The position numbers were made by a program, and so were the translations under genes. Below the pieces are notes generated by a model, which made no database searches, was not told where the DNA came from, and saw only the letters and a list, made by a program, of their open reading frames with translations. A stretch of DNA of 64,000 nt from Ligustrum vulgare (Eukaryota; Streptophyta; Magnoliopsida; Lamiales; Oleaceae). Numbering within the stretch: the stretch's first letter is position 1; each line of letters begins with the position of its first letter. This document shows, piece after piece, positions 1 through 64,000 of this stretch. Location: contig OY743182.1 in assembly GCA_963555705.1 (NCBI GenBank), positions 50,162,592 to 50,226,591 on the forward strand. Direction: 5' to 3'.

Positions 1-169
1 TAAGTTTAAGCATGGTCTTACATTTGGTCGCCTTTCAAGCCTTTGATGAAGAAGTAATCAAGCATTGAAATGGCAAAAAACGTACATTTTAACTCAATTT
101 GGTAGAACTCGTACTGATAACGTGTTACAAACTAGAAAGAAAAAGAGAAGTAAAGATGCCAATAAACTT

Positions 170-349
170 CGGAAATTCTATGGAACCAGGTACTTGGTTC
201 CTTGATGAGATAGCTGTCTAGTCAGTTATCAATTAGACATAATTTGTGGGCTTCAATTTTGATTTTAAAAAATTTAATTGGGCTGACTAAACGCCATATT
301 ATCACTTGGTTCCATAAGGAACCAGGTACCTGGTTCCATAGAATTTTCG
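170..349. mobile_element. MITE, Mutator-like, 180 bp
   Basis: The ends form inverted repeats of about 32 bp: the left begins CGGAAATTCTATGGAACCAG and the reverse complement of the right begins CGAAAATTCTATGGAACCAG. Near-identical 10-bp direct repeats, CAATAAACTT (160-169) and CAATAAATTT (350-359), look like a target site duplication of a length typical of Mutator-like elements. The right arm contains a perfect 20-bp palindrome, GGAACCAGGTACCTGGTTCC (318-337). There is no coding capacity. The superfamily is inferred only from the duplication length. Confidence 0.7.
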
Positions 350-359
350 CAATAAATTT

Positions 360-1164
360 ATGTGTTTTATTATGAACCAGAATAAGAATATACGAAGTAA
401 TAATATCTAAAACTACAGGGGTACAACTGTCATTCACCAACACAAGATAATATTTACAACAATTTGTCTTTTAAAAATATCAATTATCTTAACTAGTTTA
501 GAAAACAGTAGTAATACTTCAAAAACATATCATTCGTCTTTTACAAAAATATACGAAGCACGTGTTTACTATTAGTTCAAATAAAATTAACTCGAAATAT
601 TTACTTTAATTTAAAAGTTAGGGAAATTTGGCTGAAAGGTCGGGTCACACAGCAACTTTGGCCAAAAGGCTTTTGAGTTTTGACCATAGTAAAGAAAATT
701 TAACAAATTCAATTAGTAAACTATATTCCATTTGCATCAATAAATGATTTACACTTCCATTTTCCCTTTTCATCGTCTTCAATCCCAAATTAGAAAATAC
801 TCTAAAGTTCCGAAATTTAAAAATCGACATATACTTTAATGACCTTTCACTCCACCACATTTTCATTCATTAATATTGTCAGACTTCTTCATTACTTTGT
901 TGCGATCGAATGGTAATTCTAGCAAGATAACATTCCCCTTATGTGAATCTTTGCTTGTATTGGTTTAGATTTTGCTATATTGAGTTTGTTAAAAATAAAT
1001 AAATAAAATTGAATGATTTGGTTGTTTGTTAAATGATTTTTGATAGAACTTGGCCTTTTCTTCTTCTCTATAGACTCGCAAATGTCAACTATTTTGGTCT
1101 CTTTATTTGAAATTTAATTTTGTATGAACTTGTATAACTTTATCTTAATTTTAATTGATACAAA
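360..1164. other. non-coding AT-rich stretch
   Basis: I see no gene, RNA or element boundary here. Open frames are short and show no recognisable domain. Confidence 0.5.
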
Positions 1165-2460
1165 ATACATGTTCTGTGTTCGTGTGAAAATCCCGCAAGT
1201 GCATGGGTTGCACAAGTAATAAAGTGGATGATGAGTCCGTGTGATAAATTATATTTTAGATTACTAAACTTGATCGAACGAGAAAATCTAAATCTAAATT
1301 AAAATTAAAAATAATAAAAAAATATGAAAGAAGCGATTTTGTTTTGTTTGAATAAAACTAAAATTACAAATATGAAAAATGAGGATTTTAAATATATGGA
1401 GGGAATGTATTGGAATTCGAATCAGGATAGTGTTATCTATTTCAGTTCTCTATGTTCTAATTTAGCTCATTTATGCATTCTTGGCAATCGATAAAATTAA
1501 TATATTTAACTTTCTTTTCCAAGACAAATTAAATCTACCGTAAACATGACTCAAATTTATTCCTAGTCCGAATGCGAATGTTCATGATGCATTAATCAAC
1601 AATTTATCAAATAGATTGCACACGTCATATTCTTATTCCTAACATATAGTGTTCGTGTGTTTATCTTGCCGCGTTCTAAACCTATTGCGACTTTTTCAAG
1701 ACCACAACAAGCAACTAATTACTTAATTGGTGATCAAGCAATTAAATAATACAATGGAAATGCAAAAATAAATCAAGAAACGCAAGAATTTACTAAATTA
1801 TAGAATCATGATTTCAAAAAAAAAAAAAAAACTAGGGTTCATCTCATCCAATACATAACGGAGCTTAGACTAACATATTAATGTAAAATATATACAAGAA
1901 AAATAAAAGCGAGGCATCACCCGAATCATTAAACTATGAAGAAAATCTGAAATCTTCAATTAACGTGTCAATTTCGGATCCAAGCAACAAAATCTCCTTT
2001 TTCCATGTATATTCCCTCTGTTTGATGCTCCAAAGTTGGCTGAATCCTTCTCCACGGTCAGCTGCTTTGAATTGGGTTGAATAATGTGTCAATTTCATTC
2101 AACCAACTCCTCTCTTCAATTATCCCCAGCCACTGACTTCTCTCTATTTCCGCCAATGCCCACAGTCGGCTCCTCCAATGAAAAATTCTATTAATTTCTG
2201 TAGGAGGCTCCAATATCGGCCACTGGAATGAATTAAGTATATATCAATGTATGTGCTTTCCAGCAACTCCTCAAAATCACAATCGGCTCTCCCTCTTAAT
2301 GAATATGGCTCTGTAGATTTTTGGGAGTTTCCAACCGTGCACACTCCAATCTCCCCTAACGAATATGGTTATGTCGATTAGTGGGGCTCCAATCCTCCTT
2401 TTATGAATAGAAATCATTTTTATATATATGTTCCACCAGAAGTCGGATGCTCACATAAAA
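1165..2460 (-). repeat. LTR-like remnant, reverse orientation
   Basis: The stretch around 1190-1240 (CCCGCAAGTGCATGGG and following) resembles the reverse complement of the 3' part of the solo LTR at 36987-38165, which reads CACTTGCGGGAGT near its end. Later blocks rich in 'catgatgcattaatcaac' also recall the reverse of that LTR. This suggests a decayed LTR of an Athila/Tat-type element. No ends or target duplication could be fixed. Confidence 0.35.
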
Positions 2461-2946
2461 TTAGGTCAGTGATTGGATTATATTTAAGACCATATGCATG
2501 TTACCTTAGTTTTGCAGACCAAATCGGTCCCTAAACTTTTTTATATGATGCAATTGAGTCTTTTGTATGATTTTAGTCCTTTTTTTTATCCGTTTAGTCT
2601 CAAGTTACGTCCAAATTTGAGTTTTTCCTAAAATAAACAAAATAAATATATAATTAGCAATATCATATCTTAAAACACTTGTAATTGTTTAAATTTAAAG
2701 CTAAGATAAGTACGAAAAACATACTTACCATTCTGCGTCATGCATGAATGATTATTAGAATTTTATTTCATGGAACTCGAATTTTCCATATTGAATTATC
2801 CTTTGAGGTTCCGTTAAATGGTCTAAATATGACTCATTAATATTGTTTGGGATTACTTTAGTTCCTCTTTCACAAAAAAAGTTGTTTATCGTACATGATT
2901 GCCATGTTTTTTTCTCCATTTTACACCGAGTAAACCTGGATGCTAA
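2461..2946. other. non-coding stretch
   Basis: AT-rich, with no supported gene or element. Confidence 0.4.
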
Positions 2947-3477
2947 GAGCATCTCTAGACATTGTCAAAGCTAAAAAATAGGTACTATTTGACAAATATT
3001 AATTGGACTTTTTATGAATGTCTAATAAATAAACATTAATGCAAAAAAAAATGACATCCAATGCATTATGTCTACATCTCAATAATGCTGATTATGTGAC
3101 ATTTACATATTTAAAATAAAATTATTTAATAAGTAAATATTCAAATAAAATTGCCATATGAACCTACGTGTGCAGTGTTGCTTGAATTATGGGCGAGCTT
3201 TCACTAGAGTTGCTTTGTGTGTGGCAATTAATTATTTGGGGGAGACAATATCAATTTTGCACGAAGTGAGGGAAATGGAGGTGTGGGGTGTATTGGATTG
3301 TCAAGTCAGCATGTCTAATATGTCTTCTAAAATTAGACATGGGTGTTGACAATGTCTAATTTTTTTCTGCCATGTTAGCATGACATGGGAGCATTGGAGA
3401 AAAAAAAATTAGACATTATCTAATCTAATGATGTGGCAAACTTTTTATAGTTAGACATCTTCTTATTGGAGATGCTC
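2947..3477. mobile_element. TIR element (MITE-like), 531 bp
   Basis: The left end begins GAGCATCTCTAGACATTGTC and the right end reads TTGGAGATGCTC, so the outer 10 bp are inverted repeats (GAGCATCTCY). The inner region repeats the motif ATTAGACAT several times in both orientations. No convincing target site duplication was found, so the boundaries are approximate. It has no coding capacity. Confidence 0.45.
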
Positions 3478-4633
3478 TCCAATGAAACATTTTTCAGGTT
3501 AAAAAAGTGTGCCAAATCACTAAGATAGACAATGTCTACTTACTTTTTCCTTCAATGCACCCATGTTAAGCTGAGTTGGAAAAAAAAATTAGACATTGTC
3601 CAACTCCGTGTCCAATTCTAGAAGGAAGGTTAGACATGCTGACTGTACATTTTTTCAAAAATTCAAGCTAAAGAAAGTGGATTTTGACACTGTTCTCCCG
3701 CATCACGTTCCGCTAATGACTTTTGCTTCCGATGAACCCCTTTTCTTTTCTGATCAGACCTCAGAGATGCTCCTCTGCAACCGCTCTTCCATCTCAAGCA
3801 CCTCCCACCGACCCCACCGAGTCGGGGAAAACCCATCAAACTACCACATATTCTCTCTGATTCAAGGTTTTCATCCTCACCCCTGTCCCCCAAAATGATT
3901 TTGTTAGGAAGTGAGTGTACATGAAAAAATAAAAAAATAATGTATTGATGTAAATGACACATAGGATCATTGATTGATTGTAAGCATTGTGAATTAGAGA
4001 TCCCTTTTTTGCTTCAATGTCTACTCGTTTTTCCACCCGTGCGATGCATAAGATTATATTTGTGATAGTGATTTCAATCAAAATTTTTGAAAATATGTTA
4101 ATTATACAATTACATCAAATAAAATCATAGTACAATAATATTTAATACAAAATATTATTGAATTCAAAAGTTAAAAAAGACAAAAATAATCAAAATAGAA
4201 AATCCTAATCTTTATAGGATTTTCCTTTTTCTTTTTCTTTTTAAAATTCTTTTTTCTCTTTTAAAAAAAAATATCTTTATTTATTATTTATTTGTTTGTT
4301 GGACTTTGTTCTTCTAAATAATTTATTTTTATTTTTTTTTACATTTAAAATACTTTGTTAAATAAAATAAAATGAACAATCATAAATCTATATTTGTTTC
4401 GAATTAGTAATTTGAAATTAAACAATATTGTTATTATATTTTTTGTGTATTTTAATTTTATCTACAAATGTGTAAATGTTGCTTTATTTGTATAATAATT
4501 TTAATTTTTTAGAAAATTATGTGATCTTTGAAATAATTATTAATTTTTTTTTATTTACAATGGTTCGACCCCGGTTCGGCCCGATTTGACATTTAGACCT
4601 TGACCTGTAATCGATTTCAGGTTTTCTAAATAC
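3478..4633. other. non-coding, motif repeats and a Helitron-like end
   Basis: From 3478 to about 3650 the ATTAGACATTGTC motif recurs, including TTAGACATGCTGAC, which is the inverse of a block near 3304. Around 4024-4050 the text 'ccacccgtgcgatgcat' resembles the hairpin end of the Helitron at 20596 but is degraded. No gene is supported; open frames across 3596-3962 on both strands have no recognisable domain. Confidence 0.4.
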
Positions 4634-5004
4634 AGAATATTATATAACTTAAATGATATAATTTAAAATGAATGAAATATATTGAGGAAAAGTAAAAAAT
4701 ATAAAATAAACTTTTACATTTGATTTTGGGACATTTTTACGGACAAAGTATTTATAGTTTGCTGTCACTTATTATCTTGTATTAAACTTCTCATTGAGAT
4801 CTTCAATTTCACATCTATATTACATATTTCATGACTTTAAATTAATACAATAATTATCAAAAGAATAATAATTATTACAAAAAGTAGTCTATAGATAGTA
4901 TTATATAACTTAAATGAAATAATTTAAAATGAATGAGATATTGAGGAAAGTAAAAAATATAAAGTAAAAAGTTTTACGTATTATCAAAAGAATAATAATT
5001 ATTT
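4634..5004 (+). repeat. pair of ~80-bp direct repeats
   Basis: A block starting TATTATATAACTTAAATG occurs at about 4636 and again at about 4900 with a few differences. Each is followed by 'taatttaaaatgaatga' and 'gtaaaaaatataaa'. A shorter unit, TATCAAAAGAATAATAATTA, occurs at about 4857 and 4983. The origin is unknown. Confidence 0.6.
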
Positions 5005-6247
5005 TTTAATGTATTGCTTACATATATTAATTAATATTTCTTCTTCTTTCATCATTTTTTTTAAATATATATTAATATTTTTGTCAAAATTAATGAAATA
5101 ATTAAATTTTATTTAATTTATGCACTGGTAACAAAAAGTTGATATCATCAAATAAATTATTCTTATAATATGTACATTGGAAAACATACTTATTAATTTA
5201 ACATATTAGGAAGTAAAATTTCAATGATTTTATTTTCATGATATATTAATCCATTTTTTTCATTTCTTACGTAACACATTAATATATAGTATATTTATTT
5301 CAACTCTTAAATAAATAAAAATCTTCACAAAAATAATATTTTTGTTTATAAACAAAAATATAGCCACTGTGACTTAATTTATTAAAATAGTTAATAATAA
5401 TAAATATATTTAAGACAAATATAATTATAATATTAAGAATAATAAATAATTTTAACTGTTAATAATTTAAACATAATTTTAATACTAATAGTTACAAGTA
5501 GTTTTTTTTTTCAAATACAGTACAACATGAGAGAATAAATTCTTCTGACCCTTGTTAATTGTCATGTCATATGACGCTATCAAAAATGAAAAAAGGAATT
5601 TCTAGTTAATTTGATTTTGAACATAATATATTTTAACATTCGATTAAAGTTATTTTTTAATGTATTACTTACATATATTTTAACTTCAATATATATATAT
5701 ATATATATTAATTAACATTTTTTTCTTTTTGCATCATTTGTTTAAATATGCCAATATTTTGTCAAACCCAAAGAAATGATTAAATTTTCTTCAATTTAGT
5801 CTTCATTTGGTAAATAATTTGTAAACAGTTTATAAGCCGCATAATTTTTCAAACCACTAGTTAATCACATACATATTCCTTCTCTACTTTTCAACCACAT
5901 ATTTTACCTCAAAATTCGCAATCAAAGGAAATTTTTAATTACAAAAAAAAAGTTAATTTGATTTCGAACATTAATATATTTTTTCTTTTTATTAAATTTA
6001 TTTTTTAACCACACGCATTTTTTCTATCCAATTTTCGACCACTACTTTTTATAAAAAAAGTCAATAATAAATCATTTTATAAATCAAACAATATTACCAA
6101 ACAAATGTCAAAATTGCATAAATAAATGTTTTCGAAAATGTTGATAATATAAATTACAAAGCCTACCAACCACATTTGCTACATTACGTGTTTTGAATCT
6201 TTGTAGTTAGTCAAAGAAACCATGAATTGATGATGTGAAACCAATTA
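5005..6247. other. AT-rich non-coding stretch with (AT)n
   Basis: There is an (AT)n microsatellite at 5689-5709 and otherwise AT-rich sequence without a recognisable gene. At 6248 the text TTA|GGGTCTGTTCGGTTAAGT looks like a PIF/Harbinger-type terminus with a TTA target, but no partner end was found. Confidence 0.4.
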
Positions 6248-6541
6248 GGGTCTGTTCGGTTAAGTGTTTAAATGCAGAATTTTAATTTCTGCCAAAAGTT
6301 TCAGCTAGTGTCCTAACACACCCTTCAAATCCCTCAATTCTCGCAGCTGGGTTGTTGGGCACTGTTCATGTACACTAAATACACCTACCCACACTATCTC
6401 TAACCTTCTTTTCCATAGAAATTATAGATAAAACTCAGGTCCCTTCCTCCCACACGACTTTAACCGCCTATGACACCCATTACTCGCTCTCATCTCCGAC
6501 GGTTGCAGGCAAACAAAAAGACCCGTCTCCGAGCCCCAAAA

Positions 6542-6982
6542 ATGGCATCATCGACGCCTTCCCAGGTAAACTCACAGCCCATTTTTTTCATGTTTGTGGA
6601 AGTTCGGATGCGCTATTAGGCCCCAAAATCTGAAACTTACTCCTCTCCAGAATGGTCATGATTCCCCGTACAACACCCGGTCCTCGCCTGAGAAGAAGGC
6701 TGCCGGTGGTAAGGAAAAGGCCAGGGTCAGCTTCAGCCGGGATGACCAGAAAAGATCTTTTTTCCTCCAACTTTGTGCCGAGGAACACATGAACGGCCAA
6801 CGGGCAGGATCCAGCCTGAAAAAAGAGGCATTCAAGAATGTTGCGCTAGCTATCTCTCGTACGTTTCATGAAGATTGCATTGTTGCGAAGTGCCAGAATT
6901 TTTGGGCTCAGATGAAGATTTATTGGTCGTGCACATTGACCCTACATTCAGCAACCGGACTTGGTGGGAGCAAGCTGCTCAG
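6542..6982 (+). pseudogene. Myb/SANT-like gene fragment, two exons
   Basis: An ATG at 6542 opens a 24-base exon (MASSTPSQ) ending at a GT donor (6566). A TCTCCAG acceptor then starts exon 2 at 6651 in frame, running to a donor at CTCAG|GTATAA (exon end 6982). The 118 codons seen are GC-richer than their surroundings. Exon 2 holds a charged linker followed by a helix-rich block (FSRDDQKRSFF ... FWAQMKIYW) with the spacing of Myb/SANT-like DNA-binding domains (Myb_DNA-bind_3 type), the fold found in plant Myb/SANT-like proteins and in PIF/Harbinger accessory proteins. No further exon is recognised before hAT1 begins 330 bp downstream, so the gene is truncated or its rest lies elsewhere. The PIF-like terminus at 6248 makes a transposon-encoded Myb protein possible. 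Family call is moderate; exon structure is inferred by eye. Confidence 0.5.
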
Positions 6983-7311
6983 GTATAACTGCAATTTTCC
7001 CGATTACTCTTCTATATTTGATTAGCCTTGAATTCCCTACTGCAATGTCTTAAATCTCTACACCATCATTTCCCAATTGAATCTGGAGCACATAGAATCC
7101 CTTAATATTCTGGTATAGAGTTAGTGTAGGAAAGATTAACATAGGCTAATGTCTGAATAATGAAGTTGCTGCTTCATTTATTACAGAAATAACAAAATGA
7201 AAATACTTGTTCTGATTCTTCCAACCTTGGAGGAAGAAGGATTGACATTCCTAATGTTTGAAATCACGTGTTCAGTGATTGTGTAATTAGTCTGGAACTT
7301 TCCTTTGGTGG

Positions 7312-10300
7312 TAGAGATGGAAAAAAAACCCGCTCCGACCCTAATGGGACAAAAAAATACTGACCCGTGGGTTGGCGGGGCAGGTTTAGGAGGTAAAATG
7401 CAAACCCGCAGCGGGTTCAGGTCGGGAAAGACCCGCCCCGTTAGTGACCCGACCCGCGAAAATAGTAATTTTTATTTTTTTTAGTTTCTTAAAAAAAATG
7501 ACTTAAAGGTAAAACCGTAAAAGTCTTAACTCTTAAACATTAAACCCTATCTATCTCCATTCTCCATTCACTGATTCATCAGATTCATTCCATCCAGCCG
7601 CAGCGCCGCACCCGCATTCCTTCAATCCTTCTTCAGACTTCAGTAGTTCAATTCACCAGAATCACCATTCACCAGACCACTTCTGCACTCCGTCTCATTT
7701 TCTCAACTCTCAGCCTCTCTTCTTCTTCTCGCACAGTTGCACTCCTCGGTTTACACTCGTGTCGAAGACGGCAAGACTCTTAAGTCCAACTCCTCCGGCC
7801 GACTCAAACTTAAGTTTAGTCTTCTGTCTTCAGTTCAAGACTCCACTCCTCCGTCTCTACTAAAGGTTAGTGTTGTTGTTGCTTCAAACTTCAAACCCTA
7901 GAATATAGATTGTGATTTATCATTTGTGGAAACTTAATTTCGGTTAATTTGTGTTGTTGATGACTAGATTCTAGCTTGACTTTCCACATTTTCACAATTA
8001 TTTGATTATGTGGTCTACTACTGCCGTTTATGTAATGTGTAGTGTATAATGTATTTGATTTTGGGGATTTTTTACTACTTCTTCGATTTTCAGTATGTGT
8101 TGTTTCTACCATAAAAGCCTGACATTTTGTAAAGTACTTGAATATTATAATGGGGCCAGAATTGTTGACTATCAATTTTTTTTATAGAAATGGTGGTGAT
8201 TAGCCCTCCCAAACAAGATCTTATTATTAGTATTAGTATTTGCAAGTCTTAGGTTCCTTTTACGATTTAGAGTTTAATATCCGTGGTCATCATAAATACT
8301 AAAATGTTTCAAAAAAAGAGAATAAAAAATGGTTCATTTGGTTTGGATTGATTATCACTAAATTGATTATTGATATTATTACAATCATGTTTTATATTTT
8401 ATAGATGTCTGATTCTATTCCTAAAAAGTCTACACCGCTTCCAAGTGTTGGAAGTGTCAGAGGATCACATCATAATAATAGCCCTAGCAATACTGATAAT
8501 ACACCTATTAGTAATGCTCCGCAAGAAATACCACCAGAATCAAATGAAGATCAAAGTCCGATAGACTTAACTGAAGAGGTACGTGACAATGGAAAGCGAA
8601 AATTAACTTCTTCAGTTTGGGATCACTTTAAAAAACAAAAGATTAATGATCAATGGAAAGCTATATGCAATTATTGCAAGAAACAATTAGGGGATGAATC
8701 AAAAAATGGTACAAACCATTTGCGTAATCATCTGAATAGATGTCTGTTCCGTGACCGTAGTAATGGGAGGCAAACATTGTTGAATTTAAAAAAAGGAAGG
8801 TGGTAGTAAGGTTACAATGGGTAGTTACTCTTTTGATCAAGAGAAGTCTAGGAATGATCTTGGAAAAATGATTGTGTTACATGAGTATCCTCTATTGACG
8901 GTTGAACACATAGGATTTAGGATGTTCGTTAGTGGGATTCAACCGTTGTTTAAGGTCCCTTCACGTAATACTGTTAAGAGTGACATCTTGAAAAGTTATG
9001 ATTGTGAGAGAGCAAAAATGATGATATTGTTGGAAAAGAATGATAGTCGAATATCTATCACTACTGATATGTGGACCTCATCTAATCAAAAGAAAGGATT
9101 CATGGCTGTCACTGCTCATTTTATAGATGATTCGTGGAAACTCCAGAGCCGGATTATGAGGTACCTTGATTTTACTTTTTAGAATTACTGATTTTACTTG
9201 CTTAAAAATGTAGATCATTCTTAATTTTTTTTGTAATGATTTTGTATTGAATCAAATTCAGGTTTATATATGTGCCATGCCCACACACCGCTGATGTGCT
9301 TTCTAAAACCTTGGTGTGTTGCTTGCTGGATTGGAATATTGATCGTAAGTTATCAACTTTAACCGTAGATAATTGTACAACAAATGATGCTATGATCAAT
9401 ATTGTTCTAAGTCAGCTTTCTAGTCGTGATCTATTATTGAGTGGTGATTTTTTTCACATGAGATGTTGTGCACATATATTGAATCTTATTGTAAAGGATG
9501 GTTTGGATGTAATATCATCTAGTATTGAAAAAGTTCGTGACAGTGTTGCGTATTGGACAGCTACACCAAAGAGATCTGAAAAGTTTGATCAGTTTGCACA
9601 TCAATTGAAAGTTGAGTGTGAGAAAAAATTAGTGCTTGACTGTAAAACTAGGTGGAACTCGACATACTTGATGCTCCATACTTCTTTACGATATAAAAAT
9701 GTTTTTCCTCGTTTAAAGCAAAGAGAGTCATAGTATAGGTCATTGCCTTGTGATAAAGATTGGGAGTTGGCGAAAGAAATTTTTGAGAGGTTGGAGGTCT
9801 TTTTTGAGGTCACTGAGTTGTTTTCGGGTACGAAGTATCCGACTGCTAATCTTTTTTTTCCAAATGTTTGTGAGATTAAATTGTCATTGTATGTTTGGCT
9901 GAAATCTCCTTACATGGAAATCAATTTGATGGCAACTAGCATGATAGAAAAGTTTAACAAATATTGGAGTGAAATTCATGGGATTTTGGCGTTAGCAACT
10001 ATATTAGATCCGAGGTACAAATGAAGTTAATCGAGTATTACTATCCTCTTATTTTTGAGAATGAAGCTTCACATGAAATTGAAAAAATTTGCCAAGTTTG
10101 TCGCAAGTTGGTGCAGCAGTATCAAGTAGAAAATGATTTGAGTGGTAGTCTTCCTCAAACTTCTAGTTCTGTTTTGAGTGAATCTGGTACAACTGTTGGG
10201 AAACGAATGGTTGGATTTTATCAATTTCTTTCTAGTACCGTTAGTTCTGGAGATGCGAAAACGGAGCTTGATATTTTCTTAGAAGAACCTGTATTACCTC

Positions 10301-11404
10301 CGTCAAATGATTTTGACATATTAGTATGGTGGAAATTAAATATAGCCAAATATCCTATTCTTGGTCGCATTGCAAGAGATATTTTGGCCATCCCAGTTTC
10401 TACAGTTGCATCTGAATCTGCCTTTAGCACTAGTGGCAGATTTGTAAGTCCACACAAAAATAGGCTTCATCCCAAGACTTTGGAAGCGCTGATGTGCGCT
10501 CAAGATTGGTTATGGTCTGAAATTCACGGTATGAAAAGTATAATTATTTATATTTTGTATTTTGTTGTTCATATTATTTATTTTATTGTTAATTTATTTA
10601 TTTTTTGGATAGAAAATTCAACAATGATGTCATATTCTGGATGTTGTACAAAATTGAGTGATGAGGATATTGATGATGAGGTAACTTTATTTTTCTTTAA
10701 ATGAATAGTCTGAATATAACGATAAATGTATAATGTAAAATTTGATATTTATTATAGGAACCTTCTTGGTCCCTCACATCTGAGACAATTGATGTTCAAG
10801 ACAGCTAAAGATTTGTGAAGAATAAAGATTGATTGTCTTTTCTTATTAGATCATTGTCGTTGTGTATTTGATGGAGATTTAGTTTTATGCTTTACATTAC
10901 ATTGTGCATTTATCATTTGTGCTTCTTCTTTTCAAATGATGTATTTGTCTATGTATGATCAGGAATTTGGACGTTGTTTGAGATGATGTGTAATTTATGT
11001 TTGTGCTTTATGCATGTTTAGGAAGTTGGACGGTGTGCTTGTCATCATGTCATCATTGTCATGTAGTATTTTAGAACATTTTTGTCTTGTGATTCAGGTA
11101 CTTGTTTTGATGGTAGAATAAAATTAATAATAGCATGAAATTTAATGTTCTTAATAAAAAATATAGAGGAACTATCAAGCAAATGTTTCCAATATTTCAC
11201 AATTACTTACACACATTGTTGGAAAAAAAAAATTCCAAGTCACAAACGGGGAGGGTGAGGGACCCGACCAGACCCGTGAAAAACCCGAACCCGCCCCGCC
11301 CTGAATGTGGCGGGGCGCTGGGCGGGTATGGGGCGACAAACTGTTTAACGGGTCGGGATGCGGAGCGGTCGACCCGCCCCGAACCCGACCCGTTGCCATC
11401 CCTA
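7312..11404 (+). mobile_element. hAT1: hAT transposon, 4.1 kb
   Basis: The left end begins TAGAGATGGAAAAAAAACCC and the reverse complement of the right end begins TAGGGATGGCAACGGGTCGG. Both are followed by GC-rich subterminal repeats of the type ACCCGC/GGGTCGGG (7330-7455 and 11250-11395). The interior carries a BED-finger hAT transposase gene in the same orientation. The flanking 8-mers (TTTGGTGG and TTGATTAG) do not match, so the target duplication has decayed or the ends are slightly off. The same TAGRGATGG-type terminus recurs at 35204-35853 and 58206. Confidence 0.85.
8405..10808 (+). pseudogene. hAT1 transposase, broken
   Basis: hAT transposases cut and paste DNA through an RNase-H-like core. 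From ATG 8405 there is a Ser/Asn-rich leader, a BED zinc finger at about residues 58-118 (ICNYCKK ... HLRNHLNRC), the RNase-H-like core (SITTDMWTS, VDNCTTND, CCAHILNLIV, RWNSTYLM) and the C-terminal hAT dimerisation region (ARDILAIPVSTVASESAFS ... LEALMCAQDW). Three introns fit: 9161-9261, 10529-10612 and 10681-10757; splicing each keeps the protein pattern. Lesions are a one-base frameshift in the A7 tract at about 8788-8794, an in-frame TAG at 9731-9733, and a one-base loss near 10019-10021. It is probably inactive, although all domains are present. Confidence 0.9.
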
Positions 11405-11647
11405 TTGATTAGGCCTAGTTTTTTTTTTTTTTTACTCCTTAGGCGAGACTTTTTTGGAGTATTTTAGGCAGGAAAAACATTTACACTACTCTTCTTTAAT
11501 AAGAAATCCAATTAATGTCCTCTAAATAACACATATTTTTTTAGCTTTAACGATGTTTCATTGGAAATGCTCTAAGGCACTATAAACACGAAGATTAGAA
11601 TTAGGTATATTTTAAAGCTTGCAAGAGTTCACATTGGTGATCGAGTT
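11405..11647. other. non-coding stretch
   Basis: It contains a poly-T run near 11420 and AT-rich sequence. No gene is seen. Confidence 0.4.
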
Positions 11648-13333
11648 TAAGAGGGTTTATTCAATGTAGTTTTTAAAAGACATTTAATGACTTTTTTAAA
11701 TGGACTTTTTTTAAAGAATTTTATTGGATTTTATTAACTTTTATAAATTTGTATAGACTTTCAAAGATTTATGCAGACTTTTATTAAAGGACTTTTATAA
11801 ACTTTCAAAGACTTTAATAGACTTTCACATACTTTTGTTTTTTCAGTTGGAAAGTTTTTTTATAGATTTTGATAGACTTTTAATTAATATTTTTGAATAT
11901 AAAAATCTTTTTGAAGAAAATTCTTGAATTACTTTGTTTTTAATTATTATTTTTTTGGATACAATTTAATTATTATTTTTCTATAAGATCTTATAAATTT
12001 TAATTGGATTTATGTTTTTAGAAAAAATTGAAGAAAATGATAATAAAGAAAAGAGCCAAAATATAAAGAAGAAATATTAAAAAGAAAAAAAAAATTAACA
12101 AGTTGAAGGGAATAAAAATAATGATTTATTTAGTCATAGGTTTAAGGTTTCTAAAAATAACATGAAAGAATGAACAAAAATATAGAAGGAACAAAATTAT
12201 AATGTAAAAGTTTTTTTTTATTATTAAAGTCTTTCAAAATCTTGAATATTAATGAGAGACAAATAAAATGATTTTATGGTTGTACTTTCTATTTAGAAGT
12301 TAGTACATAGAAGATTTTGTAGATTTCGTCGAAGTTTTTAAAAGTCATTGACGTTTCAAAAATCTTTATCTAATATACCATGACTTTATAAACTTTTAGA
12401 AAGTCCATTAAAATCTAGGGGTGGACGTGGTTCGGTTTGGTTCTGGTTCCGGAATCAGAACCAAACCGAACCATAAACCGATGATTTTTTACTAATGGAA
12501 CCGAATGGAAACCAAACCGCTCGGTTCTGGTTTGGTCGGTTTGGTTATGAAACAATTACTTGAATTTTAAATAATAAATGCAAATTAAAAGCTGTTTATA
12601 TTCGTTTCTTCATTAGAATCCATTTACATCATTACTAAATAGAAAATGAAATTTTTATTTAATAAAACAAAAATTTTGAAAAAGTAACATGTTATTCTAA
12701 ATCAAAGAAGAAGAAACTCGACTGAAAGAAGCTGTCGACTCGTTGAAACTTAAGAATCGAACATAAAGGCCGTTAAGACTTATAAATACGTGTTACGATA
12801 AAATTCTGACTCCAATTCTACCATGATGCTGTGTGAGTTAGGAGTGAAATTTGCAATTTGAGTTTGGGTTAACTCTTAAGAATTGATGAATTGGACAGAA
12901 ATTTATATATACATAAATTTTAAAAAATAAACATCAATATTGTCGAAGGTGACTAACAAGTGCAACGATTACTTTGTTATAAAAGTGCAAGTAAGGCAGC
13001 GTGAATGCATATCTATAATTGAAAAGAATAAAAATGAATTAAAATTAAAATTTAAATTTATGACTTAAAATTTTTGTCTAATAAGAAATGAGATAAAATG
13101 CTTAGTAAATAATATTTTTTTACATTCACATTTATAATGGTTTGGTTCTTGGTTTAATTTGATTTTGCTTCGGTCTGATTTGATTTGATTATTTTGTCAC
13201 CCCTGTTAAAATCTATATTAAATACTTCAAAATTTTTAAGAAATTCTTAAAATCTAAATTGAATACACTCAAACTTTTCAAACTTTTCAAATCCTTTAAA
13301 ATCTTACCGAATCCTCAATGAATAAACCCCTAA
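11648..13333. mobile_element. TIR element split by a small hAT
   Basis: The left boundary text GGGTTTATTCAATGTAG at about 11653 is mirrored by GAATAAACCCC near 13320-13330 (reverse complement GGGGTTTATTCATTGAGG). Between them, AT-rich sequence repeats 'gactttcaaagactt'-like words in one orientation on the left and their inverse on the right. A tandem copy of AAATCTTACCGAATCCTCAA lies at about 13298 and 13357. The hAT derivative at 12416-13205 sits inside. No clear target duplication and no coding capacity. Confidence 0.45.
12416..13205. mobile_element. non-autonomous hAT element, 790 bp
   Basis: A perfect 8-bp target duplication TTAAAATC (12408-12415 and 13206-13213) brackets termini TAGGGGTGGACGTGGTTCGG (left) and CAGGGGTGACAAAATAATC (reverse complement of right). 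The subterminal DNA is full of GGTTTGGTT words. No transposase remains. It must have been moved by a related hAT source. Confidence 0.8.
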
Positions 13334-13499
13334 AGTTAGGGATTTGGAAATCTTTAAAATCTTACCGAATCCTCAATTGGACTGAAATAGATCGATCATT
13401 TCGAGTGAGTCCAAAAAATTTCTTTGGTGAAATTAATCTATTTTTTATTCTTTCTACCTACTATTCAAGAGGGCTCAAATTCAAGTTTAAAAATGACAA

Positions 13500-13910
13500 A
13501 ATTGTGAGATGGAAATAGTAGACAGGCACAGAAGCACCCGTCTGTGGATCCATCTCAGCGGTTGTCTGGCCGCCGCTGATTAAATCAGCTTTCGATTTAT
13601 GCACTGTCGTTTGAGGCTGGACCAAGTTTGATGCAGCCTATTACGGACAGTGCATTCATGACAAGATCACGTAAAACAATCAAGCTCAAACCTAGTTTTA
13701 CTTCGTAATGACTCGAAACAATCAAATACTGATTAAATATAAGCAAAAAACTACTAGAAGCAATGCATTTTCTGGCAATGTGCATATGAATTTCGGAGGC
13801 GGGTTAAGACAAGAGAGACGTGTGAAGCCTTAGATCTAAACCCTAGAATGTGTTGAAATTGGTGTGACCGACTGGTATTATATAAGGCATTTGGAGTGGG
13901 CTAATGGGCC
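13500..13910 (-). promoter_or_regulatory. possible promoter plus hairpin-rich island
   Basis: Read on the minus strand, a TGGGCC/GGCCCA site-II-like box (13905-13910) precedes a TATA-like CCTTATATAAT (13877-13887), then a telo-box-like CTAGGGTTT (around 13838-13846). This order is known from promoters of plant translation-related and snoRNA genes. Downstream (13525-13640) are three short hairpins: AGGCTG/CAGCCT (13614-13639), CAGCGG/CCGCTG (13556-13577) and CACAG/CTGTG (around 13527-13545). A 62-codon minus frame (13597-13785) lacks a known domain. Whether an RNA gene or a lost protein gene is meant is unknown. Confidence 0.35.
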
Positions 13911-14178
13911 GAAACTTGGATTTAGAGTGAAAATTTGAGGTAGAACCCACATTTTGGAATGAGAATTTAAATAAAGACGGGATAAGAGGAAATTACATTA
14001 ACGGATGTTTCCAAAGATAACATTTTAATTTTCAAATTATAAGTAAAGACTCGCTCTTTAACTCCTCTAAGGATGTTATTGATTACCTTATTTTTTCTTA
14101 GGAAATCCCAATTTTCATTCCAAATTTTCATCTTTGACTGTTTGTTTGTCAATTTTTTTTCAGGAAAACCATTTTTCC
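13911..14178. other. non-coding stretch
   Basis: No supported feature; AT-rich with short frames only. Confidence 0.4.
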
Positions 14179-15127
14179 TAGAGTTGTAAATTAAAATCGC
14201 CAAACCGAATTGAAACCGCAAATTTGAAACCATTGGTTTGGGTACACATGGATCCGTCAACGTTTTGATTTTGATCTAAATTGAACCGCTTTCAAATAGT
14301 TTGGTTTATGTTTCACCTTTCAAAACTCATTTCAAGCCGTCACCTGCGGAAAAAAAAATATAAACAAAAATATGAATATAAAATGGATAATCTGATTGAA
14401 GAATTATAATCAACTACATACCATTAGATTAAAAATAATGATTTATCAAATATTATTAGAATTAGGTAGCCAAAAGCTATCAATTATACAAAGATTAAAA
14501 TTAAGCATGAAATCAGTTAAATGTTCACTCGGCTAGTGAATGCAGATTGGCTTAATGTTTTTGAATCAGATTCAACAATATATTCTTAAGAATACAATAT
14601 TCAAGAATTTAATCAAAGTGCAAATAAGAAGAGATGGATAGTTTGTTTGACCAAGAAGCAATGCACAATTATGTACTAGGACAGACTTAATACTATAGTT
14701 TAGTAAAAAGACTAAATTCAATTCTAGATTTGACTAGGCGTGTCAAAACGGCTCGTCGGCTCGGGTAACTCGGGCTCGGCTCGTTAAAAGCTCGGGCTAA
14801 GTTCGGCTCGAGGATCGTAGGACCGAGCCGAAGCTCGGGTCGAGCCCAAAAATGCTCACTGGGCTCGTGCCGGGGCCGACCTGTGTGACCCGCCGAGCCA
14901 CACGGGCAGGCCCGTGTGACGGACCAATTTGGCCCGTAATACGAGCCAAATTGGCTCGAATACACGGGCCAGAATGGCCCGTGTAGCTGCCTGCGTGGCT
15001 GCCTGCAACACGGGTTGCTACTTGCTACTAATTGATCTGATTTTTGATTTGTATTTGAATTATGCAGATTTTTTTTTTTTTTGAAAATTTGAAATTTGAA
15101 TTTTTTTTTGTTTTCCCACGTTTTTTA

Positions 15128-15142
15128 TTCTATAAATAGGTC
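15128..15142 (+). promoter_or_regulatory. TATA box of hAT2 transposase
   Basis: TCTATAAATAGG lies about 200 bp upstream of the likely start codon at 15335, inside the left part of hAT2. It is a good plant TATA match in the right place; there is no other support. Confidence 0.6.
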
Positions 15143-15334
15143 GTATTTTGTTTGTTAATTCATAATTCACTTACAAGTTACAAGTTTTTTCATTTCGTCA
15201 TAATATTCATTTGTTTGCTATAATTTCTATTCAATTCTCTATTTCTCTATATTCTTCAATTCTTGTGATAATATTTATCTCGGTTTCAAGTTTCAACTTT
15301 CAAATTTGAAACTACATTCTACACTACAATACGT

Positions 15335-17413
15335 ATGGAGTTTAATAGCGATGAAGTTAACCAATTCAGGAGTAATTCTAGTACTTCCTCTCATATCGAT
15401 GTTTCCGAAAATGCTCCCATTGACTTAGATAATATCCAAGAGGAGGAAGTTGTTGAAATCAAACGAGTTAAAAAATAGTCATCGGATTGCTGGCAACATA
15501 TGACAAGAAAAAAAGTTGGTGTTGAAAATGGAGTTGATATATGGAAAGCGTGCTGCAATTACTGTGGTAAGGAAATGAGCTGGAAGCCCGGGTCAAGCAC
15601 TTCACATTTGAATCGGCACATAGCAAGGATGTGCAAAGCGAAACCGGTTGGTGACCCAACACAGTCCCAGCTTGTTTTTGGTGGTTCAGGACCTTCTGGT
15701 ACTACTCTTTCAACCTTTGTGTATTCGCAAGAAAGATTTCGCGAAGGTATGGCTGCATATGTGGCGGCCGCTGAGATGCTCCTTTCCTTAATTGACTTTG
15801 TTCACTTCACCCGACTTGTGCAGAATTATCTTCAACCCAGGTATACTCCTTACTATAGAAATACACTTCGTGCAGACACCGTAAAATTATATAACAAAAG
15901 GAAAGAAACTATCATTAAAGCCTTAAAAACATATGAGACTGTTATTTCATTTACATCTGATTTATGGACTGGTGGTAACAAAAAAAGTTATATTGCTGCC
16001 ACAGCTCATTACATTGACAATCTTTGGATTTTACACAAAAAAATTATTGCATTTAGATTAGTAGAATATCTTCATAATGCCGCTAACATACATTTAGTTT
16101 TAAAAGGGATTATACAAGAATTCAGTATGCAAGATATGATTCGTAGTTTTACTTTTGATAATGCTAGCGTTAATAAGGTTGTTATTGATAAATTTGTTTC
16201 TGATTTTAACCCTACATTTGATAGTTTATTTTTTCATCAACGTTGTGTTTGTCACATTATCAACTTAATTGTTAAAAGTGGTTTAAAACATATTGAAAAA
16301 TCCTTAGATAAAATTAGACAAGCAATAAATTTCATAAATGTATCACCATCAAGAAAACAAGCATTTAATAGTTTGTGTGCGGAGTATAGTTTAGAAGAAC
16401 ATTCATTTGATACGGATGTATCACATAGATGGAACTCTACATACCTTATGTTATACTCATGTGAAAATTATGATAAAATTATTTCAATGTATTATAATGG
16501 TAGACATACGTATGGATCTGACAATAATTTAGAAGAGTGGGAATGGAGAATTGCATTCTGTGTAAAAAGATTTTTAAAAGCCTTTTATGATGCCACAAAT
16601 GCATGCAGTGGTGTTTATTACCCAACATCTTCACTTGTTTTACAGCACTTTTTTCATATTGCACAAACATTCAATCAATATAGAAATTTGCCAATTTTTA
16701 ATGATGTAGTCAGCTCCATGGAGTTAAAATTTTGCAAATATTGGGAAGAATTACCTTCTTTATTTGTTTTAGCATCGGTGATGGATCCTCGATTAAATTT
16801 AATGGGCACTAAGGCTATTATAAAGGGAATTTCACAAAATTTAAATATAGAATTATCACATGTTAATGTGGAATCTTTATTATGTGAAATTTACAATTAT
16901 TATACTGCAAAAAAAGATCAATGTAGTTCTAGTTCCCAAACTAATGTTTCCCAAAGTACTCCAATGCATTCTAATTCTTTATGGGACTTTATTAACACAA
17001 ATGCAAGTGCTCCCTCAATTAGTTCCAGTGGAAACACATCTAGATCGATAGGTGGTACAAACGTTGAAATTTCATCTAAATTAGCTAGGTACATATGTGT
17101 GGATGTTCGCAGTGTTTTAACACCATAAGAATTAGAGATTTTTGATGTTTTAACTTGGTGGGGGTGTAATGAAAGGCAATATCCAGTTGTAGCAAAAATT
17201 GCACGTGATTTACTAACACCTCCGGTGTCCACCGTGGCATCGGAGGCTGCATTTAGTTTAAGTGGTAGGATTTTGTCAGACGAATGATCAAAACTAAAGG
17301 AAGACATATTAGAAGCTCTTGTATGCTTGAAGGATTGGGAATGTGCAGATTTACGACTTCAAGATAAAGTTGATAGCATCATGGCCGAGGACTTGGAGCA
17401 ATATTTAAGATAG
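15335..17413 (+). pseudogene. hAT2 transposase, one frame with three stops
   Basis: A RICESLEEPER-like hAT transposase of 692 codons in a single unspliced frame. The start ATG at 15335 gives an acidic Ser/Asn-rich leader. A BED zinc finger follows (CCNYCGKEMSW ... HLNRHIARMC), then the RNase-H-like core (TSDLWTG, FDNASVN, RCVCHIINLIV, HRWNSTYLM), the DUF4413-like region (YWEELPSLFVLASVMDPR) and the dimerisation domain (RDLLTPPVSTVASEAAFS ... LEALVCLKDW). The frame is never shifted but is cut by TAG 15476-15478, TAA 17126-17128 and TGA 17285-17287. The longest uninterrupted part is 15500-17128. Three stops without an indel suggest fairly recent decay by base substitution. Confidence 0.92.
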
Positions 17414-17472
17414 AAGAAATTGTAAGTTTTTAAAAATCATTTTGTGTAATTTAAATTATTATATTTTAAAAA

Positions 17473-17508
17473 AAATTGTACACGAAATTTTTTATTCGTG
17501 TACAATTT
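17473..17508 (+). terminator. hairpin 60 bp after hAT2 transposase
   Basis: AAATTGTACACGAA and its exact reverse complement (14 bp) flank the 8-base loop ATTTTTTA. It lies just beyond the last stop codon, so it may mark the transcript end. A role in 3' end formation is inference only. Confidence 0.4.
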
Positions 17509-18469
17509 TTAACTCAGCCTATGTTGATCATAGCCGGTCCCAAGCCCGGAAAAAGGAGGAGGGTTGTAACTTGTAAGAATGTAACTTGTAACATTTATTG
17601 AATATATATAAAAATACTAGTAATTTAATTTTAGTATAGATAGACTTTGCGAAATCTACGTTTACATTTTTATTAAATCTTATGTTTGATATTTTAACTA
17701 CATTTATTGTGTATAATTGATTTAAGTAATTATAAATACAATTCATATTCATTCGCCGAAAAAAAAAGGGCCGGCCCGGCTCGGCTCGATGAAAGCTCAA
17801 GCCGAGCCTCAAATTTTTGGCCGAGCTTTGGCTCGGCTCGGGCAAAAAAAAGCTCGGTCCTAAAAAGCTCGAGCCTTGATGTTCGGCTCGAGGCTTGGCT
17901 CGGCTCGGCTCGGCTTGTTGACATACCTAGATTTGACACAAACATTTTTGCTAATCTAGACCCACTGTCTTTTTTGCAGTAGTCTTCTTGATGTATGATT
18001 CCTAATAAATGTGCTACTTATCTATTAACTTTTATCACGATATGTTACTATGTTATGCTAGTGAAAAACCTCTTAACAAGATTTTATATGATTTCCATTA
18101 TCAATCGTGGTTTGAAATTATTTTTTATTAATTTCGTTTGTAAACCGTGGTTTGAACCAACACCAAACCGCAAAAATAGTTTGGTTTGATTTAGCAAATT
18201 AAATGGTTTTGTTTGGGTTGAGAAAACGTCAAACCGTTTTAAATGGTTTGATTTGAGAATTTATTAAAAATCGCCCAAACCGAACCGTTTACACTCCTAA
18301 TTTCCCCATTCTCACCTCACGTGATGGCAATTCCAGTTTTTTGAGGAAATCATTTTCCAGTCAGTAGAGTAGGTTTTATTCTCTTGGAAACTTGTTTCCA
18401 CGTTTTTGTTGTTATTAATTGATTTATTTATTTTTTTAGAAATTAATATTATTATTATCGAGTACAAAT

Positions 18470-18690
18470 TAGGGGTAAAGGCGGTCCAGTTTGGGCGGTT
18501 TGTCACATATTTTCAAACCAAACCATTTTTGCGGTTTGGTTCGATTTTAATTCACGGTGAACTTATCGACATAATATAACATATTTTATATGTCAAAATA
18601 ATTCATATTTTTTAATATATAAAACTAAAGTATAAGTCAATATAAGCTAAAATATATTAACATTCTTTGATTCACTCTTTCCCTCGCTAC
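18470..18690. mobile_element. left end of a hAT element (E1)
   Basis: The terminus TAGGGGTAAAGGCGGTCCAG is preceded by GTACAAAT (18462-18469). About 200 bp are similar to the left end of the hAT element at 34403 (TAGGGGTGAATGCGGTCCAG). Similarity fades near 18690 and no right end follows locally. The same 8-mer GTACAAAT follows the right terminus at 51583, far away. Confidence 0.6.
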
Positions 18691-20470
18691 CCTTACATTT
18701 GATTGACAATAAAACATTATGATGAGTGAATAATTTTATTAAAATGTGGGAGTATTACTTTCAGTGTATCAATTGTTGATATACACTAAACATCATTTGA
18801 TGATTTGATAACTCTACTCAAGGATTTGAGTTTCGTTTCATTTTCAACAATTTATTGTAGTTACGGTTTATTATTGCATTATCTTGTTCAATTTTCTTGC
18901 TTGACACTATTTTTTTTATCCACATTGCATGCATGGACCAAACTACAAGATCGAAAACTTTTGTACAACCTTTTCTGAGATCATAAAATGCAATGAAAAC
19001 GGAAAAAGATATAGACTAGAAAAGATATAAATGATAATTTTATTTTAATAGTTAAACTAGTGTTTCACCCATGCGATATACGGTATCATGTCCAAACATA
19101 TAATTGCGACTTCAATATTTTCTAATTTTTTAATTATATGTCAAAAATGTGTATAATGAAATAGATACAAAAATAATAAAATGATACCGTAATTAATAGA
19201 GTTGCTAAATTTTGAAAAACTTACGTATAAACTACATTCGTAGCTGAGTTTGTTCTATTTCCATTTTTTCAGATTCGTTACTCTAGAGATTGCAAAGTGC
19301 AACCGTCCTAGCTGAAAACTGACTTCTTTAAATAAAGAACAACCTTGAAAAGTGATTTCCATTGACTCTTATTGATATTAATAGCATACGAAGCTACCAA
19401 CTGAAATTGTTGCCCCTTGAACTTTAAAGACAATCTTGCACGTATTTGATTGAAAAGATGGAAAATTGATGGTAAGAAAATATGTTCTAGGAATTGATTT
19501 GCCTGTAAATTATTTTTTTGAAAAATTTCAATTGGAAGTGTCGGGTGAAAAAGTAGGAAATTTCCCTAAATTTGTTGTTTGAATGATATTATTTTTCATT
19601 GCAAATAAAACAAAATTTAGATATTTTAATTAAATTTTTTTTTTTATTTTTCACTCATTTGTACTTGATAATAATAATCAAATGTGACGGAAAATATGTT
19701 TTCCACTTGAGAAAAATGTTCTCACCAAATAGGTTAGAAAATATTTTTAAGGCAAATGAGTTAAGTGTACTTTAATTGATTGTCCATTTGAAAATATTTT
19801 TCAAGATAAATTTTCTAATCAAATACCAAACAAATACAAAATGAGGAAAATATTTTCTATAATCTGACATTTTTCAGGTAAATGATAGTGAGTCAAACAC
19901 ATCCTAAATTATGTCAGTGCATCCTCGAAATAAAAAATATATATATATATATATATACCTTGCAAGATTGTTATCGAGAAATTTTGCTTCAACAACGTGA
20001 TTTCCAAGTTTTTGTAACAACTAATCTCGTACCATTACATATCTCTACAAATTGATCAACATTCTGCAACAATATAAAGATATAATCATTACATAATAAA
20101 TTTGAAAATATTTTTTGTTTGTATTCACAAAAAAAGAGAAAACTTTTGCAACAAAAATTACATGAACTATTTAATTTAAAAAATAAATAGTAAAAAATAT
20201 TATAAAAAGTAAAAAATTGATAAGTCTTGGTAAATATAGAAGTGGTTCGAATATATTCCAAATGTAAATTTAAATAGTCAACATATGAATTAACCAAATA
20301 GTTAACCATATTGTAATCAAACAATTATTAACCAAATAAATATTAATCAAATAGTTAATAACATTGTATTAAAACATTGTGTTCATACTGAACCACTAAA
20401 GATTAACTAAATAATTAATTATATTGTAATCAAATATTTATTAACCAAATATAGTTAACATAAAGATTTA
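18691..20470. other. non-coding, relic repeats
   Basis: There is a degraded Helitron-like 3' end at about 19060-19090 (ACTAGTGTTTCACCCATGCG, inverse orientation) and an (AT)n tract at 19938-19958. The rest is AT-rich sequence without a supported gene. Text near 19350-19430 resembles the Helitron interior at 20910-20970. Confidence 0.45.
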
Positions 20471-20731
20471 GCCCTTGTTTGGTACGGATTAAATCTCAAA
20501 TTTTAATCCAAGTTAAAGACAACAATAAATCATATCCATGTATTTCAAGGGACTCACAATTTTTCAATCACACATCTCTTCAGCTTTTATCAAAACTAGT
20601 ATTTATCCCGTGCGATGCACGGGAAGAAACTTCGAATAAATATATTTTATATGAAATTATATGAATCCTTAGACAAAATAAATAAAATTCAAAAATAACA
20701 GATACGAACATCATTTATTGGTTTCATATTA

Positions 20732-20893
20732 CTACAAATTTTGGAATACTTCTTTGTACACTACATTATTTGTTAAATTTGTTGGTCTTTCATTCTTATC
20801 ATAAATCAACATCTTTAATCCGGAACGATTTGCCACCTTCTAAATGGCAACATAAAGTTGTCCATATGTAAACATTGGTCTTCTAAGAAGAAC
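20732..20893 (-). pseudogene. RepHel helicase C-terminal fragment
   Basis: The minus-strand translation reads RPMFTYGQLYVAI, then a stop, KVANRSGLKMLIYDKN, and ends NNVVYKEVFQNL before a TAG at 20732-20734. This is the conserved last helicase motif and C-terminus of the Helitron Rep/helicase, which drives rolling-circle transposition. An in-frame stop replaces the usual Ser of the VSR motif. Nothing upstream of this fragment survives; the LTR element insertion lies 90 bp away. Confidence 0.8.
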
Positions 20894-20981
20894 TCACGCA
20901 TGCGAGAGTGATTTTTCTTAACTCTTATTGGTCTATAATATTAATAAGTTTTACTACTGCACCAGAAATCTTGAATGATTA

Positions 20982-23900
20982 TATAGCGACCCAGAATTTT
21001 TATGCAATAAATAATTATTTTAATATTTAGAAAATTGAGTCGCTATTGTTTTGAAATTAATGCCGCGACGGATTCGTCTAGCCAAGTCAAGAAATATCGA
21101 ATTTGTTCGATTTTAAATTAAAATCCGAATTTCTAAAATTATGTTATTTTAATTATTTATTCAAAGTATTATTTTCAAAATCATTTTGAATTCCAAATTT
21201 ATTAAAATATCTCAATTTTCCTTATTCAAATTATTTCAAGTCCAAATACGTAATTCAATTTTATCTCAAAATTTATTTATTCTCAAATTATTTTCAGTCC
21301 AAAGTATATCTGTTTTAAATACATTTCTTAATCAAAATTAGTCTAATTTTCAATGGATTACTTCCCACGTTTTCTCCTCCTTCCTTTTCTTTGTCCACCA
21401 AAAACAACCATCATTATGGTTCAAGAACATAATGATGATATATACATGTTCTATTATTTTTCACTCTTTCCACTTCATTACACCATCACCAAAGTATCTT
21501 CAACATGGGCACACACCATCATTATCATCATAATCATCACTCGGCCAAGAGCAAATACCCAGCATCATCTCACCAACTACACCTACCACCATTCCAATTC
21601 ATCATTATAACATCCCTTTCATCACAAATCACATTCAAGTAATAATTCAGTCTCCATTCCCACCTTTCACTACCATCTCACGCAGCCATTCCATTATCAT
21701 CAATCCACACAATTTCAAGAAAACAAACTCAATTTCCAATCTGTAAATCAAACCAACACCGTCCATCATCACCAACCCCATTTGCAGCAACAGTCTCCAC
21801 CACCCCAGTCACCAGTGCTCAATCAAACAAACCAATCCTCAATCAGTCACCACCGGTCAGCCACAATACCACCACTGCCGGAACCACGGTTATCATCACC
21901 AAAACAGCCACTCAACCAAACCAACAATCAAACCAAGTTCACTGCCTATCCAAGAAACCACACTGCCCAAACCATTCAATTCTACCACCGCAACCAACAT
22001 CCCAAACCTCTGCAATCATCAAATGAACCACAGCCAAATCAACATCAAAACCTCCATAACCGGCCAGCTTCCTCCCAGTTTTCCTCCATTTCAGCTTCAT
22101 CCAATTCAATGCATAACTGGCTACCATAGGTTAAACCACCACCGGAATTAGTTCCATCACCACCAATTTGCAGATCACAAATTCAATTCTCCATTTTCAA
22201 ACACCCAACATCATCATCATCTCCATCATCACTTTCCCCGCACCCAACCTCAGTCGAGAACCCAAAACACCATCACCATCATACAACCATAAAACAAACC
22301 CAAAACTCAGATTAAGTCAAGCCCAAGACTTACCTCAATCACCGCCGTAAGAACGCAGCCCTAAGTTCGAAATTTGAGTTTCGATTTCACTTTGATTCTG
22401 CGACAGTCTCGCACAAATCAGCCCCCAAAAACCCAGCCTTTTGTACACCGTCACTTGCTACTAATCCCGCCGGTGTTGCGCCGGCGAGTCACCGGCTGAA
22501 GGTCGGATTTTGAATTGGTTTCGCCTCCTCCGCCCCGTTTCTTCTCTGGTCGTGCGAGTGTGAGTGAGTGAGAGACAGTAAAGTGAGAGAGAGAAATGAG
22601 AATCTGAAATATTTAATAACTTTCAAAATTTGCGCGTCAGTCCCTGAAGTTTTTAAAGGTTTTCAAATCAGTCCTCAATTTTTTAAGTTATCCATTTCAG
22701 CCCCCAAAGTTTTAAATGAGTTTTAATCAGCCCTTTCATTTTCAAAATCTATTATTTCAGTCACTGTTGATTTACTTTTAAGCCCAAGTTTCAAAAGTAT
22801 TCATTTTAAATCCCTCAACTTTCAAAATATTCATTTTAGTTCCTCAACTATCAAAAGTATTCATTTTAGTCCCTCAACTTTCAAAACATCAATTTTAGTC
22901 CTCAAATTATAATTTATCATTTTGAACTATATATTCGATAGACTAAAGTGACTTATTGGCTAAGACGAAGCGTACGGAGAATTTAAAGAAATTGAAGTCA
23001 TTCCCGCTCAACTTTGCACTCGTCGGATTTGAGGTAGACTCGCACTTATTAATTGATTTAAATTATGATTTCATATAAATGTCATGTGACTTGTGAAAGT
23101 CAATTTTCAAGAAAATTAAGTATGTTTTATGAAAGGTAAATATACCTTATGTTTTTATGAAAAGTAAGTATACCCTATGTTTTTACGATAATGTTTTATA
23201 TGTTTTGGATCATTGCTATGCACATAAGAATTCTTACCACGAAGTTCGGTAAAATTCTTGTGTCTCCATAAGTTTATGAGGATTTACCACCTAAGTTCGG
23301 TAAAATTCCTGTCTTTCCATATGTTTATGAGGATTTACCACCTAAGTTCGGTAAAATTCCTGTCTCATATGTTTATGAGGATTTCGATCATATCTTATGT
23401 TATGATGGAAATGATCCCTATGAATTTCAAGAATTATGTTTTGGTATACTTACTGTTATTATGATTTTACTACATAAGAATTCTTGCCACCTAAGTTCGG
23501 TAAAATTCTTATATTTATGAGGATTTCGATCTTATCCTATGTTATGATGAAAACTTACTGTTATTATGATTTTACTGCATAAAGAATTCTTGCCACCTAA
23601 GTTCGGTAAAGTTCTTGTGTCTCCTTATGTTTATGAGGATTTCAATCCTATCTTATGTTATGCTTTCAAAAGAAATTATGCTTGGCATAATTAAAATGTT
23701 TTTATAAGTATATGGTTTTCAAAGAGCTGTTTTCAAAGAGCTATTTTCAAAGATCCTATGATTTGCAAAATATGTCCCGTGCTGTAATGCACAATATGAG
23801 TTTTATCAAGAGCAGTTTTATAAAGAAGCTCTATCAATGCCCGTTTTATAAAGAGTCGGGATTTATGTGTTTAATCATCTTATAAATTAAATTAATTTGC

Positions 23901-24299
23901 GATGAGTCTACTGAGTATTTCCCCCATGAAATACTCACCCTACTTTTTAACAGTTTTGCAGATTTTGGAGACGGTGGCGAGCGATGAATGATGGTGGCAA
24001 TAATCGTTAAACGGTTGAAAGTTTGACGTTAATGATTTCCGTATTTTTCCAAACAATCGAATAATTTAGAGAAGTTCATTTATTTGAGAAATTATGACAT
24101 TGTCAATTTCTTTACAAAATTAATGGTTCGATTTACTATTTCAAATGGTTTCATAAATGTTTCAATTTTATCGGCCATTACAGTTTATTTAATGTTGCCA
24201 AAAATGAATTTCAATTATTTCTTCCGCAAAAATATTATTCGAAAAATTTAGACAGAAAATGACGTAGTGAATCGGGTATACGGAACTCGGGGCGCTACA
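20982..24299 (+). repeat. 5' LTR of copy 1
   Basis: A 3318-bp LTR from TATAGCGACCC to GGGGCGCTACA. A C/A-rich stretch (21350-22350) makes long but meaningless open frames. GAGA-rich sequence lies at 22560-22600. Tandem words CATTTTAGTCCCTCAACTTT are at about 22788-22906. From 23237 to 23620 there are five copies of a unit containing CCTAAGTTCGGTAAAATTC. The frames here are repeated exactly in the 3' LTR and I do not call them genes. Confidence 0.93.
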
Positions 24300-24302
24300 A
24301 GT

Positions 24303-24313
24303 TGGTATCAGAG
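24303..24313 (+). other. primer binding site, copy 1
   Basis: TGGTATCAGAG begins three bases after the 5' LTR. It matches the common plant PBS complementary to the 3' end of initiator tRNA-Met. Confidence 0.85.
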
Positions 24314-25239
24314 ATAGTCTGCGTTTCTGTAGACTGGTAAAATTTTCAAAAAGAATTTTAAGAAATATTTTCCATTATAAGATTTTTATTGATGAAGATT
24401 GCCACTGCCATCATTCGTTCCACCAACTTCGAGGTAAAGAAGTTTATGATGTTTAAAGTTATTTCAGTATTTCGAATACTCATTTTATTGATTTATGAGA
24501 AAGAATGAAGAGTATTTCGGATACTTATGATTTATGAGAAATAAGAATGTATTTCTTCGAAAATAATGATGTTGTTATGCTTTGTCATAACTTATATGCT
24601 TTAATGTATGATTATGAGAAAATTTTTAAGAAAGAAAACGAGTGTTGAGCATAATGGGAATAATATGATTTAAGAATGATTTTTAAATAATTTTTGTCCT
24701 CGAGTTAGAAATGATGAACCCTAGATGGACTTTGCATAATTGATTTTAGACATGGCATATATTTATAAGTATGAGTAATCTTTTGAGCCAATTAAGGTAT
24801 GGAAGGAAATGATATTGTGATATTGAAAAAAATATGATTTGAAATTGTTATGTTGAGGAATTATGAATGGAATTATGAGATATTTTTGATGATATTGAAG
24901 TGTTGGAATCGTTTTCAATATTTTAGATCGTTGTGATCAAATGTGGAGTTATTTGTTATTGTGAGTTATGAAGTATGCTTATGTTTTGGGATAAGTCCAA
25001 ATTACAAGGGAGACTCTGTTCAGAATTTTATCAATTGAAATTAAGAGCATGATATGATAAGCATCTACTAAAGGAATTAAGGTTAGACATGCAAGTACAT
25101 TTATATCACAAACGAGATTTGGTTGATGATAGCAGAGATTTTATTATTTTCTCATAAGGAGAACACACAAGAGTCACACTGGAAAGGAAATACATGAAAC
25201 ACATGAAAGCATAAGAGAAAAACATGGAAAGATCCTCAA
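24314..25239 (+). other. non-coding 5' interior of copy 1
   Basis: AT-rich, with no gag frame. The block around 24700-24790 matches the reverse complement of 63650-63740 in copy 2, which shows that the two elements share this interior. Copy 1 has about 50 bp near 25055-25105 that copy 2 lacks. Confidence 0.7.
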
Positions 25240-25455
25240 AATGAGAGATGTGTTTCCGGAGTAGCCGTATCCTACCACCTCTGATCTTTTGAGGAAATAA
25301 AGAAACCTTCAAAGAGGTGTGTTTCGAGAGTAAGAATACTCCGTAATCTACCACCTGGAACCTTTGAGGTACACACAAGATTTAAACATTAAGGAAATCC
25401 AAGTAAATGGAGGGGTGTCTCGAGAGTGAGAATACTCCGTACTCTACCCCCACCT
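25240..25455 (-). repeat. three hairpin-forming repeats 3' of LOG, copy 1
   Basis: On the minus strand, three imperfect copies of GGTGGTAGATTACGGAGTAT...CACACCTC lie at about 25409-25455, 25314-25356 and 25240-25279. Each begins GGTGG and ends CACC/ATCTC. Units 1 and 2 contain GAGTA-TTCT-TACTC, so each can fold into a two-part stem-loop. The same three units lie at the same place after LOG in copy 2. The function is unknown. Confidence 0.75.
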
Positions 25456-25465
25456 ATTCTAAGAT

Positions 25466-26119
25466 TCACAGAGTTAAGTTTACATTAACCGGACTCCATT
25501 TTCGCTTGATTCCCCTTCCTTGCGACCAATCTATCTTAACCCCTGCTGGATCTTGTATTGAGATATATGACTGCAGCTTATCCAGTAGTTCATCAATAGT
25601 AGGAGCAGAATTAAGAAGCCTTCTGGAAAATGGAGAGATGAATCCCTGTTCCACAGCATAATCAAGAAAAGTTAACAAACCATCAAAGAAATTGTTAACA
25701 TTCAGAAGTCCAATAGGCTTAGTATGGAGATCTAGTTGAGCCCACGAGGTAATGTTAAAGATTTCTTCTAAGGTACCAAAACCTCCGGGCAGGGCTATAA
25801 AGGCATCAGAACCATATAGCATACAAGTTATGCGTTCATGGATGGATAAGGTTTGAACTTCATGCCCTCGTGTTTTGCCTGCAACATCTACCAAAGGGAC
25901 ATGTATGACACCGATTACTTTTGATTTCTCTGCAAGAGCAGATTGGGAAACACAACCCATTAGACCACTGCTACCACCCCCATATACAAGAGTGATACCT
26001 TTTTCCCCCAGTTTCTTTCCAAGATCTACAGCCGCTTCTAGATAACCGAAGCCTTTCCCCACTTTTGATCCACAAAATACACAAATAGTTTTGATCTGTC
26101 GAAGTTTTGGTGCTTCCAT
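25466..26119 (-). CDS. LOG-like: LOG-type cytokinin riboside 5'-monophosphate phosphoribohydrolase
   Basis: An intact 217-aa frame, intronless. LOG enzymes cleave cytokinin nucleotides to active bases in one step, in the cytosol and nucleus. Family marks are ICVFCGS (12-18), YGGGSSGLMG (46-55), H94-E-R96, and PGGFGTLEE (111-119), which holds the catalytic Glu; Arg96 corresponds to the conserved catalytic Arg. The Lys that usually follows this Arg is Ile97, and the C-terminus (about 195-217, basic, GIKRKWSP) is not typical. No signal peptide. Ordinary plant LOG genes have several introns, so this looks like a processed copy. It lies antisense inside an LTR element, 302 bp downstream of the Cys-rich gene on the same strand. 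A TATA-like TTTAAATAG lies about 80 bp upstream. Function is inferred by family; activity is untested. Confidence 0.93.
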   Translation of the reverse strand: MEAPKLRQIKTICVFCGSKVGKGFGYLEAAVDLGKKLGEKGITLVYGGGSSGLMGCVSQSALAEKSKVIGVIHVPLVDVAGKTRGHEVQTLSIHERITCMLYGSDAFIALPGGFGTLEEIFNITSWAQLDLHTKPIGLLNVNNFFDGLLTFLDYAVEQGFISPFSRRLLNSAPTIDELLDKLQSYISIQDPAGVKIDWSQGRGIKRKWSPVNVNLTL

Positions 26120-26421
26120 CTTTGATAGTAAAGAAGGGAAAACTGACGAAGAAGATGTGATTTTTGGGATGCCTGAACTATGAAATATGTTTGGCTATTT
26201 AAAGCCGGAAAAAAATTTACTGTTTTTGATTGATTCTGAAAAAGTAAAGATTTACTTTTGACAAAATCAGCCCACTTTTGAAAATTTTATCGTATCGAGG
26301 CTGTCACCTTTCGGCGATTAAATATTTTATTTCCAGCTTTATCAAACCTCGAGAAAGGAAAAATATTTTTTATTTCCAAAACGCGTTAAAGAAAGCAGCA
26401 AAATATTTTAAAAGATTTACC
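26120..26421 (-). promoter_or_regulatory. CRP-LOG spacer with TATA-like motif and GAAA hairpin, copy 1
   Basis: On the minus strand, the spacer has CTTTAAATAGCC about 80 bp before LOG, conserved in copy 2. It also has a small hairpin CGCC-GAAA-GGTG (26304-26317). The Cys-rich gene's stop is followed at once by GGTAAAT, a splice-donor-like word. A promoter for LOG, or a spliced two-gene transcript, are both possible. Confidence 0.5.
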
Positions 26422-26973
26422 TTATATCATTGCTGAACTGCCAGAAGCCTCATTTTGTAAAACAGACTGGCAAACAGGATCTTTCGATATTATATTTTGG
26501 AGACTATAACGATTTTTGTCCTCGTTAAACTGAGCGTATAAGGAGAGAAGTTCACGTTGTACATAACCACTTGGGTGCGTCTCAAGAGTCAGTCGAATAT
26601 CATCCAAAGACTCCTTACTCAGTCCACCCTTTATGAATTCGATTTTATCATCCCGATTAGTAGAAGAATATCCTACTGATTTGCAACGTGTATTACAGTT
26701 CCAACGAGCACATTTGTAGCAACCACCCAGTCTTTTTGCTCTTCGTTTCTTTGCAAACGTGCTTTTGCCTAAACCAGGCATGTGCTTTGGAAATGTTGAT
26801 GGTAATTCACCAGATAGTCGAACATTTGCTTCTATCAACCAGCGAACATCTTCTGGAATATCATGAGCCATTAGCAACCTCAATCTTTCGAGCCTTATTC
26901 TATAGATCTTTCTCAGATCATTCATAGGAAGACTGGAATAATACTTGCGAATGTTAGAAAGGATGATATCCAT
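26422..26973 (-). CDS. cysteine-rich nucleic-acid-binding-like protein (virus CRP type)
   Basis: An intact 183-aa frame; the ATG at 26973 is chosen because copy 2 starts at the same codon. An N-terminal helical, basic half (MDIIL ... RWLIEA) leads to FPKHMPGLGKSTFAKKRRAK (61-80), a strongly basic, NLS-like block. A cluster Cys85-x2-Cys88-x4-Cys93-x3-Cys97 follows directly, and then a hydrophilic C-terminal half. A basic 'GxGKSxxAxxRRA' block directly before a Cys knuckle is the layout of the small cysteine-rich proteins of carla-, viti- and allexiviruses, which bind nucleic acid and in some viruses act as silencing suppressors or transcription regulators. The C-terminal extension of about 80 residues is longer than I expect for those proteins. 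It is antisense in an LTR element, upstream of LOG, with TTTTAAATAG about 40 bp before the start. The viral kinship rests on pattern recognition only. Confidence 0.75.
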   Translation of the reverse strand: MDIILSNIRKYYSSLPMNDLRKIYRIRLERLRLLMAHDIPEDVRWLIEANVRLSGELPSTFPKHMPGLGKSTFAKKRRAKRLGGCYKCARWNCNTRCKSVGYSSTNRDDKIEFIKGGLSKESLDDIRLTLETHPSGYVQRELLSLYAQFNEDKNRYSLQNIISKDPVCQSVLQNEASGSSAMI

Positions 26974-27719
26974 TGTTTGATGATTCAACCTCTTCCCAGC
27001 ATGAACTATTTAAAAGCGCAAGGATATGAATGAATCCGCGTGATTTGTGTTACAGTAAGAAAGGATGGAATAAAATAATGGATAAGAGGAGACAAGAATT
27101 AATGCGCCGTTCACTTTCTTGATAAAAGAAAGATTTGATGATGGGATTTGAGATTTGGAATATTTTCTTGGATTATGGGTACTGATATTTTATTATAATA
27201 ATGATAATCATGGTATAGTGTGATGATACGTGGAAAGTGAATTGAGGACCGTATCGAATTAGAGTTAATACGTATATACAAGTGAAAGAAATACTTTGCA
27301 GGAAATGTGATGACATTTAAGTAAAGAATTTTAGTTATTTGGAAGATATTTGTTTACTGAATTTTGGGTTACAAATATTGGAAAGATAAGTTAATGATAT
27401 TATGTTGATATGTTATTGGGTATATTACGTAGAGAGAATATTCAGGTAATTCTTTGATTATTTTGGGAATATTCGATGATAAGAAGAAAGGAAAAATTAT
27501 TATGATATGATATGTCAGTAAAGATTTGTTGAAATTTTAGAGATATATACAAATATTTGAGGTCACATGATACGATGATAAGTGACATGTTACATGAGTA
27601 ATACAAGATATGATGAAATATCACATACGATTGGGAATTTTCATTTTGATTCAGAAGAATTTATGAGTAGACACATATGTCTATAGAAAAGTCCATGTTC
27701 TTAAGAAACAATGTGATGC
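26974..27719 (+). other. non-coding 3' interior of copy 1
   Basis: AT-rich, with no gene. It is collinear with the reverse of 60400-61100 in copy 2. The last 70 bp before the Cys-rich gene contain its TATA-like motif. Confidence 0.65.
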
Positions 27720-27872
27720 ATTTAGTCAAAGTCCAGTGGGTTAAATATGGTTGGGTTAAATATGGTAGCGATGATGCTACATAAGAGAAAGAAGAGATTC
27801 TGATTAAGTATTCAGAAATCATAAGATTAAGTAAGTTTAATTTCGAGGACGAAATTATTTTAAGGGGGTAAG
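27720..27872 (+). pseudogene. C-terminal pol (chromodomain) remnant, copy 1
   Basis: In the element's sense frame this reads VKVQWVKYGWVKYGSDDAT, a stop, then EKEEEILIKYSEII and a terminal FEDEIILRG. This is the end of integrase/chromodomain of Tekay/Del-like chromoviruses. A 15-bp unit TGGGTTAAATATGGT is tandemly duplicated, and the stop replaces the usual Trp of the ATW motif. Copy 2 has the same duplication. The intact equivalent, with ETTW, is at 40967-41090. This identifies the parent lineage. Confidence 0.75.
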
Positions 27873-27874
27873 AT
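27857..27874 (+). other. polypurine tract region, copy 1
   Basis: TTTTAAGGGGGTAAGAT lies directly before the 3' LTR, the expected place for plus-strand priming. Confidence 0.7.
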
Positions 27875-30800
27875 TATAGCGACCCAGAATTTTTATGCAA
27901 TAAATAATTATTTTAATATTTAGAAAATTGAGTCGCTATTGTTTTGAAATTAATGCCGCGACGGATTCGTCTAGCCAAGTCAAGAAATATCGAATTTGTT
28001 CGATTTTAAATTAAAATCCGAATTTCTAAAATTATGTTATTTTAATTATTTATTCAAAGTATTATTTTCAAAATCATTTTGAATTCCAAATTTATTAAAA
28101 TATCTCAATTTTCCTTATTCAAATTATTTCAAGTCCAAATACGTAATTCAATTTTATCTCAAAATTTATTTATTCTCAAATTATTTTCAGTCCAAAGTAT
28201 ATCTGTTTTAAATACATTTCTTAATCAAAATTAGTCTAATTTTCAATGGATTACTTCCCACGTTTTCTCCTCCTTCCTTTTCTTTGTCCACCAAAAACAA
28301 CCATCATTATGGTTCAAGAACATAATGATGATATATACATGTTCTATTATTTTTCACTCTTTCCACTTCATTACACCATCACCAAAGTATCTTCAACATG
28401 GGCACACACCATCATTATCATCATAATCATCACTCGGCCAAGAGCAAATACCCAGCATCATCTCACCAACTACACCTACCACCATTCCAATTCATCATTA
28501 TAACATCCCTTTCATCACAAATCACATTCAAGTAATAATTCAGTCTCCATTCCCACCTTTCACTACCATCTCACGCAGCCATTCCATTATCATCAATCCA
28601 CACAATTTCAAGAAAACAAACTCAATTTCCAATCTGTAAATCAAACCAACACCGTCCATCATCACCAACCCCATTTGCAGCAACAGTCTCCACCACCCCA
28701 GTCACCAGTGCTCAATCAAACAAACCAATCCTCAATCAGTCACCACCGGTCAGCCACAATACCACCACTGCCGGAACCACGGTTATCATCACCAAAACAG
28801 CCACTCAACCAAACCAACAATCAAACCAAGTTCACTGCCTATCCAAGAAACCACACTGCCCAAACCATTCAATTCTACCACCGCAACCAACATCCCAAAC
28901 CTCTGCAATCATCAAATGAACCACAGCCAAATCAACATCAAAACCTCCATAACCGGCCAGCTTCCTCCCAGTTTTCCTCCATTTCAGCTTCATCCAATTC
29001 AATGCATAACTGGCTACCATAGGTTAAACCACCACCGGAATTAGTTCCATCACCACCAATTTGCAGATCACAAATTCAATTCTCCATTTTCAAACACCCA
29101 ACATCATCATCATCTCCATCATCACTTTCCCCGCACCCAACCTCAGTCGAGAACCCAAAACACCATCACCATCATACAACCATAAAACAAACCCAAAACT
29201 CAGATTAAGTCAAGCCCAAGACTTACCTCAATCACCGCCGTAAGAACGCAGCCCTAAGTTCGAAATTTGAGTTTCGATTTCACTTTGATTCTGCGACAGT
29301 CTCGCACAAATCAGCCCCCAAAAACCCAGCCTTTTGTACACCGTCACTTGCTACTAATCCCGCCGGTGTTGCGCCGGCGAGTCACCGGCTGAAGGTCGGA
29401 TTTTGAATTGGTTTCGCCTCCTCCGCCCCGTTTCTTCTCTGGTCGTGCGAGTGTGAGTGAGTGAGAGACAGTAAAGTGAGAGAGAGAAATGAGAATCTGA
29501 AATATTTAATAACTTTCAAAATTTGCGCGTCAGTCCCTGAAGTTTTTAAAGGTTTTCAAATCAGTCCTCAATTTTTTAAGTTATCCATTTCAGCCCCCAA
29601 AGTTTTAAATGAGTTTTAATCAGCCCTTTCATTTTCAAAATCTATTATTTCAGTCACTGTTGATTTACTTTTAAGCCCAAGTTTCAAAAGTATTCATTTT
29701 AAATCCCTCAACTTTCAAAATATTCATTTTAGTTCCTCAACTATCAAAAGTATTCATTTTAGTCCCTCAACTTTCAAAACATCAATTTTAGTCCTCAAAT
29801 TATAATTTATCATTTTGAACTATATATTCGATAGACTAAAGTGACTTATTGGCTAAGACGAAGCGTACGGAGAATTTAAAGAAATTGAAGTCATTCCCGC
29901 TCAACTTTGCACTCGTCGGATTTGAGGTAGACTCGCACTTATTAATTGATTTAAATTATGATTTCATATAAATGTCATGTGACTTGTGAAAGTCAATTTT
30001 CAAGAAAATTAAGTATGTTTTATGAAAGGTAAATATACCTTATGTTTTTATGAAAAGTAAGTATACCCTATGTTTTTACGATAATGTTTTATATGTTTTG
30101 GATCATTGCTATGCACATAAGAATTCTTACCACGAAGTTCGGTAAAATTCTTGTGTCTCCATAAGTTTATGAGGATTTACCACCTAAGTTCGGTAAAATT
30201 CCTGTCTTTCCATATGTTTATGAGGATTTACCACCTAAGTTCGGTAAAATTCATGTCTCATATGTTTATGAGGATTTCGATCCTATCTTATGTTATGATG
30301 GAAATGATCCCTATGAATTTCAAGAATTATGTTTTGGTATACTTACTGTTATTATGATTTTACTACATAAGAATTCTTGCCACCTAAGTTCGGTAAAATT
30401 CTTATATTTATGAGGATTTCGATCTTATCCTATGTTATGATGAAAACTTACTGTTATTATGATTTTACTGCATAAAGAATTCTTGCCACCTAAGTTCGGT
30501 AAAGTTCTTGTGTCTCCTTATGTTTATGAGGATTTCAATCCTATCTTATGTTATGCTTTCAAAAGAAATTATGCTTGGCATAATTAAAATGTTTTTATAA
30601 GTATATGGTTTTCAAAGAGCTGTTTTCAAAGAGCTATTTTCAAAGATCCTATGATTTGCAAAATATGTCCCGTGCTGTAATGCACAATATGAGTTTTATC
30701 AAGAGCAGTTTTATAAAGAAGCTCTATCAATGCCCGTTTTATAAAGAGCCGGGATTTATGTGTTTAATCATCTTATAAATTAAATTAATTTGCGATGAGT

Positions 30801-31192
30801 CTACTGAGTATTTCCCCCATGAAATACTCACCCTACTTTTTAACAGTTTTGCAGATTTTGGAGACGGTGGCGAGCGATGAATGATGGTGGCAATAATCGT
30901 TAAACGGTTGAAAGTTTGACGTTAATGATTTCCGTATTTTTCCAAACAATCGAATAATTTAGAGAAGTTCATTTATTTGAGAAATTATGACATTGTCAAT
31001 TTCTTTACAAAATTAATGGTTCGATTTACTATTTCAAATGGTTTCATAAATGTTTCAATTTTATCGGCCATTACAGTTTATTTAATGTTGCCAAAAATGA
31101 ATTTCAATTATTTCTTCCGCAAAAATATTATTCGAAAAATTTAGACAGAAAATGACGTAGTGAATCGGGTATACGGAACTCGGGGCGCTACA
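27875..31192 (+). repeat. 3' LTR of copy 1
   Basis: 3318 bp, the same length as the 5' LTR. It differs by eye at three bases only (C/A, A/C and T/C relative to the 5' LTR), which indicates a young insertion. It ends GGGGCGCTACA before target copy GATTA. Confidence 0.93.
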
Positions 31193-31197
31193 GATTA

Positions 31198-32500
31198 AAT
31201 GTGATTAAACTAAATAATTTCTAGAAATCTTTGTGGATCAAAGATGCATCGTTGAACTTGTCAAAAAGATAAGATCTAGTATTCTTAGTCCTAAATTATT
31301 TTTGCATTTCTATATTGGTTTAGAAGTTTTTTCTACATTTTTATTGTTCTTTTTTTTTTTTTTTGGGTCAGAAACCAAGATCTATATTCTTCGACTCAAG
31401 TCTTAGCTAATCTTGTCTTGAAGAAAAGAGCAGTCCCTTTTTATTTTTTATTAAAATAATTTAGGATTCTCCTATTCTTTTGGTTTATACTATTAAAATG
31501 GCTTTAAATTGTTTTTTTTAAATTTAACTTAGTATGAAAGTGAAAATCAGTCAACTTCCAAAGATTAGAAAAAGAGCTTTTTGTAACTGTATTTACCAAA
31601 ACCGTGCGATGACCAAACGGAACGTCAACGCAGAGCAGAGCTACAAGCATATTACACCGAAAAGGTAATCCATTCCTCAAAATTCAGATACGTTTCGTAC
31701 ATAAACCCGCTAGTTCAATTAAAATGTTTTGTTGACCACATAACTAAGTATAATATTTGATAAAAATTTGCACGAATAATTGAAAGTAGTATTTATTTGG
31801 ATTTTTTTTTTTTAAATTGCTTAAAACTTAACAGCCTATCTTTCTTGTAAATGTATTATCCAAAATCGTGCGATGATCAGTGGAACGTCAACTCAGAATA
31901 GAGAGGCAATCACATCAAATCGAGAGAGCTAATCCACCTCTCAAAACTCAATTTTTTGTATATAAAACTGCATATTAAAATATTTTGTGCCCAAATAACT
32001 AAGTTTAATATTTGAGAAAAAATCGCATGATGTAATTGAAAGTAGCATTTCTTTGGATTTTTTTTTAAAATATGAATTACATAATTCCACTTAGAAATAG
32101 GATTACGATTATATAAACTATAACCATAATTATAAGAACATATATAATGAAGTTCCAAAACACAAATAGTGAAACTTATAGAACATTTATCATAATTAAT
32201 TATATTATTATACATAAAATCTATATAATAATAGCACATGAAGGTATAAATGAAGTTTCCATATCCTATCTTCATACATAAAATAATTTTTAATTAAAAT
32301 ACTAAACTCGTGTAAATTAAAACAATGGTTTGAACACTATTATTGTGAAACAGTTAGTACTATATGTTTGTATAAATGAGTGAACTTTAAATAGGGTTTA
32401 GAGTTAAATTTCGAAAATGTCAAAACCATTAGAAAAACGAAAATCAATAATTACTATTTAATTATGATAGAAACAAACAGATTTAATTATAAAAACTTAA
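31198..32500 (-). other. Helitron body, internal repeats
   Basis: Two diverged copies of a ~260-bp block start near 31600 (CGTGCGATGACCAAACGGAA) and 31868 (CGTGCGATGATCAGTGGAA). Both continue with 'ataactaagt.taatatttga' and 'attgaaagtag.attt.tttgg'. No helicase or Rep coding is recognised here. Confidence 0.55.
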
Positions 32501-32502
32501 TT

Positions 32503-33038
32503 ATGATAGAAACAAACAGATTTTGAAAATAACAGCAAGAAAAAAATTAAAGAAAATCGAATCTTTAGGCAAATTATTTGGTAGGATTAGAATATTAATG
32601 TGAACGCATTAATTACAACAGACCAATAAAAAAAGCTTTGGAAAAACCCATCAACATAAAAAGAAAAAGAAAAAAATCAATATATGTAGAGTGCTTGAGT
32701 TTTGGCGAGAAAATGTATAGTTGACCCAAGTTGACTCAGCTACTTTTATATATTATATAGATATATAGATTATGATAGAAACAAACAGATTTTGAAAATA
32801 ACAACAAGAAAAAAATTAAAGAAAATCGAATCTTGAGGCAAATTATTAGGTAGGATTAGAATATTAATGTGAACGCATTAACTACAGCAGACCAATAAAA
32901 AAAGTTTTGGAAAAACCCATCAACATAAAAATAAAAAGAAAAAAAAATCAATATATGTAGAGTGCTTGAGTTTTGGCGGGAAAATGTATAGTTGACCCAA
33001 GTTGACTCAGCTACTTTTATATATTATATAGATATAGA
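32503..33038 (-). repeat. tandemly duplicated Helitron 5' terminus
   Basis: A ~260-bp unit from ATTATGATAGAAACAAACAG to the terminal TATATTATATAGATATA occurs twice, at about 32503-32770 and 32768-33038, with few differences. Each copy ends with a full Helitron-type 5' terminus in inverse orientation. Confidence 0.75.
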
Positions 33039-33082
33039 TTCACTAAAAATCAGATTTTAATCTCCACCAAATAGGGGTTTAA

Positions 33083-33765
33083 TCATTACATAATAAGCCA
33101 CTATTTGATATTCATTAAAAAGAAAAAAAAATATTTTTTTATTATAGTATTCAATTTTAATCACACATTTTAATATTAAAGTATTCTACACAAAAATTCA
33201 ATTTTTTTTTCCATTTTCAACCACACAAAATCACATCAATATTCCAATCACTATTCAATTCAAAACATTTTTAAATAATGTACATCATGTTTGAAAATAA
33301 TTTTTGTTTTTACTTAGTAAAATTAAAATGGAGAATAATTTTAAAAATATACATCTAGAAAAGTGTTGCTACAAAAATTACTTTAACTATTTAATTTAAA
33401 ATTTTAATAAACTTAGGTAAATATAGTAATGGTTTGAAAATAATCCAAATATAAACTTAAATAGTCAAGCATTCATTAACCAAATAAATATCTATTAAAT
33501 AATTAATCACATTGTAGTTAAACATTAGTTAACCAAATTGTGTTCATACAATGTATTCACATTGAACCACTAAATATTAACCAAATAGTTAAACCACATT
33601 GTGTTCACACTAAACCACTACCATACTTTAAAATATATAAAGATTCAAATTAATAAAATTAGTTTCACGTCAGTGCGATGCATGAACATATTTATTTGAC
33701 AAAGTATAATGTACTGATATAGAACAATGAAAAAATTAAATAAAAAATTAACAATAGAGAGTATC

Positions 33766-33827
<62 letters not shown>

Positions 33828-34402
33828 CGTTATCAAGAATACTTTTTAGAAAACCTTCGTATAATCAAAATTATATTATCAGGAGATGAAACTAACTTTT
33901 GGTATTACAGGGACACTTCCGATATTGTTGGTCATGTCACGACGTTTGTCAGGTTTTTTGGCGCGGGTAAATGTTCATCAACTGCCACATCAGAGATAGC
34001 TAGGACCTTTCTTTTTTGGGACGGACCATGAAGAAGATTCGTTGATTTGAGGTTGTTTTGAGGAAGAAGAGTGGAAAGTCGAGGGAAGGAATTTATGTGT
34101 GTCCTCCTTGATAGAGTTGCTTAGTTTGGTTTTGGTTATTTGACAACAGTCGAGAACATAAAAGATTTCATATTGAGACTCATTAGGATCTTGCTTTGAC
34201 ATTGTTGCTTTAATATAAAAAAAAAACCTTTTCCTCTTCAGAAGAAAGCTGTATGACAGAATCCAATGGTTTGTCTGATTTCTATGGATAGTCGTAGAAG
34301 GTTGAATGAGGTAATATTGAAAAGAAATCTAGTTGAAACAAAGAAAAAATAATTCAGTAATACTGAAATGAAGTACTGTGTTATGATATTGGTAGTTTAG
34401 TG
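33083..34402. other. non-coding, microsatellite and relic Helitron end
   Basis: There is a (TAA)n microsatellite at 33766-33826 and a degraded Helitron-like end around 33659-33690 (TTAGTTTCACGTCAGTGCGA). One minus frame at 33990-34202 starts at an ATG and gives 70 aa rich in Ser and Lys; I do not recognise it and would not call it a gene without transcripts. Confidence 0.45.
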
Positions 34403-34670
34403 TAGGGGTGAATGCGGTCCAGTTTGAGCGATTGTTGACATATTTTCAAACCAAACAATTTTTCGTGGTTTAGTTTGGTTTTAATTCACAGTTTTTATCT
34501 ATTGACATAATATAATATATTTTAGATATTAAATTAATTCATATATTTTACTATAAAGATAAAATATGTTAATATATATAAGCTAATACGAGAATTAATA
34601 ATGTTAGATGTTAAATTCATTCGTATTTGTTTTCAACTCAAAATAAAATCATGAAGTTTAAAAAAACATT

Positions 34671-34839
34671 TTAAATTGCATTGTATTTGTTCATTAACTT
34701 CTTTCTGAACAAACATGATAGGTCATCCTCATCAAAATTTTTAGAGAAATCACTAGTCTTAGACATACTAGTCATTCTTTTTTTGCTTTTTATCTGAAAT
34801 AATACATGGATTCTTTTCTTGCATAAATGTGTAATGTGA
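34671..34839 (-). pseudogene. hAT BED-finger transposase remnant, distal part
   Basis: This minus-strand frame continues the BED finger begun at 50732-50850. Deleting Athila and one 5-bp target copy joins the halves in frame at the LWNH...HLC segment of the finger. After it come KKRIHVLFQIKSKKRM, a short acidic stretch and a stop. The catalytic core and dimerisation domain are absent, so this is an internally deleted transposon gene. Confidence 0.7.
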
Positions 34840-36764
34840 TGATAAGTGCTTATTAGCACTTATTTTGTACACTTATAACCTTGGACTATTGATAATTTGA
34901 TCCTCTTTAAGTACTATTAATGCGTTTTATATTTTATATTGTATAGGATCATAAAGGAAGAGAAAAGAAGAAGAAAGGACCAAAATGCACCTAAAACTGA
35001 AGATTGAGGATCTTGGGTGCAAATAAGTTACGTCCACAACACTAAACATTCACAGCCGTAAACTTCTTCATCGCATTAGGCAAAAAGAAGCAGAACATGA
35101 CTTACGGCCGTAAACCAAAAGTCACGGCCGTAACCTTCAAATATGAAAAATCAGCAGAAACTGACTTACGGCCGTAAATAATTATTCACGACCGTAACTT
35201 GCTTAGTGTTGGCAACGGGGCGGATCGGACCCCGATCCGCCCCGCCCGAATTTTTTTTTACCCGATCCGGATCCGCCCCACGATCCGTCAAATTTTGGGT
35301 CGGGGCGGATCGGTGAACCGATCCGTGGACCGATCCGCCAAAATTATTTTTTTATTTTTTTTATATATTTTTTAATTTTTAAAATTTTTTTAAATATATT
35401 TTAAATTAAATCTTTTATAAAAAATTTAGAAAATTTATTTTTTTTATTAAATTTTTTTTATTTTATTGAAACGAGACGTATAGAGGTCGATTCGCCGATT
35501 CAACGGATCGAGTTTTTTTGTCATCACTTATTGGAATTCTTTCTTCAAATGAAGAACATGAAAAATGTGTTTTCTATAAAATGCAAAGATTGCAGGTTAT
35601 TCCCAGAAATTAAAGTTTGCTACAAAATTTATAATATTAGATTTTTATTATTTTATACATGATAAAAAAATTATATTAAAAAAATGTCGGATCGCGGCAG
35701 ATCGGATCAGCCCCGATCCAAATCCGCTCCGTGAATTTTCGGATCGGGGCGGATCACAGAAATTTCGATCCGTCGATCCACGGATCGGGGTTTTTTCGGA
35801 TCGGATCGGGTCGGCGGATCGACGGGGCGGATCGGATTTTTTTGCCATCTCTAAACTTGCTCGTCAAGAAATTTCCTTTTCTGATTCATTGCATAATTTT
35901 GGTATGTCTTGAGCCCAACTCTAGGGCACGATTTTTGTGGCTATAAAAAGGGAATTTCATGACAGAAAAAATGTGAAAAAAATATTGAACAGAGAACGGC
36001 TTGCTTGGAGCTTGGAAGAGAAATCAAGCAACTCGACAAGGTGAATCAAGAGCGGAAAATTCTGGAATTCTTCATGGCTTTAAGCGGCTAAGTTCTCTAC
36101 CTAGTTCAAGGGGGACGTTGCATTTAATTTCATTATGTTTCTATTTTCCAACTAGTAATTTAGTGTTAAATTCTATATTCTTGGTTATTGGATTTCTATG
36201 TATTTTATTTCAATTAATACAATGATTTATGTGATTTAGGCATATCCCATATCTTATTGTGTTGATGCATGCTAATTTGAATGATTAGATCCGTAATTGT
36301 CTTGTTGTTCAATTCATAGTAGCAATTGAGGTTTTTGCAATTCCATTGGAAAACTAACCTAGGTTAATCATCACGAGCTTGTGTGTTTGGTAATCTAGAT
36401 CACCTAATTTCTTCTTGAGTTATTTAGTTATTGCATTAAATCTAAAGAGCTTATTTTAAATTGTCCAATAGCTTTAGTTTGATTAGAGAGCTTGTTCTAA
36501 TTAAATACAAGTAAGGAAGAAAAGAGGTAGTTTAATTAAATAATTGATTTATATTCCAACCAATTTACGTGTTTACTTTATTTTTCAAGCCACTTACAAT
36601 AATTGAACTAAAAAAAAAAACCCCCCAATCTATTCTGATTAATATAGCACTAATTTAATTCTCGTTCCTTGTGGGATCGACCCTTACTTCTGCTATTACA
36701 ATTAAAATTGATGAATGACAAGTAAGATACTTTATTAAATTTTGGTGCATAACGACAGACATCA
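34840..36764 (+). repeat. 5' LTR of Athila
   Basis: 1925 bp from TGATAAGTGC to GACAGACATCA. It is longer than the 3' LTR because of the 650-bp insertion at 35204-35853 and its duplication, and it lacks about 110 bp present in the 3' LTR at 50393-50505. A TATA box CTATAAAAAG lies at 35941. It contains copies of the palindrome TTACGGCCGTAA at 35102 and 35166. Confidence 0.92.
35204..35853. mobile_element. non-autonomous hAT element, 650 bp
   Basis: A perfect 8-bp target duplication AACTTGCT (35196-35203 and 35854-35861) is absent as a pair from the other LTR, which shows the empty site. The ends are TAGTGTTGGCAACGGGGCGG (left) and TAGAGATGGCAAAAAAATCC (reverse complement of right), with CGGATCGGGGCGGATCGG-type subterminal repeats. 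The termini match the hAT1 style (TAGRGATGG), so the hAT1 family is a candidate source of transposase. Confidence 0.9.
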
Positions 36765-36770
36765 AATTTT

Positions 36771-36788
36771 TGGCGCCGTTGCCGGGGA
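36771..36788 (+). other. primer binding site of Athila
   Basis: TGGCGCCGTTGCCGGGGA lies six bases after the 5' LTR. It is the PBS characteristic of Athila/Tat elements, usually assigned to tRNA-Asp. Confidence 0.8.
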
Positions 36789-36913
36789 ACGATTAACCAA
36801 TTTAGTGTTTAATCAATTAGAATTTTATTTCTGCATTTTATTTTATTTATTTTATTTCCACTTTATTTCTATAATTTTTCAAATTTTTTTTTCTTGTCTA
36901 GTTCTTTGCTTAT

Positions 36914-39557
36914 ATGCATAGAACTCAATCAACTAATTTTGAACTCTTTGATTTTGGCCCAGAAATCGAGAAAACTTTTCGACAACTGATAAATGTGTTT
37001 TATACACTTATCTGTATGTCTAAATTAGAAAAATTTATTATCGTTTTAGAATATATGCTCCTTAATTTGTGTTTATTTGTTTACTTTTCAGAAAATATCC
37101 CAATCGAAGAAGAATAAAGAAATCAATGGGAATTTATGACCCGAGAGTTAAAGACGTAACCACGCGATCGCTAGGGTATTAGCCAAGCGATCACGCGCTT
37201 ATTCGGATAGGCCGACTGTGGGCTTTTTCTCGCGATTTTCAACAGAATTCTCTCCTTCTTGACCTAGGTTTCTCCAAAACCTATATATACAACACATGAG
37301 GCAGGAAAATCAGATCTTTGCCTCTCCATAGAGCAAGCCACAACAGAGATTTCAATTCAAATTCTTGGAGATTCAAGCATCGCAGAGGGGCATGAATTGA
37401 AGATACTAGAAGAATTGATAATTGGTGCAATCTTTCCATTCTTCTTTGTTATTTTCAATGAACGTTTTATTTTCTTGTTTTTGTTCTTTAATCAAAATGT
37501 GTAACTAAATTCTATGTTGGGATGAACGATGTAGCCTAGTTAATTATTTTAATGCCATATTCCTTGTTTTAACGCTTTAATGCATGTGTTGATTTATTAT
37601 TGCGTTTAATGCGTGAATGAACTGGCCATTCTTTCATGATTTCATGTGTTATTTTCATAATCCAAGAGGTGAGTTAATAACATAGATCTAGGTAATAAAT
37701 CCGGTAATTGAATGAGAGATAGAGATATACTCTTGTTATTATTGCGATCGTGTGTGAATTCTTGTGTGTAATGCATCTAGATAAGGAATATTCGGACCCG
37801 CTATAGAGATACAAGGTTGACTTATTTAGGTAGGATTGATTTAAACTCTAGAGAGGAATCTCAATTTAAATCAGTGAATTCGATCGAACACATATTTAGA
37901 AAATAGAACTATGAATTGGAATTGATTTAATTGGCTAGGTGAACTCGTGAATCCCAATTATTTTACAATCATTTTTACAACAAAAGCAATCTCGCTAATT
38001 TAATTCTTTAGTTTAATTTATTGGTTTTAATTTACAATCACAAATTCTCTTTTTCTGTTCAAATAAAGTTTAGAACTGACATATTTCGGTACTTAGTAAG
38101 TAGTCATCGTGGGAACGATAATCCGTACACTTGCGGGAGTATTTCGCTTTGCGAGATATCAGTGAACAACAGCAAAGAAGAGCAGGATGACAAATGGCAG
38201 CTAATAACATCAACAACAGAACTTTTAAACAACTGACTACTCCCAATGTTGCTCAGCAACCACTGTGTACTACTTTCCCAACAGTGGAAGAGGGAAAAAA
38301 TTTTGAGCTTAAATCTGGGCTCATCCACTTGTTATCGAATTTTCGAGAAAATCCTGGTTAAGATCCGTATAGGCTCCTAAAGGAGTTTCATGTGGTTTGC
38401 GATAGTATGAGACCCACGAGCATTACCGAGGAGCAAATAAAATGAGAGCTTTCCCATTCTCATTAAAGGATGCCGCCACAAACTGGATTTATTGTCTACC
38501 ATCTGGAACAGTCACTACTTGGAATGACATGAAGAGGCTTTTCTTGGAGAAATACTTTCCCGCATCTAGAGCTGGTACCATCAGAAAGGAGATATATGGG
38601 GTGCGCCAAAAAAATGGCAAATCATTATATGAGTATTGGGAGCGCTTCAAGAAGCTCATCTCAAGCTGCCCCCATCATCAAATCAGTGAGCAACTATTGA
38701 TGCAGTATTTTTATGAAGGACTAGCACCGATGGATAGAAGCATGATAGATGCCGCAAGTGGAGGTGCACTGATGGACAAGACACCGGAACAAGCATTGGC
38801 TTTAATCTCCAACATGGCTGAGAACACTCAGAAATTCAACTCAAGTAGGGATTCGTAAGTCCTCCGTGTGAACGAGGTAAGTAGTTCCAATATCGAAGGT
38901 CAATTATATGAACTAACAAATCTCGTTAAGCAACTTGCTGTAGGGAACTCGAATCAGGTCAAAGCATGCGGAATCTGTTCAAATTTTGGACATCCAACGG
39001 ATACCTGTCCGGTGTTGCAAGAGGAAAACAATGAACAGGTAAATGCTGCAGGAGATTTTCCTTTCCAAAGACAGCAGTACAACCCGTACTCCAACACATA
39101 CAACCCCGGGTGGAGAGATCACCCTAACTTGAGTTACGGAAATAACAAACCCCCAGGTTTTACTCCAAACAAGCCACAAGGACATTTTCAGCAGCAAGGG
39201 ACTTTTCAACCACAGGGGCAATATCAACAAAAGCCTCAAAATTCAGGTATGTCTCTCGAAGATATCGTAAAAATGCTGGCAACTAACACGATGCAATTTC
39301 AACAGGATGCCAAATCAAGCATTCAAAACCTGGAGAATCAAATCAGCTAAATGGCCACGGCAATAAACAGGTTGGAGGTACAATCTGGAGGGAAGTTACC
39401 ATCGCAGCCCGAGGTGAATCCCAAAAACGTGAGTGCCATAATTCTCTGGGGTGGAAAGGAAATTGAGGGCTGGCAACGGGAACTGGTTACACCTGAAAGG
39501 GAGGAAGATGAAGAAGAAGGAGTCAGAAAGAAAAACGACACTTCACAAAACTCTTAG
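36914..39557 (+). pseudogene. gag: Athila gag, interrupted
   Basis: Gag forms the particle and binds the RNA. An ATG at 36914 gives the usual Athila start (MHRTQSTNFELFDF). A solo LTR then splits codons 24/25; removing it and one ACAAC copy restores the frame. The Retrotrans_gag domain follows (AFPFSLKDAATNW ... LFLEKYFPASR, 38442-38760) and then one zinc knuckle CGICSNFGHPTDTC (C-x2-C-x4-H-x4-C, 38969-39010), Gln-rich linkers and a Lys/Glu-rich tail. Lesions include TGA near 38190, TAA near 38360, a frameshift at about 38440 and stops at 38856, 39348 and 39555. Not functional. Confidence 0.88.
36987..38165 (+). repeat. solo LTR inside Athila gag
   Basis: The insert begins TGATAAATGTG and is flanked by ACAAC (36982-36986 and 38166-38170). 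Excising it restores the gag frame, which fixes the borders. A TATA-like CTATATATAC lies at 37281. Late text CACTTGCGGGAGTATTTCGC is typical of Athila/Tat LTR ends. The insert ends ATATCAGTGA, that is, four bases after the expected CA. Confidence 0.8.
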
Positions 39558-40900
39558 GTAAAAACTGATTCCCATTTAAATGTTAAACTAACTCCTCCAC
39601 CTTTCCCTAGCAGGTTAGCAAGGGTAACCAAGGAGGGCAAGGAAAAAGAGATTTTGGAGATGTTTAAGAAGTTCGAAGTCAATATTCCGCTATTGGACGC
39701 CATCAAGCAGGTCCCCCTAGTATGCAGAATTTTTAAAGGATTTATGCACTAACAAACGGAAATTGGTGGAGAACGAGAAGGTAAGAATGGGGGAAAATGT
39801 TTCAGCACTATTTCAAAGGAAATTGCCTCCTAAGTGTAAGGATCCAGGTATGTTTACTGTGCCATGTCAAATTGGTAACACTAAGGTAGATCATGCACTG
39901 ATAGACTTAAGAGCATCTATAAACGTAATGCCTAGATCTACTTAGAGTGCATTAAACCTCACCAAAATGACTAAAACAAGTGTTATCATTCAACTAACCA
40001 ACCATTCCAATGCGTATCCAGATGGGGTAGTTGAGGACATGTTAGTGCAAGTAGGAGGGTTGGTGTTTTCGGTAGACTTTTACGTGTTAGATATGAATGA
40101 TGATCACTCCCCTAACTCTACCCCTATATTGTTAGGTAGACCATTTTTGTGGACATCCCAAACCATAATTGATGTGAGGAAGGGGGTGTTGACCATGGAA
40201 TTCAATGGGGAGGTAGTGCAATTTAATATTTACGATGCAATGAAGCATCCAAATGGTATGTGTGCTACCTACTCTATTAGTGTCATTACTCCTGCAGCGC
40301 AGAAAGTCTTTGAGTTAAATTGCAGCGATGAGCTAGAAATAGCTATTTCGAAATCATTAAGGCAAGATGATGACAACGAATTGGGAATGAGCAAGGAACT
40401 GCAAGATGGAATCACTGCACTTAATTCCCTGGGACCCGCGCCACGTAGGTATGCTGTAAAAACAATTCAGTTAACAGACTATCCTAACAAATTGCTACCC
40501 TCTATTTTGCAGGCCCCAGTAGTGGAAATGAAATCTCTGCCCGCCCATTTGAAATATGTATTTCTTGGTGATGGAGAAACGCTTCCCGTAATTGTTTCAT
40601 CCAACATCACCAAGTTGGAAGAAGATAAACTAGTTCGGGTTCTTCGGGAGCACAAGGAGGGGATTGGTTGGACAATCCCGGATATCAAAGGAACCAGCCC
40701 GTCAATCTGTATGCATCGTATATTGCTTGAGGAAGGAGCTCAACCATCAAGACAGGCTCAGCGAAGACTAAATCCGGCAATGATGGAAGTGGTGAAGAAA
40801 TAAATTTTAAAGCTGTTGGAGCAGGGATGATTTACCCAATTTCAGACAGCAAATGGATCAGTCCAGTACAAGTGGTCTCCAAGAAATCTGGAGTAAATCG
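39558..40900 (+). pseudogene. pol: Athila protease and start of RT
   Basis: The frame continues from gag through the PPPFPSRLA linker, shifts at about 39718 and runs through protease (ALIDLRASINVMP, then ILLGRPFLWTSQTIIDV) into the N-terminal RT region (CMHRILLEEGAQPSRQAQRR ... PAMMEVVKK). In the protease active-site motif, the Gly of DLGAS is Arg (DLRAS). There are stops at 39943 and 40801 and a frameshift near 40830. RT breaks off about 40895 at KKSGV, before its catalytic motifs. The rest is replaced by chromovirus sequence. Confidence 0.85.
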
Positions 40901-41096
40901 TTTAAATCTTTAAGTCCAAATTTCGACTTTAAACTTGTCCCAGTTTCATTCTTTATTTTAAAGTTCAATGGGGGTAGACATGGTAGTGATGAAACTACCT
41001 GGTTTAAGAAAGAAGAAATTTTGATCAAGTATCCAATTATTTTAAATCAAGAAAATTTTAAATTTCGAGGACGAAATTATTTTAAGGTGGTAGGGT
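40900..41096 (+). pseudogene. chromovirus pol C-terminus, inserted fragment
   Basis: This reads GRHGSDETTWFKKEEILIKYP and ends FRGRNYFKVVGL, the end of a Tekay/Del-like integrase chromodomain, followed by the LTR. It is the same region as the remnant at 27720-27872, here without the 15-bp duplication and with Trp kept. It joins Athila RT directly on its left, without an LTR. Confidence 0.75.
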
Positions 41097-43713
41097 TGTA
41101 GCGACCAAGAATTTTTCATGACTTATTTAAATAAATATTATTTAAAACGTGTCGCTACGACTTTACCTATTTATTTTAAACACATTTTCGTTTAGTCATT
41201 TAAGTTAAAATGTAAATTATTTAAATTTATCGTAGTTCAATTTAATTTTTTATGAAAGTATCTTATTTTCATTATTTATTTATTTATGTATTTTAATCCA
41301 AATTTTAATTATTTAAGTCCAAAATGTTTTAAATCACCAATTCACATTCATTTTATCCCAAAATTTCCTCACCAACTTCCATTTTCATATAAAGCACATT
41401 TTCCCCATTATCCCTACCCAATCCCTCTTAATTAGCCATTCAACCTAAATTACAGAATTTAATCAGAGTCAATTTATCTTCTCCAATCCCACAATCGTCT
41501 CCCAGAAATCTTCACACGTCTCCCTCAATTTTGTACATTTCCAATTGCCAACTTCCTTCATCCATTTACCCTCAATCAACATTCTTCCCCAATGTTGCAA
41601 AATTTCCATGGCCAACTTCCTCAAGTTGTTCCTCACTAATCCTAAATCACTCAATCACCATAACTGGAATGCATCCCTTTAATCTCTCTTTCTTCCTATC
41701 ATTCAGCCATTATCCCTTGCATAATCTCTCAACATTTCCTAAACCAGAAAATTTGCCACATTTTACCCAAAATAAGCCAAACACTCCGCCACACAATCAC
41801 CATAACTGGAATGCATCCCTTTAATCTCTCTTTCTTCCCATCATTCAGCCATTATCCCTTGCATAATCTCTCAACATTTCCTAAACCAGAAAATTTGCCA
41901 CATTTTACCCAAAATAAACCAAACACTTCGCCACACAATATATTCCTTCCCCTAGTCCATCACCATTCCAAGCTGCCAAGTTTCCACTATCAAACCACCA
42001 CAGATCGGAACACCACCAACAAAGCTACCATCTCCATCAACCCAATTCAATCCACCATTACACAATCTACAGATAGTGGCTTCAAGCCACAAACAAATTC
42101 CATTGCAACCCCGTTTCCACAATCTGCACCATAACCAACTCTATTGCACGGTCGACCCTCACCAACTACCTTCAGCCAACCACCAAACACGCTAAACGAC
42201 CAACGAACCCCTGCCAACCGCCACCTCCAAGAAACCACCACTGCCAAATCGAAAACTCAATAGCAAACCTCAAACTTCACAACTCAACATCACCACCGTT
42301 GTCATCACTACCCGTCACCACCTACTGCCAAGTTGAACTCCTCTGCACATCACCACGCCCAAACCACAACCGCCACCACCACCGCATGCAACCAACTCCA
42401 AGGTCACGCCCAAACCCAAATCAAACCCAAAACCCACGAAGATCAAGAAATAGATCAGTTACCTACCTCAACCGTCGATTTACCACCGAAAAGTACAATT
42501 TCCAGCCTCGGTTTAGCCATTGATCTCCCACCAAACTCCCTCAAACAGGAAACCACTCTTTGACCGCCTCTCGCCGCCACCCTGGGCGGCGTTCCGCCGG
42601 CCAACCACCGGCTGTAGCGCCGAGTCGTGACGGGGGCCTCACCGCCCCTGCTGCTACTGCTCTCTCTCATTTAGAGAGAGATATGTATATATGTATATAT
42701 TTGTAGACTTTAAACTTTTTGGAAATTGCAGCCTAGTCCCCCAACTTTTAAAGTTATCTATTTCAGTCCCTCAAATTTTAAAATAATTTAAAACAGTCCC
42801 TTCAGTTTTAAAATTTCTTATTTCAGCCACTATATTTTTAAAATCTATTATTTCAGTCCTACAGTTTAATATTCGTTTTGAGTTTCAACTCAACTTTTGA
42901 AAAGTATTCATTTTAGTCCCTCAACTTTCAAATTATTCATTTTAGTCCCTCAACTTTCAAATTATTCATTTTAGTCCCTCAACTTTCAAAGTATTCATGT
43001 TAGTCCCTTAGTTTCAAAGTATTTATTATTGGCTAGACGAGGCGCTTGGACATTTAGAAGAACAACGTGAACTTTCTTGCTCAACTTTCAGACTCGTGAT
43101 TTGAGGTAGACTCGCCCCCACTAATTAGTTTAAATTATAATTGCATGTCCTATGTGAAATTATGTGATTTACATGCTTTGATGTATGAAACGAGACAAGA
43201 ATATCTCTTATGAGATAAGATGAGAAATGATGATGTTATGCATAACTTATGTGCCTATGATTTTAACAGTCTTGATTTTGAAAATACAAGAGCCCAAGAA
43301 TATGATGATGATGTCACTGTATGATTGCATAATTACGTGTTCAATTATTCTGTAAATTAATTATTGGCGATGAGTCTACTGAGTATTTTTCGAAATACTC
43401 ATTCCATTATTTTAACAATTTTTGCAGATCTCGGAGAAGGCAGCGAATGAAATGACAACGGTGGCAAATTTAATAAATGATGAAAATTTTTAGTAAATTT
43501 TACGAATATTATTGATTGAATTATTTATCGTTAATTTTATTTAAACAATTGAGACCTAAGCTTTATGTATTGTTCTATATTTCAATTAATTAAGTTTCCG
43601 CTGATGTTTTAAATAATGAATGTGAGGTTTTGAATTAAATTGATTTTTGGCAATAAAGTCAGTTTTAAAGGATGAAGTGGCGTCCCGGGCTCCGCGGAAT
43701 TCGGGGCGTTACA
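41097..43713 (+). repeat. chromovirus-type LTR, 2.6 kb, in Athila pol
   Basis: It runs from TGTAGCGACC to GGGGCGTTACA, related in layout to the 3.3-kb LTRs at 20982 and 27875: a C-rich middle, CATTTTAGTCCCTCAACTTT repeats at 42905-43020, and a shared TGAGTATTT...GAAATACTCA block near the end. It contains a 142-bp tandem duplication (41653-41937). It is the 3' LTR of an element whose 5' part was deleted. Long frames in the C-rich part are not genes. Confidence 0.82.
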
Positions 43714-45110
43714 ACAAGAGTTTGATTTGGAAATCAAGGATAAGGTAGGGCCTGAAAATGTGGTTGCTGACCATCTTAGGAGGGTAGTGAAGGCCGAAGA
43801 TGACCTACCCCTGCGTGAAGCCTTCTCAGACGAGGGCTTAATTGCTATCGAAGCGAATCCCCCATGGTATGCTGATTTGATTAATTACATGACTTCTAAG
43901 CTAATACCAAATGGTTTTTCGCAGGCCAAAAAGCATAAGATGAGGAGTGACACCAAATATTACATTTGGGATGACCCATACTTGTGGAAAAGGTGCCCCG
44001 ACCAAATCATTGGAAGGTGCGTGCTCGAGTCAGAATACCAATCAATCCTTACCTTTTGTCATTCATATGCATGCGGAGGACATTTTGGACCTAGAAGGAC
44101 AGCTCAAAAGCTATTGGAAAGCGGTTTTTTTTTGCCGACCCTTTTCAAGGATGCATACGTTTTCTATAAGTCTTGCGATAATTGCCAAAGAACAGATAAT
44201 TTATCCCAGGGAGATCAAATGCCTCAAAACCCTATAATTGTATGTGAAAATTGTGATCTATGGGGCATTGATTTCATGGGACCCTTTCTCCCATCATTTG
44301 GATGTAATTACATTCTTTTAGCTGTTCATTATGTATCAAAATGGGTAGAGGCAAAGGCCACCCATACTAATGGCGCTAAGGTTGTTGCAGATTTTGTGAA
44401 AGCTAACATTTTTAGCAGGTTCAGAATACCCCGAGCAATGATCAGTGACAGGGGGGACGCACTTTTGCAACCGAACCATTGAAGCCTTGTTGAAGAAATA
44501 TGGAGTGATGCACCAGGTATCCACCGCTTATCACCCTCAAACTAGTGGGCAAGCAGAAATCTCCAACAGGGAGGTAAAGTCCATTCTAGAGAAAACAGTT
44601 CAGACAGGCCGGAAGGATTGGAGCATTCGGCTCGACGATGCTTTATGGGCATACCGAACCGCTAACAAGATGCCGATTGGTATGTCTACATGCCGATTGG
44701 TATTTGGGAAGCCATGCCACCTACCTGTGGAACTCGAGCATAAAGCATACTGGGCCATCAAGCAATGCAATATGGATTGGGGAGCAGTAGGAGATCATAG
44801 GAAGCTTCAATTGCAAGAATTGGGCGAAATCCGGAATGAGGCTTACGAGAATGCAATGATCTATAAAGATTGAACTAAGGCATTCCATGATCAACTCATT
44901 TCTCGAAAAAGCTTTTGCGAGGGCCAGAAAGTGCTATTGTTTCAATCCCGGCTCAAATTGCACCCAGGTAAGCTTCGTTCTCGTTGGGTTGGTCCTTTTG
45001 TTGTTATTAATGTCTCTCCGCATGGTGCAATCGAAATTAGAAGCTTGAGGACGGACAAACAGTTCAAGGTCAATGGGCACCGTCTCAAGCCTTACTATGA
45101 GGGATTCTAA
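43714..45110 (+). pseudogene. pol: Athila RNase H end and integrase
   Basis: Integrase inserts the cDNA copy. The frame begins after the chromovirus LTR at QEFDLEIKDKVGPENVV, the end of RNase H. It then shows the zinc-binding H-x-H-C-x2-C region (SCDNCQR), the catalytic core with Asp in GIDFMGP and Asp in MISD, a one-base insertion at about 44451, the third acidic residue in [10 protein letters not shown], and the C-terminal domain ([20 protein letters not shown] ... [10 protein letters not shown]). A TGA at 44871-44873, probably from a CGA codon, interrupts the C-terminus. The frame ends at TAA 45108. Confidence 0.9.
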
Positions 45111-46443
45111 ACTAAAAACTTGGAAGTGATCGCGTTGGAGAACAAGAATAACGGGCACTAGTTCCGCAAGGACTTAGTCGAGCCAACGACAGTAGGAGGA
45201 AACCCGAGAGGGGAGTTTCCTTACTCTCTCAAATTTTTATTTATTTATTTTTTTCTTCTTATTGTTATTTCTATTCATTCACCACATATAAAATTTTAAA
45301 TTTTTTTTTCAACGGCCTTGTTACGGCCATAATTTGAACCTTTACGGCTGTAACGCAATTCCAGAAAAAGTTATTCAGAGGCAGTGTTACGGTCGTAAGT
45401 ATATCTTTACGGCCGTAGTTAAATTTTTCATATATTTTTTTTAGAATGTTACTTACGGCCGTAAGTAATACCTTCACGGCCGTAAGTCTGGCATATTTCA
45501 AATTTTAAAACCGTTACTTTCGTGCCTTCAGTTACAACTTTCCTTCCTAAATCCCACGATTCTCTCACGAAAAATCTTCCCATTTTCAACCCTTTAATTT
45601 CGTTTATAAAGAGCAGTTTTTAGTTTCATTCCTCACCTCCATCCCCACATACACTTGCTCCACAAGGATTTAAGGTATGAATTTTTCACTTTCTCTTTGC
45701 AATGGTTGTTTCTCCATAGACATGGATTTCTCGATCTTTTTCCATTTTAATGGTTGAATCTTGCATTGTTGAGTATGTTTGTGTTTCGGGAACTTAGCTT
45801 TCATATATTCCTCCATTTATGGCATCACTACTACCTTTGCATTCCACATGTTCGATGAAATGTCTAGGAGGGGTTGAAGTGCTTGTTTCCTTTAAGTTTC
45901 GATTCAAATCTCTATCATATGCTAGTATAAGTGTATAGATGTCATGATGGGAGTTCAATTGCGCGAAAAGTGTGGTATTTGAGCTTGTTAAATTGATGAA
46001 GTGGGAAGGGTAGTTTGCATGTCACCCTATTGCTTGATGTACATTGATGGATAATTAGGTTGTGAATTCCAATTTTTGACTCCACAATGGCCTAAGTTAG
46101 TAACTCTGCATCTTGGATTTGGTTCGTAATAATGAAAATTGTCACATGGACTTGATGAGCCTAGCATTAACCTTGCATTTGGAGTGTGCCCTCTCGGAAA
46201 ACATGTTAGGGATCTTGAGCTTGTGCCATTGTTTATTCCATTGCTTGACGTTGGGGGTTTAAACGATTAATTGTACGCTTTGTTCCACAAGTTAATTCCT
46301 CCCATGACTGACTTTTGTGTACGTTATGCTCTTCATGTCAACATTGATTCTCGAATTTGAGCTTTTAACATTTAGCTATACTTGATGGGATGCATTTTCT
46401 TTAACGCTCTACTAATTTACCCATTTTTTTCGCAGGATTTGCT
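45111..46443 (+). other. Athila spacer with TTACGGCCGTAA palindromes
   Basis: The non-coding stretch holds a cluster of ACGGCCGTAA-like words at 45310-45490, including the perfect palindrome TTACGGCCGTAA at 45453-45464. The rest up to the next ORF resembles a long leader with a TTTCGCAG acceptor-like end before 46444. Confidence 0.65.
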
Positions 46444-47531
46444 ATGGCTCCACAAACAAAGAAGGGTTAGCAAGTGGCGGGGGAATCCTCATCTGAGCCC
46501 CGCCAAGAGAAGAATCAGTCTAAACTGTGCATTAAAGAACAGCTTTTTCTCCCGGAGGACTTTCAGGAGATGCGGAGCGCAGACATAGTCATTGCTCCTT
46601 GCCCATTCTGGGCCCGCTTTGTGGAGTTTGGATGGGTGAAGTTTGCCAGCGATCTTCCTTTTGGGAATCCATCACTCGTGTTCAAGTTTTACACACAATT
46701 CAACAAGGAAATTGGTGATGAAGGATCGCTGGATTGGATTACCACTACACCAGGGTCGCGGGGAAGAGAATTAAGTTCTCCAAGGAGGTAGTGGAAAACT
46801 ACTTGGGAATCAACAGTACCGGGGCCGTCCCTACGACTTCCAGTGCAGGGGCTTTCTTTCCGGACCAAGAGGTACTCCAATGGACTCTGAAGTCGGAACT
46901 CCACGATACCCTAAATGTTATACATCCTCAGTATAAGAATCGGGACTTACAGAGGGACGCTTGGTACCTGCATCAGTGGGGGTCGGGGAGTCTATTTCCA
47001 TCTACTAGCCTCACCACGGTTTCTATCCGTTATCTCCGTGTTTACTATGCTATCTCCAGGGGGATTAAATTTGACTTGGGCCAGCACATATATGACACCA
47101 TCTACACCTATGCTAGCCTGATGCCACAAAAGAGGGGTATGCCGTTCCCATGCTTATTTACAACATTATTCCGAGCTCAACGAGTTCCCGCAGCGGTGAG
47201 CGAGGACACATTGGGGCATGGAAATTGCCTCACAAAGGCTAGTTTGGAAAATGTTCGTAGGCAGATCGTTGCCAAGCAAGGCCACGGGGATGGAGAATCA
47301 GGGGAGTCAGATGATGATCAGGGCGCCGAGGAGCCCGCAGCTAGGGAAGGGACACAACAGGTTCCTACTCCTAGCCCTTTCGAGCTGCAAATGTTGGAGA
47401 TGATGCAAGCCTTCCAGACCTAACTCAATGCCATACAAGAGGATCTACAACTCATATTGGAGGAGCAAAGAGCCATTCGTGAGGAGATTCGAAGGTTGCA
47501 GGGACCCCGGGATGATCCACCACCACATTAG
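46444..47531 (+). pseudogene. Athila ORF downstream of pol (plant transposon protein type)
   Basis: In Athila elements a further ORF, often called env-like, follows pol. Here it starts MAPQTKKG and has the pattern of the 'putative plant transposon protein' domain (EDFQEMRSADI, then GKRIKFSKEVVENYLGI, then YYAISRGIKFDLGQHIYD), with an acidic C-terminal tail and a coiled-coil-like end (EEQRAIREEIRRLQ). I see no signal peptide or membrane segment, so a glycoprotein role is not supported. Lesions are TAG 46468, a frameshift near 46740 and TAA 47421. The last stop is at 47529. Confidence 0.72.
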
Positions 47532-49340
47532 ACTCGAGTGAGTTTTTTCTATTTCCCCCTTCTATTGTTTTGCATTATTTTACAATGAGGACATTGTTAT
47601 ATTTAAGTGTGGGGGGGGATGATTGTAAGCTTAATTTCTTCATATTTATTTCTTGTAGTCGAATCGTTAAACTCCTTTTAAGTCAGTATCCATTTTAATT
47701 TTGTTCCCTGCTTAGGTCACTTATGTCTTAAACCACATTTCAATGTAATAGGAAGCGGCCTCACTTTTGACAAAATTTTGAAAAAAAAAATTCATTGCAT
47801 AATTGGATATGAATTGAGCACATAGAGATGATCTAGTCCAGAAAAAGTGAGAATAGGCTGATAATGAAAAAAACAAAAATTTGTCAAATGTCTACAACAT
47901 AGCCAACCTAACCCGGAATAGACATGTTATCCCTCTATGTATCACCCTGAGCGTCCCAATTCCAACATAATTTATCAGACTTTTGTGAGTAGTCATGATT
48001 TGAATACTTTTAAACACTATCCTCGACCAATGGATTTGAATTTGGAATGAAGATCAATCAATGACCTATAACTCATAATTGGATGGGAGAAACACATGAA
48101 AACCATAATTTGTGAGCTTTCGAGCATAAGAGCTGTTTTTAATACTTATGAGCTCACAATTCTTTGATGTGTGTCATGCATGGTTGGGTTATGCTTGGAT
48201 GTGCTTTCCTGTGCATACTGTTGTAGTTTCTTGACTTAAGTGCAAATTACAGCAAAGGCAGTAGGTTAAGCCAAATTTGACTTGCTAAAAGGGCCTACCT
48301 TGCTACATGGACCAATAGAAGCCCCTTTGAGCTTTAGCATTTCTTTGAATTGTTGATGCCACAATACAAGCCACGAATACCCTTTCTTTCGCATTATCTC
48401 TATTTTGAACCCATGGAGAAGGGATTCGCAAGCTTTGGTTGATTGGGGAATGTGCTGTGGTCTAAGTCTAAGAAGTGCAATGGGTATCTTGTGATAGTTG
48501 CGTAATGGACTAAATTCAAGTAAGTGAAGTTCTATCTCGTGTCAATTGGTGACTGCATAATAATTTGAATAAAAGAGAAAAAGTTGCAGTCTATACTTGA
48601 AAAAAAAAGAGATAGAGATTTAGAAGTGTTAACTAAGTTGGGTAGCGGGAAGTAATGAAGCTCATTTGGAGAGTAAAGGAAGTAATGTCACTATGAATTG
48701 ACTTGGTTTGCGAAATTCCTTCTCGACTCAGCCTAGATATATCTTTTTATCCTACCCAACCTGAAGCCTCATTACAACCAAATAAAGACCTTTGCTTTGT
48801 ACTTGTGTTATTGTTGGCTCCGGTTATGACATTTAGGCATTCTGTGGTACTGACTTATCCATGCAATGAGCTGGGCGAAAATTCTCACCCTTATACACTG
48901 TTGTGTGAAGAGAGAAATGTCTTGTGAGGGTGTTAACCCCATTACATTTATTTATGAGTGGTTTGAATTGCTTGGTCTAGGGTTTGTGCTATTAACGTGG
49001 TTGGGGATACTGTGTTGACTGAATTCACACCATGAGCAACTCGGTTTATGCGAGTAATTTCTGCCGGAGTTGGGCGAAACTATTCTCCCTTGTAGTTACT
49101 CATAATTGATTGGGAGGGGAATACACACGAGAGGTGAAAGGATATAAACCATATCGAGCCATGATTAGGATGGGAAACATGGGACGTTACATCTCTAGCA
49201 CACACTAACACAATCCGATCATGCAATTGAACATTCTTTCTAAAGAAAAGTGGGCTGCAACCTTAATCCTCTAGGTCATAATCTGTTGTTTGAGTCCTCT
49301 TCTTTCTCTTGTCTATCATTGTTCGAGGACGAACAATGGT
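47532..49340 (+). other. Athila 3' non-coding region
   Basis: No gene. A second PPT-like tract AAGTGTGGGGGGGGATGATT lies at 47604-47622. The short frame at 48703-48927 has no domain I recognise. Confidence 0.6.
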
Positions 49341-49357
49341 GTAAGTGTGGGGGGATT
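49341..49357 (+). other. polypurine tract of Athila
   Basis: GTAAGTGTGGGGGGATT lies directly before the 3' LTR start TGATAAGTG. Confidence 0.8.
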
Positions 49358-50731
49358 TGATAAGTGATTTATTAGCGCTTATTTTGTGCACTTATAACCT
49401 TGGACTATTGATACTTTGATCCTATTTAAGTACTATTAATACGTTTTATATTTTATGTTGTATATGATCATCAAGGAAGAGAAAAGAAGAAGAAAGGACC
49501 AAAATGCACCTAAAACTGAAGATTGAGGTCCTTGTGTGCAAATAAGTTACGGCCGCAACACTGAACATTCACGATCGTAAACTTCTTCATCGCATTAGGA
49601 AAAAAGAAGCAGAATATGACTTACGGCCGTAAACCAAAAGTCACGGCCATAACCTTCAAATATGAAAAATCAGCAGAAACTGACTTACGGCCGTAAATAA
49701 TTATTCACGGCCGTAACTTGCTCATTAAGAAATTTCCTTTTCTGATTCATTGCATAATTTTGGTATGTCTTGAGCCCAACTCTAGGGCACGATTTTTGTG
49801 GCTATAAAAAGGGAATTTCATGACAGAAAAAGTGTGAAAAAAATATTGAATAGAGAGCGGCTTGCTTGGAGCTTGGAAGAGAAATCAAGCAACTCGACAA
49901 GGTGAATCAAGAGCGGAAAATTCTGAAATTCTTCATAGCTTTAAGCGGCTAAGTTCTCTACCTAGTTCAAGGGGGACATTGTATTTAATTTCATTATGTT
50001 TCTATTTTCCAACTAGTAATTTAGTGTTAAATTTTATATTCTTGGTTGTTGAATTTCTATGCATTTTATTTCAATTAATACAATGATTTATGTGATTTAG
50101 GCCTATCCCATATCTTATTGTGTTGATGCATGTTAATTTGAATGATTAGATCCGTAATTGTCTTGTTGTTCAATTCATAGTAGCAATTGGGGTTTTTGCA
50201 TTTCCATTGGAAAACCAACTTAGGTTAATCATAACGAGCTTGTGTGTTTGGTAATCTAGATCACCTAATTTCTTCTTGAGTTATTTGGTTATTGCATTAA
50301 ATCTAAAGAGCTTATTTTAGATTGTCCAATAGCTTTAGTTTGATTAGAGAGCTTGTTCTAATTAAACACAAGTAAGGAAGAAAATAGGTAGTTAGAACTC
50401 GTTAACTACTTACGGGTGATAAACTAAGAATTGGGTTGAATACTTATTACTTGGAAAGTAGTAATATTGTGATAAAATACAACTGAACCTGAGAACTAGG
50501 ATTTGTCAATAATTGATTTATATCCCAACCAATTTACGTGTTTACTTTATTTTTCAAGTCACTTACAATAATTGAACTAAAAAAAAAACCCCCCATCTAT
50601 TCTGATTGACATAGTACTAATTTAGTTTCAATTCCTTGTGGGATCGACTCTTACTTCCGCTATTACAATTAAAATTGATGAATGGCAAGTAAGATACTTT
50701 ACTAAATTTTGGTCCATAACGACACACATCA
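49358..50731 (+). repeat. 3' LTR of Athila
   Basis: 1374 bp from TGATAAGTGA to GACACACATCA. It shows the empty site of the hAT derivative (single AACTTGCT) and keeps about 110 bp lost from the 5' LTR. A TATA box lies at 49802. TTACGGCCGTAA occurs at 49621 and 49685. Numerous substitutions against the 5' LTR point to an old insertion. Confidence 0.92.
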
Positions 50732-50850
50732 TATGATTCCATAAAGTACTAGCTCCGCAATTTTTAGTATGACGCTTATACAATTTTTCACAGTAATTAC
50801 ATTTTATCTTGGCTCTATTTTTGCTGATCTTACCTTTGTTGTCTAGATTT
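50732..50850 (-). pseudogene. hAT BED-finger transposase remnant, proximal part
   Basis: The minus-strand frame reads KIKCNYCEKLYKRHTKNCG and then STLW, the first half of a BED zinc finger (C-x2-C). It is cut by the Athila insertion and continues at 34839-34671. Confidence 0.72.
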
Positions 50851-51591
50851 CGAAATTCAGCAAGGATTAAATTCTAAAAAATAAAATAAAATTATCAAAT
50901 GATATTGCTTGCAAATAAATTTAAACATATGATATTCAAATTCTTACCCTGATTCGAACATTCTGATATCGATCGAAAAATCTTCCCCGACTCTCCAAAA
51001 TAAAACAAAATGCATGAAGAAATTGGAAGTACACTTATCACCTCTGTTTATTGTTCTAAGAATCTAATTGACATTAGTGGAGAGGAAGTTGGAAGGAGGC
51101 AATGAAGACGAATGAAAATAGAAAATGACTAATTAGGAAATGGAAACGTTTTAGTTTTGGATTTCAATTAAATGGGTTGGGGTTGGAGTTTGTGGTTTAA
51201 GGATGATGTGGGTTATATGTTAATGGACTTTTAGGGTTGAAGTATATTGTGAAAAGGTAGTGTGAGTTATATGTTAATGAGATTTTGTGGTCGGACATTA
51301 GACGAGATTTTTTTTTTTTTTAAACTAGACGAGAACTTTTATTCATTAGATAAATTTGAGTTTTTTTTAGGAAAAAACTCTAGATTTAAATGAATAAAAG
51401 TTAATTTTTTAATTAAAAAAATTAGGGATTTGGTTTGATTTAAACAGTTTTTAAAAATTGAAACCTAAAACAAACCATCTTGAAACGGTTTAGTTTGGGT
51501 TGGAAATATTGACGGGTCCACGTGGAACCGAATCAACGGTTTAAATTCGGTTTGCGGTTTGACGATTTTTTTGTGCACTCCTAGTACAAAT

Positions 51592-51740
51592 GTATGAAAA
51601 AATAAAACAAATATTTTTTTGCTTTAAATAGCTGAATTTGTTTTATTTGCCATGAAAAATAATGTTAAATAAAATAACAAAAGTTGGAAAATTTCTCAGT
51701 TTTTCTATCTGGAAAATTAAACCAATCAAATATATTAAGG
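51592..51740. other. non-coding stretch
   Basis: An AT-rich flank of the hAT element, with nothing recognised. Confidence 0.4.
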
Positions 51741-51741
51741 T

Positions 51742-52490
51742 GACGTTCTGTTTGTATTTTCATTTTCGAAAATGTTTTGTATTTCCTGTTTTTATTTTTG
51801 TTTTCAAATTTGCTGAAAACGCGTTTAGTTTGTCATTTCTGAAAACTGTTTTTGAAAATGAAAAGCTGGAAAACACGTTCTGTTTGAAATTTTGCAGAAT
51901 ACTACTTAAACTATTTTTAATTAATTTGTTTGCAGAATACTACTGGCTCAAACTTAAATTTCCTTTCACAATACACTGAAAACATGGTTACATGCAACAC
52001 ACTAATGTGAGCATTAAAAGTCTATATTAACATAGCTTGGTCCGGTTCGGAATTTGAGGAAACTCTAGTTCTATTAAAATTCAGAAAATGCAAGTTCTTT
52101 CAAAACCACCTGAGTCCATTTATCAAGACATTTTTTGAAATATAACAAGAATTTTCACTTAATTTTTTTTTGCAATGTTGATATTGAATTCAATAAATCT
52201 TTATTTAGGCTTAATTTCAAGTTAGGATAATTCTAAGTTTAGTTTCAAGTTAGGATAATTCTTTTAAATAAAATAATCCCAAAACTTGTTTTCCGCTTTT
52301 TTGAACATTTTTTATTGAAATACACACAAAACGCCCAAAACGAGGTTTTTGGGCGTTTTGTGTACAAAGTTTTTTTTTTGTTTTCCAAAATGCGTTTTCG
52401 AAAATAGTAAAGAGAATACATTTTTAATGTTTTCGAAAATAAAAATAGAAAACGACATCAAAATAGCAAAGATAACAGGGCCTAAACTTC
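51742..52490. mobile_element. MITE-like element with inner hairpin
   Basis: The left part GTTCTGTTTGTATTTTCATT...TTTTCGAAAA is mirrored by TTTTCGAAAATAAAAATAGA...AACAGGGCC near 52430-52490, so the ends are loosely inverted. In the middle a 17-bp perfect stem (52324-52340 with 52347-52363; word ACACAAAACGCCCAAAA) closes a 6-base loop. No coding capacity and no target duplication found. Confidence 0.5.
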
Positions 52491-52660
52491 CAATTTTCAG
52501 GAATTCAATTCCTTACAATTCATTTTCTTTCCACCCAAATCTCACAGTTGATATCAAATGCAATCTAAATTCAACAAGAAATCGAAGTTTCTTCATTTTG
52601 TTGAAACTGTTCAAACTGGACTTGAAGGGAAAATCGAGCTTGATCAATTAAAAACAAAAG

Positions 52661-52921
52661 TTATTCTACTCTAAATGATTCTTTACCCAATTGTGTTACA
52701 TAGCCATTGCCACTTTTATCAAACTGTTTCTTTGTTCGAATGATGTGTTTTTCTCGAAATTTAGGTGAAATTTCCATTTCACTTGCCAGTTGCTTAGCTT
52801 TACCTATTGCACTATTAAACTCATGTTCTCTACACTGACCAAAAAATGCAACGAGAACTTTTAAGAGGTTGATTGCAACCATAATATTCATATCTTTAGT
52901 TGACAAACCAAGTCTTAATGT
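52661..52921 (-). pseudogene. TTF-type hAT transposase fragment (ZMYM1-like), middle part
   Basis: The minus-strand frame reads LSTKDMNIMVAINLLKVLVA ... ASEMEISPKFREKHIIRTKKQF. This block (a run of charged helices, then 'RRKKQFD') is typical of plant TTF-type zinc-finger hAT transposases annotated as zinc finger MYM-type protein 1-like. It is cut on its N-terminal side by the LTR that starts at 52926. The frame ends at a stop near 52661 and the dimerisation domain is not seen. Confidence 0.65.
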
Positions 52922-52925
52922 ATCA

Positions 52926-54221
52926 TGTAATGCCCAGAAAAATTATGACGTCATCATCTACTCATGTTTACATAATAAATATATTTTTAGAAGTTATTTA
53001 ATGTCTATGGGAATTAGGAAAGAAAAATGGAAATTTGATTGGAAACAAAAAGTTAAGTAAAATGTGGATTAACGTCATTCTTTGGAAGATTCGTTTGACC
53101 ACTTCTGACCTCCGATAAATGCGAAATTTATATGTACGGATAAGTATTTGAAATGAAATTCGAGAATTTGAAATCCGTTCACCATTTTGATTCCTGAACA
53201 GCTCGTGGCGAATTTTCAAAGTTGGCACTTCAATCATACGATCGGAAAGACAGCTTCAACAGGCCAACTTTGAGATGCCATAACTCTCACCTCGGTTAAC
53301 CAAATCTTGTGAAAGAAATTCCATGTGAAAATAATCTATGTGTAATTTGAAATGACACTAAGAACATCCAAATTGGAGTTCGTTTGCCACCTCAAATCTA
53401 GGCTCAAAGATAGCAACCTGAAACTGCCTAGAACTGTAAAATTGTGGAAGAATGAAGCATGAGCTGGACACTAAACCTCCATATCAAATGTTAGCTTAAA
53501 TGAGTCATCTTCTATCTCCTTAGGACACCTCCAGCTGCATGAAAATGGAATGACACCTCAAGCTTCACCATTAAAATATGATTTCTTAACCTTGAAGCAA
53601 AGCCTATATCCTCTACACTAAGTTTCTCTTCTCCAATTCGTGCAACCATCGTCCTATATAAATAGGGGTGATTTTGAATGAGGAAACATATCAAAAATCA
53701 GATCCAAAATGCTGCTGAAATCATTCTTCCTTCTTTTAAACCCTAGGTAGGGATTTCTTGTCAAATCATGTTTTAATCCGTAGAAGTTGTGTCTTAGATC
53801 GCCAAACTTGTTTCCTCAAAGTTATTCATCAAAATATGAGGTTTGGGGATCAAAAGAATCACATAAATGAAGTTTCAGTTAGTGAAAATACGTTTGATGT
53901 CGACACTTGGACTCAGCTGTAATAGGTTTTAACAATCCTTACATGTATAGCAATTATGTTTTTATCAAGTATACTTTTAAAGTTGTCATTTCAAGGTAAA
54001 AAGTTGGTTTTGGATCATTACGTGTCGACACCGAAACCTAAATTTCAACACTAAACTACTTTTACCTCGGGAATAGTGTTGGTGTCGACACCAACTCAAT
54101 TGTGTAACCTCAATCAGTTTTGTGTCGACACCTGAGCTTCTACCAGCTAAAATTTTTAAATTTTACCCAAATTTTCGATTCAATGTTTTTCTTTTTAATG
54201 GAGGGTTTTAGGGTCGTCACA
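52926..54221 (+). repeat. LTR, probably 5' LTR of a decayed gypsy element
   Basis: It runs from TGTAATGCCCAG to GGGTCGTCACA, 1296 bp. A TATA box TATATAAATAGG lies near 53655. A degraded tRNA-Met-type PBS (CAGTATCGAAGCT) follows at 54226. Four TGTCGACA palindromes lie at 53898-54130. It interrupts the TTF-type hAT gene. Confidence 0.65.
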
Positions 54222-54470
54222 AGCTCAGTATCGAAGCTTTGTTTTTAAAAGTGGTTCTACAAACAATACACACATAATGCTCATCGATTGACATCCAAAC
54301 CCGAGAGGTATGTTTTATATTTTATCTTATTTGATGTTATGTTATATATGATTATGGAATAGATAGTAATGAAATTCAACATAGGATATTGAGATAGAAT
54401 AAGTTCATAATATGAAATAAGGTCTATGACTTTAACAAAAGTACCTAAGGCTTATGCCTTTACAACCTAA
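54222..54470. other. non-coding stretch after the LTR
   Basis: AT-rich, possibly leader of the LTR element. No gene. Confidence 0.4.
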
Positions 54471-54559
54471 ACTAAAACATCCAAACGGGTGGAAATACTA
54501 ACCCCGAAGGGCAATGTAGCATAACATTAACAAACCATCATAAAATAGGGGATGGGGAA

Positions 54560-54790
54560 GGAAACTACTCACCACCACCACCACCATTGTCGTCGTCGTC
54601 TTGAGGTCCTTCATCTTCAAGGTCATCAAGTTGATCCTCCATGCGGTATTGACGAACCATGAGTTCGTCCATCTTTTGGCGTATCTCGGTGAAGGAAGCT
54701 GTTTAAGCTTGAGTTAGACTTGAAAAGTTGGATCGACTCTCAATTTGGAAGCCCCTAAACTCGGCCATGAAGGCATCAAATCCACAAGGT
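54560..54790 (-). pseudogene. retroelement-like ORF end
   Basis: The minus-strand frame reads GFDAFMAEFRGFQIESRSNF, a stop, then IRQKMDELMVRQYRMEDQLD and an Asp/Gly-rich end closed by TAG. The coiled-coil tail followed by an acidic end resembles the C-terminus of the Athila-type ORF at 47400-47531. The assignment is weak. Confidence 0.35.
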
Positions 54791-54939
54791 GGCACGTGTT
54801 CCTGTGCCACAAAAGTCGTTTCTTTCCTTTGCTCTCGATCAACCCCTTTCATGTGTACGGGCTCCTCAAGTATCAACGAAACCCTACTGCTCCCTTCTCC
54901 TCAACTAGTATTGGGAATCCACTCTCCATTAACCTCAAT

Positions 54940-55075
54940 GTATTTCTAAGACTCCTATGGACATTATGCCAGTCTCTTTTTCCAAATCAATCTAAGCAAA
55001 CATGCAGTCTATATGGCCCCTATTAGCTTCATGATTTCTAAGACTCCTATGCACATTATGTTAGTCTATGTATCT
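54940..55075 (+). repeat. direct repeat pair
   Basis: ATTTCTAAGACTCCTATG, followed by '(g/c)acattatg', occurs at about 54943 and 55036, 93 bp apart. It may be a local duplication within the TTF-type hAT remains. Confidence 0.55.
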
Positions 55076-55203
55076 GTCATTGCCTAATTGCTCCATTCTA
55101 CTTATCATTTGTTGTGTTCTGGACAGTTTGTAATAAAAGCAAAATAACTTTTCTAGAGAAACAGAATATACTATCCATAGTCTATCACATGTCTGCTCGT
55201 TTG

Positions 55204-55761
55204 TTAGTACCCATGTGTAATGCGATCAAAATGCCTATTGTTACTATGTTTAGGAAACAAGAGATCATCCACTCTCTTTGGACCCATTTTTACTAAATAA
55301 TCGATCAATTTCTGGTCAATTTTATTCCAATTTATGAGATCCTCTAAATTCAAAGTTGAACCTTTTGTTTGATCCATCTCTTCAGGTAAAGCTCCGTCTT
55401 CTAGGTTCTTATTCAACTTATATACATAAATTAATTCAATCACTCCCTCATTGTCATGCAATTCAACCATGTTGACAACTTCATAATTCGATTCATTCAA
55501 ATCTACAATTTCATGCACTTCCTCATTTTCATTCTGGTCATGTTGATCTTCAATCACCACTCTCTCCTCTATTTCTTCTTTGTTTTCTATTAAAGTATTT
55601 GTTAATATCTCCATCTTGACTTTGAAATAATGTAGTTTTCCTTTGTTTCCTCTTTCTCTTTTGAGCTTTCGACTGGTGTTTAGGATGCCTTTTTCACTAT
55701 TATACATAAAAGTAATGACCAAGAAACATTTCAAAACTCTACAAGCATCACATTTCACCAA
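55204..55761 (-). pseudogene. TTF-type hAT transposase, N-terminal part
   Basis: A 185-codon frame. The acidic region (EEIEERVVIEDQHDQNENEE) is followed by WNKIDQKLIDYLVKMGPKRV and LLFPKHSNNRHF, the start of the TTF-type DNA-binding domain of ZMYM1-like plant hAT proteins (pattern G-P-x-R ... FP ... RHF). The domain continues beyond the stop at 55204 with more stops, including a recognisable IFCFSRK block near 55130. The middle of the same gene is probably the fragment at 52661-52921. Confidence 0.55.
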
Positions 55762-57319
55762 TCACTAATAATTGCAAGGGGAATTTGGGGCTCACAAGGG
55801 ACCATTCACCAATCACCAAATATTGCTTTATAAAAAAAAATTGAAAGCCAAAACAATAAGGGGAAATTTGGGGATCACAAGGGACCGGCAAAAATCTTGA
55901 ATAACATCAAATCAAATAAACAAACAAAATCAAATCAAATTAACAAACAATGGTTTTGAAGGGAAAATAACTTAGAAGGAGAAATACTTTCAGTGTTTAG
56001 AGCTTAACCAATTGGTACATCTTGAGTAGCTGGACTTAAAAAAAAATAATCTCAGGGGCAATAAAACTTCTCAACACTAGGCTGAAAAATGTTTGGAAAA
56101 CTTGTAAGTACAAAATGGAACTTATTTTGAAATTAATTCATACATAGAATAACTTGTAAGTAATCTTTTTTGGTTTAGCCAAAACATACTTTACTTCCAG
56201 AACCAGAATAAGCTCAACTGGAGTTTTCTGTATTGAGTGTATGTAAGCAGTAACTAAATATAATAATCTCTATTAAAGACTTAGCTCACTATGGAGCACA
56301 TCTATAAATAACTGAGAACCCAGAGCAATTCTAGCAAAAGCTAAAATGTATCATTCCATAGAAATTGAATTCATTCTCCAAAGTAGCACAAACAATCATC
56401 ATCATCATACATCAAACAATTATCATATGCAAATTTGTAATCATCAACACAATTATTTGAGAAGTGCAAAAAAATCTAAAATGGAAATGAAAACTCAATT
56501 TTGAAACAACTTAAAAACAACACAATAACAATTACACAAATGAAGAAAATACTAAACCGCATACAAAAATCAAGAAGAACAATACAAATCAAGAGACAAC
56601 AAATAGCCTAAAATGCTAAACACCTAAACTGCATACAAAAATCAAGAAAATACACGATAAATTGAAATTACTTGAGAACACATTTAACAAGCAGGAACAG
56701 TGACTAAGACTCGGGTGGCGAAATGGAGAGGAAGCCAGTCAAATTTTCGAAATCGCCAATTGTTTGCAGTCCGCATATCGCAGCTCCCACAGAAGATGCA
56801 GTGGACATAAGTGATTTTTGGGTTTGGAATTGGGTTACTTCCCGTGTGGTCGCAAGGGCATCTAGGCAGGTCTCATCCTACTTTTTAACCACACATTATT
56901 CAAAAATTTTCTATTACAAAAAACGTTATTTGAAATAATTACCTCAAACATGGTGCAGGGAATAAAAATAGGCTTTACGAGGAATATATATGCTTTTCAT
57001 AGCCTATGACCGAAGTGAAAGAAGTGGGCCCTACTATTCTCAACTTTGGCAAAGATATTGTACCGCCCTCAATTTTTTTCTCCCAAGTTTGACTAGTCAA
57101 CTTCCAACTGAAAATTGTTTCCAATTGTTTTTGTTAATTTTATATTTATTTTAAAGAAGTTGACATATTACACAATGAAAAGTACAGACCCCGAGTTGAC
57201 AGCAAATGAATTTTGCAGACACGTTAAAAGCAAACAGTAAAAAAATTGAATTTTTTTCTTGCAGAACACAGTGACTATCAAATGTACACACTATTGCACT
57301 ATGTGTGAGAACTGAGTAT
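55762..57319. other. non-coding stretch with an unassigned short frame
   Basis: AT-rich. At 56723 an ATG opens 71 codons (MERKPVKFSKSPIVCSPHIA and following) in a less AT-rich patch, with a donor-like AG|GTCTC near 56870. I do not recognise it. It could be a first exon left by a lost gene or chance. Confidence 0.35.
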
Positions 57320-58178
57320 GAGTGTTTTCGGTCCGAATGGTTCCAAGTCCGTTCTAAAAAATCTAGAAATTAAAATATTGTTCCAAATTTTGTTCCAAGA
57401 CTTTCGGAATTTCAAATCAAATTTCGAAAATTTTCAATAATTAATATTTTATCAAGATTTATTATAATTTTAAGTTTATAAACAAAGAAATTCGGGGAAT
57501 TGAATGTTTGAAATTAAATGAGTTTAAAATTTCAACTAGTCAAAAATTATAATTAAAGTTACAAACCAAAAAAAATAACCAAATAACAACATAATATTTA
57601 TAAATAGATTTAATATAAGTTTTTCCATCATGATCCAATAAAAGTAAACAAGGAAAACAATGCTACAATTCTTGTATTTTTCATCTTAGAACTCCGTGTA
57701 GATCTACTATTTTTGCTTCAAACATTTATGTTATAATAAACAAACAGTGACTCGTTCCAAAGTAAAAAATTGATGATCACACAAATAGTGAATAAGTGAA
57801 GGAAACTTTGTGATACCACAACTGACAACACATTTTGAACTTTTGATTTAATCTGATGTGTGAAATATTATTAATTGTTCAATAAATTATTTTCTAATAT
57901 TTTATATTATTAATTAATTGTAATGGAAATACAAAAAATCTCAAAATTTATTCAGAAAAAATAAAAGATTTTCGGATCGAAATATGTTCGGAATACTTTG
58001 AAAGTTTTTGAATTGAAATTTCTAAAATTTTGAAACTCGTTCCAAATCGAATCCAATTTTTTCGGAAAATTTCAGAATTCGGAAGTTTTGGATTTCAGAT
58101 CAGTCGGAATCGAATTTTTTGGAGAAAATCAGAACGAAATCGAATTTTTCAATCCAACTTGTAGCCCTACTCCTACTC
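57320..58178. mobile_element. hAT-like non-autonomous element, 859 bp
   Basis: The 8-mer CTGAGTAT occurs at both flanks (57312-57319 and 58179-58186). Inside, the ends read GAGTGTTTTCGGTCCGAATG (left) and GAGTAGGGCTACAAGTTGGA (reverse complement of right). Both subterminal regions are full of CGGAA/TTCCG words. The TIR match itself is short, so the element type is tentative. Confidence 0.55.
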
Positions 58179-58205
58179 CTGAGTATACACGTAGCACGGT
58201 CTAAT

Positions 58206-58326
58206 TAGGGATGACAATAGGCCAGTTTGCCAAACTCATACCCTACTCACTAGAAATTTACAACCTTCATATTCTACGCATATACCCATTAATTTTAGAA
58301 TGACTAGTTGGGGTCGGGTGCAGGTT
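58206..58326 (+). mobile_element. hAT1-type terminus, truncated
   Basis: TAGGGATGACAATAGGCCAG resembles the ends of hAT1 and of the 650-bp derivative. About 120 bp on, at GGTCGGGTGCAGGTT, the copy 2 LTR begins. The other end would lie beyond the window. Confidence 0.45.
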
Positions 58327-58840
58327 TGTGACGACCCGAATTCTCGACCATTCGAGTGCCACAAAAAGTGACTCATATCATATTATCGAGACTTAAATAG
58401 TAATGTAAAATTATTCAAAAGAATAATTAGAATCCCATAATTTTATTTGTGAATAAAAATAGAACATAATTTTCTTACATAAAGTTCAACATAATTATCT
58501 CATCAATCTTAACCACTTTTGCCACTTCCATGTTGACCGCCTCGAACCTTCAATTATCTGAAAATGGTAAATATCGTGGAGTGAGATTTATAAAATCCCA
58601 GTAAGTATACCAAGCATAAATTTTATTTTGAAAGCATATGGATCATTTTCATCATAACATAGGATAGGATCGAAATACTCATAAACATAGGGAGACACAA
58701 GAATTTTACCGAACTTAAATGGCAAGAATTCTTATGTGTAGCGCTACTAAACTCCAGTCCCCTTAGCATAATCATAAACATATCATATGGAACCCATAAC
58801 AATCTTGTGAGATTGATTTCATAGCAATGATCCAAACATT

Positions 58841-59214
58841 TTCATAAAAACATAAGATATACTTACTTGTCATAAAAACATACTTACTTTTCATAAAAAC
58901 ATAAGATATACTTACTTGTCATAAAAACATACTTACTTTTCATAAAAACATAAGGTGTATTTACATTTCATAAAAACATACTTACTTTTCATAAAAACAT
59001 AAGATATACTTACTTGTCATAAAAACATACTTACTTTTCATAAAAACATAAGGTGTATTTACCTTTCATAAAAACATACTTACTTTTCATAAAAATATAA
59101 GATATACTTACTTGTCATAAAAACATACTTACTTTTCATAAAAACATAAGGTGTATTTACCTTTCATAAAAACATACTTACTTTTCATAAAAACATAAGA
59201 TATACTTACCTTTT
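58841..59214 (-). repeat. ~50-bp tandem repeats in copy 2 LTR
   Basis: Units of TCATAAAAACATAAGATATA followed by 'cttacttgtcataaaaacatacttactt' repeat about seven times, in two alternating subtypes (AAGATATACTTACTT and AAGGTGTATTTACCT). Copy 1 LTRs have only about two such units (23110-23190). Confidence 0.85.
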
Positions 59215-59428
59215 AAAAGATTAAAATGAAGTGTAGTAGTAAATGGACCAAAACTTTCTTGACCACCTTGAATTTCTCTTACTTGTGGATTTTGTCAAGA
59301 GATTGGAAATAAGTGTATATGTGTAGAGTTGTGTGTAAAAGAGATGGGTTTAAATAGATGTATAAAGTTGGCATATTGTAAACATAATCATTCAATTCTA
59401 TTAATTTTAACACATCCTTTTCTTAAAG

Positions 59429-59895
59429 TAAAGCACCATTCATATACTTTTCCATATTTATACAAATATTATGCTCTTCATGATTACATATAATGGAGTC
59501 TTATCAACCATTCATATACTTTTCCATATTTATACAAATATTATGCTCTTCATGATTACATATAATGGAGTCTTATCAACCATTCATATACTTTTCCATA
59601 TTTATACAAATATTATGCTCTTCATGATTACATATAATGGAATCTTATCAACCATTCATATACTTTTCCATATTTATACAAATATTATGCTCTTCATGAT
59701 TACATATAATGGAGTCTATAATTCATTCATATACTTTTCCATATTTATACAAATATTATGCTCTTCATGATTACATATAATGGAGTATATAATTCATTCA
59801 TATACTTTTTCATATTTATACAAATATTATGCTCTTCATGATTACATATAATGGAGTATATAATTCATTCATATACTTTTCCATATTTATTAAAT
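59429..59895 (+). repeat. 71/72-bp tandem repeats in copy 2 LTR
   Basis: About six and a half units beginning CATTCATATACTTTTCCATA and containing TATGCTCTTCATGATTACAT. Spacing is 72 bp for the first three intervals and 71 bp for the next two. The 72-bp units create a periodic open frame that I do not regard as a gene. The repeats are absent from the copy 1 LTRs. Confidence 0.9.
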
Positions 59896-60220
59896 TAAGA
59901 TTCTCATAATTATTATATATAATGGAACCTCTCATGCTTGCATATATTTTCTTAATTTCAATAATAAAAATAATTTTTGTATAAATAAATATTGGGATAA
60001 CATTGAATTAAGTACTTGGACTTAATATACTTTAAATCAAGAGAATGGAGATATTTTTAGAAATTCGGAATTTAATTTAAAATCGAACGATCTCGATTAT
60101 TTCTTGACTTGGCTATACGAATACGTCGTGGCGTTAACTTAATAAAAATGGGTGAAATAGTAACGACACGATTTTCTATTAAAATAATTATTAATCGCGT
60201 AAAAATTCTTGGTCGCTACA

Positions 60221-60400
60221 AACTTACCCCCTTAAAATAATTTCGTCCTCGAAATTTAACTTACTTGATCTTATGATTTCTGAACACTTAATCAGAATCT
60301 CTTCTTCTTCTTCTTATGTAGCATCATCGCTACCATATTTAACCCAACCATATTTAACCCACTGGACTTTGACTAAATGCATCAATTTGTTTTCTTAAGA
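60221..60400 (-). pseudogene. C-terminal pol (chromodomain) remnant, copy 2
   Basis: The inverse of CTTACCCCCTTAAAATAATT marks the purine tract. Next to it, the minus strand repeats the chromodomain tail of copy 1, including two copies of TGGGTTAAATATGGT. The lesion shared with copy 1 shows descent from one founder element. Confidence 0.7.
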
Positions 60401-61150
60401 CATGAACTTTTCTATCAATAATAGACATATGTCTACTCATAAATTCTTCTGACTCAAAATGAAAATTCCCAATCGTATGTGATATTTCATCATATCTTGT
60501 AGTACTCATGTAACCTGTCACTTATCATCGTATCATGTAACCTCAAATATTCGTATTAATATCTCTAAAATTTCAATAAATCTTTACTAACATATCATAC
60601 CATAATAATTTGTCATTTCTTCTTATCACCAAATATCCCAAAATAATTAAAACGATTACCTGAATATTTTCTATGTAATATACCCAAACATGTTATTCAC
60701 ATATCAACATAATCATCAGTTTATCTTTCCAATATTTGTAACCCAAAATTTCTGCAAAATTCAATAAACAAATATCTCCCAAATAATTAAAATTCTTAAC
60801 TCAAATATCATAACATTTCCCGTAAGGTATTCCTTTCACTTGCACAAACTTATTAATCCTGATTCAATACAGTCCTTATTTCACTTTCACGTATCCCCGT
60901 ATTATTTCTATACCTTGATTATTATATCAAAATATCAGTACCCAAAATCCAAGAAAATATTCCATATCTCAAATCCCGTCATCATCAAATCTTCCTTTTA
61001 TCAAGAAAGTAAACGGCGCATAACTCTTGTTCCCTCTTTTCCATTATTCTATTCCGCGCTTTCTTGCTGGAATCAATATCACGCGGATTTCCTCCGATCC
61101 TTAATGCTTTTAAATAGTTCATGCTGGGAAGAGGTTAGATCCATCAAAAC
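60401..61150 (+). other. interior of copy 2 upstream of the Cys-rich gene
   Basis: Non-coding and collinear with copy 1. A TATA-like CTTTTAAATAG lies at about 61108, 40 bp before the start codon, and is conserved with copy 1. Confidence 0.6.
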
Positions 61151-61702
61151 ATGGATATCATTCTTACAAACATTCGCAAGTATTATTCCAGTCTTCCAAT
61201 GAATGATCTGAGGAAAATTTATCGAATAAGACTCGAAAGATTGAGGTTGCTGATGGCTCATGGTTTTTCAGAAGATATTCGCTGGTTGATCGAAGCAAAG
61301 GTTCGACTATCTGGTGAATTACCTATGACATTTCCAAAGCACATGCCTGGTTTAGGCAAAAGCACCTTCGCAAAGAAACGAAGAGCAAAAAAGCTGAATG
61401 GTTGCTACAAATGTGCTCGTTGGAACTGTGATACTCGTTGCAAAACAGTAGGATATTCTTCTACTAATCGGGATGATAAAATCAAATTCATAAAGGGTGG
61501 ACTGAGTAAGGAGTCTTTGGATGATATTCGACTGACTCTTGAGACGCACCCAAGTGGTTATGTGCAACGTGAACTTCTCTCCTTATACGTTCAGTTTAAC
61601 GAGGACAAAAATCGTTATAGTCTCCAAAATATAATAGCAAAAGATCCTGTTTGCCAGTCTGTTTTACAAAATGAGGCTTCTGGCAGTTCATCAATGATAT
61701 AA
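61151..61702 (+). CDS. cysteine-rich nucleic-acid-binding-like protein, copy 2
   Basis: An intact 183-aa frame with the same length and start as copy 1. It differs at 15 residues (about 92% identity). All four Cys (85, 88, 93, 97) and the basic block GKSTFAKKRRAKKL are kept; changes fall mainly in 37-60 and around the knuckle (Asn94 to Asp, Ser99 to Thr). By hand count there are about 19 non-synonymous and 15 synonymous base changes between copies, fewer non-synonymous than neutral decay would give. LOG follows 337 bp downstream on the same strand. Kinship to carla/viti/allexivirus Cys-rich proteins is inferred from pattern. Confidence 0.75.
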   Translation: MDIILTNIRKYYSSLPMNDLRKIYRIRLERLRLLMAHGFSEDIRWLIEAKVRLSGELPMTFPKHMPGLGKSTFAKKRRAKKLNGCYKCARWNCDTRCKTVGYSSTNRDDKIKFIKGGLSKESLDDIRLTLETHPSGYVQRELLSLYVQFNEDKNRYSLQNIIAKDPVCQSVLQNEASGSSSMI

Positions 61703-62039
61703 GGTAAATCTCTTGATACACATTTAAAATATTTTGCTGTTTTCTTTCACGCGTTTTGGAAATAAAATATATTTTCCTTTCTCGAGTTTTGATAAAGCTG
61801 GAAATAAATATATTTTCCTTTCTCGAGGTTTGATAAAGCTGGAAATAAATCACCGAAAGGTGATATCTTTGGTAAAACAGTCAAAAGTTGGCCGATTTTG
61901 TCAAAAGTAAATCTTTACTTTTTCAGAATCAATCAAAAACAGTAAGTTTTTCCGGCTTTAAATAGCCAAACATATTTCATAGTTCAGGCATCCCAAAATC
62001 ACATCTTCTTCGTAAGTTTTCTCTTCTATACTATCAAAG
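61703..62039 (+). promoter_or_regulatory. CRP-LOG spacer with TATA-like motif and GAAA hairpin, copy 2
   Basis: Directly after the stop comes AAGGTAAATC, donor-like. TATTTTCCTTTCTCGAG with the following 'tttgataaagctggaaataaa' is tandemly duplicated (61770-61850), unlike copy 1. The hairpin ATCACC-GAAA-GGTGAT is at 61849-61864. CTTTAAATAGCC at about 61957 lies 80 bp before LOG. Confidence 0.5.
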
Positions 62040-62693
62040 ATGGAAGCACCAAAATTTCGACAGATCAAAACTATTTGTGTATTTTGTGGATCAAAAGTGG
62101 GGAAAGGCTTCAGTTATCTAGAAGCGGCCGTAGATCTTGGAAAGAAACTGGGGGAAAAAGGTATCACTCTTGTGTATGGGGGTGGTAGCAGTGGTCTAAT
62201 GGGTTGTGTTTCCCAATCTGCTCTTCCAGAGAAATCAAAAGTAATCGGTGTCATACCTGTCCCTTTGGTAGATGTTGCAGGAAAAACACGAGGGCATGAA
62301 GTTCAAACCTTATCCATCCATGAACGCATAACTTGTATGCTATATGGTTCTGATGCCTTTATAGCCCTGCCCGGAGGTTTTGGTACCTTAGAAGAAATCT
62401 TTAACATTACCTCGTGGGCTCAACTAGATCTCCATACTAAGCCTATTGGGCTTCTGAATGTTAACAATTTCTTTGATGGCTTGTTAACCTTTCTTGATTA
62501 TGCTGTGGAACAGGGATTCATCTCTCCATTTTCCAGAAGGCTCCTTATTTCTGCTCCTACTATTGATGAACTACTGGATAAGCTGCAGTCATATATCTCA
62601 ATACAAGATCCAACAGGGGTTAAGATAGATTGGTCGCAAGGAAGGGGAATCAAGCGAAAATGGAGTCCGGTTAATGTAAACTTAACTTTATGA
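62040..62693 (+). CDS. LOG-like: LOG-type cytokinin riboside 5'-monophosphate phosphoribohydrolase, copy 2
   Basis: An intact, intronless 217-aa frame, 97% identical to copy 1 (six residue changes: L6F, G25S, A63P, H73P, N171I, A193T, copy 1 to copy 2). His94, Arg96 and the PGGFGTLEE motif (111-119) are unchanged, and Ile97 is shared. Pro73 agrees with the VIP motif usual in LOG proteins, so copy 2 is nearer the family consensus. I count six non-synonymous and nine synonymous base changes, a ratio suggesting purifying selection. Its position after the Cys-rich gene, antisense to the LTR element, is as in copy 1. Confidence 0.93.
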   Translation: MEAPKFRQIKTICVFCGSKVGKGFSYLEAAVDLGKKLGEKGITLVYGGGSSGLMGCVSQSALPEKSKVIGVIPVPLVDVAGKTRGHEVQTLSIHERITCMLYGSDAFIALPGGFGTLEEIFNITSWAQLDLHTKPIGLLNVNNFFDGLLTFLDYAVEQGFISPFSRRLLISAPTIDELLDKLQSYISIQDPTGVKIDWSQGRGIKRKWSPVNVNLTL

Positions 62694-62703
62694 ATCTTAG
62701 AAT

Positions 62704-62915
62704 AGGTGGGGGTAGAGTACGGAGTATTCTTACTCTCGAGACACCCCTCTAATTTCCTAGGATTTCCTTAATGTTTAAATTTTGTGTGTACCTCAAAGGT
62801 TCCAGGTGGTAGATTACGGAGTATTCTTACTCTCGAAACACACCTCTTTGAAGGTTTCTTTATTTCCTCAAAAGGTCAGAGGTGGTAGGATACGGCTACT
62901 CCGGAAACACATCTC
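62704..62915 (+). repeat. three hairpin-forming repeats 3' of LOG, copy 2
   Basis: Units lie at about 62705-62749, 62805-62847 and 62881-62915. Units 1 and 2 have the core GGAGTATTCTTACTC inside GGTG...CACC arms; unit 3 is a shorter variant (GGTGGTAGGATACGGCTACT and following). They are nearly identical to the set after copy 1 LOG. Confidence 0.75.
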
Positions 62916-63812
62916 TCAATTTGAGGAATTTCCCATGTTGCTTTCTTTTGCTTTTGCGTGTTTCATGTATTTCTTTCCAGTGTGACTCTTGTGTGTTCTC
63001 CTTACGAGAAAATAATAATATCTCTGTTATCATCTACTAAATCTCGTTTGTGATTGCATACCATACTATGCTCTTAATTCCAAACGATAAAATTCTAGGC
63101 AGAGTTTCCTTTGAAATTTGGACTTATTCAAACCGTAAGCATACTTCATAACTCACAATAATAAATAATTCCACATTTGATCACAACGATCTAAAAATTG
63201 ACCACAATTTCATCAAACTTCAATATCATAAAAAAATATTCCAGAAAATCAATTCATAATTCCTCAACATAGAAATTTCAAATCATAGTCGTCAATATCA
63301 CAATATCACTTCCTTCAATACCTTAATTGGCTCAAAAGATTACTCATACTTATATTTATAAGTCATAAATCATATTCCCAAAATTTAATCACAAGGCCAA
63401 AGTTCATAATAAATTTCTCTTCAATATAGAGGCATAATTCACTTACTCAACATAATAGCCATTACTTAATTCCCAATAACCAAATCTTTAAATCTCTAAC
63501 TTCATAATGCTTCTCATAAAAGTCTCATTAAAATCATATCACTTATAATCTTAACATCTCATAAAACTTCATAAAATTGGCTCGCTATTTCTCATTAAAT
63601 CTAAATGATAGATAATCTGAACATATTTCTAATCATTTCTGTTGACTTCTTATACTTAGTGCCATGTCTAAAATCAATTATGCAAAGTCCATTTAAGGTT
63701 CATCATTTCTAAACTCGAGGACAACAATTATTTTGAAAATCATTCTTAAGTCATATTATTCCCATTATGCTCAACACCCGTTCTCTTTCTTTCTTTCCGA
63801 ATTTTTTTCAGA
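62916..63812 (-). other. non-coding 5' interior of copy 2
   Basis: The reverse complement of copy 1 24600-25230 with many substitutions and indels, clearly more diverged than LOG. No gene. Confidence 0.65.
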
Positions 63813-63996
63813 ATTGAAACTTGAAGAGTGGTACCAATAATCATCCACAGTTTTTCCTTGCTTTTAAGCAAAGGTAGTGATAAAGGGATAAATTATTGAA
63901 CCGAAAATTGAAACTTGAAGAGGAAGTACTAATAACCATCCACAGTTTTTCCCTTGTTTTTACACAAAGGTAGTGATAAAGGGATAAATTATTGTA
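63813..63996 (+). repeat. tandem duplication, ~93-bp unit
   Basis: AATTGAAACTTGAAGAG...CATCCACAGTTTTTCC...AAAGGTAGTGATAAAGGGAT occurs twice (about 63813-63904 and 63906-63996). There is no counterpart in copy 1, so this is new sequence in copy 2 near its 5' side. Confidence 0.75.
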
Positions 63997-64000
63997 CAAA

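Follow-up and report, generated by a model that had tools for sequence, protein, structure and literature searches.

A conserved pair of antisense genes, LOG-like and virus-type cysteine-rich, in an abundant non-autonomous LTR element of Ligustrum vulgare

The element at 20982-31192 of the window, the 64,000-nt stretch of Ligustrum vulgare DNA analysed here (GCA_963555705.1, OY743182.1; all coordinates are positions in it), is a young copy belonging to a very abundant family of non-autonomous LTR elements. It carries two antisense genes, coding for a LONELY GUY (LOG)-like protein and for a cysteine-rich protein of the viral NABP type. We tentatively predict that the two serve non-autonomous gypsy-like elements as an accessory module, probably in counter-defence, and give this reading slightly less than an even chance.

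Structure of the element

The element comprises the following features:

20977-20981, no strand: left TSD, GATTA, with an identical right copy at 31193-31197
20982-24299, plus strand: 5' LTR, 3318 bp, with 3 mismatches to the 3' LTR
24300-24313, plus strand: PBS AGTTGGTATCAGAG, directly after LTR1, opening the internal region
25466-26119, minus strand: LOG-like gene, antisense, 217 aa, one open frame, PF03641 match
26196-26203, minus strand: TATA-like motif TTTAAATA upstream of the LOG gene, called by eye, kept in copy 2
26422-26973, minus strand: cysteine-rich gene of viral NABP type, antisense, 183 aa, PF05515 and PF01623 matches
27008-27015, minus strand: TATA-like motif TTTTAAAT upstream of the NABP gene, called by eye, kept in copy 2
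27860-27874, plus strand: polypurine-tract (PPT) region TTAAGGGGGTAAGAT, end of the internal region
27875-31192, plus strand: 3' LTR, 3318 bp, pairing with the 5' LTR
31193-31197, no strand: right TSD, GATTA, matching the left copy

The LTRs have the termini TATAGCGACC...GGGGCGCTACA and enclose an internal region at 24300-27874. A 3.3-kb direct repeat that is 99.9% alike and bordered by a TSD is far beyond chance. The AGTTGGTATCAGAG following LTR1 is presumably the complement of a stretch of initiator tRNA-Met; TTGGTATCAGAGC is present after LTR1 in L047, L049, and L051, and is shifted by the repeat border in L045. The PPT-like AAGGGGGTAAGA stops one base short of LTR2. Judging from its PBS and PPT, the element is probably gypsy-like. 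Paired LTRs, a TSD, a PBS, and a PPT, the characteristics of LTR retrotransposons, were found both here and in copy 2 (see below). The complete element and the two intact antisense genes given in a preliminary description of this DNA were therefore confirmed.

The statement in that description that gag and pol are missing was also borne out: no gag/pol-like frame was recognized by eye among the 30 open frames of at least 40 aa in the internal region. The four longest frames in 20 sampled 10-kb regions were LOG, NABP, paired frames that presumably belong to the LTRs, and, in L040, a gag ORF located outside the stretch that matches the internal region of the element at 20982-31192. In L001, an NABP gene is in sense orientation downstream of an integrase ORF. 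An autonomous partner was not found: of the 2279 LTR-PBS sites, two listed ones without LOG, L064 and L065, contained no gag/pol over the 4 kb read and look like deletion derivatives. An Rfam scan of the element returned zero ribozyme matches, so there is no sign of a retrozyme. A scan for bacterial sigma-70 promoters remained at chance level; this model is not applicable to plants.

Copies in the genome

The second place in the window that carries both genes proved to be a complete relative in opposite orientation (58327-66814), with the TSD AACCT:

58327-64000 in the window and on to 66814 beyond it, minus strand: copy 2, orientation opposite to the element at 20982-31192
58327-60220: 3' LTR of copy 2; its LTRs are 1894 bp long, with 2 mismatches
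61151-61702, plus strand: NABP gene of copy 2
62040-62693, plus strand: LOG gene of copy 2

A 29-mer from the cysteine-rich gene was found at 4020 places in the 1.38-Gb genome and a 30-mer from the LOG gene at 5488 places; the reversed controls gave 0. Because thousands of further places match pieces of both genes, an assembly artefact limited to two places, against which the preliminary description had cautioned, is excluded. Among the matches listed, 83 of the 92 NABP sites had a LOG site at a distance of about 0.9 kb and in the layout of the window copies; at none was LOG on the wrong side of NABP. Both genes were present in all 20 copies sampled from this genome (LOG is partial in one). 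LTR-like direct repeats, 99.5-100% alike, surround the pair in 18 of these 20 copies; the sampled copies are young. Given these flanking repeats, an ordinary host locus is not supported in this genome.

Selection, age, and distribution of the gene pair

Between the two window copies, dN/dS values of the two genes are 0.20 and 0.25 (Fisher p 0.0026 and 0.00014), and comparison with L062 gave 0.07 for LOG (59 synonymous and 18 nonsynonymous changes, dS 0.53) and 0.13 for NABP (dS 0.75), the copies having been selected for protein similarity, a choice that depresses dN. With dN/dS at 0.07-0.25, purifying selection acts on both genes. The earlier notion of a selfish element with two conserved genes other than gag and pol is thereby supported.

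Relatives of both genes occur in rosids and asterids and keep the same residues; the lists of relatives hold several separate entries each for Orobanche, Populus, Reevesia, and Xanthoceras. Element-type LOGs are annotated as genes in some plants (LOGL10 in Populus and Diospyros), and LOG and NABP are fused in four Orobanche gene models. In other species, LOG and NABP contigs of equal size yielded 4 matches of at least 1300 bp versus 0.2 expected, with up to 3 matches at single other offsets and with one match, of 1558 bp, in conflict between two trees. Equal sizes of 1018, 905, and 873 bp were dropped as too short for both genes. Equal contig sizes are weak evidence of linkage in other species; the pair is probably linked there too. 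Since the genes are fused in Orobanche and probably linked elsewhere, and since element-type LOGs form one clade in the tree, separate from the host LOGs sampled, the pair is old rather than recently captured by a single element.

The LOG-like protein

The LOG-like protein matches PF03641 at 113.6 bits, and its nearest PDB structure is AtLOG3 (2a33; about 50% identity). The predicted structure is confident (pLDDT 85.8) and retains the LOG fold. As in plant LONELY GUY enzymes such as AtLOG3, the catalytic Arg and Glu (residue assignments from PMC5379747) and the PGGxGTxxE loop are present. The element protein differs from AtLOG3 by its single open frame, the replacement of Lys97/Glu122, and the gain of a basic patch and an LxLxL-type tail. 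Arg96, Thr116, and Glu119 are jointly kept in 109 of 118 element-type rows.

The Lys of the adenine/prenyl site (Lys97), a neighbour of the catalytic Arg, and the Glu with which this Lys pairs are replaced by I97 and N122 in the window protein. Both are absent in 113 of the 118 element-type rows (the pair is present in 4), while the pair occurs in 120 of 120 host LOG rows, a set composed only of those most similar to AtLOG3. In the bacterial LOG CgLOGII, Lys156Ala abolished all activity, and the Lys156-Glu181 contact helps dimerisation (PMC5379747). With this pair lost, the cytokinin activation that the preliminary description ascribed to the protein appears doubtful. Conservation among host rows, together with identity in three outgroup rows, marks 51 positions; at six of them (97, 98, 120, 122, 130, and 158), most element-type rows carry a different residue. 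These six changes could represent drift that left activity intact.

A basic patch with an LxLxL (EAR-like) C-terminal tail was detected in 92 of 122 element-type LOGs versus 0 of 120 host LOGs. Tails of this kind recruit TOPLESS co-repressors. The tail is predicted to be disordered. In the window protein it reads VNVNLTL, a relaxed form that fails strict LxLxL, and position 73 is His, whereas the host rows all have Pro there, as do 107 of the 118 element-type rows. Owing to the relaxed tail and His73, the LOG of the window copy itself may be impaired.

The LOG alignment matched 24 loci in IMG/VR viral contigs at 24-29% identity. A canonical LOG query against the plant's own genome gave 150 scored matches that cover most of its length at 48-52% identity; a stop interrupts 6 of them, and no host LOG exon was among these 150.

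The cysteine-rich protein

The cysteine-rich protein scored above the cut-offs of PF05515 (31.1 bits, cut-off 23) and PF01623 (27.1 bits, cut-off 20.9), modest scores (31 and 27 bits) that suggest an NABP likeness. At E 0.01, the two families were matched by 46 and 42 of 46 aligned members, respectively, in support of the virus-like character assigned to this gene earlier. The protein contains C85, C88, C93, C97, and a KKRRAK patch. Its predicted structure is of low confidence (pLDDT 64.8); among the best 14 of 31 fold matches obtained with this poor model, nine were viral NABPs/silencing suppressors or nucleic-acid/RNA-binding proteins (best E 0.048), no single match being significant by itself. 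Sequence matches in PDB, two poxvirus chains at E 0.23, were not credible and are taken as chance. No relative was found in IMG/VR with either the single NABP sequence or alignment A1.

With the cysteine-rich/NABP proteins of flexiviruses, the element protein shares both Pfam families above cut-off and a basic patch followed by a Cys finger. It is unlike them in its length of 183 aa, its location in an LTR retroelement, and its well-conserved C-terminal half. Silencing suppression is reported for viral cysteine-rich relatives, and a carlavirus protein of this kind is described as a transcription factor that causes hyperplasia (PMC12172455).

Comparison with known elements

LOG (YgdH) domains have been reported in LTR-retrotransposon consensus sequences of Citrus and Populus (PMC9289625, citing Steinbauerova 2011). 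These too have the LOG domain within plant gypsy-type LTR elements but, unlike the present element, were found via their own reverse transcriptase. The passages of PMC9289625 on LOG-domain elements make no mention of an NABP gene, of the pairing, the tail, or the pocket change, and our literature searches found no report of these features in elements. In the gene-capture review PMC13317346, no passage on cytokinin or LOG was found. The preliminary claim that this combination is undescribed is thus superseded for the LOG domain and stands, as far as we found, for the pair with NABP.

Retand/Grande/RIRE2-type elements likewise possess antisense accessory genes, that of Grande with its own promoter, and some of the products are nuclear or predicted to bind DNA. 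They differ in being mostly gag-pol elements, the antisense ORFs of which encode TRP28, SMC, and other domains (PMC11963269, PMC7264820). An RNA-directed accessory enzyme is likewise carried by gypsy elements of orchids, in the form of an AlkB m6A demethylase. This enzyme, which is proposed to be relevant to host surveillance, occurs in flexiviruses as well. The orchid elements differ from the present one: they are giant gag-pol elements with one additional ORF, reported from Phalaenopsis only (PMC9289625).

Possible function of the gene pair

An old two-gene antisense cassette, with a TATA-like site before each gene, occupies the internal region instead of gag/pol. In the reading that we favour, gag-pol of an autonomous relative would move the element in trans. 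The cassette would serve as an accessory module for counter-defence, by which the element or its host cell stays permissive. The NABP-type protein may act like flexivirus cysteine-rich proteins, by binding nucleic acids, weakening RNA silencing, and altering transcription. For the LOG-derived protein, a nuclear role is proposed. Its LOG fold and catalytic Arg/Glu are retained, but the pocket has been remodelled on the base/prenyl side, and most relatives have the basic patch and EAR-like tail of the putative TOPLESS-recruiting type at their C-terminus. For these reasons, an altered nucleotide enzyme or a ligand-binding co-repressor adaptor is more likely than an ordinary cytokinin activator. 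A fuller version, which we regard as possible but somewhat unlikely, is a two-protein counter-defence kept across rosids and asterids, with a virus-type suppressor and a TOPLESS-recruiting nuclear LOG acting on a new substrate; the NABP would share its origin with that of flexiviruses, and the viruses might be the borrowers.

A working cytokinin activator, as envisaged in the preliminary description, would through local cytokinin keep cells dividing and meristematic and so favour transposition and germline transmission; NABP would add proliferation or silencing suppression. The retained fold and catalytic residues (109 of 118 rows), strong purifying selection on LOG, and the hyperplasia induced by the carlavirus protein (PMC12172455) agree with this. 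We nevertheless consider it fairly unlikely: 113 of 118 rows have lost Lys97 along with Glu122, the corresponding residues matter for activity and dimerisation of CgLOGII (PMC5379747), and a plain enzyme needs no nuclear or EAR-like tail. Packaging or replication, with NABP as a nucleocapsid-like RNA chaperone and the LOG-like protein as a structural or regulatory partner without an enzymatic role, would fit an element devoid of gag, the resemblance of the Cys4 finger and basic patch to nucleic-acid chaperones, and the sense-oriented NABP gene after the integrase ORF in L001. It is a quite improbable solution, however, as packaging alone hardly accounts for the antisense orientation, the separate TATA-like sites of the genes, and the preserved enzyme pocket, and would not require the catalytic residues.

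In the two remaining explanations, selection acts for the host or the genes have no role for the element. Domestication of some copies as host genes, the rest being noise, would agree with the LOGL10 annotations in Populus and Diospyros but is very unlikely in view of the thousands of matching places, the LTR-like repeats around 18 of 20 sampled copies, and the several separate entries in each of Orobanche, Populus, Reevesia, and Xanthoceras. Capture of genes by LTR elements is common, and the pair might be ordinary host sequence carried along because the copies are young, 18 of 20 having repeats that are 99.5-100% alike. A mere passenger would decay, whereas subfamilies with dS as high as 0.75 still show dN/dS of 0.07-0.25 and rosid and asterid relatives keep the same residues; we therefore hold this explanation to be extremely improbable.

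Implications

Plant transposons are expected to evolve anti-silencing tools. The gene pair suggests that this element brings its own tools against the host, derived from hormone-like and virus-like passenger genes. According to a 2020 review, antisense extra ORFs show no clear described similarity to other database proteins and lack similarity to other transposable elements or viruses (PMC7264820); an antisense ORF that matches a viral family with silencing-suppressor members contrasts with this account. Because an NABP gene is linked here to a putatively neofunctionalised LOG, under strong purifying selection and at thousands of places, ordinary assays can address what antisense ORFs do. A gene link between plant RNA viruses and retroelements is also suggested, and some plant genes annotated as LOG or LOGL10 may be element genes without cytokinin activation.

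Organization of the LTR element and the surrounding DNA

The element designated copy 1 is bounded by two 3318-bp LTRs with 3 mismatches between them and is flanked by the TSD GATTA. The PBS directly follows LTR1, and the PPT ends one base before LTR2. No gag/pol-like ORF was found in copy 1 among ORFs judged by eye. The structure given for this stretch in the preliminary description (an LTR pair with TSD, PBS and PPT, no gag/pol, and two antisense ORFs) was borne out. The main features are as follows.

20982-31192: copy 1
25466-26119, minus strand: LOG (LONELY GUY)-like ORF, 217 aa
26422-26973, minus strand: Cys-rich ORF (viral nucleic-acid-binding protein type, NABP), 183 aa
58327-66814, opposite orientation to copy 1: copy 2, LTRs of 1894 bp with 2 mismatches, TSD AACCT

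Copy 2 possesses a PBS identical to that of copy 1 and an internal region of 4700 bp. The LTRs of the two copies are far more diverged than the two-gene cassette, since the LOG and Cys-rich proteins are 97.2 and 91.8% identical, respectively, while blastn aligns the LTRs only over their initial 160 bases and in repeat stretches. The LTRs start with TATAG in both LTRs of copy 1, and with TGTAG in copy 2 and in two fetched genome regions, L038 and L057. The TATA-like sites of the cassette are kept in both copies. Short GTGTTTCGAGAGTAAGAATACTCCG-like repeats at 25240-25465 directly follow the 3' end of the LOG gene, in DNA that is 97% alike in the two copies, and possibly mark the end of the LOG transcript. 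His/Pro/Gln-rich open frames occur within LTRs (21611-22129, 28504-29022, and 995-1903 of fetched region L048; 302 aa in the latter); the two frames tested had no Pfam match.

Elsewhere in the window, a gypsy remnant (38406-47423) retains pieces of gag (PF03732), an integrase zinc-binding domain (PF17921), and Transposase_32 (PF20167), and is broken at approximately 40.9-43.7 kb by an element-related LTR fragment (TGTAGCGACC ... GGGGCGTTACA). Transposase ORFs of the hAT type are located at 9973-10704 (PF05699) and 15479-17128 (PF14372 with zf-BED). Rfam matches on the minus strand include snoR143 (13500-13655) and a weak snoR71 (38577-38683); the latter falls within the gag ORF region and is perhaps a chance match.

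Copy number and linkage of the two genes

In the L. vulgare assembly (1,384,917,791 bases; 51 contigs), a 29-mer of the Cys-rich gene and a 30-mer of the LOG gene matched 4020 and 5488 places, respectively, with at most 2 mismatches; both patterns reversed matched 0 places. Linkage was assessed for the first 100 places listed per pattern, all exact and all on contig C1. The count took in all 100 LOG sites and the 92 Cys-rich sites located at or below 46.83 Mb; 8 Cys-rich sites farther along were left out, as the listed LOG sites did not extend that far. Among these listed matches, 83 of the 92 Cys-rich sites were accompanied on the expected side by a LOG site, at a distance of 902-994 bp, and none had one on the wrong side; 83 of the 100 LOG sites had a Cys-rich partner. 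The spacing of consecutive listed sites on C1 was 5.9-7.3 kb in 10 of 91 cases, which fits LTR-internal-LTR-internal tandem arrays. Arrays with a period of ~6.5-6.7 kb are exemplified on two other contigs by C15:37133416/37139881/37146346 and C20:11351252/11357970/11364688.

Twenty further copies were fetched from the top of the protein-similarity list. The Cys-rich ORF was open in all 20, with a LOG ORF 261-414 bp away that was full length and open in 19. LTR-like direct repeats (2.6-3.3 kb, 99.5-100% alike, many clipped by the region end) flanked 18 of these 20 copies. Two diverged copies, L062 and L063, also carry the gene pair, the Cys-rich gene being broken in L063. In region L040, a 451-aa gag ORF (959-2314; PF03732, zf-CCHC) adjoins a copy with a replaced 3' internal part, representing either a second element or a recombinant.

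Both domains are fused in four Orobanche gene models (P0012, P0017, P0019, and P0119). Equal-sized contigs (at least 1300 bp) common to both protein lists numbered 4 versus 0.2 expected, with up to 3 at other offsets, a hint of linkage in other species. As judged by eye, the 8723-, 2128-, and 4511-bp contigs group alike in the LOG and Cys-rich trees; the 1558-bp contig does not.

The Cys-rich protein

The Cys-rich protein of the window exceeded the Pfam thresholds for both Viral_NABP and Carla_C4, in support of its initial designation as virus-like. Homology analysis retained 266 of 324 candidate relatives at E 0.01; 120 were listed, with Orobanche, Striga, Populus, Xanthoceras, and Acer among the named sources. 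In an alignment of 46 members (44 of these 120 relatives plus the proteins of copies 1 and 2), Viral_NABP was detected in 46 and Carla_C4 in 42 at E 0.01. A basic patch and C85, C88, C93, and C97 are conserved in the family. The structure model was poor (pLDDT 64.8), and none of the 31 matches from a viral fold search with it reached E 0.001. Nine of the 14 best fold matches, none at E 0.001, were named plant-virus silencing suppressors or nucleic-acid/RNA-binding proteins.

A 67%-identical gene occurs in sense orientation after an integrase ORF in contig L001; the family is, therefore, not confined to the antisense cassette. This plant-like retroelement contig (DAIEQH010000041.1) is filed under a Candidatus Nomurabacteria MAG and probably represents contamination.

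The LOG protein

A LOG fold was predicted for the window protein (pLDDT 85.8), the best PDB match being AtLOG3 (51% identity). In a rapidly built tree of 63 selected rows, a branch with SH-aLRT 95 separated the 37 element-type LOGs from 24 host LOGs; for most rows, 'element-type' denotes similarity to the window LOG (best 120 of 7194 hits) rather than observed LTRs.

According to PMC5379747, Arg155 and Glu178 are the catalytic residues, activity is lost when Arg155, Lys156, Thr175, or Glu178 is replaced by Ala, and Lys156 and Glu181, which contact each other across the dimer, lie in a proposed prenyl site. By alignment, these positions correspond to R96 (Arg155), E119 (Glu178), T116 (Thr175), I97 (Lys156), and N122 (Glu181) of the window LOG. 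Among 118 element-type rows (four of at least 260 aa were dropped), R96, T116, and E119 were all kept in 109; Lys97 and Glu122 occurred together in 4, Lys97 alone in 1, and neither in 113. Both were present in AtLOG8, two bacterial LOGs, and 120 of 120 host rows, the latter being the best 120 of 7999 matches to AtLOG3, with other LOG subgroups hardly covered. On these sequence grounds, the role of cytokinin activator initially ascribed to the LOG gene is held back.

TOPLESS is recruited by LxLxL tails. A strict LxLxL motif within the last 12 residues was found in 92 of 122 element-type LOGs versus 1.4 expected after shuffling, and in 0 of 120 host LOGs; a basic patch precedes it in 88 of the 92. 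The window LOG ends in KRKWSPVNVNLTL, a relaxed form of the motif, and disorder was predicted for residues 201-217. In three Xanthoceras rows the Lys-Glu pair is retained and the tail is absent; the two of these included in the tree branch off first, which suggests that the element LOG arose by stepwise change from a normal LOG.

Selection and possible recombination

Between copies 1 and 2, LOG shows 9 synonymous and 6 nonsynonymous changes, corresponding to a dN/dS of 0.20 (Fisher p 0.0026). The Cys-rich gene shows 17.7 and 17.3 such changes, respectively, and a dN/dS of 0.25 (p 0.00014). Against L062, dN/dS was 0.07 for LOG (59 and 18; dS 0.53) and 0.13 for the Cys-rich gene (53.4 and 38.6; dS 0.75). 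Picking copies by protein similarity biases dN downward; this bias was judged too small for lowering dN/dS from 1 to 0.1.

LOG and ~200 bp downstream are 97% alike in copies 1 and 2, other stretches 80-94%, and dS is 0.06 for LOG and 0.165 for the Cys-rich gene. This unevenness suggests that element subfamilies have recombined. The LOG of copy 1 carries His73 instead of the Pro present in copy 2 and in 107 of 118 element-type rows, and may itself be impaired.

Proposed role and novelty of the cassette

The element's structure, copy number, gene linkage, and selection are established, as are the Pfam assignment of the Cys-rich gene and the altered pocket and tail of LOG. The non-autonomous element would be mobilised in trans, with antisense transcription of both genes presumably starting from the TATA-like sites and the cassette acting in counter-defence. 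A silencing-suppressor role of the Cys-rich protein is proposed by analogy with its flexivirus relatives, which are reported to be suppressors (PMC12172455).

The combination had been presented as undescribed. This does not apply to its LOG part, as LOG domains in plant gypsy elements were reported earlier (PMC9289625). No report of NABP genes in retrotransposons was found among the papers listed by searches of the open full-text literature. Within these sources, the virus-like partner, its pairing with LOG, the LOG tail, and the LOG pocket change appear to be new. The two-gene cassette of plant LTR elements is genuine and old, and it occurs in very large numbers.
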